This document shows positions 1 to 41,822 of a DNA stretch of 41,822 nt, in pieces. The notes under the pieces were generated by a model. It searched no databases. It had not been told where the DNA came from and was given only the letters and a program-made list of their open reading frames with translations. Made by a program: the position numbers and the translations under genes. This stretch comes from a virus. Position 1 is the stretch's first letter. Every line of letters starts with the position of its first letter. Location: IMG/VR virus record IMGVR_UViG_3300012357_000004, positions 1 through 41,822 of that record; one strand, written 5' to 3'.

Positions 1-23
1 GAATGGAATCTCTCAGAATGCAA
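1..23. repeat. Terminal direct repeat, left copy
   Basis: These 23 bases are identical to the last 23 bases of the window (41800-41822). A minus-strand gene reads continuously through the join, so this is most simply an assembly overlap of a circular or circularly permuted molecule, not a biological long terminal repeat. Confidence 0.95.
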
Positions 24-79
24 TACAACGCTGGACCAAAAAGTATGAGAAATAGAATTACAATCCCGTAATCGCTCAT
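1..79 (-). CDS. Small membrane-anchored zinc-ribbon protein, N-terminal part (crosses the circle join)
   Basis: The gene starts at ATG 79 and reads off base 1; because 1-23 equals 41800-41822 it continues at 41799 and stops at 41741, giving about 45 residues. The N-terminal 20 residues are hydrophobic (ILFLILFG), then comes a CCKKCGERGKHKC cysteine cluster that could hold a metal. The start overlaps the stop of the preceding gene as ATGA, as its neighbours do, implying translational coupling. Function unknown. The intact frame across the join is the best evidence that the molecule is circular. Confidence 0.7.
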   Translation of the reverse strand, partial: MSDYGIVILFLILFGPALYCILRDSI

Positions 80-225
80 AGAGCCCCTTTCGTCAATCCC
101 CAATACCACCGATGCCAATTGGCTCGTAACCTGCGTTTGCTAGCAGGTGTTTTTAACCGACACCATTTACACATCTTATGGTTCCACAGCATAATACCCC
201 CGCATTTCCCGCATGTGCCTCTCAT
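76..225 (-). CDS. Small CxxC/CxxC zinc-binding protein, 49 aa
   Basis: Residues 5-8 (CGKC) and 19-22 (CKWC) form two CxxC pairs typical of a small zinc knuckle; the C-terminal half is rich in Arg, Trp and His, suggesting nucleic-acid binding. ATG 225 overlaps the stop of the upstream gene (ATGA) and its own stop overlaps the next start (ATGA), so it is an internal member of a coupled micro-gene train. No family recognised. A plus-strand open frame over the same bases is a shadow. Confidence 0.65.
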   Translation of the reverse strand: MRGTCGKCGGIMLWNHKMCKWCRLKTPASKRRLRANWHRWYWGLTKGAL

Positions 226-509
226 GGCAGTTTCAAGAACGCCAAGCAGATCGCCATGGGAGCGGTATTATGAGCTCCCCCTCCGTCTAGCCCTTTTGGG
301 CCAATAAAAGTGCAAACAAATTTCCCATCATCGCGCCTAATCAACGACCACGAAGGAGGCATCTTATCCACCATCTCCCACGCCGCCTGGATGGAGTGGC
401 AGTAATCGGGAGGGGCAGAACAGCTAGATAAAGTGTCATATTCCCATTCCGCCTTGCGCTTCCATCCCAACTTCCGCGCCACGGCTTCGTTGATCTCTTG
501 GTCAGTCAT
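222..509 (-). CDS. Phage ABA-sandwich domain protein
   Basis: A 95-residue protein opening MTDQEINEAVARKLGW and containing PPDYCHSIQAAWEMV, the layout of the small phage ABA-sandwich family (Phage_ABA_S): an N-terminal helix, a 'PDYC/PDYT' turn, then a helix and two strands. The family is common in phage early regions; its biochemical role is not established. The start lies in the last codons of a 26-residue membrane peptide gene, behind an SD-like GGAGG, so expression is coupled to the upstream train. Family assignment is from motif memory; the role is unknown. Confidence 0.75.
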   Translation of the reverse strand: MTDQEINEAVARKLGWKRKAEWEYDTLSSCSAPPDYCHSIQAAWEMVDKMPPSWSLIRRDDGKFVCTFIGPKGLDGGGAHNTAPMAICLAFLKLP

Positions 510-582
510 GCCACCCTCCAGTCAATAAAAATAAGAACGCAAAGAAAAACAAGAAGATCCACACAAAATCCAAAAAGCTCAC
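502..582 (-). CDS. Single-span membrane micropeptide, 26 aa
   Basis: GTG start overlaps the stop of the 38-residue gene upstream as GTGA. Residues 7-20 are almost all Phe, Leu, Ile, Ala and Trp (one membrane segment), followed by TGGWHD. Its last codons carry the SD and start of the ABA-sandwich gene. Too short for family recognition; support comes from the chained overlaps and the hydrophobic composition. Confidence 0.5.
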   Translation of the reverse strand: MSFLDFVWIFLFFFAFLFLLTGGWHD

Positions 583-695
583 GCCCACCCCATCATCTGC
601 GCGAAAAGTTGGATACGTTCATAAAAACAATTTTGATCTATTTTTATCCATAAATAATCATATTGGAAAAAATTACCCTCGTTAATTTCAATCAC
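579..695 (-). CDS. Hypothetical micro-protein, 38 aa
   Basis: Proposed GTG start at 695 overlaps the last codons of the 123-residue gene and follows an AGAAAGGGAA purine stretch usable as a ribosome site. The product is acidic/aromatic with a QMMGWA tail. The frame is open further upstream, but that part is the shadow of the 688-1059 gene. Function unknown. Confidence 0.45.
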   Translation of the reverse strand: MIEINEGNFFQYDYLWIKIDQNCFYERIQLFAQMMGWA

Positions 696-1059
696 GTTTC
701 CCTTTCTCCGCCAGGGCGCGGATGCGCTCGGCAATGGCACGGCAGACATCCGTTCCATTCTCCTGTGCGTCGTGTTCACAAGCCACCTTCGACGCCTCCT
801 CGATCCCGCGCTTATGGCCTTCGGCGTAGGCGGGTTTAACCAAAGCTTCAAATTTCTCGTCACTCATATCATCTCTGCCACGCAGATATTCTTCCCGCAG
901 GGCGGCGACGATTAAACCTTCCAATTTCTCCAAACTGCTGCGATTGACAGAATACTTAGCCGACTGAGAATCACCTTTCCAGTCATGGGGGCCCTCAACA
1001 CCAACATTAAGACTCGCCATGATTTCCCGCGTCTTCGCGTCGATGGGGTTACTCTCCAT
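688..1059 (-). CDS. Hypothetical helical protein, 123 aa
   Basis: Mostly alpha-helical and charged, with a central LEKLEGLIVAALREEYLRGR helix and a C-terminal segment containing CEHDAQENGTDVC and an Ala/Arg-rich helix. It resembles the generic small soluble proteins encoded in phage early operons, often with an 'AIAERIRAL' tail, but no function is known. ATG 1059 lies inside the end of the upstream 39-residue gene (11-nt overlap), so translation is probably coupled. Frames in other phases here are shadows. Confidence 0.75.
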   Translation of the reverse strand: MESNPIDAKTREIMASLNVGVEGPHDWKGDSQSAKYSVNRSSLEKLEGLIVAALREEYLRGRDDMSDEKFEALVKPAYAEGHKRGIEEASKVACEHDAQENGTDVCRAIAERIRALAEKGKRD

Positions 1060-1168
1060 AACTCAAACACTCCTTGCATTGGCAGGGCCACGCAGAAAGA
1101 CAGTCGGGATGACAATCCCAGTATTGGCTTATCCAGAACACTAATCCGTTAAATAATTTGTAGATCAT
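1049..1168 (-). CDS. Cysteine-rich micro-protein, 39 aa
   Basis: ATG 1168 overlaps the preceding stop as ATGA. The C-terminal half has five cysteines (DCHPDC...CQCKEC), a plausible metal-binding cluster, after an aromatic N-terminus (YKLFNGLVFWI). It ends 11 nt into the next gene. No family recognised. Confidence 0.5.
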   Translation of the reverse strand: MIYKLFNGLVFWISQYWDCHPDCLSAWPCQCKECLSYGE

Positions 1169-1278
1169 TCTCGCCGCCTTTCCGTGGTAATCGCTGATTT
1201 CATTTTTATTATTTCGTTATAAACCCATGCTTTAAATTCCCATTCTGACATTCGTTCAATTTCAAATAATGGTTTCAT
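1165..1278 (-). CDS. Hypothetical micro-protein, 37 aa
   Basis: ATG 1278 follows a good GGGGAGGGAT ribosome site, which itself covers the end of the upstream peptide gene. The product is a charged helix (MKPLFEIERMSEWEFKAW). Its stop overlaps the next start as ATGA. Unknown function. Confidence 0.5.
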   Translation of the reverse strand: MKPLFEIERMSEWEFKAWVYNEIIKMKSAITTERRRE

Positions 1279-1294
1279 TTTTATCCCTCCCCGC

Positions 1295-1366
1295 TCACGG
1301 CTTGCGCCAATAAGAAATCAACATCAAAAACATCCCCAAAGCCCATAAGACAATAAATATTTTCAC
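1295..1366 (-). CDS. Single-span membrane micropeptide, 23 aa
   Basis: GTG 1366 sits behind AAGGAGGTGGGGAA, one of the strongest Shine-Dalgarno sequences in the window, and overlaps the upstream stop as GTGA. Residues 3-18 form one hydrophobic segment; the tail is YWRKP. The strong SD and double coupling support it despite its size. Confidence 0.5.
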   Translation of the reverse strand: MKIFIVLWALGMFLMLISYWRKP

Positions 1367-1464
1367 TTCCCCACCTCCTTCGAGCGGGAGCGTTCAATAT
1401 GGCAACGACAAGGGCACGTCCAATGGTCACAATAAAAACATGCTTCGCATTCTTGTTCACTCAT
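1363..1464 (-). CDS. Cysteine-rich zinc-knuckle micro-protein, 33 aa
   Basis: Contains CEACFYCDHWTCPCRCH, six cysteines and two histidines in 17 residues, enough for one or two metal sites. ATG 1464 overlaps the upstream stop (ATGA), and its stop overlaps the following GTG (GTGA). No family recognised; likely regulatory or nucleic-acid binding by composition only. Confidence 0.55.
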   Translation of the reverse strand: MSEQECEACFYCDHWTCPCRCHIERSRSKEVGK

Positions 1465-1661
1465 TCGTTTCCATCCGAGGATGGCCATTTAAGCCCAGTT
1501 ATTTGTTTGTAATGCAACTTGCATGCCCACCAGAATTCAGTCGCTTTCACCCGCCGTGTTTTGCATTGATACCCAGCCCAATTGGAAATGGGATCTAATT
1601 TAGGAAACTGTTTCGATTTCACATGTTGATGCATCTGACATTGTTTTTTCGTACTTAACAT
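1461..1661 (-). CDS. Hypothetical Cys/His/Trp-rich protein, 66 aa
   Basis: The ATG at 1661 was chosen because AAGGAGGGTGGG precedes it directly; the longer TTG frame to 1682 would include that ribosome site. The product has QCQMHQHVK, YQCKTRR and WWACKLHYK segments spaced like a two-site zinc protein. It is the first gene of the leftward micro-gene train and follows an AT-rich gap that may hold its promoter. Confidence 0.6.
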   Translation of the reverse strand: MLSTKKQCQMHQHVKSKQFPKLDPISNWAGYQCKTRRVKATEFWWACKLHYKQITGLKWPSSDGNE

Positions 1662-1682
1662 CCCACCCTCCTTGGCGTCCAA

Positions 1683-1821
1683 AGGGGAGATAGATGAATA
1701 GATGAACCCATTTCTATAGAACCCTTATACGCGCACATATACGCCTATATTATTATTATTATTATTATTTATTAATCTATTACTACTTCTACGACGTAAA
1801 AGATAGATAAAAACACCATAT
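1683..1821. other. AT-rich gap with (TTA)n tract, possible origin or promoter
   Basis: No gene was found here. The gap contains a run of seven TTA/ATT trinucleotides (about 1750-1770), tandem ATAGATGA units near 1690-1705 and a TTCTATAGAA palindrome near 1715. Such a tract beside the helicase/primase-like gene could be a DNA-unwinding element, or simply the promoter of the micro-gene train; the sequence does not decide. Confidence 0.4.
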
Positions 1822-2967
1822 TTACTTATTGTCATCTATCCACTCCAATAGGACTTTAGGCCTAGTAATAGATTGAGATAGATGAATTTCCACTAAGCCA
1901 TCCGAAACGAGGCCTGTTAAATACCGGGAAAGGGCTTCCCCATGGACATGAACGGCGTTGGCTAAATCCTTCCGGCTGCACCCCGAATTCTGCTTTATGA
2001 AAAGGGCAATTTTACGCCTTTCTCGGTCCCATTTTTTATCGGTTAAGTCTTCTACTAAGCCAGGAAGCATGTCTTCCACATACGAAAGGGCTAAAGCCGC
2101 CTCTTTAAAAACGGGCAGCGTGATCTCACGCAGTCCTTGGTCAACAGCCAGAATCATGGAAATCTTATGGATAGCCTCATTCTTGATGTGTTCAAAAAAT
2201 GGTCCCAGCACAGGCAACGACACATTTTCGCGTTCCGTTGTCTTGTGATACCATTCATCCATCGCATTTTCAGCTTCAGGGGTGTAGGCAAACGGCTGCT
2301 CAATGCTCCGGAAGGCCGCCAGCATGGCCACCAAGGCCTTAAATTTGTCTGGGTCATGTGGAGGTGGCTTAGCCATAGGATGAGAGCCATTGCCGGAATA
2401 CGGAACCATCAGGAACCGCGCCAGGAACCCTGACATAGCCGATTGTTCGGCATCCTGCAAGGACTGGCGGAGCCATTCGGGAGTGGTGGCCATCCCCATA
2501 GGCAAATAAGCGTTTGTGATTTGCAAGCGGCCATGCTTTAACGTCTCGCGGCTATAGGAAGGCTTCCTGTAAAGAGTTGTAAAGAGAGACTTTAATGATT
2601 CGTTATACTTCTTGGAAAGCATATCGAAAAAACCTTTGGCTTCATCAAAAATGAACAGTCGATTAGAAGACTTGGAAAGGGATGTAATAATCGCTTCTGC
2701 GGAGAACTCATGAGGCGCGGAGCGTTCAGGATCAACCCGTTCGATTAAATCCTCAACGATAGAAATAGCAGTGGACTTGTGCGAGGAGGATTTCCCGATT
2801 ACGATGAGCCAGAGATGCGGAGAAATATTCCAAGAGCCTATTTCAACATACACATTCCGTGAAAGCGAAGCCGATATGGCCAGCATCGCGCCCCATTGCA
2901 GAAACACATCCGGGCAGTCCGTGAACTCTTTGGCATACTCAAGATAAGCTTCCGTAAATCGTTTCAC
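1822..2967 (-). CDS. DUF3987-family helicase/primase-like ATPase
   Basis: A 381-residue protein with a Walker A loop at about 58-65 (GKSSSHKS, His where Gly is usual) and a Walker B at about 104-110 (LFIFDEA). This is the arrangement of DUF3987 proteins, which act as replicative helicase or primase-helicase modules in phages and islands. Residues 320-360 form a winged-helix-like end (RKDLANAVHVHGEALSRYL), perhaps for DNA binding. GTG 2967 overlaps the upstream stop as GTGA. With no polymerase encoded, it is the best candidate for loading host replication onto phage DNA. Family call is strong; exact activity is inferred. Confidence 0.8.
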   Translation of the reverse strand: MKRFTEAYLEYAKEFTDCPDVFLQWGAMLAISASLSRNVYVEIGSWNISPHLWLIVIGKSSSHKSTAISIVEDLIERVDPERSAPHEFSAEAIITSLSKSSNRLFIFDEAKGFFDMLSKKYNESLKSLFTTLYRKPSYSRETLKHGRLQITNAYLPMGMATTPEWLRQSLQDAEQSAMSGFLARFLMVPYSGNGSHPMAKPPPHDPDKFKALVAMLAAFRSIEQPFAYTPEAENAMDEWYHKTTERENVSLPVLGPFFEHIKNEAIHKISMILAVDQGLREITLPVFKEAALALSYVEDMLPGLVEDLTDKKWDRERRKIALFIKQNSGCSRKDLANAVHVHGEALSRYLTGLVSDGLVEIHLSQSITRPKVLLEWIDDNK

Positions 2968-3317
2968 AAGTCTTTCGTTTGATTCCCAAACCAGACAAAC
3001 AATTCACGTCCATAGTTCACAACATCTCTATCGACCTCAAGAACAGGATAAGGAACTTTCGCGCGTGGTGTAAATTCCATCTGAAAGTGATCGCCTTCCC
3101 AGTCTATTTTGCCATCGAGATATTCTTTGCAGCGTTTATCCAATTCGTCCCAACGCTTATTAAACTCTTCTAAAACGTCAGGCTTATATTTACGAATCGC
3201 GGCGATCTTTTTCGTGTTGTTCCAGAATGTTTCAGAAAATCGCGCGGATAATTCATTGATAAATTTCCTGATTTTTTCCTGACGTTCTTCCGTCGTAAGA
3301 AGTTCAGTATCCGGCAT
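2964..3317 (-). CDS. Hypothetical protein upstream of helicase, 117 aa
   Basis: Helical, highly charged N-terminus (residues 5-60) and a beta-rich C-terminus (FTPRAKVPYPVLEVDRDVV). A GGAGAGGGGAA ribosome site precedes ATG 3317. It overlaps the helicase start by four bases, so the pair is probably co-translated. The mRNA leader in front of it contains the interleaved inverted repeats at 3346-3427. No family recognised. Confidence 0.7.
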   Translation of the reverse strand: MPDTELLTTEERQEKIRKFINELSARFSETFWNNTKKIAAIRKYKPDVLEEFNKRWDELDKRCKEYLDGKIDWEGDHFQMEFTPRAKVPYPVLEVDRDVVNYGRELFVWFGNQTKDL

Positions 3318-3345
3318 ATTTCCCCTCTCCTAAACTAAAATTAGC

Positions 3346-3427
3346 CCACCGCCGGAGTAACGGTAACCTGCGAAGGTGAGAGTCACGCCGGACGGTGGAA
3401 AGTGATTTTCGATTGATCGCAGGTTAC
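3346..3427. other. Two interleaved inverted repeats (pseudoknot-type element)
   Basis: Arm A 3346-3355 pairs with 3388-3398 (10 bp with one bulged base); arm B 3363-3373 (GTAACCTGCGA) pairs perfectly with 3417-3427 (TCGCAGGTTAC). A small GTGA/TCAC hairpin (3376-3379/3383-3386) lies between. Because A and B interleave they cannot form two simple hairpins side by side; as RNA they would make a pseudoknot. The element lies between genes ending at 3501 and starting at 3317, in the leader of the helicase gene pair. Candidate RNA element or origin structure. Confidence 0.55.
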
Positions 3428-3500
3428 GCACGCGGAAGGTTGTACAACACTTATTTACGAAATGCGAGTTTGGCCCTAAAACTAGCGGCCTATAAGTTCT

Positions 3501-3677
3501 TTAGAGTTCTTTTGGGGTTGCTTTAGGCTGGGCCTTTGGACTCATTTTTTTAGCCATTTTTGCTAGAAAGCGAAACCATTTTGCTTTTTGGTGGGGAGTA
3601 AAAAAACCGCATGGCCAAATTGTTTTTTTGCCTTCCGAAAGCTCTATCTTACATCCACAGGGAGAGCTATAAATCAT
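3501..3677 (-). CDS. Hypothetical CxC-containing protein, 58 aa
   Basis: Start at ATG 3677 overlaps the upstream stop as ATGA and follows a GGGAGCAG site; the longer open frame upstream is a shadow. Sequence MIYSSPCGCKIELSEGKK then WPCGFFTPHQKAKW resembles the small phage family with an 'S.CGC.......W..C..H' metal-binding pattern. Lys-rich tail. Role unknown. Confidence 0.6.
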   Translation of the reverse strand: MIYSSPCGCKIELSEGKKTIWPCGFFTPHQKAKWFRFLAKMAKKMSPKAQPKATPKEL

Positions 3678-3958
3678 TTCTGCTCCCGCGCGGGCTGGAA
3701 GGAGTCCGGGAGACGCAAACAGTCGAAGTGGGCACAATGATCTAAGTTCGAATTCTCCGCTATCTTTTCAAGCGTTTCGCCATAGGGATTAAGTTCTAAA
3801 TACCGTTCCTCTTTGCGGATGGGTTGATGCATGGCTTCGAGAATTTTCATGGCTTGCTCATTTCGGCATTTTATTCCGTACTCGCCATAGTGGTTATGCG
3901 CCGGATGGCATCCGAAGTATTTAAAAACTAACTCATTACCCAGAATCGAATCGGTCAT
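3674..3958 (-). CDS. Hypothetical early protein, 94 aa
   Basis: First gene of the leftward early operon, about 115 bases downstream of the minus-strand promoter at 4072-4100. TAAGGGGACACT precedes ATG 3958. It has scattered Cys/His (FGCHPAHNHYGEYGIKC, LDHCAHFDC) that may bind metal. No family recognised. Confidence 0.65.
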   Translation of the reverse strand: MTDSILGNELVFKYFGCHPAHNHYGEYGIKCRNEQAMKILEAMHQPIRKEERYLELNPYGETLEKIAENSNLDHCAHFDCLRLPDSFQPAREQK

Positions 3959-4071
3959 AGTGTCCCCTTATGTATTGGAGCGGGATTCCAGAGTTTCCCC
4001 AGAGTACTCACGCACTCCACGCCTTCTAGTAGGTCTGGTCACCCGCATTGAATACAATAACTTCACAAACT

Positions 4072-4117
4072 ATTAGACAAATAACTCGTTGACTTGTCAA
4101 CCTTATAAGTATATACT
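4072..4117. promoter_or_regulatory. Divergent back-to-back early promoters sharing a palindromic operator
   Basis: Plus strand: TTGACT (4089-4094), 17 bases, TATACT (4112-4117). Minus strand: TTGACA (complement of 4095-4100), 17 bases, TCTAAT (complement of 4072-4077). The two -35 boxes abut and together form the perfect palindrome GTTGAC-TT-GTCAAC (4088-4101). Two polymerases could not sit there at once, and one dimeric repressor could shut both. It separates the leftward (3958) from the rightward (4124) early genes. Confidence 0.75.
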
Positions 4118-4123
4118 CACTCC

Positions 4124-4285
4124 ATGCAAACTAAGATTATGGTCACTCAGTACCAATGTGAACGATGCGGCCACAAATGGATACCTCGTCACAATAAACC
4201 TCCTTTAGTCTGTCCTGCACTCGATTGCAAGTCGCGCTACTGGATGCTTCCTAGGCGGCACAAGAACGGTAAAAATAATACTTGA
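4124..4285 (+). CDS. Zinc-ribbon protein, 53 aa, possibly leaderless
   Basis: Contains YQCERCGHKWIPR and VCPALDCKSRYW, the layout of a small, widespread zinc-ribbon family (C-x2-C-G-x2-W-x-P-R ... C-P-x-C-K-S-x-x-W). ATG 4124 is only seven bases past the -10 box, where transcription would begin, and no SD precedes it, so the mRNA may be leaderless; ATG 4139 is an alternative. The end of the gene overlaps the next promoter. Likely nucleic-acid binding or regulatory; unproven. Confidence 0.65.
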   Translation: MQTKIMVTQYQCERCGHKWIPRHNKPPLVCPALDCKSRYWMLPRRHKNGKNNT

Positions 4286-4310
4286 CAAGTATATACCTAT
4301 ATGGTATATT
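4282..4310 (+). promoter_or_regulatory. Consensus sigma70-type promoter
   Basis: TTGACA (4282-4287), 17-base spacer, TATATT (4305-4310), the best promoter in the window. An inverted repeat ATATACC-TATAT-GGTATAT spans the spacer and -10, and the decamer AAGTATATAC (4287-4296) is shared with the divergent promoter (4107-4116), so both may answer to the same regulator. Confidence 0.75.
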
Positions 4311-4349
4311 CTGGGTATGAAGAGATCAGCGACGAAAGGAGACACTCAA

Positions 4350-4514
4350 ATGATACTGCAAAAAGGAATTCTTGGGTGTGATGGATGCGGAAAAAATTTT
4401 AATGAAGCAGTCGAAGTAACGGAACGTCCTGAATATGAAGGCGCACGCTCTTGGACATTCTATTCTTCACCGTGCTGTCATGACACCTTTCATGAAGTCG
4501 GAGAGGTGGCCTAG
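4350..4514 (+). CDS. Zinc-binding hypothetical protein, 54 aa
   Basis: ATG 4350 chosen because AAAGGAGACACT precedes it; the longer frame from 4317 begins right at the predicted transcript start without an SD. Contains GCDGCGKNF, a CxxCGK ribbon half-site, and a later SSPCCHDTFHEVG half-site. First gene behind the 4282 promoter. Function unknown. Confidence 0.65.
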   Translation: MILQKGILGCDGCGKNFNEAVEVTERPEYEGARSWTFYSSPCCHDTFHEVGEVA

Positions 4515-4670
4515 ATGAAATGCCTGGAATGTGGAATTGATGGATGCGATATTACGCCAAAGAATCCTTATCATAAAGAATGTTTTCAACCGGCTTTTGT
4601 GAAAGCTCTTTCTAAAATGAGTGAGCAAATAACAAAAGAGAAAGAAGAAAAACTCAATGCGAGAGTTTGA
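4515..4670 (+). CDS. Zinc-knuckle plus helix protein, 51 aa
   Basis: MKCLECGIDGCDITPKNPYH followed by KECF: a four-cysteine knuckle in the first 25 residues, then a charged helix (KMSEQITKEKEEKLNARV). A GGAG site lies in the end of the upstream gene, whose TAG stop immediately precedes the ATG. Not recognised further. Confidence 0.6.
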   Translation: MKCLECGIDGCDITPKNPYHKECFQPAFVKALSKMSEQITKEKEEKLNARV

Positions 4671-4938
4671 AGATATGGGAATAATCGACATGGCTAGAAC
4701 CCTAGGAGAAATGGGAAGCAATTTAAAGCGTGATCCCCTTAATGATTTAAGTGTTAAAGATTACAATGCTACGAAGATTAGAGAAAAACAAGACCAATTA
4801 TCTGGAGCCCGTAAAAAACTTTTCACTACTATAGAAGACATGGCGGAAATTGAAAAAGAATTAATTGGCTTGGTATTAGAACAAGTTAATGGCTATCAAT
4901 TACCTAAATGCTCACCCTTCCAGGCGGAGGAACGATGA
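4657..4938 (+). CDS. Hypothetical coiled-coil protein, 93 aa
   Basis: Mostly helical, with heptad-like KIREKQDQLSGARKKLFTTI and IEDMAEIEKELIGLVLEQV. ATG 4657 lies 14 bases inside the end of the upstream gene. Its stop overlaps ATG 4935 (ATGA). Small coiled-coil phage early protein of unknown role. Confidence 0.6.
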   Translation: MREFEDMGIIDMARTLGEMGSNLKRDPLNDLSVKDYNATKIREKQDQLSGARKKLFTTIEDMAEIEKELIGLVLEQVNGYQLPKCSPFQAEER

Positions 4939-5018
4939 AATACAAAGGATGTGCTCACGTTAACAATGATTGTCTTGCCCCCCTCCCCCAAAGCAGCGCA
5001 TACGCCCATGCACGATGA
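4935..5018 (+). CDS. Small ORF with strong SD; possible 5' part of the next gene
   Basis: GGCGGAGGAACG precedes ATG 4935, and the start overlaps the upstream stop (ATGA). The 27-residue frame (MKYKGCAHVNNDC...) ends soon after a C6-T-C5 run (4978-4989). The overlapping frame that begins here (4951-5403) has no good ribosome site of its own. Either this is a free-standing peptide, or a +1 shift in the C run joins the two. Confidence 0.4.
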   Translation: MKYKGCAHVNNDCLAPLPQSSAYAHAR

Positions 5019-5403
5019 AGATTGTCCTAAATGTGGGAGGTTCCATATTCCAGCTAGTGCTGATTGTCCTCCTATTGAATTAACGGCGGGCATGAAAATA
5101 AAAGGCACGCACACGCCGACGCCGTGGAAAACAAACGGGGGCAAGCATGTTTATAGGCAAGACCATCATATCGCGATGGCATTTGCAGATAGGACAGGGT
5201 GGTTAGATGGGAGGCCAGTACCAACAGAACAGGGAGCATGTGCCAATGCTGACTTCATCGTCCAGGCTTGCAACGCCTACGAGATTATGTTGAAAGCATT
5301 AAAAGAAGTTCATTGGTTAACGCAAGGTCCTAGCTTAGAAAAACAAGATACTGTGATGTGCCAAGTTCTCGAAGCGATCGCCAAAGCGGAGGAGCGTGTA
5401 TGA
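4951..5403 (+). CDS. Phage 'HTPxPW' family protein with N-terminal zinc motif
   Basis: The core THTPTPWKTNGGKHVYRQD ... ANADFIVQACNAYEIMLKALKEV matches a very common small phage family (usually 'HTPGPW...ANARLIAAAPELLEALK') of unknown function. In front of it sits MHDEDCPKCGRFHIPASADC, a probable metal site. The start is uncertain: GTG 4951 and ATG 4966 lack a good SD, while a well-placed start at 4935 is in another frame (see the C-run note). The ATGA overlap at its end couples it to 5400. Confidence 0.7.
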   Translation: MLTLTMIVLPPSPKAAHTPMHDEDCPKCGRFHIPASADCPPIELTAGMKIKGTHTPTPWKTNGGKHVYRQDHHIAMAFADRTGWLDGRPVPTEQGACANADFIVQACNAYEIMLKALKEVHWLTQGPSLEKQDTVMCQVLEAIAKAEERV

Positions 5404-5573
5404 GGAAGATTGTTTATGTAGTTGCTATTCCGTGGGATTCAGCTTCCGTGGATAGTGTCCATGTTTTTAAGACCTATAAAAAAGCCAGAGAATTTTGTGA
5501 CTGGAAAAATGAACAGGGATATAATGGGTATGCAAATGGTTTGGAGGTAAAAAAATGTCGGATAATTCCATGA
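5400..5573 (+). CDS. Hypothetical protein, 57 aa
   Basis: ATG 5400 overlaps the preceding stop (ATGA) and has a GGAGGAGC site; the frame before it is a shadow. The sequence begins MRKIVYVVAIPWDSASV and has VFKTYKKAREFCDWKNEQG, like small phage proteins with a beta-strand followed by an 'AxxFxxWxN' helix. It overlaps the next gene by 19 bases. Function unknown. Confidence 0.65.
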   Translation: MRKIVYVVAIPWDSASVDSVHVFKTYKKAREFCDWKNEQGYNGYANGLEVKKCRIIP

Positions 5574-5899
5574 CCGACAAGGCGATGAGCGTTGCTAAAG
5601 AACTGACGCGCCGGTGTAGTCATCTATTTATTGATGACGGAGACGATCTTAGATTTTCTATTGCTAATGCTCTAGACAGCGCCCGCGCCGAAACCTTCGA
5701 GCAGACGAAGAGGGTGTGTGCGAAGGAATTAAACGATACGATTAATTACCACTATGACCAATATAAAAATGATTGTTCTGTCTGCGGAGCTATGCTTTCA
5801 AAATGTGAAAAAGATTGCATAATCCCTGATTTACTAAAACTTTCCAAGGAAATTCTCGCCCTCCCGCTCTCGGCGTTAGACAAGGAGAAAAGCATATGA
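5555..5899 (+). CDS. Hypothetical helical protein with CxxC, 114 aa
   Basis: TTGGAGGTAAAAAA precedes ATG 5555. Helices at residues 10-20 and 38-75, then CSVCGAMLSKCEKDC (four cysteines), then an LLKLSKEILALPL helix. It resembles the 'xxILALP' family of small phage early proteins. Stop overlaps ATG 5896 (ATGA). Role unknown. Confidence 0.7.
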   Translation: MSDNSMTDKAMSVAKELTRRCSHLFIDDGDDLRFSIANALDSARAETFEQTKRVCAKELNDTINYHYDQYKNDCSVCGAMLSKCEKDCIIPDLLKLSKEILALPLSALDKEKSI

Positions 5900-6333
5900 A
5901 TGAAGAGGCGCCGCAAGAAAATACAGATACCGTTCTTTGGAAAGAAAAACATAGCGATCATTGGGGTTCATTCGATGATTTCCTTTTTGTTGCTTCTCAT
6001 GGAGGGATTGGCATCAACGTGGCAGGATCAGTTTATGTCCAATCTCTAAAAGCGTGGCATTCTCAAATTGACCAACTTGCCTCCGCGACCGCGAGGGTGA
6101 AAGAATTAGAAGAGAAAAACAGTTTACTCCAAGAAGTATGTGATAATTGGTGCGGGCGTACCACTAGTGTCCAAATTCACCAAGATAAAATTAAGCTACT
6201 TGAAGCTGAGCGGGACCGGATGAAAGAGGCGTTGGAGAGTTTACATTCTGGTTGCCCTACTTGCGAGAAGGGACGTTTACCTTGTCCTGCCAAATCCGCG
6301 TTAGACGAAAAGACGGAGGGGAAGGCGATATGA
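5896..6333 (+). CDS. Hypothetical coiled-coil protein with C-terminal Cys cluster, 145 aa
   Basis: N-terminal 50 residues carry aromatic beta-like segments (DHWGSFDDFLFVASHGG), then a long coiled coil with KVKELEEKN-type heptads and IKLLEAERDRMKEALESL, ending SGCPTCEKGRLPCP. Phage early operons often encode such 'AERDRMKEAL' proteins of unknown function. ATG overlaps the upstream stop and its stop overlaps 6330 (ATGA both sides). The cysteine end may bind metal. Confidence 0.7.
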   Translation: MNEEAPQENTDTVLWKEKHSDHWGSFDDFLFVASHGGIGINVAGSVYVQSLKAWHSQIDQLASATARVKELEEKNSLLQEVCDNWCGRTTSVQIHQDKIKLLEAERDRMKEALESLHSGCPTCEKGRLPCPAKSALDEKTEGKAI

Positions 6334-6599
6334 AAGTTCTGAACGAATACGATAACCATCACTATATTCAAGAATTTGAAAAGTCGGATTTATTTTGCCC
6401 CCACTGCGGAACAAAAGAAGTTTGGGAAGAGCAAAGCGAAGGCGATTATTACACTGGCCCAGATTTTATCTGTGCGACTTGCAGCCATGAATTTTCAATT
6501 CAAGGGCCTAGGCTAAAGGATTCCACTACTTTCTTGAAAAAATTAGATCAACTAAGGAGTGGGATTACATTGGAACCCACTACCCCGCAAGGACACTGA
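6330..6599 (+). CDS. Zinc-ribbon protein, 89 aa
   Basis: ATG 6330 overlaps the upstream stop (ATGA); the longer frame from 6252 is a shadow of that gene. FCPHCGTKEVW and FICATCSHEFSIQG form a classical CxxC-x(n)-CxxC zinc ribbon split by an acidic loop with YYTGPD. The C-terminal 30 residues are helical and charged. Small phage zinc ribbons of this type often bind DNA or RNA, but no partner is evident. Confidence 0.75.
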   Translation: MKVLNEYDNHHYIQEFEKSDLFCPHCGTKEVWEEQSEGDYYTGPDFICATCSHEFSIQGPRLKDSTTFLKKLDQLRSGITLEPTTPQGH

Positions 6600-6632
6600 T
6601 ATGGAAACCCCCGACCTGTTGGAGGCGAGAGA

Positions 6633-7106
6633 ATGAGCGATTACCCTATGAAACAGATATTGCCATGCGACGAAGCTGTAAAGCTGGCCCATGACACGAT
6701 TTCCCCAATGCGAAGCGATCATACGACGTGGGACGCCGCGATGACAGCCAACGCGTATGCTGTTGATAAAATAATTAAGGAACGCGATGCGCTCAAGGCA
6801 GAGTTGGGGAGATCCGTTGTATTGGCAGAGAAAAACAGGGCTGACCGCGACCTCTGGAAGATGAGATCAGATGATGCAGAGAAAGAAATACTAAGACTGC
6901 ATGATGATCGAAAACGCTGGGCATCCCGTGCGGAAGCTCTGGCGGGGGCGTTAGAATCCTCGCAGAAGGAACTAAAATTATATCTAGGCGATGTAGGGGA
7001 ATGCGACCATTCTGTTGGTATCTGTTCTTGTGATTTAATTCGCTTGATTGAAGCCAATGAAGGTGCTCTTTCCTTCCGCTCCGCCACGCAAAAGGAGGGA
7101 ATATAA
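6633..7106 (+). CDS. Coiled-coil hypothetical protein, 157 aa
   Basis: GGAGGCGAGA precedes ATG 6633. Residues 25-50 form a helix with HTTWDAAMTANAYAV; residues 48-115 are a long coiled coil (IIKERDALKAELGRS, EKEILRLHDDRKRWASRAEA). The end has ECDHSVGICSCDLIRLIE with three Cys and one His. Two long minus-strand open frames over this region were rejected as shadows because this frame has the SD and the operon position. Function unknown. Confidence 0.7.
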   Translation: MSDYPMKQILPCDEAVKLAHDTISPMRSDHTTWDAAMTANAYAVDKIIKERDALKAELGRSVVLAEKNRADRDLWKMRSDDAEKEILRLHDDRKRWASRAEALAGALESSQKELKLYLGDVGECDHSVGICSCDLIRLIEANEGALSFRSATQKEGI

Positions 7107-7107
7107 A

Positions 7108-7209
7108 ATGAATAGATGTCCTGTTTGCGGAGGCAGTATGATGAATGGTATTTGCAATAAACCAACATGTACTAGGGGCCTTCCCTATCCAAAGGAGAAA
7201 CAGACATGA
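7108..7209 (+). CDS. Zinc-knuckle micro-protein, 33 aa
   Basis: AAAGGAGGGAATATAAA leads into ATG 7108. MNRCPVCGGSMMNGICNKPTC is a compact four-cysteine zinc knuckle. The stop overlaps the next start (ATGA). Too short for family assignment, but SD, coupling and motif agree. Confidence 0.6.
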   Translation: MNRCPVCGGSMMNGICNKPTCTRGLPYPKEKQT

Positions 7210-7403
7210 CGAATCCAAATGATAACGCATTTCCTTGGAATGACGTAGGTCCACATCCTGGTCTCACCAAGCGCGAATACTTTTTTTGTGAGGCTCTTAA
7301 AGTTGTAGCGATACTTCCTCATCCAAGGTTAAAGAGCGACTATATTAAAGAAGCCTCTGAACTTATGGATATGATGATTGCCGAACTGAATAAAAAGCCA
7401 TGA
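7206..7403 (+). CDS. Phage 'GLTKREYF' family protein, 65 aa
   Basis: Contains HPGLTKREYFFCEALKVV and a C-terminal ELMDMMIAELNKKP helix, the signature of a very common small phage/prophage family (usual form 'GLTKREYFAA.A...A.AMIAEL'). Function unknown. An SD (AAAGGAGAAA) lies in the upstream gene. This is the last gene of the first rightward cluster before the 7464-7511 hairpin. Confidence 0.75.
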   Translation: MTNPNDNAFPWNDVGPHPGLTKREYFFCEALKVVAILPHPRLKSDYIKEASELMDMMIAELNKKP

Positions 7404-7463
7404 AAGATTTGGTAAAGTTGCTGGGTGTTTCCAAATTCGCAGGCTGACTAGATTTCTTTAGAC

Positions 7464-7511
7464 CCTGATCCCATTGGGTTTGGAGTGTGTCCTCCTTTTC
7501 AATGGGTCAGG
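7464..7511 (+). promoter_or_regulatory. Hairpin between early operon and lipoprotein gene
   Basis: CCTGA-CCCATTG (7464-7468, 7470-7476) pairs with CAATGGG-TCAGG (7500-7511): 12 bp with one bulged T. No T-run follows, so it is not a simple intrinsic terminator. It ends 10 bases before the lipoprotein start and may limit read-through or translation. Confidence 0.5.
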
Positions 7512-7521
7512 ATTTAAGGAA

Positions 7522-7704
7522 ATGAGATACTATCTGCTATTTTTTCTATTGTTTTTGTCAGGGTGCTCCAATATTCCTTTAGACCGCAACCCTGTGGTAG
7601 AAGGTAAGAATTGGAGCCATTACGGAACGGTGTATACGCCCCCCCAAAAAGAGCCGGGGAAAGAACCGCAAACAAATCCTAAGTTTTACTCTTCCACTCC
7701 CTAA
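7522..7704 (+). CDS. Small phage lipoprotein, 60 aa
   Basis: ATG 7522 follows AAGGAA; the longer frame from 7474 runs back into the hairpin. The N-terminus MRYYLLFFLLFLSGC is a clear lipoprotein signal with lipobox LSGC (lipidated Cys at about 15), followed by a Pro-rich tail. Phage lipoproteins of this size are often lysogenic-conversion or superinfection-exclusion factors (for example T5 Llp) or outer spanins. The location away from the lysis genes favours exclusion, which is inference. The 3' end overlaps the convergent gene at 7679. Confidence 0.65.
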   Translation: MRYYLLFFLLFLSGCSNIPLDRNPVVEGKNWSHYGTVYTPPQKEPGKEPQTNPKFYSSTP

Positions 7705-8023
7705 GCGCCCACATTCCGCGCCCCTTTCGCACCAAATCCTTTTTCATCCTTCCACGTTTGCTCATGATGGTCTGAATACTGGCCCCTGTAGCCTCAACAC
7801 CTGCTGCCTGAACGGCCTCCCTAAGCTGTGCGCTGGTCTGCTTAGCGCCGGTCTTGCGTAGGTGGGCGATAATAGCTCCTATGATGGTTTGGCCTGGTTT
7901 GTTGGCCGGATGAGTCCTTGGCCTATCCCCGTTCGTATTTAGGGCACGCAGGGAATCCAGGGCATCCTGGTATGGCCGGATCTTGGCTTCTAGCTCTTTA
8001 ATGGTCTGCTGTATGCTGTTCAT
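7679..8023 (-). CDS. Winged-helix-like DNA-binding protein, 114 aa
   Basis: Residues 1-30 are a helix (QTIKELEAKIRPYQDALDSL). From about 44, GQTIIGAIIAHLRKTGAKQT then QLREAVQAAGVEATGASIQTI and GRGMWALREW form a helix-turn-helix plus wing, as in small regulators. GGAGGGTTAACC precedes ATG 8023. It lies next to the integrase, so it could be the lysogeny regulator; no CI-like protein was seen. Convergent with, and overlapping, the lipoprotein gene. Confidence 0.65.
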   Translation of the reverse strand: MNSIQQTIKELEAKIRPYQDALDSLRALNTNGDRPRTHPANKPGQTIIGAIIAHLRKTGAKQTSAQLREAVQAAGVEATGASIQTIMSKRGRMKKDLVRKGRGMWALREWKSKT

Positions 8024-8065
8024 GGTTAACCCTCCTAGTTTTTATAGAACCAAATTGGAACCAAT

Positions 8066-8106
8066 ACCGTCGTAGAAAAGTCATCCCTCATGACTATACC
8101 GACGGT
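8066..8106. promoter_or_regulatory. Two-tier palindrome between integrase and regulator gene
   Basis: ACCGTCG (8066-8072) pairs with CGACGGT (8100-8106), and inside it AGTCAT (8079-8084) with ATGACT (8090-8095). It lies in the 189-base gap downstream of the integrase and upstream of the winged-helix gene, so it could be that gene's operator or part of attP arms. No other gene is seen in the gap. Confidence 0.5.
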
Positions 8107-8212
8107 GGGTCATTTTCTCGTCGTAAAGCTCTTTTTTGCCTGTTCTCCGTCTCATTTATCAGTTCTCTTGAGGTTGTTTTAGGTCGCTCAAGGATGCAAG
8201 TCATAGACACAA

Positions 8213-9262
8213 TCAGGAACCAAGGTCTGGGAGTTCATCGACGGCCTGTCTGCGTGCGTGAGGCAATAGATGTGCGTAGATTTGGGTGCTCTTAGGGTCT
8301 GAATGTCCCATGAGTTCCCCTATTTGGATTAAGTTCACTTTTCCCGAAGAGGCTAAATGCGCTCCGTAGGTATGCCGGAACTTATGAGCGGAGACATTAA
8401 AACTGGCGCGCGAGGAAAGGTCCGAAAAATAATACCAGTACGTTCCCGTAGAAAGCATTTCGGGTCCTAGAACCAATCCAGTGCCAACTAGAAAGCTTTT
8501 CAGGTGGTGTTCGAGGTCTTTAGGCATATCCACATAACGTTCTTTTGGTTTATTTGGCTTTGAGCCTTTGACTTGCCAATAGTTCCGTCTATGCTTGCAT
8601 TCGCGGCAAACGTCGCAGGGCTTGCCATGTATCCAAAGCGTTCGGTTATCAAAGTCGATGTCTTCGTAGCGAAGATGCCGGACCTCGCCAGACCGCAATC
8701 CCGTACGGGCCATCAAAAGTGCTGCTGTGTAAAAAGGTTCCTTGCAGAGGGTTAGGACTTTCTTAAGTTCCTCCACCGTAAAATAATGCAGCCTGGGAGG
8801 AGATTTATAGGTACGCACGCCATGCCAGGGCTGCGGGGCAATATATTTCCAGGACTCGGCTGTCTTCATGGCTGTTTTGAGGTAAACAATATAAGTCGTA
8901 ATCGCGGAAGGCTTGTAGCCTGCTGTTTTCCATTTGATCTTCAAATCTTCCATTAATTCCGGCGTAATTTCAGCGATCCTATTAATAGAGGAAAACTCTT
9001 CTAGCCGCGAAAAGGCGAGGGATGTCTTACGGTGAGTGTGCAAGCTTTTCTCATTTTTCACGAATTCCAGGTATTTGTTTTTGAAATTATTGAGACTGGT
9101 ATTCTTTGGGATAAGCCCCAATCTGCGGGCACGGAGGGATTCTCTGAAATCCTGATAAAGACTCTTGGCGATGCGCTCGTTCTTGTCCAGGGCCCGGCGG
9201 ATGCGGTGTCCGCTATCCCAATCGTCGGTATACCACATCTTCCCGCGCTTAATCATTGCCAT
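8213..9262 (-). CDS. int: Tyrosine-family site-specific integrase
   Basis: Start at ATG 9262, six bases after GAGGG; the open frame extends to 9364. The 349-residue protein has an N-terminal arm-binding region, a SAM-like core-binding domain (about 56-150) and a catalytic domain with Arg190 (TGLRSGE), HKFRH (His293, Arg296), GHSD (His320) and the nucleophile Tyr329 (YAHL). These are the R-H-R-H-Y residues of lambda-type integrases. An unusual CDVCRECKH segment (216-224) lies in the beta-hairpin region before the catalytic Arg/His box and could bind metal. It marks the phage as temperate; the attachment site was not identified. Confidence 0.93.
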   Translation of the reverse strand: MAMIKRGKMWYTDDWDSGHRIRRALDKNERIAKSLYQDFRESLRARRLGLIPKNTSLNNFKNKYLEFVKNEKSLHTHRKTSLAFSRLEEFSSINRIAEITPELMEDLKIKWKTAGYKPSAITTYIVYLKTAMKTAESWKYIAPQPWHGVRTYKSPPRLHYFTVEELKKVLTLCKEPFYTAALLMARTGLRSGEVRHLRYEDIDFDNRTLWIHGKPCDVCRECKHRRNYWQVKGSKPNKPKERYVDMPKDLEHHLKSFLVGTGLVLGPEMLSTGTYWYYFSDLSSRASFNVSAHKFRHTYGAHLASSGKVNLIQIGELMGHSDPKSTQIYAHLLPHARRQAVDELPDLGS

Positions 9263-9385
9263 GTTCATCCCTCTTGAACTATTTATTTTTGTTTCCTTGA
9301 CTCTTCTGGGTGAAGTGGTAAGATCGCTTCTTCCGCCATGATTGACAGCACCTTTCTTACCCACAAAAACAAATGCCTACTGAGA

Positions 9386-9550
9386 ATGAAAAACACTATT
9401 GACTTGCAGAGCGTCGATCTTTGGTTGGACGAAACGACTCTTTGTGCTCATGTAGGCCGCGCCGCCGCCGCTCTTGAAAAACTCCGAGAGTGGCAGGCGC
9501 AGCAGTCCCAACCAGATAAACAGATTTCTTTTGAACTGAAAGCTCTGTAG
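9386..9550 (+). CDS. Hypothetical helical protein, 54 aa (overlaps an opposite gene)
   Basis: Natural-looking composition (SVDLWLDETTLCAHVGRAAA then LEKLREWQAQQ), divergent from the integrase. It overlaps the C-terminal half of the minus-strand RHH gene by 155 bases. The antisense reading of its Ala run gives RRRR, as expected for a shadow, so this frame may be the real one over 9396-9550. SD weak (CTGAGA). Confidence 0.4.
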   Translation: MKNTIDLQSVDLWLDETTLCAHVGRAAAALEKLREWQAQQSQPDKQISFELKAL

Positions 9551-9689
9551 TCTTTCGATAGGGCGCAATCCCTAGCAATCCCAAATTCCGCAAGTACGTG
9601 CCCGTCGCCAAATTAAATGATTTGGCGTGTGAATTTATTTGGTCGAATTGCTCGACGGTACATTCAAACTTTATTTGTTTTTTCTTCAT
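9396..9689 (-). CDS. Ribbon-helix-helix (Arc/MobC-like) DNA-binding protein
   Basis: The first 43 residues, with KKKQIKFECTVEQFDQINSH and FNLATGTYLRNLGL, fit an RHH fold: a beta-strand, helix A, then a 'hxxSxYLRxhG' helix B as in MobC/Arc proteins. The remaining 50 residues look low-quality (ERRRRGLHEHKES) and lie over an opposite gene, so the true protein may be shorter in effect. It starts 17 bases from the promoter/operator at 9706-9742 and transcribes away from it, an expected place for an autoregulating switch repressor. Confidence 0.55.
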   Translation of the reverse strand: MKKKQIKFECTVEQFDQINSHAKSFNLATGTYLRNLGLLGIAPYRKTTELSVQKKSVYLVGTAAPATLGVFQERRRRGLHEHKESFRPTKDRRSASQ

Positions 9690-9705
9690 TCTTTAAAAAT
9701 AACCA

Positions 9706-9742
9706 TTGACAGACTAGTACTAATACGGTACTGTTCCAGTAC
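9706..9742 (+). promoter_or_regulatory. Promoter with overlapping operator palindrome
   Basis: TTGACA (9706-9711), 17 bases, TACTGT (9729-9734). The palindrome GTACTG-ttc-CAGTAC (9728-9742) covers the -10 and start point; AGTAC also occurs at 9716-9720. A dimeric regulator, possibly the adjacent RHH protein, could block it. It would drive the excisionase operon. Confidence 0.7.
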
Positions 9743-9762
9743 GGTCGTAACAGTTGTAAAAA

Positions 9763-9906
9763 AGTGAGGGCTTTATGGAAATAACGAGGGGAACATATGG
9801 AACGACAATCTGACGCGAAGCTAAACAGCCGAGCGTCTTTTTTATTGCCCGTCCTGGCCCTCGTGGAAGCCCTCACTAGCATTCACAACCCAGGGCGGGC
9901 TACTTT
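9763..9906 (+). ncRNA. Candidate structured leader/small RNA with two terminator-like hairpins
   Basis: Starts about 20 bases after the predicted transcript start. Closing stem AGTGAGGGCTT (9763-9773) with AAGCCCTCACT (9867-9877); nested ACGAGGG (9784-9790) with CCCTCGT (9858-9864); inner hairpin GACGC/GCGTC (9812-9837) followed by TTTTTT; and a competing 11-bp stem 9847-9857 with 9890-9900 (one G-U) followed by TACTTTTTT. Either a free RNA or an attenuator before the excisionase operon. Structure read by eye only. Confidence 0.45.
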
Positions 9907-9943
9907 TTTGCCTTCCCATTATAGCAACCTACAGAGGCTTTGA
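9797..9943 (+). CDS. Possible leader ORF, 48 aa
   Basis: ATG 9797 has a strong GAGGGGAACAT ribosome site and the frame runs to 9943, but it covers all the hairpins of the candidate RNA, so its codons may be incidental. It could be the translated leader of an attenuator. Composition (RASFLLPVLALVEAL) allows one weak hydrophobic helix. Confidence 0.3.
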   Translation: MERQSDAKLNSRASFLLPVLALVEALTSIHNPGRATFLPSHYSNLQRL

Positions 9944-9989
9944 AAGGCCTAAAAAAGCCTAGAACGAACTACCTAGGGAGGTATGGGAC

Positions 9990-10181
9990 TTGGAAAACGA
10001 CGATAAAGAGCCGCAAGTATATACGGCACGGGAACTGGCGAAGATCCTCTATCGGGACCAATGGACAAAATCAAGCCACAGGGCGATTGAGCAGATGTGC
10101 CGGAATGGGAAATTTAAAGGTGCAATCAAACTGGGAGGGAAAGCCGGATGGCGTATCCCAAGGAAAGTCCTTGGAAACTAA
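9990..10181 (+). CDS. Excisionase-like MerR/HTH-17 protein, 63 aa
   Basis: TTG start at 9990 seven bases after GGAGGT. The sequence YTARELAKILYRDQWTKSSH then AIEQMCRNGKFKGAIKLGGK and GWRIPRKVL is the winged-helix 'TxxELAxxL...GxxxGAxKxGxxWRIPxxxL' pattern of excisionases (HTH_17). Such proteins bend DNA to direct integrase toward excision. It is the first recognisable gene of the second rightward operon, opposite in direction to the integrase, as expected. Confidence 0.8.
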   Translation: MENDDKEPQVYTARELAKILYRDQWTKSSHRAIEQMCRNGKFKGAIKLGGKAGWRIPRKVLGN

Positions 10182-10191
10182 GGAGGCTTCT

Positions 10192-10338
10192 ATGGAAAGC
10201 AACTTTGGACCTTATATGGTGTCATGCGAAAAGCTGAACATCAGCTTCAAATGCTGGACGCGGGAAGGCATTCTGGCCTATGTGAATGCCATCATCGAAA
10301 AGGGCGGCTGGCCGTCCGTGACGAAGGTAGCGGCATGA
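10192..10338 (+). CDS. Hypothetical protein, 48 aa
   Basis: AAGGAGGCTTCT precedes ATG 10192; the longer frame from 9940 is a shadow of the excisionase gene. Sequence MESNFGPYMVSCEKLNISFK followed by CWTREGILAYVNAIIEKGGW: a beta-hairpin and helix. Its stop overlaps the next start (ATGA). Not recognised. Confidence 0.6.
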   Translation: MESNFGPYMVSCEKLNISFKCWTREGILAYVNAIIEKGGWPSVTKVAA

Positions 10339-10517
10339 TCGAATTCCTCCGTATCCCTCGCATTCCGATTGACGAATGCAGGAAGCGTCGGTTTCGTCGT
10401 ATGTTATGGCACTTCTTTGACGACTATAACGGCGATATTGTGCTATTGGGCTGGTGTGCATCATGGCTAGTTGTGGGTGTCGTAATTTTCTGGATCTATG
10501 GCACATGGCCGAGATAA
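10335..10517 (+). CDS. Small inner-membrane protein, 60 aa
   Basis: ATG 10335 overlaps the upstream stop (ATGA). Residues 1-30 are basic (ECRKRRFRRMLWHFFDDY); residues 36-55 are a single membrane span (LLGWCASWLVVGVVIFWIYG). Small one-span protein of unknown role in the early operon. Confidence 0.55.
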   Translation: MIEFLRIPRIPIDECRKRRFRRMLWHFFDDYNGDIVLLGWCASWLVVGVVIFWIYGTWPR

Positions 10518-10660
10518 AGCGCATTGCTTGCTTATTCGGTGGCTACTGGCGTTGGTGTGGTCCTCCTAACATCCGTGCCCACAACCTCTGCACGCTTCGT
10601 ATGGAATTGATGTGTTTGTGCGCCCTCTATCGACAAGAACGAAAGGAGCAAATGAAATGA
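10505..10660 (+). CDS. Hypothetical Cys-rich protein, 51 aa
   Basis: Proposed ATG 10505 lies just inside the end of the membrane-protein gene. Sequence MAEIKRIACLFGGYWRWCGP then NLCTLRMELMCLCALY, five cysteines. No clear SD. Its stop overlaps ATG 10657 (ATGA), which supports it. Low confidence on function and start. Confidence 0.4.
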   Translation: MAEIKRIACLFGGYWRWCGPPNIRAHNLCTLRMELMCLCALYRQERKEQMK

Positions 10661-10809
10661 AAACAACCGATGAGAAAATAGATAGGGAATACGAAAATCT
10701 CCAGAAAATATTCTTTATTCAAAAACGCCTGTCCGAACGCGAGGGGATTATTCGCAATAAACTTCAACGCCTCGAAAACCAAGCCGAACGCGAAAGGCAG
10801 AAGGTTTGA
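10657..10809 (+). CDS. Charged coiled-coil protein, 50 aa
   Basis: AAAGGAGCAAATGAA precedes ATG 10657. Almost entirely one charged helix (EYENLQKIFFIQKRLSEREG, KLQRLENQAERERQ). The stop overlaps TTG 10806 (TTGA). Common type of phage micro-protein; role unknown. Confidence 0.55.
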   Translation: MKTTDEKIDREYENLQKIFFIQKRLSEREGIIRNKLQRLENQAERERQKV

Positions 10810-10982
10810 GAACCCCGCTCGAAATTGCTGTCTATGCTTTGAAGGAAATCATGGACACGGAAAAGTCCGCCAACTTTGGTTGGCAAGCCGCGCAGAACAT
10901 GGCCAGTATTTCTAAGCGAGCATTACAGGACATAAGTGACGCGCAAATTGAACAAGCCGAGCGCGAGAGGATGGCGGGATGA
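10806..10982 (+). CDS. Hypothetical 'TPLEIAVYAL' protein, 58 aa
   Basis: TTG start overlaps the preceding stop as TTGA with AGAAGG in front. The opening TPLEIAVYALKEIMD resembles small phage proteins beginning 'TPLDIA..AL..I'. Otherwise a helical, charged protein. Its stop overlaps ATG 10979. Function unknown. Confidence 0.55.
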   Translation: MRTPLEIAVYALKEIMDTEKSANFGWQAAQNMASISKRALQDISDAQIEQAERERMAG

Positions 10983-11044
10983 GTATTGAAATTTTGCTGG
11001 GTGTTATTATTGGGATTCTTTTGTTCATAGTAACACGTCTATGA
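10979..11044 (+). CDS. Single-span membrane micropeptide, 21 aa
   Basis: MSIEILLGVIIGILLFIVTR plus Leu: almost the whole peptide is one membrane span. ATGA overlaps at both ends tie it into the operon, much as for the peptides at 1295 and 502. Function unknown. Confidence 0.5.
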   Translation: MSIEILLGVIIGILLFIVTRL

Positions 11045-11139
11045 CAACCCCACGCGATCAACGGCAGATTGACGAGAGCATCGAGACGGATATTGATGCG
11101 TGGATTGAGGAGGAGAACGAAAATGAAACGTCAACCTGA
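11041..11139 (+). CDS. Acidic micro-protein, 32 aa
   Basis: MTTPRDQRQIDESIETDIDA followed by WIEEENENETST: very acidic. ATG 11041 overlaps the membrane peptide stop (ATGA). It contains the ribosome site (GGAGGAGAAC) and start of the next gene. Acidic micro-proteins can be DNA mimics, but nothing here proves that. Confidence 0.4.
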   Translation: MTTPRDQRQIDESIETDIDAWIEEENENETST

Positions 11140-11293
11140 CGAACGGAAGATCAAGGGGTGCTGGTATGTCAAAAGAGAATGGCATAGATTTTGTTTACAA
11201 AAACGTGAAGAACAGCGAGATCAATACAAAAAAGAATTGGATGATTTGCAATCTGCTTTTAATTTTTGCGTTACTCGCTCGAAACAATTTTGA
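11123..11293 (+). CDS. Hypothetical basic coiled-coil protein, 56 aa
   Basis: GAGGAGGAGAACGAAA precedes ATG 11123; the frame before it is a shadow. Residues 1-25 are basic with GCWYVKREWHRFC; residues 26-48 form a charged helix (KREEQRDQYKKELDDLQSA). It is followed by the structured 208-base leader of the recombination genes. Not recognised. Confidence 0.55.
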   Translation: MKRQPDERKIKGCWYVKREWHRFCLQKREEQRDQYKKELDDLQSAFNFCVTRSKQF

Positions 11294-11305
11294 CCGCGCC
11301 AGGCC

Positions 11306-11450
11306 GGATTAGATTTTGGGGATGGTGAGCTTTTCGGATATAAGGGACGCTCCGGCTCCCATCCCCTTCGTTTTCAAGAGGATTAGATTTTGGGAGCCCT
11401 GCCACGGCGAAAGACGTGGTTCTCTTTCGGGACGCAAGAGGCTCCTTTTT
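11306..11450 (+). promoter_or_regulatory. Structured leader with a duplicated 15-mer and terminator-like three-way junction
   Basis: GGATTAGATTTTGGG occurs twice (11306-11320 and 11380-11394). Copy 1 runs into hairpin GGGGATGG (11318-11325) with CCATCCCC (11359-11366). Copy 2 runs into a stem GGAGC/GCTCC (11393-11397/11441-11445) enclosing CCACG/CGTGG and CTCTT/AAGAG hairpins and followed by TTTTT (11446-11450). Each repeat thus heads a hairpin. It stands before the Sak4 operon: tandem terminators or an attenuating leader. No other gene seen in 11294-11501. Confidence 0.5.
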
Positions 11451-11501
11451 CATTTTCAAGAGCCCGAGACGGCTATAAACTAAAACCATAGGAGAAACGG
11501 G

Positions 11502-12377
11502 ATGGCACTTAAAGGAATCAAACCGGAAGTTGTAGTTCCATCGAAACCGAAAATAATGCTGTCAGGAAAACCAGGAACGGGAAAGAGCTTTTTCGCTCTC
11601 AATGCTCCTGCGCCGTATCTATTGGACACGGAAGGGGGCGCAACGCGAGAACAGTATGTGGGCAAGTTGCTCAAGCAGGGAGGAAGTTATCTTGGGATTG
11701 AGCAGGGTTCCCAGGATTTCGCAGAAGTTATCAATCAGGTCCGTGAACTTGCCACTACAAAGCATCCGTACAAAACGCTAATCATCGACTCCTTCTCGAA
11801 GCTTTACAATATCGAAGCCGCCGCCGCAGAGGAACGCGGAGGAAGCGATTTCGGGAAGGACAAAAGGGAAGCCGACAAGCCGACACGCAAACTGTTGAAC
11901 TGGCTTGGAAGATTAGATATGACAGTTATCCTCGTTTGCCATCAGAAGGATAAATGGATTAGGCAAGGTGGGCAGCTGATTATGGAAGGGAGTACGTTTG
12001 ATGGCTACAAAAAACTGGATTATGAGTTGGACTTGTGGCTCGAAACAAAACTGGTTGGAACTTCCCGATATGCCACTATCGTTAAGAGCCGCATTGAGGG
12101 ATTTCCAGTGGGTACAGACATCGATCTGGATTTTGCTTCGTTTGAGAAACTCTATGGCAGAGCGGTTGTTGAAGCACCCGTCAAGCCAATCGTTCTCGCC
12201 GGAGAATCTCAAGTTGCTGAGATCAAGCGTCTCGTCGAGCTTCTTAAAGTCCCTCAAGACGAATTCGACAAATGGCTCACAAAAGCGCAAGCGACGGAGC
12301 CCGAAGACCTAAGTACTGAGAACGCGGAGAAGATGCTTAAATTCTTGAATGGAAAGATCAAAGGAGAATCCAAATGA
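11502..12377 (+). CDS. Sak4-like RecA-fold ATPase (single-strand annealing/recombination)
   Basis: A 291-residue protein with Walker A GKPGTGKS at 22-29, a 'LLDTEGG' segment at about 40-46, Walker B TLIIDSFSKL near 95-104 and 'VILVCHQKDKW' sensor strand. This is the layout of phage AAA/RecA-fold nucleotide-binding proteins of the Sak4 group, which anneal single strands with an SSB partner. Residues 230-290 form a separate helical domain. The next gene overlaps by four bases and looks like the SSB partner, supporting a recombination role. AGGAGAAACGGG precedes ATG 11502. Confidence 0.8.
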   Translation: MALKGIKPEVVVPSKPKIMLSGKPGTGKSFFALNAPAPYLLDTEGGATREQYVGKLLKQGGSYLGIEQGSQDFAEVINQVRELATTKHPYKTLIIDSFSKLYNIEAAAAEERGGSDFGKDKREADKPTRKLLNWLGRLDMTVILVCHQKDKWIRQGGQLIMEGSTFDGYKKLDYELDLWLETKLVGTSRYATIVKSRIEGFPVGTDIDLDFASFEKLYGRAVVEAPVKPIVLAGESQVAEIKRLVELLKVPQDEFDKWLTKAQATEPEDLSTENAEKMLKFLNGKIKGESK

Positions 12378-12748
12378 CCCAAGAATCTACCGACACGACA
12401 AGTCAGTTCAACGATAATATTCCTGATGGGACTTACGATTTCGAGATTGTTCAGGTCGTAAGGAAAGAAATCAAAGGTAAAAAAGCCTATGAATGGGCAC
12501 TCGAATATCCTGACGGACAAGGCAAAGTGCTTACATGGCCGAATCAGGTTGGGCCACTCTTGGCGATCCTGGGAGCCAAGGAAGATCCCGAACAGAAAGG
12601 TCATTATCTTTGGGAAACCGAGTTGATGGCCGGAAAGACATTCAAGGCCACCATTACCCATGATGCCGATAAGAAGAATCCGAGCAAGTTCTATCAGAAT
12701 ATGAAAGACTTCAAAGCCTCCGTAGAAGCGGGATCTACGCCTTTCTAA
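12374..12748 (+). CDS. DUF669-like single-stranded-DNA-binding candidate, 124 aa
   Basis: Sequence IPDGTYDFEIVQVVRKEIKG followed by KKAYEWALEYPDGQG and a late 'NMKDFKASVEAGSTPF' tail matches the OB-fold-like proteins (DUF669 and relatives) that accompany Sak4 ATPases. These bind single-stranded DNA. ATG 12374 overlaps the Sak4 stop (ATGA). The aromatic C-terminal tip is SSB-like. Activity is inferred from fold pattern and neighbourhood. Confidence 0.7.
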   Translation: MTQESTDTTSQFNDNIPDGTYDFEIVQVVRKEIKGKKAYEWALEYPDGQGKVLTWPNQVGPLLAILGAKEDPEQKGHYLWETELMAGKTFKATITHDADKKNPSKFYQNMKDFKASVEAGSTPF

Positions 12749-13165
12749 ATGGCGAATTACAGGGGTTTAATTGAGCTAAGAAAAGAAGGTTTTACAGCCG
12801 CCGAATGCGACCGCCGTATGGGTCCTTACGTCAAGGACCTGTACGGCTTCGGGGATGGGATGGGCTATGACAAATTTCATTTGAAAAGAAAGCGACTTGT
12901 GAACTTTTGCTTGGAAGATTTGCAGGCCCACATCAAAAAGTATTTAAAAGGCGGCGTAGACAATAAAACAGGCAAAGCGTTCGGACCAAACGAGCATTTA
13001 GTCCATTTGATCGCAGAAGGTTTTGACCTCTATATTTACAGTTTCGTTAAGCGTGGGGAAAGAGGAAAGAGGAAGCTCTGGGAGTGCCGAAAATGGAAAG
13101 CCATCTTATCGCCGGAAGGACAAATCTCGTTCGCTAAGGAAACCAATGACCAAAACCCAAGCTGA
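12749..13165 (+). CDS. Hypothetical protein of the recombination operon, 138 aa
   Basis: ATG follows the SSB-like stop directly (TAAATG). Sequence begins MANYRGLIELRKEGFTAAEC with GMGYDKFHLKRKRLVNFC and a basic KRGERGKRKLWECRKWKAIL segment. Position after Sak4 and SSB suggests a role in replication or recombination (for instance a nuclease or resolvase), but no catalytic motif was recognised. Full-length, without breaks. Confidence 0.6.
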   Translation: MANYRGLIELRKEGFTAAECDRRMGPYVKDLYGFGDGMGYDKFHLKRKRLVNFCLEDLQAHIKKYLKGGVDNKTGKAFGPNEHLVHLIAEGFDLYIYSFVKRGERGKRKLWECRKWKAILSPEGQISFAKETNDQNPS

Positions 13166-13235
13166 AAGCTGGATGATCGTGTTTCGGTTTGCGGTGTCAG
13201 CACTTATTTTAGGTCTTATTGCGTGGATCAACTAA
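13146..13235 (+). CDS. Single-span membrane micropeptide, 29 aa
   Basis: Begins 20 bases inside the previous gene. MTKTQAESWMIVFRFAVSAL then ILGLIAWIN: one membrane span after a short polar N-terminus. A frame extending upstream to 13023 is a shadow. Role unknown. Confidence 0.45.
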   Translation: MTKTQAESWMIVFRFAVSALILGLIAWIN

Positions 13236-13253
13236 CTAAAAAGGAGATACAAA

Positions 13254-13526
13254 ATGAAAAATAAAGCTGTGTTAGTCACAACTGAATTCCGAGGGGTGTT
13301 CTTCGGATATGTCAAAGACGAGAAGAATCTGCCAGACGAAATTACATTAACCGACGTTCGCAATTGTATCTATTGGTCGTCAGATGTCGGCGGATTCCTG
13401 GGCCTTGCTTCCAACGGTCCAACGAGCGGATGCAAAATCGGAACGAAGGTTTCGGAGCTTCGTATTTTCAAAATTACAAGCATTACGCCTGTAACGGATG
13501 AGGCATCAAAGAAATGGAACTCCTAA
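13254..13526 (+). CDS. DUF6948 family protein, 90 aa
   Basis: AAAAAGGAGATACAAA precedes ATG 13254. VLVTTEFRGVFFGYVKDEKN, NCIYWSSDVGGFLGLASNGP and TSGCKIGTKV are the signature of the DUF6948 family, a widespread small phage/prophage protein that opens with 'VxVTTxHRGVFFG'. Function is not known. It overlaps the next gene by 13 bases. Length matches the family. Confidence 0.85.
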   Translation: MKNKAVLVTTEFRGVFFGYVKDEKNLPDEITLTDVRNCIYWSSDVGGFLGLASNGPTSGCKIGTKVSELRIFKITSITPVTDEASKKWNS

Positions 13527-13816
13527 AAATCACAAAGGATATCGCTATCCGATGCATTCTCTTCGGAGCTTGTTCAATTCCGAAGGTGGGCCAAGCGGTA
13601 AGTGATTTTTCAGTCTCAAACTTAATCTGGGCTGAAAAGATATTCTCGCTTAAAGAACTTAAGGCTTTTGGGCGACCGTTATGGACATTTTCCGGGTACG
13701 GGTACGGGGACGGGTCCGGGTACGGGGACGGGTCCGGGTCCGGGTACGGGTCCGGGGACGGGTACGGGTACGGGTACGGGGACGATATTGGGAAAAAAAT
13801 ACTTGCGATAGTATGA
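13514..13816 (+). CDS. (S/Y/D)-Gly dipeptide-repeat protein, 100 aa
   Basis: N-terminal 58 residues are helical, with IRCILFGACSIPKVGQAVSD and NLIWAEKIFSLKEL. Residues 60-89 are 15 dipeptides of Ser, Tyr or Asp with Gly, encoded by the hexamer array at 13691-13780. Proteins of this type, a short globular part plus a GYGDGSG tail, recur in phages without known role. The repeat is in frame and keeps the same frame for any copy number. Stop overlaps ATG 13813 (ATGA). Confidence 0.7.
   Translation: MELLKITKDIAIRCILFGACSIPKVGQAVSDFSVSNLIWAEKIFSLKELKAFGRPLWTFSGYGYGDGSGYGDGSGSGYGSGDGYGYGYGDDIGKKILAIV
13691..13780 (+). repeat. 15 tandem hexamers (T/G)(A/C)CGGG
   Basis: Units are TCCGGG, TACGGG or GACGGG in the order S-Y-Y-D-S-Y-D-S-S-Y-S-D-Y-Y-Y as read in the gene. 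Purine/pyrimidine bias is strong (G-rich plus strand with GGG every six bases), so copy-number change by slippage and G-quadruplex formation are possible. Confidence 0.9.
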
Positions 13817-14175
13817 TCAAATCTAAACCGATCAAATGGCGGGCGACGTTTCTAGAATCTCAGAAAGCACTCCAAGAGGAAAACCATTATTTTCGGATTG
13901 AAGTCGCTAGGCGTGTTAGACTCGAAAAAGAACTCGCCGCCCGGCCTGTGGTGGAGAAAGAGGTGCTTCCTAGATTCGTGTTATTTTGTTTTGCAATTCT
14001 GTGTTGTGGATTTCTGTATTTTGTAGTTATGTTCTGGCACGATTTTAGACGGCTCCAAGAGCCAGTCTATATGCCATATCCAATAGATGTCACATGGTCA
14101 TCGAATGAAATTACGAACAAATTAAACGATTGCCAATCCGACTACAAACGGATGCGGAAAGAAGGATGCCGATGA
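13813..14175 (+). CDS. Membrane protein with N-terminal coiled coil, 120 aa
   Basis: ATG 13813 overlaps the repeat-protein stop (ATGA); the upstream extension (RVRVRG...) is the shadow of the repeats. Residues 10-50 form a charged helix (ESQKALQEENHYFRIEVARR), residues 57-76 one membrane span (FVLFCFAILCCGFLYFVVMF), then a periplasm-type tail with NEITNKLNDCQSDYKRM. It resembles an i-spanin in layout but is far from the lysis block, so no function is assigned. Confidence 0.6.
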   Translation: MIKSKPIKWRATFLESQKALQEENHYFRIEVARRVRLEKELAARPVVEKEVLPRFVLFCFAILCCGFLYFVVMFWHDFRRLQEPVYMPYPIDVTWSSNEITNKLNDCQSDYKRMRKEGCR

Positions 14176-14336
14176 CCCCCGCGCGAAAGAGGGTGGTGAG
14201 GCATAAGTGTTTCCGTCATATGAATGAACCAGTTGCTTGCGGGGCATACGGTTACGAGGGGCAGATAAAATGTACAAAAAAATGGACTTTTGTGACCTGT
14301 AAGCGTTGCCTCAAGCGCAGAGGGAGGAAGAGATAA
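14172..14336 (+). CDS. Zinc-finger-like basic protein, 54 aa
   Basis: ATG 14172 overlaps the preceding stop (ATGA) with AAGGA five bases ahead. Cys/His groups HKCFRHMN, ACGAYG, KCTKKW and TCKRCLKRRGRKR form a probable zinc fold with a very basic end, typical of nucleic-acid binding. Its TAA overlaps the next ATG (TAATG). Confidence 0.6.
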   Translation: MTPARKRVVRHKCFRHMNEPVACGAYGYEGQIKCTKKWTFVTCKRCLKRRGRKR

Positions 14337-14593
14337 TGCCAATTCACCGAGACGATTTGAAGCGGTTAAAAAAAGAATTGTCGAGAGATAGGGTTATTAC
14401 ATTGGATACGGATGATGGGAATGACTTATTTGCCCGCCTAGAATTGGCGGAGCGCGGTGTATCCAGTTTGGAAACAGTCATTCGTTGGATGCGAGAAGAA
14501 GAACGCTATAAAATTTTAAGCGCGGCTGATTTAGTTTGGCTACAAGGGGCTGAGATTGCTTTAGAAGTTTGGCGCAATGCGGCGGGGAAATGA
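14336..14593 (+). CDS. Hypothetical helical protein, 85 aa
   Basis: GGAGGAAGAGATA precedes ATG 14336. Helical and charged: LKRLKKELSRDRVITLDTDD, ARLELAERGVSSLETVIRWM, LQGAEIALEVWRNAAGK. No family recognised. Its stop overlaps an 8-codon frame (14590-14616) that ends at the HNH start, giving possible coupling. Confidence 0.6.
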   Translation: MPIHRDDLKRLKKELSRDRVITLDTDDGNDLFARLELAERGVSSLETVIRWMREEERYKILSAADLVWLQGAEIALEVWRNAAGK

Positions 14594-14612
14594 TTGCGCG
14601 AGAACGGGCTTC

Positions 14613-15077
14613 ATGAGCCATAAGAACACTATCGGTAAAATAATGGAGCGGGTTGCTTGCGGAAAAAACCCTAATCCAGAAAAATGTTTTGAGTGGTTGG
14701 GAGCCAAGAACAGTAACGGGTACGGTTCCATCAGTGTCAACAGAAAGATTTGGGGTGTACATCGATTTGTCTGGACTTCTTTTAATGGAGAAATTCCGGA
14801 AGGGCTGATGGTTCTTCATCGTTGCGACAACCCACCATGCGTCCGACTGACCCATCTATTTTTGGGGACAAGTTCAGATAACGTCAAGGACTGTTTAAGA
14901 AAAGGTCGCGCGAAGCCAGTGAAACTTTCATACACCAAAGCTCACGAAATACGATTGCTCTGGCGTAATGGAAAAACTCAAACAAGAATTGCCGAGATTT
15001 ACGGTGTTTCTATAGCAACCGTTTGTGCGATTGTGAATGAGAAAACATGGCTCACGCCCTTTTCGCAGGAGAAGTAA
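14613..15077 (+). CDS. HNH homing-type endonuclease with C-terminal HTH, 154 aa
   Basis: Start taken at ATG 14613; the frame is open to 14577. CFEWLGAKNSNGYGSISVNR, then VHRFVWTSFNGEIPEGLMVL and HRCDNPPCVRLTHLFLGTSS is the HNH_3 fold: the 'W.G....GYG' strand pair, central HRCDNPPC and HLFLGT with the last His. Residues 110-150 (AHEIRLLWRNGKTQTRIAEI ... GVSIATVCAIV) are a helix-turn-helix for site recognition, as in free-standing phage HNH homing enzymes. It closes the rightward operon, meeting the late genes tail to tail with no gap. Confidence 0.85.
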   Translation: MSHKNTIGKIMERVACGKNPNPEKCFEWLGAKNSNGYGSISVNRKIWGVHRFVWTSFNGEIPEGLMVLHRCDNPPCVRLTHLFLGTSSDNVKDCLRKGRAKPVKLSYTKAHEIRLLWRNGKTQTRIAEIYGVSIATVCAIVNEKTWLTPFSQEK

Positions 15078-15560
15078 TTAGAACTTAATCGTCACTCCTG
15101 CATCCCATCCGTACCGCCAAAGGCCGTTCTGGAAGTCCCGCGTACCCCAAAAACCAACCGTTCCGTTCTGTAAAAGATGCGCTGTAAGTCCGGTCGCATC
15201 AGCTAAGGCTTTCACTTGCGGAATATGCTCATAAAGGGCCTGGCCGACCCATAGACGGCCATTAGCGGCGTAGAAGGCATTCGCACCCTGAACGTTCGGG
15301 AGATAGCCTAAAAGGCCATCTGCGCTCACGTAGTACTCCTTGTAGAGCGTTGTGCTTGATCCCATGGCCCAAACCCCGTTTTTGATGTCTCGCAGGGTCA
15401 GAATGGATCCGTTATCGCCAATGTGGAGGCCATCTGCCAAGGTTTTAAGCACGACTGGGGTGTTCGGGTCAACGGGTGGCGGGTCAGCATGAACTACCAC
15501 GCCCAACAACGCCATCACAGCCACGACTACGACTAACAGCGGGAAGATACGAAGTTTCAT
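15078..15560 (-). CDS. Secreted beta-rich protein, 160 aa
   Basis: ATG 15560 follows AAGGAGGTTTAAA; upstream frame is a shadow. Residues 1-26 are a Sec signal peptide with cleavage after VVHA. The mature part is Pro-led (DPPPVDPNTPVVLKTLADGL) and then repeats short strands (LWVGQALYEH, VGFWGTRDFQNGLWRYGWDA) that look like an outer-membrane or beta-sandwich fold. Last gene of the late operon, after the lysis genes. Role unknown; perhaps envelope modification. Confidence 0.6.
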   Translation of the reverse strand: MKLRIFPLLVVVVAVMALLGVVVHADPPPVDPNTPVVLKTLADGLHIGDNGSILTLRDIKNGVWAMGSSTTLYKEYYVSADGLLGYLPNVQGANAFYAANGRLWVGQALYEHIPQVKALADATGLTAHLLQNGTVGFWGTRDFQNGLWRYGWDAGVTIKF

Positions 15561-15733
15561 TTTAAACCTCCTTGGGCTGATGATTTTTGAACATTTCCAC
15601 CGCAAAAATGACTGCCATAGCAGCCGCACAAAGGACACCGCGACATTGCAGGGTATATGTTTCCTAGACCTCCGATATTTTCTCTTGCTCTGGCTTGCGT
15701 ACAATCATGGCACTCGCAACGGTCATGGTTCAT
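15557..15733 (-). CDS. Zinc-binding protein, 58 aa
   Basis: MNHDRCECHDCTQARARENI in front and RCPLCGCYGSHFCGG behind give CxCxxC and CxxCxC half-sites. ATG 15733 overlaps the holin-candidate stop and the end overlaps the next ATG, ATGA at both. Its tail carries the strong SD of the next gene. Unknown function. Confidence 0.6.
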   Translation of the reverse strand: MNHDRCECHDCTQARARENIGGLGNIYPAMSRCPLCGCYGSHFCGGNVQKSSAQGGLK

Positions 15734-16071
15734 TTTGCTATCTCCTGCGGCGAGGTTGCCGCCTGTGTTATGACGGAAGTGCCCGTCGTGTGGTGCTGTG
15801 CAGCCCTTGAGAAGACGGCAATGATGGCAGGAATACCCACCAAAATCGCCGTTTTGAGCGTGTCCAATTCAATCAGGATGACAGGCCCAGACGGGTCTTG
15901 GCCCTGCCCCCATTGCAGAGGCCAGACCCCGTAAGTAACGCCCCATTGCTCAAGCATCCCTGAATGAGCCGCCAGATACGTTCCCAGTGACGCAAACGCT
16001 GCCGCTAGGGCGACGGGTGTATACTTCTTGATGCCAATCTCCAAGAGATACACCTTAAGGTTTTCCCACAT
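15730..16071 (-). CDS. Holin candidate, 113 aa
   Basis: Two predicted membrane spans: about 19-36 (YTPVALAAAFASLGTYLAAH) and 74-92 (TAILVGIPAIIAVFSRAA), separated by a hydrophilic loop with WPLQWGQGQDPSGP. Short N-terminal amphipathic helix (MWENLKVYLLEIGIKKY). Size, topology and place near the M15-type endolysin fit a class II holin. No sequence family is certain, so this is inference from topology and context. Confidence 0.6.
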   Translation of the reverse strand: MWENLKVYLLEIGIKKYTPVALAAAFASLGTYLAAHSGMLEQWGVTYGVWPLQWGQGQDPSGPVILIELDTLKTAILVGIPAIIAVFSRAAQHHTTGTSVITQAATSPQEIAK

Positions 16072-16433
16072 TAGGCATTCGCCTTAGTGATCGTCGCTTG
16101 CAGATCAGAATGCTGCTGCGTTAATTCCTGAGAGCTTGCCGTTAAATCAGCAAGAGCCGATTGGAGAGCTTGCCCTTCATTGGTCAGATCAATCCCAGAC
16201 CCTAACGCTTTCGCCAAAAGAGCGTCAACTGCCGTTTTGATCGCCACAACATCTGAATCTTCCGTAATCACCATTGCTTTAACGGATTGAACTAGACCTA
16301 CCACCTGAGTCAGAATTACGTCGAAGTCAGCCTGATTTAGTGTCATTTTATTAGTCTCCTTTTTAATTTCGAGCAAGTGTCTCTCGATCCTGCGAAATCG
16401 TCTTTCCAGCATCCGATAAAAGCAGTAATCCAT
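16071..16433 (-). CDS. Helical protein with possible dual start, 120/91 aa
   Basis: Long form from ATG 16433 (overlapping the upstream stop as TGATG) starts MDYCFYRMLERRFRRIERHL, a basic amphipathic helix. A second ATG at 16346 has the stronger ribosome site (AAAAAGGAGACTAATAAA) and gives a 91-residue helical protein, with MTLNQADFDVILTQVVGLVQ and late ALADLTASSQELTQQHSDLQ. Dual starts are known in holin/antiholin genes, but no membrane span is seen here. Likely virion or lysis accessory; function unknown. Confidence 0.55.
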   Translation of the reverse strand: MDYCFYRMLERRFRRIERHLLEIKKETNKMTLNQADFDVILTQVVGLVQSVKAMVITEDSDVVAIKTAVDALLAKALGSGIDLTNEGQALQSALADLTASSQELTQQHSDLQATITKANA

Positions 16434-16954
16434 CAATTCTTTACAGGCGGAATAACCGTCGGTGTGCTTAAGTCAAGGCTGAAAATAACATTGTAGACAG
16501 CCGTCAAAGCTCCGTAACAGACCGCCGGACTCCACGTCCCAGAAGAAACACCAAAGAACGACGGAGTAGAACAATTGACAACATATTTTGAAATTTGTCC
16601 CAAATCAACGGATCGTTCATAAACCATCCCGTTGGCAAACCCATACACATACACGGTCGCACCCAGAGAAAGGGCCTGTTCCAGGGTTGTAGGGGCCGGA
16701 GTCGGAGGACTATAGTTCGGGTTCAAACCAAACAATGTCAAAGAGTAGGTATTCGCAGCAAAGGGGTTCGCGCTAAGATTTGCCAGCGTGTAATTGGTCG
16801 CGTTCGCCAGAAACAACTTTTCGGTTCCCGTGGGCGCAGAACTTGACATGATAACGGTCGTGAAAGCTCTGGCGACGGAGCTGAAACCGAGGACGGTAAT
16901 AAGAACACCGACAATCGCCTTCGAGACACGCTTCACCTTTCCGCCACGGTTCAA
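16433..16954 (-). CDS. Secreted protein with Sec signal peptide, 173 aa
   Basis: TTG 16954 follows AAAAGGGGGCATCGTC. Residues 1-31 are a signal peptide with basic N-region (KVKRVSKAIV) and cleavage motif ARA. The mature part is Ser/Thr/Pro-rich with PPTPAPTTLEQALSLGATVY and two cysteines (NCSTPSFFG, AVCYG). No known fold. It lies within the lysis block and may be an exported or virion surface protein. Its first codons are also read in another frame by a candidate zinc protein. Confidence 0.6.
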   Translation of the reverse strand: MNRGGKVKRVSKAIVGVLITVLGFSSVARAFTTVIMSSSAPTGTEKLFLANATNYTLANLSANPFAANTYSLTLFGLNPNYSPPTPAPTTLEQALSLGATVYVYGFANGMVYERSVDLGQISKYVVNCSTPSFFGVSSGTWSPAVCYGALTAVYNVIFSLDLSTPTVIPPVKN

Positions 16955-17006
16955 GACGATGCCCCCTTTTCAGATGCCAGCATTTGCAGTATTGTGGAGC
17001 CGTCAT
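16773..17006 (-). CDS. Candidate zinc protein overlapping another gene, up to 77 aa
   Basis: ATG 17006 directly follows the endolysin stop. The first 40 residues, TAPQYCKCWHLKRGHRLEPW then KGEACLEGDCRCSYYRPRF, fit a small phage pattern of C-x-C-x-H...H...C-x4-C-x-C-x2-(F/Y)-x-P-R. The last 37 residues look random. It overlaps the signal peptide of the 16954 gene in another frame. If real, the same bases code both a zinc motif and a signal peptide. Confidence 0.4.
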   Translation of the reverse strand: MTAPQYCKCWHLKRGHRLEPWRKGEACLEGDCRCSYYRPRFQLRRQSFHDRYHVKFCAHGNRKVVSGERDQLHAGKS

Positions 17007-17360
17007 TCATGAATCCGTCCCGATCCACGCACAAGGAGATGGATAGTCCGGCGGTTCCCCAATGTCAACGTGGATATGAAGAGGGCAATCTTCAATTCTT
17101 TTGAAGCCTGACCCATAAAGCCCTTTCAGAATCGCCCAGCGTGCTGCATCCCGTTCTGCGCCTTCTTCCAGATGTCCTAAACCGATATCAACAGCCAAGC
17201 CTTTGTAGTGGGCCGAATTTGGGCTATGTCCATCGGTTGCGACAGTCGCAGTAAGACGGAATGGAACCCCCGCAATCCCCCGAGCCATATCGAGCATGGC
17301 AGGGAGATTTCCTTGAAGTCCTTTGATCTCGTCATCTGTGAAGAATTTGAAATTGCTCAT
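17007..17360 (-). CDS. Endolysin, M15-type L,D/D,D-peptidase
   Basis: Start set at ATG 17360 (AGGAAACC upstream; overlaps the stop of a zinc-type frame as ATGA); the open frame continues to 17441. The 117-residue domain has His51-x6-Asp58 (SAHYKGLAVDIG) and HIHVD (His95, His97, Asp99), the zinc site of VanY/M15_3 peptidases, which cut peptidoglycan stem peptides. No signal peptide in this form, so release would need the holin. Its location between the membrane coiled-coil protein and the holin candidate fits a lysis cassette. Confidence 0.8.
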   Translation of the reverse strand: MSNFKFFTDDEIKGLQGNLPAMLDMARGIAGVPFRLTATVATDGHSPNSAHYKGLAVDIGLGHLEEGAERDAARWAILKGLYGSGFKRIEDCPLHIHVDIGEPPDYPSPCAWIGTDS

Positions 17361-17566
17361 TGGTTTCCTATATCCTGTCCAGGTAATGGGCCAGCTCCAC
17401 CCGATTCCCAATCCTCCAAAGAAATCTCCGACCAAGGACATACGCTATAGTCTGAACATGTCAATCGCCAATCTTTTCCACCCCAAAACTGTGCTTTTAC
17501 AACGCTTTGACGACCATGGGTCAAGCAGCGTGGACAATACTTATCGACTGGGAATTTTCTAGTCTG
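17357..17566 (-). CDS. Zinc-ribbon frame without a normal start codon
   Basis: Open frame of up to 69 codons with KYCPRCLTHGRQSVVKAQFW and RLTCSDYSVCPWSE, a convincing four-cysteine ribbon, ending exactly at the endolysin start as ATGA. But in front of the first CxxC there is no ATG, GTG or TTG: TTG GAA GAC is followed by an in-frame TAG (17567-17569) in a duplicated AGACTAG. TTG 17524 would lose the first CxxC. Either a mutated gene, an assembly error, amber read-through or a non-standard start. Confidence 0.45.
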   Translation of the reverse strand, partial: QTRKFPVDKYCPRCLTHGRQSVVKAQFWGGKDWRLTCSDYSVCPWSEISLEDWESGGAGPLPGQDIGNQ

Positions 17567-17579
17567 CTAGTCTTCCAAT

Positions 17580-17858
17580 TTAAGTTTTCCTTATAATTTC
17601 CTCAAGCACTTTATCTATACGGTTTGACAGTCGATCTACCGCCGCCGTCACACGATCCTCGAAACGAGCGTGGTCTTCTTTCGTCCAATAGGAAGTTTTC
17701 ATAAGCGTTTCATTCACATCTACGCGTGCTTTTATATCTGCGCTTTCTTTCTTTACTGATTTAATATCACCCACAATCCTCCTGCGTTCTGAGGTGAGAT
17801 AAAGACCCCACCCCCCGAATGCTAACCATAGAAATATCTTTATAATATCAGTATCCAT
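17580..17858 (-). CDS. Membrane-anchored coiled-coil protein, 92 aa
   Basis: ATG 17858 overlaps the upstream TAA (TAATG). Residues 4-22 are a membrane span (IIKIFLWLAFGGWGLYLTSE), followed by a basic stretch and a coiled coil to the end (SVKKESADIKARVDVNETLM, FEDRVTAAVDRLSNRIDKVL). Small one-span plus coiled-coil proteins next to endolysins are usually holins of class III or i-spanin-like; which applies is not certain. Confidence 0.65.
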   Translation of the reverse strand: MDTDIIKIFLWLAFGGWGLYLTSERRRIVGDIKSVKKESADIKARVDVNETLMKTSYWTKEDHARFEDRVTAAVDRLSNRIDKVLEEIIRKT

Positions 17859-19237
17859 TATGGTGTCAGTGTCTTGGTTTCGATCCAATCAAATGTCGCG
17901 TCGAAACTCCCGCCTGTTACTGTCACTGCGTTTAGGTTGACGGCTAAACATTGCGCTGTTCCTCGTAAAACAATTGGCTTCATAAGCCAATCAGGCGGCG
18001 ATGAATACCCCACGTCCGAAACAGCCGTTGCGGGAGCTAGGCAACTTAAGACATATGAATCTACAAGACCTGATAATGTTCCGACTGTAGGATTCGCGGT
18101 GAAGAAAATAGCCGATGATTTGGCTACCGCATACTGTGAATCATCTGCGGTTGAAGTCATTGTAGACCATGCACCCGTATAGCCTGTATTGCGTCGGACG
18201 ACCTGCATTGAGATGTTACCTGCTACTGTTTGCGTACACGAAACCTTAAGGCCGTATACAAGGATCATATTCGTTGAATTTCCACATATGGCAGAAACGT
18301 CTGTCGCAGAAGCTGCCGATGTAATGCCTATAGTGGCGGCACGATAAGATGTCGCTCCCGTTGCATTGCTAGCAGAGACGCCAGCAGGAGACAAGCCTTC
18401 ATTTTCCGCCACTTTCAAGCTCCCCAACTGAGTTAATGCTCTTGGAAGAGCTTCAATTATAGGCGCAAGAACTGTTTGCAACTGGAATGTCGTCGTTGTT
18501 GAACCTCCGTTATTCGTCACCAGTACTCGAATATAAGAACCTGTTGCTTGTATAGTTCTAGAAGCATCAGTTCCACCGCTCCCAGACGTATAGGTCCAAG
18601 TGTCCTGAACGATCCAAGTAGATCCATCTGCCGATTGCTGAACAGCTACTGTAAGATTCTGGTCAGCAAAGACATTCACTTGCAAAGCACCTACGCCAAG
18701 CGTTGTATCGTCTAGCCCTGTAAAAGTTGCACCAGCCGCAAGCTGCGCGGTAGAACTATTCCCAGGGCTAAGAAGAACAGCTTGGTTGACTGACTGAACA
18801 GGTGAGTTATTTGAATTGGTTTGGGTAAGCTTGAAGCTCGTTTGCGCTATGACGCCATTCGTATATTTGACTCTCCAATAACGACCTCTCACCGAGCCTG
18901 TCACATAAGTCAATACGCTTGTGCTTACGGAAACGTTATTGATGATTCTGGTGAAATTTGAATCAGTCGTGTCGTCTGTTTCGTCTAATTCAAAGCCAAC
19001 TAGAGCAGAGGCTTGCGTAGAAAACGCTGCCGCTTGAACAAAGATCGTCCCTTCTCCGTTCGTGTCTATCCAAGGCCCCGTAAAAACACCACTAACACCT
19101 AGATTGGCCGTAGTTACTATACTTCCATATTTTCGGAAGATAGGACGAGTATTGCTAGTTGCATTGAATCCCGTATCGGCAAAAAGATGCGAACTTGCCA
19201 ATAATAGGGCCGTCAAAAGAATGAATCTCTTAAACAT
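17858..19237 (-). CDS. Exported beta-rich (tail fibre or adhesin-like) protein, 459 aa
   Basis: Residues 1-20 are a Sec signal peptide (MFKRFILLTALLLASSHLFA) with AxA-type cleavage. The mature part is Ser/Thr/Asn-rich beta sequence with repeated 'QSADGSTW.....W' and TGSYIRVLVTNNGGSTTTTF motifs, as in discoidin/tail-fibre-like domains. Placed after the internal proteins and before lysis, where podophages keep fibre genes. Binding role is inferred; a secreted form would be unexpected for a cytoplasmically assembled tail. Confidence 0.6.
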   Translation of the reverse strand: MFKRFILLTALLLASSHLFADTGFNATSNTRPIFRKYGSIVTTANLGVSGVFTGPWIDTNGEGTIFVQAAAFSTQASALVGFELDETDDTTDSNFTRIINNVSVSTSVLTYVTGSVRGRYWRVKYTNGVIAQTSFKLTQTNSNNSPVQSVNQAVLLSPGNSSTAQLAAGATFTGLDDTTLGVGALQVNVFADQNLTVAVQQSADGSTWIVQDTWTYTSGSGGTDASRTIQATGSYIRVLVTNNGGSTTTTFQLQTVLAPIIEALPRALTQLGSLKVAENEGLSPAGVSASNATGATSYRAATIGITSAASATDVSAICGNSTNMILVYGLKVSCTQTVAGNISMQVVRRNTGYTGAWSTMTSTADDSQYAVAKSSAIFFTANPTVGTLSGLVDSYVLSCLAPATAVSDVGYSSPPDWLMKPIVLRGTAQCLAVNLNAVTVTGGSFDATFDWIETKTLTP

Positions 19238-19255
19238 TTTATTTCTCCTTGTTTT

Positions 19256-19558
19256 TCAGTTTATGTCAAATTTGCAAACATAAGTTCCGTCAGTAGTTGC
19301 TCCCGAAATCGCAATAGTGCTCAGAATCCCAAGACTCATCTCTAGCTTTTCTGCAAACGTTCCTATCTGGCCTGTTCGCACAAACATAATAATCGCGTCT
19401 GCATCCTTTGCCGTGATGGTATAGGTATCTGTTTCATTAATGGGTTTAATTCTTAACCATCGAGAGTTAACCCATAGGGGTGAAACAGTCCCTGTGCCTG
19501 CGCCACTTGAAACGACAATATTTAGCTTTACTGATTGCTGCGGTCCTTCGTTAGCCAT
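19256..19558 (-). CDS. Small beta-rich virion-type protein, 100 aa
   Basis: No signal peptide. Beta pattern: SVKLNIVVSSGAGTGTVSPL, WVNSRWLRIKPINETDTYTI, ATTDGTYVCKFDIN. Placed between the 72-residue conserved protein and the exported fibre-like protein, so it may be a decoration or fibre-attachment protein. An SD (TAGGAGATTAGTT) precedes ATG 19558. No family recognised. Confidence 0.6.
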   Translation of the reverse strand: MANEGPQQSVKLNIVVSSGAGTGTVSPLWVNSRWLRIKPINETDTYTITAKDADAIIMFVRTGQIGTFAEKLEMSLGILSTIAISGATTDGTYVCKFDIN

Positions 19559-19572
19559 AACTAATCTCCTAT

Positions 19573-19791
19573 TTATTTTTCCGTTATTTTTGAAACATGC
19601 TGCCCAATTCCTGGATACTTCGCGTGAACTTTACTGCGAACAACTGCTTTCTGTGACGGCGTTCCAAACTGCGAAACACGTGCTAATGCGTTTCTGGCAT
19701 GGTTGGGATCTTCTATGGGATACCGACCTCCTGGAAGCGCAAAATTTGTTGGTTTGATGTGTTTTCTAGCACCGAATGTTAATTTCGACAT
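19573..19791 (-). CDS. Conserved small 'HARNALARVSQ' protein, 72 aa
   Basis: ATG 19791 follows ATGGAGGCGAT; the longer frame from 19902 is a shadow. GARKHIKPTNFALPGGRYPI, DPNHARNALARVSQFGTPSQ and KAVVRSKVHAKYPGIG match a small, very conserved domain found in phage and phage-like regions, alone or at the end of capsid/protease proteins. Role unknown; probable virion-associated. Confidence 0.75.
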   Translation of the reverse strand: MSKLTFGARKHIKPTNFALPGGRYPIEDPNHARNALARVSQFGTPSQKAVVRSKVHAKYPGIGQHVSKITEK

Positions 19792-19892
19792 ATCGCCTCC
19801 ATTTTTGGGTCTTGATCTTTGAATACTGCGGTGGTATAAAAAAGTATGATTATTTTGGCTTGGGCAACATTCTTCATAGTTTTCCTTCTCAT
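19779..19892 (-). CDS. Possible micro-protein, 37 aa
   Basis: ATG 19892 with CAGGTGATCGCAG ahead; sequence MRRKTMKNVAQAKIIILFYT has a weak hydrophobic helix. It overlaps the start of the next gene by 13 bases. Only SD, position and the filled gap support it. Confidence 0.3.
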   Translation of the reverse strand: MRRKTMKNVAQAKIIILFYTTAVFKDQDPKMEAICRN

Positions 19893-19932
19893 CTGCGATC
19901 ACCTGGAAAATAAAAACGACTATAAACCTTAA

Positions 19933-20829
19933 TCATTTAGAAAGACTTTTCGCTGCCCCTACTCCTAATCCTACGCCAATGGCTTCCTTTAAAGCCTGCT
20001 TTCCATACTTCTGAATAAAATTCATGATAGGAGTAGTCAAATCGGGATGAAGTGTCTTAGCAAGAGAATAAGCCTGATTCAAAGATTCCCTTCCTGCGAT
20101 CGCTTTATTATAAAGATCGCCGATTTGACCATTAATATCAGAAGCCATTGCATATTGTGGCGTTCCTCGAACTACTTCTGCTTTATTGAACATTTCAGGT
20201 AAAATCTTTTTGTAATCAGAAAGCTCTTGAGGAGAAAGATTTTCCCCAAACTGGGCTATTCGGCTTTGAATAAAATTCAGAAGAGCATTTGTATTTTTTG
20301 GGTATTGCATAGGTTTTATGTCGGGAATAGAATTCATTGGGCTATTGGGAGGTATGGCGGTTCCTCCTGGCGTTACTGTCATTACTTCTGAAGCACTTTT
20401 AGGAAAACGCGCTACGCTCCCTGCTCGAATAGGCAACTGATCTGTAACGCCGGCAGCCTGTTCTCCAACATTCATTTGTTGACCAATTTGTTTGGGCGTA
20501 TTGACGATTGCTTTAGCAACAGGGCTATCCGAATTGTAGAGTCCTCTTAAAGACCCATAAGCAGCCAAAATTTCAGGAGATATTTTTAAAGCAGTCCCAA
20601 TTGCTGCCCCTGTTCTTGGATAACCTGTCGCCAAACCCGCATCTGAAATGCTTTGTGCCATCGGGTCTATAGTATTCTGTCTCGCCACATCCCATGGTCG
20701 TGGAATGGCATTCGCCATCTTAGCCGCCTGTTTAACGACATCCCATTGGCTAGACCCTCCATTTGGAGCCTGAGCAGGAGCCGTATCTTCCCATGTAGGA
20801 GCTGTCTCATCCCAAGTAGGATTAGCCAT
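19933..20829 (-). CDS. Internal/ejection-type virion protein, 298 aa
   Basis: Begins MANPTWDETAPTWEDTAPAQ, a repeated W-D/E-x-T-A-P motif typical of internal virion proteins of podophages. Middle part is Pro/Gly-rich; residues 180-280 helical; the end has LKEAIGVGLGVGAAKSLSK, a glycine-zipper that could insert in a membrane. ATG overlaps the upstream stop (TAATG). It is the third of three consecutive such proteins, analogous to P22 gp7/gp20/gp16 or T7 gp14-16. Role inferred. Confidence 0.65.
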   Translation of the reverse strand: MANPTWDETAPTWEDTAPAQAPNGGSSQWDVVKQAAKMANAIPRPWDVARQNTIDPMAQSISDAGLATGYPRTGAAIGTALKISPEILAAYGSLRGLYNSDSPVAKAIVNTPKQIGQQMNVGEQAAGVTDQLPIRAGSVARFPKSASEVMTVTPGGTAIPPNSPMNSIPDIKPMQYPKNTNALLNFIQSRIAQFGENLSPQELSDYKKILPEMFNKAEVVRGTPQYAMASDINGQIGDLYNKAIAGRESLNQAYSLAKTLHPDLTTPIMNFIQKYGKQALKEAIGVGLGVGAAKSLSK

Positions 20830-22001
20830 TAGAGATATCTCTTAAATTGTTTCGTCGCAGAATCGAAAACAGCTTTTCTTCCGTCTTTCGTTTGGCGCGT
20901 CACTTCTCCTGATTGCGCAGACTGTGGAGTAGCAGAAGGAAGTCCTTCTCCTTTTATTGCGCCAGCCACATTTTTTATATTCTGATCGTTGCCTGTTTCC
21001 AGGGCGCTTATCATTTGATTCAATCGACCTAGTTTTTGCTGTGCAAAAACGGGCGTATCCTTTGGTTTAGGCATCAGGCTATCCATCAAGAAATTTGCCT
21101 CTTGTTCATTAAAACGTTTTGTCAATTCGTAATTAAGTGCTGCTGTAAGAGGAGCGGAAACATTTTGGATATTGGCTCCTGCTGCATTCCCTATTCGGCC
21201 CCCAGTCACTGTATATGCTTTCGATGTAATATCCCCTCCTAAACTAGGCTTATTCTGGGAAACAGCCCCAGCCAGATCATTGTAAAGACCGCGCAGTTGA
21301 CTAATCCTCGTCGTGTTATCTCCCTCTTTACTGACTTCCCCAGCGACTGTTTTTTTGACTTCCATCTGTTTCTGGGCAGCCTGATTGTAGGCTTCAATAG
21401 GAGCACTTCCTCCATAAGAATCTGAAATCTGACCAGGATCGCCACTCGTAATAGCCGCTCCTTGAGCAGGTGTTGCAAACCTTGCATTGGCTGCTCGAAT
21501 AGAAGCCTCTTTGTTTTTCATTTCAACTGGCTGCATCGCCAAATCGCCCATCGTTTTATAATTCTGCATTTGCTCTTTACCATAATCTCCCATTTGCGAA
21601 AGCTGGTCTAAAGGAATGCCAGTAGGATTCCATCCTGTTGCCATCGCGTGCGCCTGCACAATTGGACTTACGGATGGGGAAGAAGACACGCCCGCAGTTG
21701 GTATAGGAGAAGAAGGAGAAGGAACAGCCGAGGGAGTGGTAGGCTCATTAAAAACGTTGGGATCAAGACCTGCTATTCGTGCCGTCTGTCCTCCAATTTT
21801 ACCAACCAAATAAGGACCACCGGCCTTAAATAGATTTCCTAATTCTCCTGTAGCCTGTGTACGCAATTGTTGTTCATACACCTTTTGGTGAACATAGCTT
21901 TGCAACGCCTGGTTAATACCCTCAGACGCGATCTGTCCAGGACTTGGCCTGTTCAGATAGGCATTTACGAGGTCAGTAGGAGGTTCAAATTTTAAGGCCA
22001 T
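20829..22001 (-). CDS. Internal/ejection-type virion protein, 390 aa
   Basis: Start set at ATG 22001 behind GGAGGGAGTTACTAA; the open frame extends to 22025. The protein opens MALKFEPPTDLVNAYLNRPS and then has a Gln/Ala-rich helix, a Pro/Ser linker (TPSAVPSPSSPIPTAG), and a helical C-terminal half with FNEQEANFLMDSLMPKPKDT. This domain order, low complexity and position between the tail genes fit an ejected internal protein. No enzymatic motif such as a lytic transglycosylase was seen. Confidence 0.6.
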   Translation of the reverse strand: MALKFEPPTDLVNAYLNRPSPGQIASEGINQALQSYVHQKVYEQQLRTQATGELGNLFKAGGPYLVGKIGGQTARIAGLDPNVFNEPTTPSAVPSPSSPIPTAGVSSSPSVSPIVQAHAMATGWNPTGIPLDQLSQMGDYGKEQMQNYKTMGDLAMQPVEMKNKEASIRAANARFATPAQGAAITSGDPGQISDSYGGSAPIEAYNQAAQKQMEVKKTVAGEVSKEGDNTTRISQLRGLYNDLAGAVSQNKPSLGGDITSKAYTVTGGRIGNAAGANIQNVSAPLTAALNYELTKRFNEQEANFLMDSLMPKPKDTPVFAQQKLGRLNQMISALETGNDQNIKNVAGAIKGEGLPSATPQSAQSGEVTRQTKDGRKAVFDSATKQFKRYL

Positions 22002-22002
22002 G

Positions 22003-23028
22003 TTAGTAACTCCCTCCATAGGCATTTTGTCCAGCTGTTCCTAATCCAGATCCAACTCCGTAACCGGCACTAATGGCTTGCGGATTACCTTTTCCTAGAT
22101 AGGCTCCTAAGCCAGCTCCTAATAAACCACCAGCTAATCCTCCGATTCCATTGTTTCGTTTCCCATAATTAGCCAAGTAACTGTTATAAAGCTGCGCCTG
22201 GGAATTGAAATCGCTCAAATCATTGACTCGGTTAGCCGTGTTTTGAAGTGCGCCATATTTGGCCTGAATTCCAAAATTGGTTAAGTTCTGCTGATTAGCT
22301 ACGGCATTGGCATAATCCTGGTAAGCATTCTGCTGACGACCTTGATATTGTGAAGCACTTAACCCCGCAAGGTATTGCTGCCGCCCGACGTTCTGCTGTT
22401 GCGCCGAATTTGTTGCCGCGCCCTGGAATGCTGACGAATCAAAAGATCTCCCCTGTTTCGCATACGCTTCCTGAAGAGACGGAAGAATGTTGTTTTTAAA
22501 ATATTGTTGGTCGTAACCAGAAAGTTGCCCCGAAAGCTGATCCTGAAAGTTCTTGTCTTGTTTTTGTGTATATTCAGGCTGTTGCTGTAGAAACTGCTGA
22601 AGCTGATAGGGGTCGGAGTTTCCGGAGGCAAGAAGGCTCCCGAAATGATTAAGTTCGTCCTGGGTAGCCGAACGTCCGAATTGCCCTTGGAACAAATTAT
22701 TTACTTGTCCTGAAAATTGCGGGGCTTTGGCTAAGTTATCGGCTTGCTGTTTAGCAGCAATCTTATCGGGAGAGTTTTGTTCCTGCTGGTAAAGATTAGA
22801 GACAAATGCTCCGCCATTCCCACCTGGTTGCTGATAGGCAGGCATTGCTTGGGCCACTTCCTGGGTTGTCGGAAGTCTCCCGAAGATGTTCTGGTAATCA
22901 TTGGCGATATTGACAAGCCAAGGGTTTCCTACATCCTTCCCAGCCTGGACAGCATCATTCTGTCGGCCTGCTTTGTAGGTGTTTAGTGTATTACGAATAT
23001 AGTCGTCATTTAAAGTTGGAGATGCCAT
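22003..23028 (-). CDS. Internal virion protein with repeats and glycine zipper, 341 aa
   Basis: Two similar N-terminal units, NDYQNIFGRLPTTQEVAQAM and LFQGQFGRSATQDELNHFGS, resemble DUF4214-type repeats ('FGRxPTxxE'). A Gln/Tyr-rich middle (YAKQGRSFDSSAFQGAATNS, QQQNVGRQQYLAGLSASQYQ) follows, then a glycine-rich end (GGLAGGLLGAGLGAYLGKGN) that could span a membrane. The last feature is typical of podophage ejection proteins (for example P22 gp7/gp20 relatives). Function inferred. Confidence 0.65.
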   Translation of the reverse strand: MASPTLNDDYIRNTLNTYKAGRQNDAVQAGKDVGNPWLVNIANDYQNIFGRLPTTQEVAQAMPAYQQPGGNGGAFVSNLYQQEQNSPDKIAAKQQADNLAKAPQFSGQVNNLFQGQFGRSATQDELNHFGSLLASGNSDPYQLQQFLQQQPEYTQKQDKNFQDQLSGQLSGYDQQYFKNNILPSLQEAYAKQGRSFDSSAFQGAATNSAQQQNVGRQQYLAGLSASQYQGRQQNAYQDYANAVANQQNLTNFGIQAKYGALQNTANRVNDLSDFNSQAQLYNSYLANYGKRNNGIGGLAGGLLGAGLGAYLGKGNPQAISAGYGVGSGLGTAGQNAYGGSY

Positions 23029-23041
23029 TCTAATTTCCTTT

Positions 23042-23713
23042 TTATGTCTTAATAATGAACATAATAACTGCGCTAGGTTGCATTTGATTAAAAGCCGTAC
23101 CAGTTCCCGAACTATTAATTACAATTCCCGTGGTACTCGATTGACTTGTAAAAGAACCAAGAGAGGTATTATTCCCGAAATTTGCCTGAATACGAGTCGT
23201 ATCTGCTCCTGATCCATTTCCTTGTGTGATATTATGGGTATGTCCTGGGTCAGTAATCGCATGAGAGTGAGAAGGCATCTCAGAAATGCTCATAATATGA
23301 GTCTCTTCTCCGCCAGTACTCCCAACCGTATTAGAAAGAGTAGCCGTCCCGACTCCACCAACTCCCACAGGTGTTTTTCTTCTGAAATCGGGTAAATTAA
23401 ATGTTGTAGATCCATCACCTGAACCCCAAGTTATATTAATGGCAGAAAAAAGATTTGCATATGTGGTTCTGCTAACGGCAGATCCATCACAAGATAGAAA
23501 ACCAGAAGGAGCTGAACTGCCTCCATACAAAACAAGACTTCCAGCCGGAAGCAATGTAGAAGAATTTATTCGTACATTTCCTCTCAAGATAGTTCCAATA
23601 TCTTTATAGATATTCACCATCTCATCATTTAGGTGCGGGTCTTGATAGTTGTACTTAGGACCCGACGCCCATAGAGGGCAAGCTAAGAATAAAAGAAAGA
23701 GTGTTTTTCTCAT
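23042..23713 (-). CDS. Tail collar-domain protein with signal peptide, 223 aa
   Basis: Residues 1-17 are a Sec signal peptide (MRKTLFLLFLACPLWAS). Residues 55-115 are a phage tail Collar domain: LPAGSLVLYGGSSAPSGFLS, CDGSAVSRTTYANLF and GDGSTTFNLPDFRRKTPVGV. The C-terminal half has SHSHAITDPGHTHNI, His-rich as in fibre tips that hold metal ions. Such proteins form fibre tips. The start overlaps the tail-hub stop (ATGA). The signal peptide is unexpected on a tail protein. Confidence 0.8.
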   Translation of the reverse strand: MRKTLFLLFLACPLWASGPKYNYQDPHLNDEMVNIYKDIGTILRGNVRINSSTLLPAGSLVLYGGSSAPSGFLSCDGSAVSRTTYANLFSAINITWGSGDGSTTFNLPDFRRKTPVGVGGVGTATLSNTVGSTGGEETHIMSISEMPSHSHAITDPGHTHNITQGNGSGADTTRIQANFGNNTSLGSFTSQSSTTGIVINSSGTGTAFNQMQPSAVIMFIIKT

Positions 23714-26031
23714 GGCGATGTAGGCCTATAAGGAAGCTGCATAAAACCAATCCGGTAGCCAAGAATCTCCCAGGCACTTGACGCAGAGGTGTCGCCATAC
23801 TGGATATTGAAGACTTGACCTAATTTCCCAGAAGGTAGAAGTTTCCGGCTCTGAACAATACTCCGAAGAGAGTCAGACATGCTAATGGAATAGGTCGTCG
23901 TTGTTGACGTATCCATAACGTATGTTGCGGTCAATGTCGTTCCCTGGTTCTTCTTAGCGAATGTGTCGATATTGGTTAATTGATTTTGGAGGAAAGGATC
24001 ATTGCCTGTATAGTCCTTTGATTTCCAGAATGCATTAATGGCTGTCCCGTTGTCCGACGTCGCACCTCCATAATTGAAAACATTGCTGCCAGTCGAAGTA
24101 TCACCAAAATAAAGCGTGTTGGCTTGCACAAGCATTCCACCGGCCCCAAAGTTGTAAAGCGTCCACCCTTCATTCAGAAGGTCATACTTGAAAATATAGT
24201 TGTTCGTGGATTGCCCAGAACCAAAAGCGATTGTCTCCCAAATCGCATTGTCAAAATAGATCATGTACGCCTGATCTGCCGCCGTTCCCTCGAACCAATT
24301 AATCGTGAAATCATCAAAGCCAGGGACTTTATTAGAGGAAGATGTGACCGTCATGGTGTCTTTAAGTTGGAAATAAGTTCCCGTGCTTATGGAAATCAAG
24401 CCTCCCGATGTGACTGTCAACCACGTAGGTGTAGAAGAAGAAACTGTGAAAGAGTTTGTCGATGATCGCATCATCAGGGCGTGCGTACCGCCGGTATCGT
24501 TATTCGATAAATTCAAGGTAGACCAACCTGTTATATTGGGAGCGTTATGGACAGAAGAAGTATAAACTCCCGAGCTGATCGAACTAACGCCTCCCGTCGT
24601 GATGCTGTCTATTTCCATGGCGTACGCACCGGAAGCAAATAAATTTCCGCTATAGTGGAATGTGATGTTGCCACCAATAATGAAAGCTGCCGTACTAACC
24701 ACATAATCCGTTCCCGTCAGGAACCTTAAATAAGCCCTTTTGCCTAGAGAACTAGAAGCAACAATAGTTCCCGTAGACCAAATACAATTACTAAGAACAG
24801 GCAGAGCGACTTGATCTAAGACATTACTATTAAGATCAATTAGTTGAGCGTAAGACAAAACAGATCCATTCGCCCCAGTACATTCACCCATGCTTGATGC
24901 ATCTAGTGGTGAAATGGTCCCACAAGAAGGAGTATTTAACCCACTTCTGATAGTACAGATAGATGATGATTGTGCCCAAGAAGACCCATTTTCAAAACTC
25001 CGCTCGTTCCAGTTCAAAGTATTATCCGTCGAAACATTTACGCTGTTATTGCTGATGGTTACGCTGCTTGTAAGCCCAGAAGAAAAATCAGAATTGGATG
25101 TTTGGGTCCATAGATTGCTGGTTCTTTTACCAGCCAATTGAATATCAGGCGTTATAGGAACCGTCTGTTTAGTCAAAATAGAGCAGTCGTACATCCATGT
25201 GTGCCCATCCTGACCTCTAAACCAGACCCTCCCACCTGGATCAATGGCGGAGGTGTTATCGAAAGTCCCGATCACGTCAGAAACAGTCTTCACCTGGGCC
25301 GCAAACTGATCGTCAAAGTCAAAGTAGCCGAAGGACTGATCTTTCCACCACAAGAGCTTTCCGCATCCCCAACGAATATTCGTGATCTTGGAACCAGGCG
25401 CGGCGATCACTTCGTTAAAAGCGTCTGTCGCATTTACGCCTACCGTAAAATTGGTGAATGTATTGGATTGAGAGACAAAAAGCGTATTGGGCGAACCTGA
25501 AACACCGGCTACCACAATTCGATCTGGGGTAGATTCCACCATCGTTCCAAGAGGACTGGTGAACCATGTCATGGTAGTCCCGTTGGTCCTGATATAGGCA
25601 TCGCGGTTGGAATCCACACAGTAGGAATTTTGCTGGGTATCAGCACAGTCCCAGGTTGAACTCAGCGTAGCCGAAGAAACAAGCTGTATAGGTGTTGCAT
25701 CTGCCACAATCCCGTAAAGAGATGTACTGGAACCCCAAAGCTGATAATCATTCCCAGAAGAGTCAAAAGCGTGATAACCACCATGAAGAGCTTTAGAAGT
25801 ACTTAAAGCCTTGTATGTGCCGTAACCAGACCTTTTCTTGAAGCTTTGACCTGTAATGGACACATCGACATTCAGAAGGTCTTGCGCCTCAGAAGGATCA
25901 ATCAGAACGCTATTCGCCTGGTTATTAAGGCCTCTAAACTTCGCGGAGGTGATTTGGTCAGCAAACGCCCATTTTGGCCCCGAAAAGGCCATCAGTGCGC
26001 CAAAGAAGGCTATTCTAAGACTCTTTCTCAT
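23710..26031 (-). CDS. Large tail-hub/stabilisation-like protein with signal peptide, 773 aa
   Basis: Residues 1-24 are a Sec signal peptide (MRKSLRIAFFGALMAFSGPK, cleavage after AFA). The next part, FRGLNNQANSVLIDPSEAQD then LLNVDVSITGQSFKKRSGYG, is the start of podophage tail-hub or stabilisation proteins ('GLN...AxdlxNvdl...lrkRpGy'). The rest is repetitive beta sequence, likely a propeller, with late segments ISMSDSLRSIVQSRKLLPSG and YRIGFMQLPYRP. It follows the adaptor gene as expected for a tail-hub gene. Both ends overlap neighbours as ATGA. Confidence 0.75.
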   Translation of the reverse strand: MRKSLRIAFFGALMAFSGPKWAFADQITSAKFRGLNNQANSVLIDPSEAQDLLNVDVSITGQSFKKRSGYGTYKALSTSKALHGGYHAFDSSGNDYQLWGSSTSLYGIVADATPIQLVSSATLSSTWDCADTQQNSYCVDSNRDAYIRTNGTTMTWFTSPLGTMVESTPDRIVVAGVSGSPNTLFVSQSNTFTNFTVGVNATDAFNEVIAAPGSKITNIRWGCGKLLWWKDQSFGYFDFDDQFAAQVKTVSDVIGTFDNTSAIDPGGRVWFRGQDGHTWMYDCSILTKQTVPITPDIQLAGKRTSNLWTQTSNSDFSSGLTSSVTISNNSVNVSTDNTLNWNERSFENGSSWAQSSSICTIRSGLNTPSCGTISPLDASSMGECTGANGSVLSYAQLIDLNSNVLDQVALPVLSNCIWSTGTIVASSSLGKRAYLRFLTGTDYVVSTAAFIIGGNITFHYSGNLFASGAYAMEIDSITTGGVSSISSGVYTSSVHNAPNITGWSTLNLSNNDTGGTHALMMRSSTNSFTVSSSTPTWLTVTSGGLISISTGTYFQLKDTMTVTSSSNKVPGFDDFTINWFEGTAADQAYMIYFDNAIWETIAFGSGQSTNNYIFKYDLLNEGWTLYNFGAGGMLVQANTLYFGDTSTGSNVFNYGGATSDNGTAINAFWKSKDYTGNDPFLQNQLTNIDTFAKKNQGTTLTATYVMDTSTTTTYSISMSDSLRSIVQSRKLLPSGKLGQVFNIQYGDTSASSAWEILGYRIGFMQLPYRPTSP

Positions 26032-26735
26032 TTAGGTTGTATGACATTCCCCGAATTCCAGTAACGACCACCAGACATCCGTTTAGGGGTTTCTGCTTCT
26101 AGGGCCTTAAACACCTGCACAACATCCGCCATCACGTTCTGGGCAATCTGGATGTATCCGGCCTGTTTTGGACTATTAATAGGGCTAGGATCGCGCCCAA
26201 GGAGACGAGCAGCAGCAGAATAGGCTAATCCCCAATCGTAAGGCCGTAAAAGGTAGTTTGAGGAAGTCCCAAGCAAAAACGGGACATCCATAGAACTTGC
26301 CATAGCGGTATGGGCAATAATCGCTTCCACCACCAAATTAGCTCCCGCATCATTCCCTTGTGGAGTTGGATGAAGCGTTAAGTAAAGATTGGATGGATCA
26401 GTTGCTTCTATGCAATACTCAACTGGTGTTCCAAGATCCTGCGTCCAATCAAGACCGTATAGATCAAAATACTGTTTACTACGCTTATGGATATCAATCC
26501 CCTTGTGCGTCACCCTCGAGAATGAAATAGGCGTACCTGTTATAAGCGTCAGAAGGTATTGGCGTTGGTTCGTAACTGTTGTGATGGTCGTCGTTTCCTT
26601 AATAATCTTGGCCTCAATATTCCAGTTGGCTTGGCTGTTATCGAGTTCCGTATTGATATCAGTAAGCGAGTAGCGATCATGGTTAGGATCACTCGTCAAA
26701 TTACCTACCAACGTTTGTAAATCAGACAGTTGCAT
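26028..26735 (-). CDS. Head-tail adaptor protein, 235 aa
   Basis: Sequence MQLSDLQTLVGNLTSDPNHD followed by SLTDINTELDNSQANWNIEA, a 'TNQRQYLL' strand, an 'LGTPVEY' turn and DPSNLYLTLHPTPQGNDAGA fits the podophage adaptor/gp6-like family (helical bundle with a beta insertion) that docks below the portal. The later helices hold SAAARLLGRDPSPINSPKQA. It starts 14 bases inside the glycosyltransferase gene upstream and overlaps the tail-hub start. Family by pattern; role by position. Confidence 0.7.
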   Translation of the reverse strand: MQLSDLQTLVGNLTSDPNHDRYSLTDINTELDNSQANWNIEAKIIKETTTITTVTNQRQYLLTLITGTPISFSRVTHKGIDIHKRSKQYFDLYGLDWTQDLGTPVEYCIEATDPSNLYLTLHPTPQGNDAGANLVVEAIIAHTAMASSMDVPFLLGTSSNYLLRPYDWGLAYSAAARLLGRDPSPINSPKQAGYIQIAQNVMADVVQVFKALEAETPKRMSGGRYWNSGNVIQPK

Positions 26736-27951
26736 AGGCTACTCCTGGTTCAGGCTCGACAAGATCAATAGATGTGTTTGCCAATTTCTTTAATAGGCGA
26801 AGATATTTAGGGGCATTTCCTTGGACGTTAAAATCTTTCTTCACGCGCTTATATGCTTGCCGTCCCATATCTTCCCTGTAACTTGGGATCTGAATTAACG
26901 ATTCGAGATATTGCATCCATAGGTCGGGATCGTTTTCTTTAACTAGAAACCCATCATCGCCTTGTTTGATCGACTGTGAAAAGTGGGAAATATCCGTTGC
27001 AACCGTCGGGATCTTTAGGGCTGAATATTCCAGCCACCGAAGATTTGACTTGGAACGATTGAAGTTGCAATCCACGAGCGGAGCAATGCCAATATCAAAA
27101 CCAAAAGAAGCCATAAAAGCAGCGTAACGATTTATCGGTACAGACCTATCGGCATAATGAACATTCTTGAGTCCTTCAAATGGATAGATTCTTCCCGTCG
27201 CTTGGCATGATTGCCTGATAGCTGAATTGATAAGACACAACGTCACCTCGGGATGTTTCTCCAAGATAGTCCGCAAGACAGGAGAAACCATCATCAAGTC
27301 ATCAAAATGCGCTCGTCCACCAATCCAACCCATACGAATACCTTGATGCTTGCGAACAGACACCTTATCCCACCCGACAAACTTCCGATCCCCTTTAAAA
27401 TCAAGCGAGTTCTCGATGATGTAAATATTGTCGTTAATCTCCTGATATGTCGCTCCCAAATGCGGAGTCGTGACCATAAGCGCATCAGCGTTTCTCATAC
27501 AATCAAGCGATATCCGACGGAAAGGAGAGCCATTGCGGAAGCCATGAAAGGCTTCGTTCCAGGGTGGAACATCAATATAATTGTCGTCTACTTCGACGAT
27601 AAATGGCTTCTGGTGCTTGTGTTGCATCTCAAGGAAGAAATCAAGCGACCATTCGTAATACATCGGATGCCAGAGCACAATATCGGCCAATTCGCAAGCC
27701 CTATCAATAGAAGCCCGAATATATTGACCGACCGTTAATCCTTGAATATCACCGGACGGATCATCCCGTCGCATATCCTCTTGCCAAGGATGAGGTTTGG
27801 AAGGATCAATCTCGTACTTAAACCACAGAAGATCAACAATCGTGTTGCGATAATTCCGCATCTCAAAAGCCCAGGTCGCAAGACGGTAATAATTCACTCC
27901 ATCCGTTGAGGATGGAATCATGGCAATGCGAAACTTAGACGATTTCGGCAA
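26722..27951 (-). CDS. GT-B glycosyltransferase (GT4/GT1-like), 409 aa
   Basis: TTG 27951, eight bases after AAGGA inside the upstream gene, fits best (GTG 27990 is possible). The N-terminal half begins FRIAMIPSSTDGVNYYRLAT, the GT-B opening. The C-terminal half has SFGFDIGIAPLVDCNFNRSK and LEYSALKIPTVATDISHFSQ then GDDGFLVKENDPDLW, the donor-binding 'E-x7-E' type region of GT4/GT1 enzymes. Enzymes of this group transfer sugars from nucleotide donors. It is last of four glycosyltransferase genes sited between capsid and adaptor. Confidence 0.8.
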   Translation of the reverse strand: MPKSSKFRIAMIPSSTDGVNYYRLATWAFEMRNYRNTIVDLLWFKYEIDPSKPHPWQEDMRRDDPSGDIQGLTVGQYIRASIDRACELADIVLWHPMYYEWSLDFFLEMQHKHQKPFIVEVDDNYIDVPPWNEAFHGFRNGSPFRRISLDCMRNADALMVTTPHLGATYQEINDNIYIIENSLDFKGDRKFVGWDKVSVRKHQGIRMGWIGGRAHFDDLMMVSPVLRTILEKHPEVTLCLINSAIRQSCQATGRIYPFEGLKNVHYADRSVPINRYAAFMASFGFDIGIAPLVDCNFNRSKSNLRWLEYSALKIPTVATDISHFSQSIKQGDDGFLVKENDPDLWMQYLESLIQIPSYREDMGRQAYKRVKKDFNVQGNAPKYLRLLKKLANTSIDLVEPEPGVAYATV

Positions 27952-28630
27952 GGTATTTGTCCTTTGCTTCTTCAACGGCCTTGGGATCACGTGTTCCCAT
28001 CGTTCCGTCTTCCGTCACGCGGTAATAACAAAGAGGATTCTTAATATGCTGAATTTTGTAGCCGCGCCTATAGACTTCCCATTGGAATTTCCAATCATCA
28101 AGTCCCAATTTCGTGTATACTCCCTCTTCGTAATAAATCGAATCCGCAAGCTTTTTCGTGTAGGCGACCGTCGAATGACAGATGTAATTCAACTTCTTCT
28201 CTTTCGCTACTTCTGGGTCAAATGGACTACAGACGAGCTTCCCTTTCGTGATCCCCATCGCATCGACAGAGAAAAACGACCCATAGAGAAAGTCGGGTTT
28301 CTTTAACTCAAAGACCGCCAGCGTGTCCTTTACGCGGTTGCGCGTTGCCATGTCATCAGCATCCAAAACTAAGATCAGATCGGACTGCGCGACAGAATTA
28401 CCGAAGTTGCGAGCAGCAGAACGTCCTTTGTTTTCCTGATTGCAAACCTTTATTCGAGAATCTTGAGAAGCGTGCCATTCGATAATTTCTTGTGTTCCAT
28501 CCGTTGAACCATCATTAATAACAATAACTTCCATCTGTTTGATGATCTGGTTCCGACAAGACCAAAGTGTCTTTGAAATCCAGCGATCCGCGTTATAGGC
28601 GGGGATAACAAAACTGGCCCTAGGGGTCAT
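27935..28630 (-). CDS. GT2-family glycosyltransferase, 231 aa
   Basis: SFVIPAYNADRWISKTLWSC, QMEVIVINDGSTDGTQEII and LILVLDADDMATRN give the three classical GT-A/GT2 motifs, including the metal-binding DxD (LDADD). GLDDWKFQWEVYRRGYKIQH is the acceptor-side helix (the catalytic base Asp in 'LDDW'). A full-length single-domain enzyme for adding one sugar. ATG overlaps the upstream stop (ATGA). Confidence 0.88.
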   Translation of the reverse strand: MTPRASFVIPAYNADRWISKTLWSCRNQIIKQMEVIVINDGSTDGTQEIIEWHASQDSRIKVCNQENKGRSAARNFGNSVAQSDLILVLDADDMATRNRVKDTLAVFELKKPDFLYGSFFSVDAMGITKGKLVCSPFDPEVAKEKKLNYICHSTVAYTKKLADSIYYEEGVYTKLGLDDWKFQWEVYRRGYKIQHIKNPLCYYRVTEDGTMGTRDPKAVEEAKDKYLAEIV

Positions 28631-30090
28631 ATAACCTCCAATTCTTTCTTCAATAAACTCCCTACCGTTTCCTTGAACTGTTTAGGATTGGCTTCTTTGA
28701 GGTAGTAATTCTGTGCTTCCTGATGGAAAGGCTTTGTTTTGACGTTGCGAAGGTCGTCATAAAGCTCTTTTTTGAACTTCTCCCAGCTCTGGTCAGGGTC
28801 AATAAATCCACAATAGGGAGCCTGGACATTTGAGATGACGTGACGACCATTGACATGTGCAGTTAGCATCGCGTTATCTAAAGCTGCGAACTGATAAAAC
28901 GAAAGAAAACAAGAAAAGTCAGTTACTTTGGCGGCATTGTAGACGAAGTTGATATGAGGAAGGTCAATCGCTAAGTCCTTCAAAAGATCCGAATAAGCCT
29001 TATCGGTCGCCACTAAGACCGCGAACTTCTCCGGCAAAGAATGACTGACCTTCTGTAAATCCTCGTCAGCCAAAGGAAGCGGCATGACTTGCGCTTCAAT
29101 GCCGATTTCCTGTAGTTTGTTGGCTTCGTAGGCCGTCCCGCAATAGTTAATGACAGTCTTTGCCACTCGAACCGTCTCAAGAACCGTCGAATACCGCGCT
29201 TCTGGCGAACGTATACCTTCAATCTCACCGGGGAGCCAGTACTGGATTTTCACAACATCTTTCCCGATCCCCTCGAAACGGCTCATGAAGTTGTAACCAA
29301 TGTTGACAATCATTTTGTAAACAGTCGGAGTAAGCCCCGTTTGCTTAATGACATCCGCATCAAGAATGCGCGCCAACTTAATACCCATAGCCCTATAGTT
29401 CATCGAATAAACACCAATCTCACGATCTGGAATGCCATGCTTTCTACGCACAATCCGCATTGTCTCATCGCGGTTTTCAGGGCTCCATTTAACGGAAGAA
29501 AGGCCAGTCCGATATGTATCCGTAACAAAACCAGAGCCTTCCACATAGACTCCCTTACAGCCATTCTCAGCTGCCGTTAACCAGTAATCCCAATCCTGCG
29601 CCGCTTCTAGGCTTTCATCCCATCGAGGAGCTTTGTCATGCTTAATAGGAGCCATCGAGGAAATGAAGTTTCCAGATTGGAGACTATAGACATCAAATGA
29701 CTCTGCCTTAAATTCCCCCTGTCCTTCCGCCATTTCATAATCGGCGTAAACGAAATCCGCATCTGTTTCGGTAAACTCCTGCAATAATCGCTTGGCATGG
29801 TCCGGCTTAATAAAACAATCGGCATCCCAAAACCATAGATACTTGCCCTGCGCCAAGTCCATACCTGTATTGCGTGCCTTACATCCACCGCCATGCTCAA
29901 TGACAACAGATTGAACTTTCGGGAATTCAAGCGTCACTGTCTCAAGTCCCTGGTCGTGACCATCAAATACAACGATCACTTCAAAGTCCTTTAGCGATTG
30001 GTCAAAAAGACTCCGCAAGCACTTCCTGAACACTTCGACAGGCTTCTTGTAAGCTGGAATGATGAATGAGAAAACAGGTGTTTTATGCAT
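28627..30090 (-). CDS. Two-domain glycosyltransferase (GT2 plus GT-B-like part), 487 aa
   Basis: Start at ATG 30090, overlapping the upstream gene by 8 bases; the open frame runs on to 30177. Domain 1 (1-240): FSFIIPAYKKPVEVFRKCLR, DFEVIVVFDGHDQGLETVTL, LWFWDADCF (DxD) and AQDWDYW. Domain 2 (about 260-450) contains TVINYCGTAYEANKLQEIGI and FYQFAALDNAMLTAHVNGRH with DP at the end, resembling the donor half of GT-B enzymes. It may carry out two successive transfers. No such enzyme is part of the standard podophage core. Confidence 0.8.
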   Translation of the reverse strand: MHKTPVFSFIIPAYKKPVEVFRKCLRSLFDQSLKDFEVIVVFDGHDQGLETVTLEFPKVQSVVIEHGGGCKARNTGMDLAQGKYLWFWDADCFIKPDHAKRLLQEFTETDADFVYADYEMAEGQGEFKAESFDVYSLQSGNFISSMAPIKHDKAPRWDESLEAAQDWDYWLTAAENGCKGVYVEGSGFVTDTYRTGLSSVKWSPENRDETMRIVRRKHGIPDREIGVYSMNYRAMGIKLARILDADVIKQTGLTPTVYKMIVNIGYNFMSRFEGIGKDVVKIQYWLPGEIEGIRSPEARYSTVLETVRVAKTVINYCGTAYEANKLQEIGIEAQVMPLPLADEDLQKVSHSLPEKFAVLVATDKAYSDLLKDLAIDLPHINFVYNAAKVTDFSCFLSFYQFAALDNAMLTAHVNGRHVISNVQAPYCGFIDPDQSWEKFKKELYDDLRNVKTKPFHQEAQNYYLKEANPKQFKETVGSLLKKELEVI

Positions 30091-30925
30091 GGACTTTCTC
30101 CTTCTTGAATGAATCGAATTCTTCTTTGTATTTTGTAAAGACTTCAGGAATAGGTTCTTTGGATTCCTCGAAAGCAAACTGCCCGAACTGCGCCGAGGAT
30201 TCTTCGAGTGTTACACGGGGATGAACAATAGCCAGTTCGTTAATCTTATCGTCAGAAAATGTAGGGTAGAGGGTCTTTAAGCAAAGCTTCATCTTCTCAA
30301 GCCTCCGCTTATAATCCTTCAACTCGCAGTAATGGTTAATTAAGAGGCCAGAATTCGCAACTCGATAGGGATACTTTGAGAATTCGGTCCCATAGTGCTT
30401 GTAAGCATTGCCGGTGATGTCTTTGTGATAGAAGTCCTCGTTCTGAGAGCCGTAGCCGCCATAATACCTCAGACCAAACCTTGGGCAATGTATGTTCTTC
30501 CATTTGTCAGTACGTCCTTTCGTAATGACCGTTTTTAAATCTTTGGCATAGCTTTTAACATGCGTATACCACGCTATAGCATCTTCCATTTTTTCCATAT
30601 GTTCAGGATTTCGGATAATCATGTCGGGATGTAGAAACATGACCCCATCGGGCTTTGTCGTCAAAGCTGCACCAATCAATACGTTAAAAGCGTTGTTGTA
30701 CTGTGCCTGGTTCATTGGGTCTATATTGAAATCGGGACCGCGATACCAGAATACTTTCCCTTTCCCGGCAGTATCAGCCAGCATCTTCACAAGCTGAAAA
30801 GTCCCATCGTCAGACTTTGCATCAATGCCGTAGTGAATTGAATGAATACCCGGCAACGCCGCCATGATGCTGTAGCCAATAAAATCCACCTCATTCAAGA
30901 CGGGAGCAATAGCTGCTATTTTCAT
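30083..30925 (-). CDS. GT2-like glycosyltransferase, 280 aa
   Basis: KIAAIAPVLNEVDFIGYSIM and a 'GIDAKSDDGTFQLVKML' loop match GT2 enzymes; the DxD position reads FLHPDM (His-Pro-Asp), a departure. C-terminal part holds RYYGGYGSQNEDFYHKDITG and YRVANSGLLINHYCEL. ATG 30925 follows GGGGGAAAGAGAAAA just after the hairpin at 30938. First gene of the glycosyltransferase cluster. Probably active, donor unknown. Confidence 0.75.
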   Translation of the reverse strand: MKIAAIAPVLNEVDFIGYSIMAALPGIHSIHYGIDAKSDDGTFQLVKMLADTAGKGKVFWYRGPDFNIDPMNQAQYNNAFNVLIGAALTTKPDGVMFLHPDMIIRNPEHMEKMEDAIAWYTHVKSYAKDLKTVITKGRTDKWKNIHCPRFGLRYYGGYGSQNEDFYHKDITGNAYKHYGTEFSKYPYRVANSGLLINHYCELKDYKRRLEKMKLCLKTLYPTFSDDKINELAIVHPRVTLEESSAQFGQFAFEESKEPIPEVFTKYKEEFDSFKKEKVHA

Positions 30926-30937
30926 TTTTCTCTTTCC

Positions 30938-30966
30938 CCCAGGGGCCTACTATAAGCACCCCTGGG
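30938..30966. promoter_or_regulatory. Perfect 8-bp hairpin between capsid and glycosyltransferase genes
   Basis: CCCAGGGG (30938-30945) and CCCCTGGG (30959-30966) with a 13-base loop. No T-run follows on the transcribed strand, so it more likely protects the capsid mRNA 3' end or reduces read-through into the glycosyltransferases than fully terminates. Confidence 0.6.
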
Positions 30967-30982
30967 ACTTCCATTTCAATTC

Positions 30983-32032
30983 TTACGCGATCAACTCATG
31001 GACGAACAAGATACGGCCAGCAGACGGGTTTAATGCCGCTCCCGCTCCGTAGATCTTGTAAGCAACATCTGTGAACTGATTGAAAGGGTCGCCTTTATCG
31101 GGCCCCCGCGCAATCAGCATTTCGACTTGCCCATTTAGCGTGGTCAGTCCATACGCCTGTTGTCCGAAGACAAAGATCATATTGACCGAGTGCGCCGTCA
31201 CCGCATACCGAGGAGCTTCCGTCGAAGTGACGAACCGAATACCTTCAATCTGCCCCGTCTCTCCGCGATAGAACGTTTCTTTGGAGTTCTGGTACTGGTT
31301 GAAGTTCACCCAGGTAGGATCACGCCGGAGCGCATGGAGCGCGTTCGGATGCGTATAACCCACAAACAAGTTATCCGCCATCGGCCGCGCATTCTGGGCG
31401 CGCAGTTTCTGCAACGTACGCCGAAGCGCGTTAACGGAAGCTTGAGCCGAGAGTGTCGGAGCCGTCTTTGAAACAGCCGACAAACGAGCCGCCGAAGTCC
31501 CGAATACGGCAGGGAATTGGAACAAGCTGTTTGAGTTGTTATTAGAAGGGCAAGTCACAAGAGACATGCCGGAAGCCAAAGAACTCATCAAAGCCGACAG
31601 AATTCCTGTGGTTGATAGGTTGTTTCCGTAAGAACTCTTGTAAATGCCCGTCTGGCAAATGCGTTCGACCGTCTTTGCAGCAGAGTCCGAAAGAACGTCC
31701 ATCGCGCCATTCACAGTATCGAAAATGGCCGTCATCTGGAAAAGGTCAGTCAGTTTATGGCCGCGTCCGTATCCAGCGATGGTTGCCGTGACTCTGCGAG
31801 ACGAAAGAGCTACCAGGGAGTTGGTAACACCTTCCGCTAACGTCGAGGAAGCCGCACCAAGAGTTCTCCAGCCGTTCCAAGTGGCGGTCGTGCCTGTCCG
31901 CAAAGGAAGTTCATCCCGTTGCGCGAATTCTGCTAACTTCACCTGCGGTTCAAGCCGGACAATCATCTTCTGGCTAAACCACGACTGCATGAGGTTGCTA
32001 TTTGTGACTGTAGTGCTGTTTGAATCAGCCAT
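30983..32032 (-). CDS. Major capsid protein, N4 gp56 family
   Basis: A 349-residue protein with the family's hallmark blocks: FAQRDELPLRTGTTATWNGW near the N-terminus, LRAQNARPMADNLFVGYTHP, ALHALRRDPTW, YRGETGQIEGIRFVTSTEAP and a late AYGLTTLNGQVEMLIARGPD. It forms the capsid shell with an HK97-type fold. Somewhat shorter than N4 gp56 (about 400). ATG 32032 has no SD close by; a hairpin at 32041-32080 may bring one near (see that entry). Neighbours are scaffold-like (upstream) and glycosyltransferases (downstream). Confidence 0.93.
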   Translation of the reverse strand: MADSNSTTVTNSNLMQSWFSQKMIVRLEPQVKLAEFAQRDELPLRTGTTATWNGWRTLGAASSTLAEGVTNSLVALSSRRVTATIAGYGRGHKLTDLFQMTAIFDTVNGAMDVLSDSAAKTVERICQTGIYKSSYGNNLSTTGILSALMSSLASGMSLVTCPSNNNSNSLFQFPAVFGTSAARLSAVSKTAPTLSAQASVNALRRTLQKLRAQNARPMADNLFVGYTHPNALHALRRDPTWVNFNQYQNSKETFYRGETGQIEGIRFVTSTEAPRYAVTAHSVNMIFVFGQQAYGLTTLNGQVEMLIARGPDKGDPFNQFTDVAYKIYGAGAALNPSAGRILFVHELIA

Positions 32033-32040
32033 AACAATGA

Positions 32041-32088
32041 GAACAGCCTAGGCTACTTGCGTAGCGTGCACCGTTCTCCTCTTACGGC
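32041..32088 (-). promoter_or_regulatory. Hairpin that may bring a distant SD to the capsid start
   Basis: On the transcribed strand AAGAGGAGAAC (about 32088-32075) precedes a hairpin: GAGAAC pairs with GTTCTC (32041-32046), enclosing a GCTAC-GCAA-GTAGC stem-loop (32054-32067). The G-rich SD lies more than 40 bases from the ATG linearly but about 6 bases across the folded stem. Confidence 0.5.
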
Positions 32089-32111
32089 ACGAAAAGTTTT
32101 AGCGGACGGAA

Positions 32112-33080
32112 CTACCCTCGATTTCCAGCCAACATCGCACGGATCGCCGCATCCCCAGCCGCTTCCTGATTTTTATCACGAAGATCAAGCTTATGGAGAT
32201 TGGCAACGACATCCTGCGGTAGCGTAGAAACCGATGACGATGGAGCGGAAGGTGGTGTGCCACCGCCCAAAACGGGCGATGGCCTGCTGGGTTGTGCCTG
32301 TGCCCCCGAAGGGACATCTCCCAGTCGCATCTCTTCCTTGACTTCTAACCAAGCAGCTTTATGAGGGTTTTTCAACTTCCAGAGGTCGGGATCAGACTGA
32401 AGCTTCACATTGACCGCCGCAAAGATATCTTCACGCAAAATACGCGGGTCTTTGGATGCCAATGTCTGAAGATTTAAGCGCGTTACTTCCGCTTTCTCGC
32501 GTTCCTCCATAGGCTGAAGCTTCTTTTGAATCATCAGTTCTAAAAGACGGGCCGTTGTCCCTAGGGGATCAGCCGCGTAATCGCGCCGGACAATCTCCTC
32601 GAAGTTCTGAGGAGCGACAATTTCCTGCACGGGCGCAGGAGCCGCTGTGGGAAGTTGTGCGGCTAAACGCTCGGGATTTGGAATATTTCTAAACTTCCTT
32701 TCCCTCTCGTTATATTCGCGCATATAATCATCCACCGTCTTTGAAACCGCCTCTTCTTTCTTCTGAATTACCTCATCAAGTTGCTTGGTTGAAGCCTGTA
32801 TTTTCTCAACGTCCACTGCTCCATCGGGTTTTAAGAACTTTTGAGGAACCTCCGTTGCCGGACTAGCCGGAGTCGGATTGAGAATCCCACCTTGTGCAAT
32901 ATCCTGCAAGGTAATGGTTTGCGGGTCGAGATTCTTTGCTTCAGCGTCCAAAGTCGCCTGACGGACAATCGCATCGCTGATGGGTGCTTCCAGCGAACCT
33001 AGAATGTCAATAGGTTGTGCCTTCGGACCTGTTCGGTTCGTCGCGGGTTCTATGATGACTTCTCCTGGTATTACGTTCAT
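32112..33080 (-). CDS. Scaffolding-like head assembly protein, 322 aa
   Basis: Position between portal and capsid, Glu/Gln/Lys-rich helical sequence (QASTKQLDEVIQKKEEAVSK, RLLELMIQKKLQPMEEREKA) with Pro-rich linkers, and a C-terminal helix LHKLDLRDKNQEAAGDAAIR: the composition of podophage scaffolds, whose C-terminal helix binds capsid protein. AAGGAGACAGC precedes ATG 33080. No protease motif seen. Assignment by place and composition. Confidence 0.65.
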   Translation of the reverse strand: MNVIPGEVIIEPATNRTGPKAQPIDILGSLEAPISDAIVRQATLDAEAKNLDPQTITLQDIAQGGILNPTPASPATEVPQKFLKPDGAVDVEKIQASTKQLDEVIQKKEEAVSKTVDDYMREYNERERKFRNIPNPERLAAQLPTAAPAPVQEIVAPQNFEEIVRRDYAADPLGTTARLLELMIQKKLQPMEEREKAEVTRLNLQTLASKDPRILREDIFAAVNVKLQSDPDLWKLKNPHKAAWLEVKEEMRLGDVPSGAQAQPSRPSPVLGGGTPPSAPSSSVSTLPQDVVANLHKLDLRDKNQEAAGDAAIRAMLAGNRG

Positions 33081-33135
33081 GCTGTCTCCTTGGCCCGTCC
33101 CGTTAAGGATTGGAGGCCGATTATTCCATGCAAGA

Positions 33136-33471
33136 TCACGCCGTCACACGATCCAAATCAATAATTGGTCGTGGATTAGGGCGTTTTTCTTGCGCTCCTA
33201 GTACAACTTTTCTTCGTGCCGAAAGCACCGCCTGGAAAACATCCTGATAGGCTTTGCGTCTCGCACACAAATCGAGTAATCCCATCTCGCTGCCTGACAA
33301 AAGCCGCTTGTCTACTTCCATATTGATGCGTTTAAGCTCTTCAAAGCATTCCTGTAACCAAAGCGACCGAACCGATAAATCATTAAATGCTTCCCCAATC
33401 GCTGAGATATCCAAATCGTTAAACTGTTCCACATGAAACAAATCACTCAACCATCTCTTAACGTGACTCAT
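33136..33471 (-). CDS. Hypothetical protein after portal, 111 aa
   Basis: Helical with LSVRSLWLQECFEELKRINM and CARRKAYQDVFQAVLSARRK. Small proteins with this second motif follow portal genes in many phages and have no fixed name. ATG 33471 overlaps the portal stop (ATGA). Probably a head-assembly accessory. Confidence 0.6.
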   Translation of the reverse strand: MSHVKRWLSDLFHVEQFNDLDISAIGEAFNDLSVRSLWLQECFEELKRINMEVDKRLLSGSEMGLLDLCARRKAYQDVFQAVLSARRKVVLGAQEKRPNPRPIIDLDRVTA

Positions 33472-35537
33472 TGGCCCGCCACAGGCTGTCTATCCAAAGG
33501 ACTTGGCGATTGAGGCAAAAAGCGAGGCTGATTACCATTCGGACCACCACCTAAGCCAGAACCGCCATCGGAAAGAGCCATTGGCATCATTGGAGCAGGA
33601 TGAACCATCTTGTCTAATTCGTCACTTGTTCCCATGACCTGTGCGGAATATTTGGCAGCCGCTTCAGGATCAATAACCCCAGTAGGAGCAAACGTCTTAA
33701 ACCAATCCATGAACTGCGCCGATTTAATGACTTTGTTTTCAAGCGAGAAAATACCCATCGGCTTAAACTTATAGGAATTCGACACAATTTCAGGCGGCAC
33801 AAAAGCAAACGCCTTATAACGGGGAACCATGAGCGGTTGAGGGCCAAGTTGCGGTAAGGGAGGCATTCCAGGAGGCGGCGGAGGAGGAGGCGGGGCAGGC
33901 ATGGTTCCAATCTGAACAGGCTCTTCACCTAAAATAGGTTTCAAATCTTCTGACTCAAGATTCTGATAAATGAGCCCGTAAATCCGTTCAGCAGCCCGCA
34001 AAATGAAATCTTGTTCCATTACCATTCCCAACGCCGCCACGCGCTCGTTAAACATCTGCTTTAAAAGTTCCATGCCGCCAAGCGTTTGATTAGAATCTTT
34101 AACAGCGCCAGAACTGCCAAGTGTTACACGATTAGCGCCAGTCTTTTCCTGAACCATCCGTTCGATATTAAAACGATGTTCAAAAAATGACCGCGCCAAA
34201 TCAGGAAATTCAATCGGCATGAGCGACTTACGGACATCGTCTGTCTGTCCTGCCCGTAACCTAACTTCACCGCCAGGCTTTGACGTAATATCCTCGTCAG
34301 GATTAACAAGATGCTCTTCAATAACAGCCACCATCTTATTGAGAATAAGGTTCATATTGTCGATGCCGAGATTGCCGGACTCGTTAATCTCGTCCTGGTC
34401 ATCAAAAAGGACCTCACAGACTCCTTTGTCGTACGTCTCACCCGTTCGCATATATCCGAACTTCAAAACAGGGTTTTCCCCATCGAACTGAGCATTCACG
34501 TCAGAAGAAAGAAGGGCCACGCCAGAAGCAACCATCACCTTAGCGGGAACTAAGACTTCCGCGTCATCCCCCTCCGGCATGTCAAATTTAATCCATTTAC
34601 GAGGGATGGAGTTATGCATCTCCCAAATCGTGTGGCGTTTCTCGTTTCGCGGCATGTCTCGATGAACTTCAAAATAACCGCGCTCTTGCTTGATGTCGGC
34701 GATATCAATCTCGAACTTCTCGCCTTCGGTTACATCTTGCAATTGGTCACGCACATCAAAAAACTGTTCCTTCTGAATGTAATCGACAATCGTTCCATAA
34801 GAGAGTTTGTCGCGGTGGATGAGCTTTTTCCAATCGGTTGTGTTCGGCTCTGGGAATATATCGCGGATATGAACGTACTTGGCGCAGAGGTTATTCTTTA
34901 AGAGCACTTGCGTTGGCTGCATCTGGAAACCTTTGATGCCAGGCGCAGGCATTGGAGCTTGTCCCATGATTGCTTCCTGAGGAGCCGACTGCAAAACCTC
35001 CATCGGAGTCTGTTGAATAGGCTGACGACGAAGCCGTACATCTTCTACGCGGTCCCAATAGAACTTCACAAAGCCAGATCCGTACTTCACAGCCTCCATT
35101 AGAGCGTCCCAGAAGGAAACGGCAAAATTCGATTTCCGAAGTTCGTAATCAACAACATCCTGAATGAGTCTCGCTTGCAAATCATCCCCAGCAGGGCCCG
35201 CCGCTGTTTGGATCGGAGGATTAGGAGCCATGATCGTTTTGAAGATTTGCGAGACAATAATCAGGACATTTTGGAACGTAATGTCAATAAACATCTGCGA
35301 CTGCCACGGCTCTTTAAGACCCGCTTTCACGGGGTCATAAATGGCATGTAAGTTACGGTCACACCTGTCCCACCTCTGGTGCATTCTGGTCGAACGCCAG
35401 TCCCAGGACTTCCGATAGAAGTTCTGGACGTAGTTAATCAGTTCCTGTTTACGTTGCGCGACGAGCGGGGAGTCTTTTTTCAAAGACGACCCAACCGCCA
35501 TACCGCCAGGAGCCGAGATAGGAGGAGCTAAATCCAT
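33468..35537 (-). CDS. Portal protein, 689 aa
   Basis: A large portal of the podophage type: N-terminal helices with QRKQELINYVQNFYRKSWDW and MHQRWDRCDRNLHAIYDP, a 'WQSQMFIDITFQNVLIIVSQ' clip-adjacent segment, the core with KYGSGFVKFYWD, an IDNMNLILNKMVAVIEEHLV helix, and a Pro-rich stretch (PPPPPPPGMPPLPQ) near 550 before the C-terminal barrel. It forms the dodecameric DNA gate and packaging dock. Length suits N4/P22-like portals. TGATG overlap with the upstream gene; followed by accessory, scaffold and capsid genes. Confidence 0.9.
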   Translation of the reverse strand: MDLAPPISAPGGMAVGSSLKKDSPLVAQRKQELINYVQNFYRKSWDWRSTRMHQRWDRCDRNLHAIYDPVKAGLKEPWQSQMFIDITFQNVLIIVSQIFKTIMAPNPPIQTAAGPAGDDLQARLIQDVVDYELRKSNFAVSFWDALMEAVKYGSGFVKFYWDRVEDVRLRRQPIQQTPMEVLQSAPQEAIMGQAPMPAPGIKGFQMQPTQVLLKNNLCAKYVHIRDIFPEPNTTDWKKLIHRDKLSYGTIVDYIQKEQFFDVRDQLQDVTEGEKFEIDIADIKQERGYFEVHRDMPRNEKRHTIWEMHNSIPRKWIKFDMPEGDDAEVLVPAKVMVASGVALLSSDVNAQFDGENPVLKFGYMRTGETYDKGVCEVLFDDQDEINESGNLGIDNMNLILNKMVAVIEEHLVNPDEDITSKPGGEVRLRAGQTDDVRKSLMPIEFPDLARSFFEHRFNIERMVQEKTGANRVTLGSSGAVKDSNQTLGGMELLKQMFNERVAALGMVMEQDFILRAAERIYGLIYQNLESEDLKPILGEEPVQIGTMPAPPPPPPPPGMPPLPQLGPQPLMVPRYKAFAFVPPEIVSNSYKFKPMGIFSLENKVIKSAQFMDWFKTFAPTGVIDPEAAAKYSAQVMGTSDELDKMVHPAPMMPMALSDGGSGLGGGPNGNQPRFLPQSPSPLDRQPVAGQ

Positions 35538-35761
35538 CAGCTCTCGGGAAGCGAGTATTCGCCTTTTATCTGCTGGCTTGTCTTAAACGGCTCTGCAAGA
35601 CTGGCCTTAGTACTTAATCCAGTCGGAGCATTTTCGTTTCCGAAAAGATTAGGCCCTGCGCCAGGGCCACCACCGCCATGCCCCTCTGGAAGACTGTATT
35701 CTCCGCGTTTCTGCTGACTGGTCTGAATGTCCGTCTTTTGCGTGATCTTTGTGTCGTCCAT
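35537..35761 (-). CDS. TSQQ-repeat protein B, 74 aa
   Basis: Contains two copies of a 14-residue motif: TSQQKRGEYSLPEG (14-27) and TSQQIKGEYSLPES (61-74, the very C-terminus), joined by a Gly/Asn-rich linker (GHGGGGPGAGPNLFGNENAP). The neighbour at 35771 has two more. Likely disordered with short docking motifs. Located between terminase and portal. Not recognised. Its stop overlaps the portal start as TGATG. Confidence 0.65.
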   Translation of the reverse strand: MDDTKITQKTDIQTSQQKRGEYSLPEGHGGGGPGAGPNLFGNENAPTGLSTKASLAEPFKTSQQIKGEYSLPES

Positions 35762-35770
35762 AAATCCTCC

Positions 35771-36076
35771 TTAAGATTCCGGTAAACTATGATCTGAGGC
35801 AGCCTGCTGGCTTGTCTGCAACTTATTCGCATGACCGCCCTGATCGAGCATGTTTCCTGCACCCGCTTTGTACTTTCCTTCAGCTAACTGGTGTTCCCCG
35901 CGATCTTGTTGAGAAGTAGACACCAAATCCTTATTGGTCTGGCTTCCGTTGCCGCCGTTCGTCACAGCCACTTTTAACTTGTTCGACGGATCAACAAGCG
36001 GCTCCGGCCAATTATTCTCTGGGATATTAATTATGTTCGGCTGATTCACTTGCACCGTCTCTCTGTTGTCAGGCAT
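35771..36076 (-). CDS. TSQQ-repeat protein A, 101 aa
   Basis: N-terminal 50 residues (NQPNIINIPENNWPEPLVDP) then TSQQDRGEHQLAEG (54-67) and, at the very end, TSQQAASDHSLPES (88-101). With protein B this makes four motif copies in two adjacent proteins that both end SLPES, as if one arose from the other by duplication. Pro/Asn-rich and probably disordered. Possibly head-assembly adaptors; function unknown. Confidence 0.65.
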   Translation of the reverse strand: MPDNRETVQVNQPNIINIPENNWPEPLVDPSNKLKVAVTNGGNGSQTNKDLVSTSQQDRGEHQLAEGKYKAGAGNMLDQGGHANKLQTSQQAASDHSLPES

Positions 36077-36093
36077 ATGGTCTCCCTTGGCCG

Positions 36094-37521
36094 CTAAGCG
36101 GCAACCTCGTCATAAACACGCTTATCCAGACGCTTCCATAACGGCTCAAACTTGTCTGGGCCTTCAATAAACTGCCCGTTCCCTACGCGATAAAGAGGCC
36201 GTCCTTGCTGCTGTGAACGAGTCGGAACGTGCCGCCTATAACCCCCAGGCTGGGCCATCTCTGGGTTAAAGCAATGGGCTAGAGCATCCAACATATCATC
36301 GTTCTTATGGGAATCATCCAACGTAAATTGATACATCTCCTCAAGCAGATCTTTCATGTTCTCATGCACATGGATAGCGCGGGATTCCCAGCGCGGGACC
36401 AACCCCCCTATGCGTGTTTTGTGGGCTTTGCCCTGCGTCTCCGGTAATTCCACATACTTAAAATCCCATCGGTTCTCTCGAATACGCCGCTCTTTGAAAC
36501 TATAACTGACAGCCTCTCCGCGCTTGCTTGGTAACCCTACTGCGTCGGGCTTCTGCGTGGCAATCGTCTTAAAAATCTCATCCACAATCACACCAGGGTT
36601 ATCGCGCCGGAATCGCTTGGCTTCAGAGATATAAGCATGATTGCCGTGCGTGAACTTCACCGTCATAATGGCCGTGTAATCCCCATCATTCTCTGTGTAA
36701 GCCGGATCACAGACCGTCGCTGTATGAGAGAAGTTTGAAGGGAGTTCTTTGTAAAGCGTCTGATACTCACGCTTAAATGGTTGTGTTGCAGGATCAATAC
36801 GTTCCAGCATCTTCTCGCGTGCGAACGACAAAGGACCCATCTCTTCACGTTGGAAGTTAATCCAATTGTCAGTCCAGATATCGCCGTATTGATTCACGCC
36901 ATTGACGCGGACTGGCCTACGCCATTTAGCGTAAGCATCATTCTTATCCAACTGCTGAAGAATGTCCCCGAAAATAAGAGGCGTTCCAACGACGGCGATC
37001 TTCGTATGCGGAAGGGCCATCCCCGTAATGACAGAGAAAAACATCCTGTCGCGATCCTCGCGACTCATTTTTGAAGACTCAGATTCAATATCGTCAGGAA
37101 TAATGAGATCAGGGTGCGTCCCTCGCCTGCTCGTTCCAAATCCCATGATTGTGACAAGACTCCCATTCGGAAAACTCACCTGGTCTGTTCCCCACAACTC
37201 CCGCGTACTGGGCCGCATCGGACCCAAGGCATCATTGTTCTCAACGAACTGCCGCATCGTGCGGAGGTTCTTGCGAGCCTGATCTTCCGAATCCGATACC
37301 ATTAAAACTTCCGTCTTGCCGCGCAGAATCTTCCAGAGTGGGTAAGCTAACGAAAAGAAATAGGTCTTCCAGCAACCGCGCGGGGCCTCTATCTTTGAAC
37401 GGGGATTATCTTCAACAATCTTTTCCCACTCCGAATAATGACTAGGCCATTTAAGACCCAAAAACTTAACGGTGAAATATTTAAGAGAAGATCTCGCCAG
37501 AAGCCAAGGATCGGTCTTCAT
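36094..37521 (-). CDS. terL: Terminase large subunit
   Basis: A 475-residue packaging ATPase/nuclease. Residues 46-53 APRGCWKT are the Walker A-like loop (Trp in place of the usual Gly before Lys), DLIIPDDIE (138-146) the Walker B, and GTPLIF (180-185) the coupling motif. The nuclease half shows CDPAYTENDGDYTAI (Asp273), and DSHKNDDMLDALAHCFNP with the later acidic residues. Start overlaps the 54-residue gene upstream. It translocates DNA into proheads through the portal. Confidence 0.92.
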   Translation of the reverse strand: MKTDPWLLARSSLKYFTVKFLGLKWPSHYSEWEKIVEDNPRSKIEAPRGCWKTYFFSLAYPLWKILRGKTEVLMVSDSEDQARKNLRTMRQFVENNDALGPMRPSTRELWGTDQVSFPNGSLVTIMGFGTSRRGTHPDLIIPDDIESESSKMSREDRDRMFFSVITGMALPHTKIAVVGTPLIFGDILQQLDKNDAYAKWRRPVRVNGVNQYGDIWTDNWINFQREEMGPLSFAREKMLERIDPATQPFKREYQTLYKELPSNFSHTATVCDPAYTENDGDYTAIMTVKFTHGNHAYISEAKRFRRDNPGVIVDEIFKTIATQKPDAVGLPSKRGEAVSYSFKERRIRENRWDFKYVELPETQGKAHKTRIGGLVPRWESRAIHVHENMKDLLEEMYQFTLDDSHKNDDMLDALAHCFNPEMAQPGGYRRHVPTRSQQQGRPLYRVGNGQFIEGPDKFEPLWKRLDKRVYDEVAA

Positions 37522-37682
37522 GCCAGTCTCCTAAACCCCTTAAACTGAGAAATCGTCCATCGCTCGCACAGCCAAGCAAAATCAAAAAGAAACCATTTCA
37601 GAAAATAAGGAAATTTATCTGCTGGACCATTGGCCCACATCCGACCATAATGTTGGACCCAATGGAACCAACGCGGCCTCAT
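37518..37682 (-). CDS. Trp-rich small protein between terminase genes, 54 aa
   Basis: MRPRWFHWVQHYGRMWANGP then FPYFLKWFLFDFAWLCERW: seven Trp and six Phe in 54 residues. ATGA overlaps link it to both the small-terminase stop and the large-terminase start. It recalls the 41-residue protein at 40511 (FWPFLKWWATHFEWW). Function unknown. Confidence 0.6.
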   Translation of the reverse strand: MRPRWFHWVQHYGRMWANGPADKFPYFLKWFLFDFAWLCERWTISQFKGFRRLA

Positions 37683-38230
37683 GCTACTTGCTCCGCATCT
37701 AAAGCTTTCTCAGCAAGCTCTTTAAACTGGGCTTCTATTTCAGGCGTGAGTTGAGGAAGGTTGAAAACATTGACTTGGGTTTGGGGCGATTGCTGTTTGT
37801 AGGCCCCTTCAATCTTGGCGAGTTCGGCTAGACTTTTTTGCTGGGAGTCTTGGAGCGTACCGCCTTCGTAAACGTTCTGGACGTGCTTGGCTGCGATCCA
37901 ATCCGGCGTAGGGATTTCACACAGGGCTTTGACACGGGCATCTTCTTCGCGGAAACAGAATAGCTTCTTGATAAGACGTTCAACTTTTTCTTTTTCAATT
38001 CCAGATTCCTGAATGCTTTTTTCAACATCCCAGTTGTTAGCACGCCAGTAGCTAAGGAATCTGAGATCGTTAAGATTAAGCCGTTTGAAGATAAGCGCGT
38101 CAACGGTGGCAGGGTTTCCTCCTTCGTCGAACTTGAGAGGGACAATGATTTCTTTTCCACGGATAGAGACTTTGCGGGCTTTGTCATTGATTCCGGCATC
38201 TCTAAGAAGGTTCTCTTTCAAAACGGACAC
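37679..38230 (-). CDS. Terminase small subunit candidate, 183 aa
   Basis: Residues 55-95 form a helix-turn-helix (LNDLRFLSYWRANNWDVEKS, IEKEKVERLIKKLFC) like the DNA-binding part of small terminases, then a helical middle and a C-terminal 'TPEIEAQFKELAEKAL' helix for assembly. Lies just before the large subunit (one micro-gene between). GTG 38230 lies in the 3' arm of a CGAGAG/CTCTCG hairpin (38230-38262), so its translation may be controlled. Confidence 0.7.
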   Translation of the reverse strand: MSVLKENLLRDAGINDKARKVSIRGKEIIVPLKFDEGGNPATVDALIFKRLNLNDLRFLSYWRANNWDVEKSIQESGIEKEKVERLIKKLFCFREEDARVKALCEIPTPDWIAAKHVQNVYEGGTLQDSQQKSLAELAKIEGAYKQQSPQTQVNVFNLPQLTPEIEAQFKELAEKALDAEQVA

Positions 38231-38273
38231 GAGAGAAAGCCATACCTGGTGTCTACCTCTCGCGCCGATCGCA

Positions 38274-38320
38274 CCCGGCAGGGAGCAAATCGGAATATCG
38301 GTTGCTCAAATCCTGCCGGG
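38274..38320. promoter_or_regulatory. Long GC-rich hairpin upstream of the small terminase
   Basis: CCCGGCAGG-GAGCAA (38274-38288) pairs with TTGCTC-aaat-CCTGCCGGG (38302-38320): 15 bp with one AAAT bulge and a 13-base loop. No T-run follows on the transcribed strand. Position near terS suggests a terminase recognition (pac) element or an mRNA end. Confidence 0.55.
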
Positions 38321-38332
38321 ATTCGTCTATAT

Positions 38333-39517
38333 CTATACTACTTCAGCCACTTTGTCAAGTATCACCTTTGATTTATTAAAGAACGAATCAAACGTGTTCT
38401 TAATGTGTTCTATATCTTTCTCGCTCATGCCAGGATGACAAGGGATGTAGAGTCCCTTCTCATTAATCCACTTCCCTACAGAGTAATGACCTTCGTTTAC
38501 AATCCCCTCATAACACGGCTGATTCGTGATTGGCATCATGTCCCGAGTTTCAATGCCGTTCTTTTCCAAATGCAAACACAAGTCATATTTATCAATCTTA
38601 CTTTCCTCCGCAAGAACTATCGGATACATCATCCACGTACTAAGACGCGGAGGCGGGAACTTCAACTGCAACTCATTGAAACCTTGTAGTGCATGCGAAA
38701 GAGCCCATGCTATTTCTGCGCGCTTATCGTTCTGTCTTTGCAAATCAGACAATTGGCTCAACCCTAATGCCGCCTCAAACTCCGTCCCACGACAGGAATA
38801 TCCGATACGGTCAAACCGGAATCGGCTCTGCAATAAATTTCTGCCAAGATCAGGTTTAAAATATCCAGGCAAGTAACTTACATTGCGTCCGTGGTTCGCA
38901 TAACTCCGCATCAAAAGATTCAATTCCATGCTGTTCGTAACCGCCATCCCGCCAACGCCTGTTGTTATGTGATGCGCCATATAAGTACTGTGACAACTGA
39001 TATCGCCACGCACGGGATTTAGGATCGTCTCACAGGAATCTTCCAGCACTTTCATTCCGTACCGTTCTGCTAACTCATAAATTTCATCGCTACAACTCTG
39101 CCCAAATAAATGTACTGGCATCACTGCCACAGGACGTCCCATTCCCGTCTCAATACGCCATTTCAAGTTCTCCTCGTTAATGCAATAATCATGCATACTC
39201 ACATCCGCGAAGAACGGCTTTAATCCCGCCTGAATAATAACGTTCACCGTGGCAACAAACGTCAACGTCGGAACGGCTACAAGATCACCGTCTTTCCAAC
39301 CATACTTCTCCTTCATCGCTAAAAGGCCTATTCGTAAAGCATCAGTCCCAGAATTCACAAATACAGCATGTTTAGCATTATGAAGTTTTGCGAATTTCTC
39401 CTCAAACTCTTTAACCTTCGGACCCGGCGAGAACTGGCCGGAATCAAACACGTCGAGAATGGCTTTTCGGGCAGAGGCAGGAACGGCGTTGTAGCCGAGA
39501 GAAATCAAACGTTCCAT
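38333..39517 (-). CDS. RfbH/ColD-like sugar 3-dehydratase (DegT/DnrJ/EryC1 family)
   Basis: A 394-residue PLP-fold protein with NSGTDALRIGL (54-64), LEDSCE (158-163) and, at the cofactor-lysine site, STYMAHHITTGVGG (177-190): the Lys is replaced by His182. That is the mark of RfbH (E1) and ColD, which remove the 3-OH from NDP-4-keto-6-deoxyhexoses to make 3,6-dideoxy sugars, instead of aminating them. The Cys-x-Cys pair of E1's iron-sulfur site is not seen, closer to ColD. With the glycosyltransferases it suggests sugar-based change of the host surface or virion. Overlaps the gene before it by 13 bases. Confidence 0.8.
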   Translation of the reverse strand: MERLISLGYNAVPASARKAILDVFDSGQFSPGPKVKEFEEKFAKLHNAKHAVFVNSGTDALRIGLLAMKEKYGWKDGDLVAVPTLTFVATVNVIIQAGLKPFFADVSMHDYCINEENLKWRIETGMGRPVAVMPVHLFGQSCSDEIYELAERYGMKVLEDSCETILNPVRGDISCHSTYMAHHITTGVGGMAVTNSMELNLLMRSYANHGRNVSYLPGYFKPDLGRNLLQSRFRFDRIGYSCRGTEFEAALGLSQLSDLQRQNDKRAEIAWALSHALQGFNELQLKFPPPRLSTWMMYPIVLAEESKIDKYDLCLHLEKNGIETRDMMPITNQPCYEGIVNEGHYSVGKWINEKGLYIPCHPGMSEKDIEHIKNTFDSFFNKSKVILDKVAEVV

Positions 39518-40506
39518 TTGGTGTGTAGATAATTGTAAAGAGTCGTCAGTTCGTCCGTCGTTAAGGCACGCGAATAAAGCAAAATCTCGAATAAATTGCC
39601 AAGGAAATAAGCACTAGCCCCAAATCCTGCATTACGCCCGATATTGCAACCCACAGAAGAAAAATCGCCTGGATTAGCGGACCCTAAACTCTGGTTGATA
39701 TTGTTTCTGTAAACCGTCGCACCCGTTCCGGCAAAAACAGCCGAAATAATGCTCGTTGTGTTTAATGGAAATGTAAAACCGCTAGTAAAAGAATTAGAAC
39801 TCCCCTCCAACCCTAGCCGCGCATTAATACCATCTAACTCCACGCCTTCACCGATCGTGTCCATCAAAATACCACCGTGATTGTTACCTGCTGAACCTGT
39901 CTGATTCACAACAGCCAATACCGTGAATGTCGTGACTAATGGCAACGACGCATTCGTCAGATAATTTCCCGTAGAAGGATTGTTGATACCGCTCAATCCA
40001 TTCAAAAGACTTGTCTTGTACGTCCACTGCCCAGCCCCCTGCGTCATGTGGAAACCATTCCCGCTCTGATCCTTCCAGCCTTTCACAGGATCGTTATTCG
40101 CTGCCGCTAATATCGTTAAGGCCGCATCCTGATAAACTTGCGCGTCTGACTTTAGCCACAACGATAAATTGTCAACATCTAAAGGCGATGCCGCTAATGT
40201 AGAAAACGTGTTCAATACGCTCTCCGAACGAGAGTCACGGCTGAAACTTAAAACGCTGAAATAGTACGGCGACAAAACAGTTAACCCCGTCAAGTGCACC
40301 GAATGACTCGTCACTAACGTCCCGTCATAAACCGTTAACGCATTGCGGTCTGGCGTAAGCCCATACCGTACCTGACTCGTGCTCGCCACATCCGTCGTCC
40401 AAGTCACAGTCGCGTTCATGCCGGAAATAGATGACACTGCAATATTTGAAATGACCGGATAGAAACTCGCGTGCGGAATGCTCTTGCGGTATCGCTGCCA
40501 GGACAT
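39505..40506 (-). CDS. FN3 plus LamG-like surface/receptor-binding candidate, 333 aa
   Basis: Residues 18-100: ISNIAVSSISGMNATVTWTT, DVASTSQVRYGL and YYFSVLSFSRDS, a fibronectin-III domain. Residues 110-333: LSLWLKSDAQVYQDAALTIL then WKDQSGNGFHMTQG and a closing NLFEILLYSRALTTDELTTL, a LamG/concanavalin-like lectin domain. Such modules decorate capsids or bind cell-surface glycans. No signal peptide. It sits upstream of the sugar enzyme. Role inferred. Confidence 0.75.
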   Translation of the reverse strand: MSWQRYRKSIPHASFYPVISNIAVSSISGMNATVTWTTDVASTSQVRYGLTPDRNALTVYDGTLVTSHSVHLTGLTVLSPYYFSVLSFSRDSRSESVLNTFSTLAASPLDVDNLSLWLKSDAQVYQDAALTILAAANNDPVKGWKDQSGNGFHMTQGAGQWTYKTSLLNGLSGINNPSTGNYLTNASLPLVTTFTVLAVVNQTGSAGNNHGGILMDTIGEGVELDGINARLGLEGSSNSFTSGFTFPLNTTSIISAVFAGTGATVYRNNINQSLGSANPGDFSSVGCNIGRNAGFGASAYFLGNLFEILLYSRALTTDELTTLYNYLHTKWNV

Positions 40507-40510
40507 CAGA

Positions 40511-40636
40511 CTAATACCACCACTCGAAATGCGTGGCCCACCACTTCAGAAACGGCCAGAAACAACTTAAACCACATTCTTCGTAATGCTTCTTCTGCCC
40601 GTTGTAAATACCTCTCCAAAACAGGAGCAACGTCAC
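40511..40636 (-). CDS. Trp-rich micro-protein, 41 aa
   Basis: VTLLLFWRGIYNGQKKHYEE then CGLSCFWPFLKWWATHFEWW plus Tyr; six Trp. GTG 40636 overlaps the previous stop (GTGA). Ends in TAG three bases before the next gene's ATG region. Similar aromatic composition to the 37518 gene. Unknown. Confidence 0.45.
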   Translation of the reverse strand: MTLLLFWRGIYNGQKKHYEECGLSCFWPFLKWWATHFEWWY

Positions 40637-40740
40637 GGCGCACCCACCGGCTTGCCGGAAAGCCAGGAGTTCATAATTTTAGCGTTATCCGAACCAAACA
40701 TTAATGCCATCAGAAAAAAATAGGAAATCCTATCGTTCAC
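40633..40740 (-). CDS. Small hydrophobic micro-protein, 35 aa
   Basis: VNDRISYFFLMALMFGSDNA followed by KIMNSWLSGKPVGAP: a short hydrophobic N-terminal helix. GTG 40740 has AGGA only a few bases away. Stop overlaps the next start (GTGA). Function unknown. Confidence 0.4.
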   Translation of the reverse strand: MNDRISYFFLMALMFGSDNAKIMNSWLSGKPVGAP

Positions 40741-40760
40741 ATCCTGATTTAACTTCTTAT

Positions 40761-41015
40761 TTATTTCCCGCACTCGTGACATTTTTCCTTGATCTTCTTC
40801 TTCGATAACTTAATCATGTCCTTTACGCAGTCTAAGCTGATCTCGTGCATGGCCCAGGTAATGTCTTTGGCTAAGTCGGGGTTCTTCTTCTTCCAGCGGT
40901 CCAGTTTGTTCTGGGTGGGGAAGTAGAACGACTTCGGCTGAACGTGAGCACTCGCTCCCACTGAAGCGTGAAGCGTTACGGTGAGGCTGTAGAAGAATAG
41001 TTTGCGGTCAGTCAT
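40761..41015 (-). CDS. Exported hypothetical protein, 84 aa
   Basis: Signal-like N-terminus MTDRKLFFYSLTVTLHASVG with possible cleavage ASA-HV. The mature part is a helical, Lys-rich domain with KNPDLAKDITWAMHEISLDC and a terminal KCHECGK. ATG 41015 overlaps the zinc-ribbon gene end by 8 bases. Unknown role. Confidence 0.55.
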   Translation of the reverse strand: MTDRKLFFYSLTVTLHASVGASAHVQPKSFYFPTQNKLDRWKKKNPDLAKDITWAMHEISLDCVKDMIKLSKKKIKEKCHECGK

Positions 41016-41202
41016 TGTATCCGGCCTCTTTCATGCAAGCAGGGCAAATATCTCTTTCCTGGTTGCGGTTGATACGGGTGAACTCGTTTTGGCATTTGTA
41101 ACAACATCTCGTTTCGGGAAAAGTTTTTGGTGAGAAGGCAATATGATTATTATCACTAGAATTATTTACGATTGACTTTCTCGTCCGAGTGCCAGCTTTC
41201 AA
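41008..41202 (-). CDS. Zinc-ribbon protein, 64 aa
   Basis: TTG 41202 after GTGGGGGTTAT. Basic N-terminus (KAGTRTRKS), then CYKCQNEFTRINRNQERDIC and PACMKEAGYND: a CxxC...CxxC ribbon. Similar to small phage regulators; role unknown. Start uncertain since no ATG precedes the ribbon. Confidence 0.6.
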   Translation of the reverse strand: MKAGTRTRKSIVNNSSDNNHIAFSPKTFPETRCCYKCQNEFTRINRNQERDICPACMKEAGYND

Positions 41203-41300
41203 ATAACCCCCACAGATAACTTCCGATAACAGCTAAATGATTGCATGTTCTCAGACGGTGAGGACATCTCAACGGGTTTCATTAAACAAAACGATGCGAG

Positions 41301-41510
41301 TTATAGAACATTGCTAGTTATGTTACATTCAAGTGGAACTTGTTCTATTTTTTCCTTGATTTCGCCCAATTCTTCATCAAACCAACTCACAATTGACATC
41401 TCACAGTTACGACAGGTACGGAGCCACCTAGAACGGTCTTTGGTGATGTGGTGAGGCGCACTCCAGCGGTGATAGCAACGATAGCCCCTCCCATTCGATT
41501 CTGGCCACAC
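41301..41510 (-). CDS. Small Cys/His/Trp-rich protein, 69 aa
   Basis: CYHRWSAPHHITKDRSRWLR then TCRNCEMSIVSWFDEELGEI: a likely zinc fold with a conserved-looking 'RWLRTCRNCE' segment and an acidic helix. GTG 41510. The minus strand about 41530-41558 offers TTGACT, 17 bases, TAAAAC as its promoter. A longer frame (41387-41599) in another phase was rejected. Function unknown. Confidence 0.6.
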   Translation of the reverse strand: MWPESNGRGYRCYHRWSAPHHITKDRSRWLRTCRNCEMSIVSWFDEELGEIKEKIEQVPLECNITSNVL

Positions 41511-41602
41511 ATTGTTGTTTTACAGCACAACTCCCCAAAAGTCAAGTAGAAGCCTCTGGAATCGAAAGCTAGGCCAGTAGAATCGCATCGTAGCGGCATC
41601 GC

Positions 41603-41734
41603 TCAGCTTGTTTTTCGGCAATGGCACTTGCACCTAGGTTTCGAACACTTGTCATGATAAACCAATCCCCACGCCTTTTTCATCAGGCATGATCCGCACA
41701 ACTTAGCCAATAGCCGCAACCGTGGCCTAGACAC
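41603..41734 (-). CDS. Cysteine-rich zinc-knuckle protein, 43 aa
   Basis: GTG 41734, just after the preceding stop. LCGSCLMKKAWGLVYHDKCS followed by KPRCKCHCRKTS: two cysteine clusters and a very basic end, similar in plan to the proteins at 76 and 1363. It continues the micro-gene train across the circle join. Confidence 0.5.
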   Translation of the reverse strand: MSRPRLRLLAKLCGSCLMKKAWGLVYHDKCSKPRCKCHCRKTS

Positions 41735-41740
41735 GGATAA

Positions 41741-41822
41741 TCAAATCAACCATCCAGGACATTTATGCTTCCCTCTCTCGCCGCATTTTTTGCAACAAAG
41801 AATGGAATCTCTCAGAATGCAA
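41741..41822 (-). CDS. Small membrane-anchored zinc-ribbon protein, C-terminal part (crosses the circle join)
   Basis: Continuation of the gene that begins at base 79; 41800-41822 repeats 1-23. This part encodes the CCKKCGERGKHKCPGWLI end and the TGA stop at 41741-41743. See the entry at 1-79. Confidence 0.7.
   Translation of the reverse strand, partial: CILRDSILCCKKCGERGKHKCPGWLI
41800..41822. repeat. Terminal direct repeat, right copy
   Basis: Exact copy of bases 1-23; indicates a circular or circularly permuted genome whose unique length is 41,799 bases. Confidence 0.95.

Follow-up and report, generated by a model that had tools for sequence, protein, structure and literature searches.

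Predicted Sec signal peptides on distal tail proteins of an uncultured podovirus-type phage and a tentative model of split-compartment virion assembly

Tailed phages are taught as being assembled entirely in the cytoplasm. Why, then, should tail proteins of such a phage open with a signal for export? The question is raised by an IMG/VR virus record of 41,822 bases, analysed here over its full length (the window), which belongs to an uncultured podovirus-type tailed phage with a short tail. Its minus strand encodes a terminase, portal, scaffold, capsid, adaptor, nozzle, collar/tip protein, three internal-type proteins, a fibre-like protein and lysis genes. Four glycosyltransferase-like proteins are also encoded in the window, three of them with Pfam hits, and a tyrosine integrase at 8213-9364 suggests a temperate phage. 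The five open reading frames that the earlier note had described as signal-bearing were all found where it had placed them, on the minus strand; 15078-15560 is the ATG-started form of a longer TTG-started frame (15078-15704).

Table 1. Coordinates of the signal-bearing genes and of the structural genes around them in the window.
Feature	Positions	Strand	Basis
Capsid, scaffold, portal and terminase genes, no signal	30983..37521	-	PHROG hits; signal in 0/64 of relatives' proteins
Adaptor, no signal; stop overlaps nozzle start (ATGA)	26028..26735	-	Assigned by position; signal in 0/12 relatives
Tail nozzle/hub (P22 gp10-like), 773 aa, predicted N-terminal Sec signal	23710..26031	-	Foldseek; BFVD P22 Gp10; synteny after adaptor
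Predicted nozzle signal peptide MRKSLRIAFFGALMAFSGPKWAFA	25960..26031	-	Score 3.62; signal-like segment 12/12, start codon ignored
Collar/tip protein: signal, conserved anchor of ~30 aa, PF07484 domain	23042..23713	-	PF07484 E 7e-20; alignment of relatives
Predicted collar signal peptide MRKTLFLLFLACPLWA	23666..23713	-	Score 3.94; 11/11 relatives
Three internal-virion-type proteins, no signal	19933..23028	-	By position; 0/23 in relatives
Fibre-like protein, 459 aa	17858..19237	-	Position and modular N-terminus; relatives' proteins in the same place long, modular, with signal peptide and DTG
Predicted signal peptide of fibre-like protein MFKRFILLTALLLASSHLFA	19178..19237	-	Score 3.94; 6/6 genomes
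Predicted exported protein, 173 aa, TTG start, 30-aa signal	16433..16954	-	Score 4.34; G001 homologue also signal-first
Predicted exported protein, 160 aa, C-terminus ...WRYGWDAGVTIKF	15078..15560	-	Score 5.01; no family hit

Signal peptides were called by a rule-based score of n-region charge, h-region hydrophobicity and the residues at -3 and -1. In the calibration on 46 genes of E. coli K-12, everything at or above the threshold of 3.3 was a known or annotated exported, lipo- or envelope protein. None of the P22 and T7 proteins scored reached 3.3, only 0.15% of random N-termini of matched composition scored as high as 3.6, and shuffled N-termini of the five window proteins matched the protein's own score in 0-15 of 2000 trials. 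By this prediction the claim of the earlier note that all five proteins open with Sec signal peptides was confirmed, and the signals are of the Sec/signal-peptidase-I type: they score between 3.62 and 5.01 and have a charged n-region, a hydrophobic core and small residues at -3 and -1. Cleavage is predicted ahead of DQIT in the nozzle (mature start DQITSAK), of SGPK in the collar (mature N-terminus SGPKYNYQDPHLNDEMVNIYK) and of DTGF in the fibre (mature N-terminal peptide DTGFNATSNTRPIFR), and at MNRGGKVKRVSKAIVGVLITVLGFSSVARA/FTTV in 16433-16954 and MKLRIFPLLVVVVAVMALLGVVVHA/DPPP in 15078-15560. The lipoprotein (signal peptidase II) route was considered for the window collar, which has a FLAC motif, and rejected, as the cysteine is absent from most relatives; a lipobox scan picked none of the five proteins. 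No twin-arginine motif was seen in the signals by inspection.

The gene at 23710-26031 follows directly on the adaptor, itself assigned by position, in the structural operon. Neither protein had a convincing sequence-family match, and for the nozzle Pfam, PHROGs and PDB sequences gave no hit. A model of mature nozzle residues 1-306, built from 12 sequences (pLDDT 53, pTM 0.53), showed a predicted beta-propeller, as in known nozzles, at modest model confidence. A Foldseek search with this N-terminal domain found the nozzles of Pa223, Pan3 and VP1 as the three best PDB matches, with P22 lower. The full-length model (pLDDT 44) matched proteins annotated P22 Gp10 in BFVD; in the PDB its matches were dominated by generic propellers. 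These models are weak and the matches specific, and they support a P22 gp10-like nozzle.

The window collar contains a PF07484 domain (71.2 bits against a curated cut-off of 24). This domain is found only in the window collar, and the C-terminal domains of its relatives differ completely. All collar proteins, that of the window included, are built from a signal, some 30 conserved residues that form an anchor (GGPKYTYPDPxGLDDEMxNIYHDI) and a variable C-terminal domain. Mean pairwise identity is highest in the anchor (0.44), against 0.33 for the signal and 0.31 for the remainder. As judged from the alignment, these proteins are laid out like a receptor-binding protein whose virion anchor is conserved, here directly behind the predicted cleavage site. 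The best collar match, in Acinetobacter phage Alexa, spans adjoining tail-fibre genes in a phage that has a tail sheath, and has no bearing on the signal. The earlier note had spoken of tail-type proteins, a description that is supported for the nozzle by predicted structure and for the collar by its Pfam domain; the fibre is so named from its position and modularity, and for 16433-16954 and 15078-15560, whose signals are real, a place in the tail is unsupported. The latter had no match in family searches; its C-terminus (...GVTIKF) may resemble that of a small outer-membrane protein.

About a dozen relatives were collected from IMG/VR by portal, capsid and nozzle alignments, and further genome parts were added. 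A pattern search with the nozzle as the sole query found nothing, and a final nozzle scan no additional genomes. Among GTDB genomes no relative was found by capsid, and integrase matches were distant only. Gene order is conserved across the IMG/VR relatives. With the start codon ignored, a signal-like segment (scores 3.2-4.4) precedes the nozzle in all 12 genomes; with ATG, GTG or TTG required, a nozzle signal of at least 3.3 is found in only five. The collar gene begins with a signal in each of the 11 cases having a readable start, and the main fibre does so in all six genomes (the window, G001, G005, G007, G008 and G009), with DTG directly behind the cleavage site in the window and three of the fibre-bearing relatives. 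These counts greatly strengthen the case for real tail proteins bearing real Sec signals; the genomes being related, the counts are not independent. Another 157 proteins from the same clade showed no signal (terminase 0/11, portal 0/13, scaffold 0/18, capsid 0/22, glycosyltransferase-like 0/58, adaptor 0/12, internal 0/23). Three unrelated protein families carry signals, and the border of the signal-bearing set lies precisely where the adaptor gives way to the nozzle. Among 106 proteins scored from nine reference podophages (P22, T7, N4, LKA1, epsilon15, BPP-1, HTVC010P, Pascal and API480), a spanin was the only one to reach at least 3.3.

The signal of the nozzle is an addition. A blastp comparison gave a weak but clear match to the nozzle of Bacillus phage Pascal, which has no signal, and the alignment starts at the first mature residue of the window nozzle. 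The signal is therefore a module placed before an ordinary nozzle.

The irregular start codons are the weakest point for the nozzle signal; the collar and fibre signals open at ordinary start codons, mostly ATG, and are unaffected. Nozzle and adaptor reading frames overlap at the adaptor stop, and the nozzle usually lies in the -1 frame. The nozzle starts with ATG in the window (ATGA), G061 and G001 and with TTG in G003, G004 and G008; in the remaining six of the 12 (G005, G006, G007, G009, G010 and L032) no ATG, GTG or TTG was found at the signal start. In these six, TTA or CTA overlaps the stop, in most cases with K or R as the next residue, and some have ATC or ACG close to the signal start. 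A conserved internal start behind the hydrophobic segment, raised in the earlier note, was partly borne out in that the first canonical start lies inside the segment in half of the relatives. The upstream segment is nevertheless signal-like and conserved in frame, and in G009 an internal start would cost conserved mature residues; for these two reasons an internal start in the hydrophobic core is disfavoured as far as the reading frames tell. An adaptor-nozzle fusion by frameshifting was considered; no slippery heptamer common to the relatives was seen by inspection. RNA folding after the adaptor stop was inconsistent (z 0.4, 0.3, -2.2 and -2.7). Both results lead us to prefer reinitiation, unproven, over frameshifting. 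Possible routes to the nozzle are thus reinitiation at a non-canonical codon, frameshifting and an internal core start, and in some members initiation may occur at the UUA or CUA overlapping the adaptor stop.

The cysteines of the exported families point in the same direction as the signals. Nozzle residues C105 and C114 (numbered on the mature protein) never vary, and both weak models place them cross-strand in a single hairpin. C199 and C259 occur together in five genomes and are missing together from seven (12/12 concordant), and a CSTC pair occurs in two genomes. Cysteines of the collar and fibre are gained or lost in near pairs. The cysteine total is even in nine of 12 nozzles, which is weak evidence by itself. 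The paired pattern suggests disulfides and, with them, an oxidising compartment.

Signals on the nozzle and the attachment proteins and none on the head, portal and adaptor suggest that the virus is made as two halves in separate compartments and that these come together late. Such split-compartment assembly is in our view the best explanation, although it falls a little short of an even chance. The nozzle, collar/tip protein and fibres, each synthesised with a cleavable Sec signal, would be exported across the inner membrane. Signal peptidase I would remove the signals, and the proteins would form disulfides as they fold outside the cytoplasm. The head with its portal, adaptor and internal proteins would be built and filled with DNA in the cytoplasm. 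When a holin opens the inner membrane, the exported tail parts would meet the filled heads; the joint would then be the adaptor-nozzle interface. That a clade of tailed phages keeps its heads cytoplasmic, secretes and oxidises its tails outside the inner membrane and joins them at a membrane opening can be proposed tentatively. The analysis shows the signals, their conservation, their confinement to proteins beyond the adaptor and the identity of the nozzle. Export is well supported, although the support for translocation and oxidative folding of the distal parts is indirect; removal of the signal in vivo, a late join at lysis and a host of diderm type are what we infer. Among the options offered by the earlier note, final assembly at the envelope fits best.

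Podophage tails, those of P22 included, join the head after packaging, and in vitro assembly from heads and baseplate or tail parts is cited in the P22 literature (PMC3741392). DNA retention is the main difficulty for split assembly. P22 particles without the gp26 plug lose DNA, beginning before lysis (PMC3741392), so an untailed head would need another plug, a task that would fall to the adaptor or the internal proteins. As a separate observation, which counts against split assembly, the conservation of the window nozzle signal with distant relatives exceeds what a plain signal requires.

It is unlikely that the hydrophobic segments remain uncleaved as anchors, so that the translocated proteins stay tethered to the inner membrane on its outer face and serve there as a docking platform, or the peptide is carried in the virion for entry. 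The nozzle signals of the window and G007 are 74% identical against about 43% for the mature parts, which points to constraint beyond that on a disposable signal; nozzle signals of other relatives, however, are unrelated in sequence, and small -3 and -1 residues precede a conserved mature start in nozzle, collar and fibre alike. Distinctly unlikely is a division of labour in which an internal core start yields a cytoplasmic nozzle for virions, and the form with the signal leaves the cytoplasm to serve some other end. An ATG or TTG does lie in the hydrophobic core of most relatives, as the first canonical start in five, but G009 and G004 have neither codon before the conserved mature residues, the leftover hydrophobic stub would be unusual, and collar and fibre have no counterpart.

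Export for a role outside the virion appears improbable; the proteins would then be displayed on the host or released from it, to exclude superinfection or to act as decoys or adhesins. Such a role would suit the exchangeable, receptor-binding-like C-terminal domains of collar and fibre and the further exported proteins encoded nearby. It conflicts with the single nozzle per genome examined, a protein that related podophages cannot do without; a second nozzle lacking the signal was seen in none of these genomes. Chance hydrophobic N-termini or wrongly placed starts, with no export function, are very improbable: the calls do come from a rule-based score and the nozzle start codons are irregular, but the signal is shared by three unrelated families across deep divergence and absent from the 157 clade proteins and from 105 of the 106 reference podophage proteins.

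The short tail of Salmonella phage P22 (gp4 adaptor, gp10 hub, gp26 needle) has the same order of adaptor, hub, tip protein and ejection proteins, and its hub fold matches the window nozzle by Foldseek. It differs in that its tested head and tail proteins have no Sec signal and in that its tip is gp26, whereas the tip protein of the window is of collar/fibre type. The closest isolates by capsid are the Pagevirus Bacillus phages (Page, Pascal) and Paenibacillus phage API480, at 21-23% identity; the low identity to Page and Pascal led us to reject membership of Pagevirus. Nozzle homology with this group begins at the first mature residue of the window nozzle; its nozzles and fibres have no signal, and its hosts are Gram-positive. 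Filamentous phages (Inoviridae) also have signal sequences on virion proteins and use the host export machinery, and their coat proteins are Sec-dependent (PMC4823517). They differ in having single-stranded DNA, a membrane-embedded coat and extrusion without lysis, and lack head, portal and tail.

A search of the open-access literature turned up no tailed phage reported to have Sec signals on its tail proteins. Where papers there speak of signals, it is in connection with lysis proteins or just in the methods or reference sections; according to one, phage DGR target proteins have no signals. The window thus combines a tail of known type with an addition unreported in the open-access literature searched, and split assembly, if shown, would be categorically new. 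A conserved export signal on exactly the adaptor-distal tail parts would mean that assembly can be split by a membrane. Receptor-binding proteins could then use disulfides, and how an untailed head keeps its DNA becomes a question. For annotation, a signal peptide alone is no ground to exclude a virion protein, and the predicted cleavage sites allow a cheap test in existing viral metaproteomes.

Finally, two uncultured podophages from Manatee Spring, Podoviridae sp. ctQWt234 and ctLwi270, resemble the window in that a signal-like segment opens a collar/fibre-like protein beside the nozzle; in ctLwi270 this segment has no positive charge. Viral-contig scans using both of their nozzles gave nothing usable. 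They differ from the window in that their own nozzles have no signal. Exported fibres may therefore be commoner than exported nozzles, and the Manatee Spring arrangement is perhaps an evolutionary intermediate.

The signal of the nozzle (the P22 gp10-like tail hub) was 74% identical between the window and the distant related genome G007, and the window signal also resembled, in DNA too, those of the relatives G006 and G008 (compared in the fetched sequences L043, L031 and L047). In G001 and G004, which are nearer to the window than G007, the nozzle signals were unrelated to that of the window. On these sequences, the pattern across relatives could reflect either module exchange or an extra constraint. 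Half of the relatives (6 of 12) had no ATG, GTG or TTG at the beginning of the nozzle signal; there, a TTA or CTA overlaps the adaptor stop and is mostly followed by K or R. Non-canonical reinitiation or a frameshift is possible for nozzle translation in these six.

The uncultured Manatee Spring podoviruses ctQWt234 and ctLwi270 share with the window a signal-like N-terminal segment on fibre/collar proteins, but their nozzles lack one.

Positions of the features in the window and in fetched sequences (L numbers)
Feature	Window	Other genomes
Nozzle signal	25960-26031	
Adaptor-stop/nozzle-start overlap	26028-26031	L031:10007, L043:17003, L048:16500, L042:12718, L030:4670, L032:1148
Fibre/collar protein with signal-like start		L077:27247-28632 (ctQWt234); L082:2503-3528 (ctLwi270)
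Glycosyltransferase-like cassette	26722-30925	
Small signal-bearing protein		L030:299-619, L031:5639-5947, L043:12704-12961, L048:12141-12428, L050:13357-13638
Predicted exported protein	15078-15560	
ORF with predicted lipoprotein signal	7474-7704 (+)	
ORF with R/V/G repeat	13681-14175	

Four glycosyltransferase-like genes form a cassette between capsid and adaptor, which is retained throughout the clade, is present in ctQWt234 as well, and may serve decoration of the virion or host surface. Several relatives encode a small signal-bearing protein (85-106 aa) immediately ahead of the second glycosyltransferase gene, a position at which the window has no counterpart.

Among other window ORFs, a small predicted exported protein ends in ...GLWRYGWDAGVTIKF, which resembles the C-terminus of an outer-membrane protein and would point to a diderm host. 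A short ORF has a predicted lipoprotein signal (MRYYLLFFLLFLSG/C). Another begins with an R/V/G repeat (RVRVRGRVRV...), probably derived from a simple DNA repeat, and has a transmembrane segment in the remainder.
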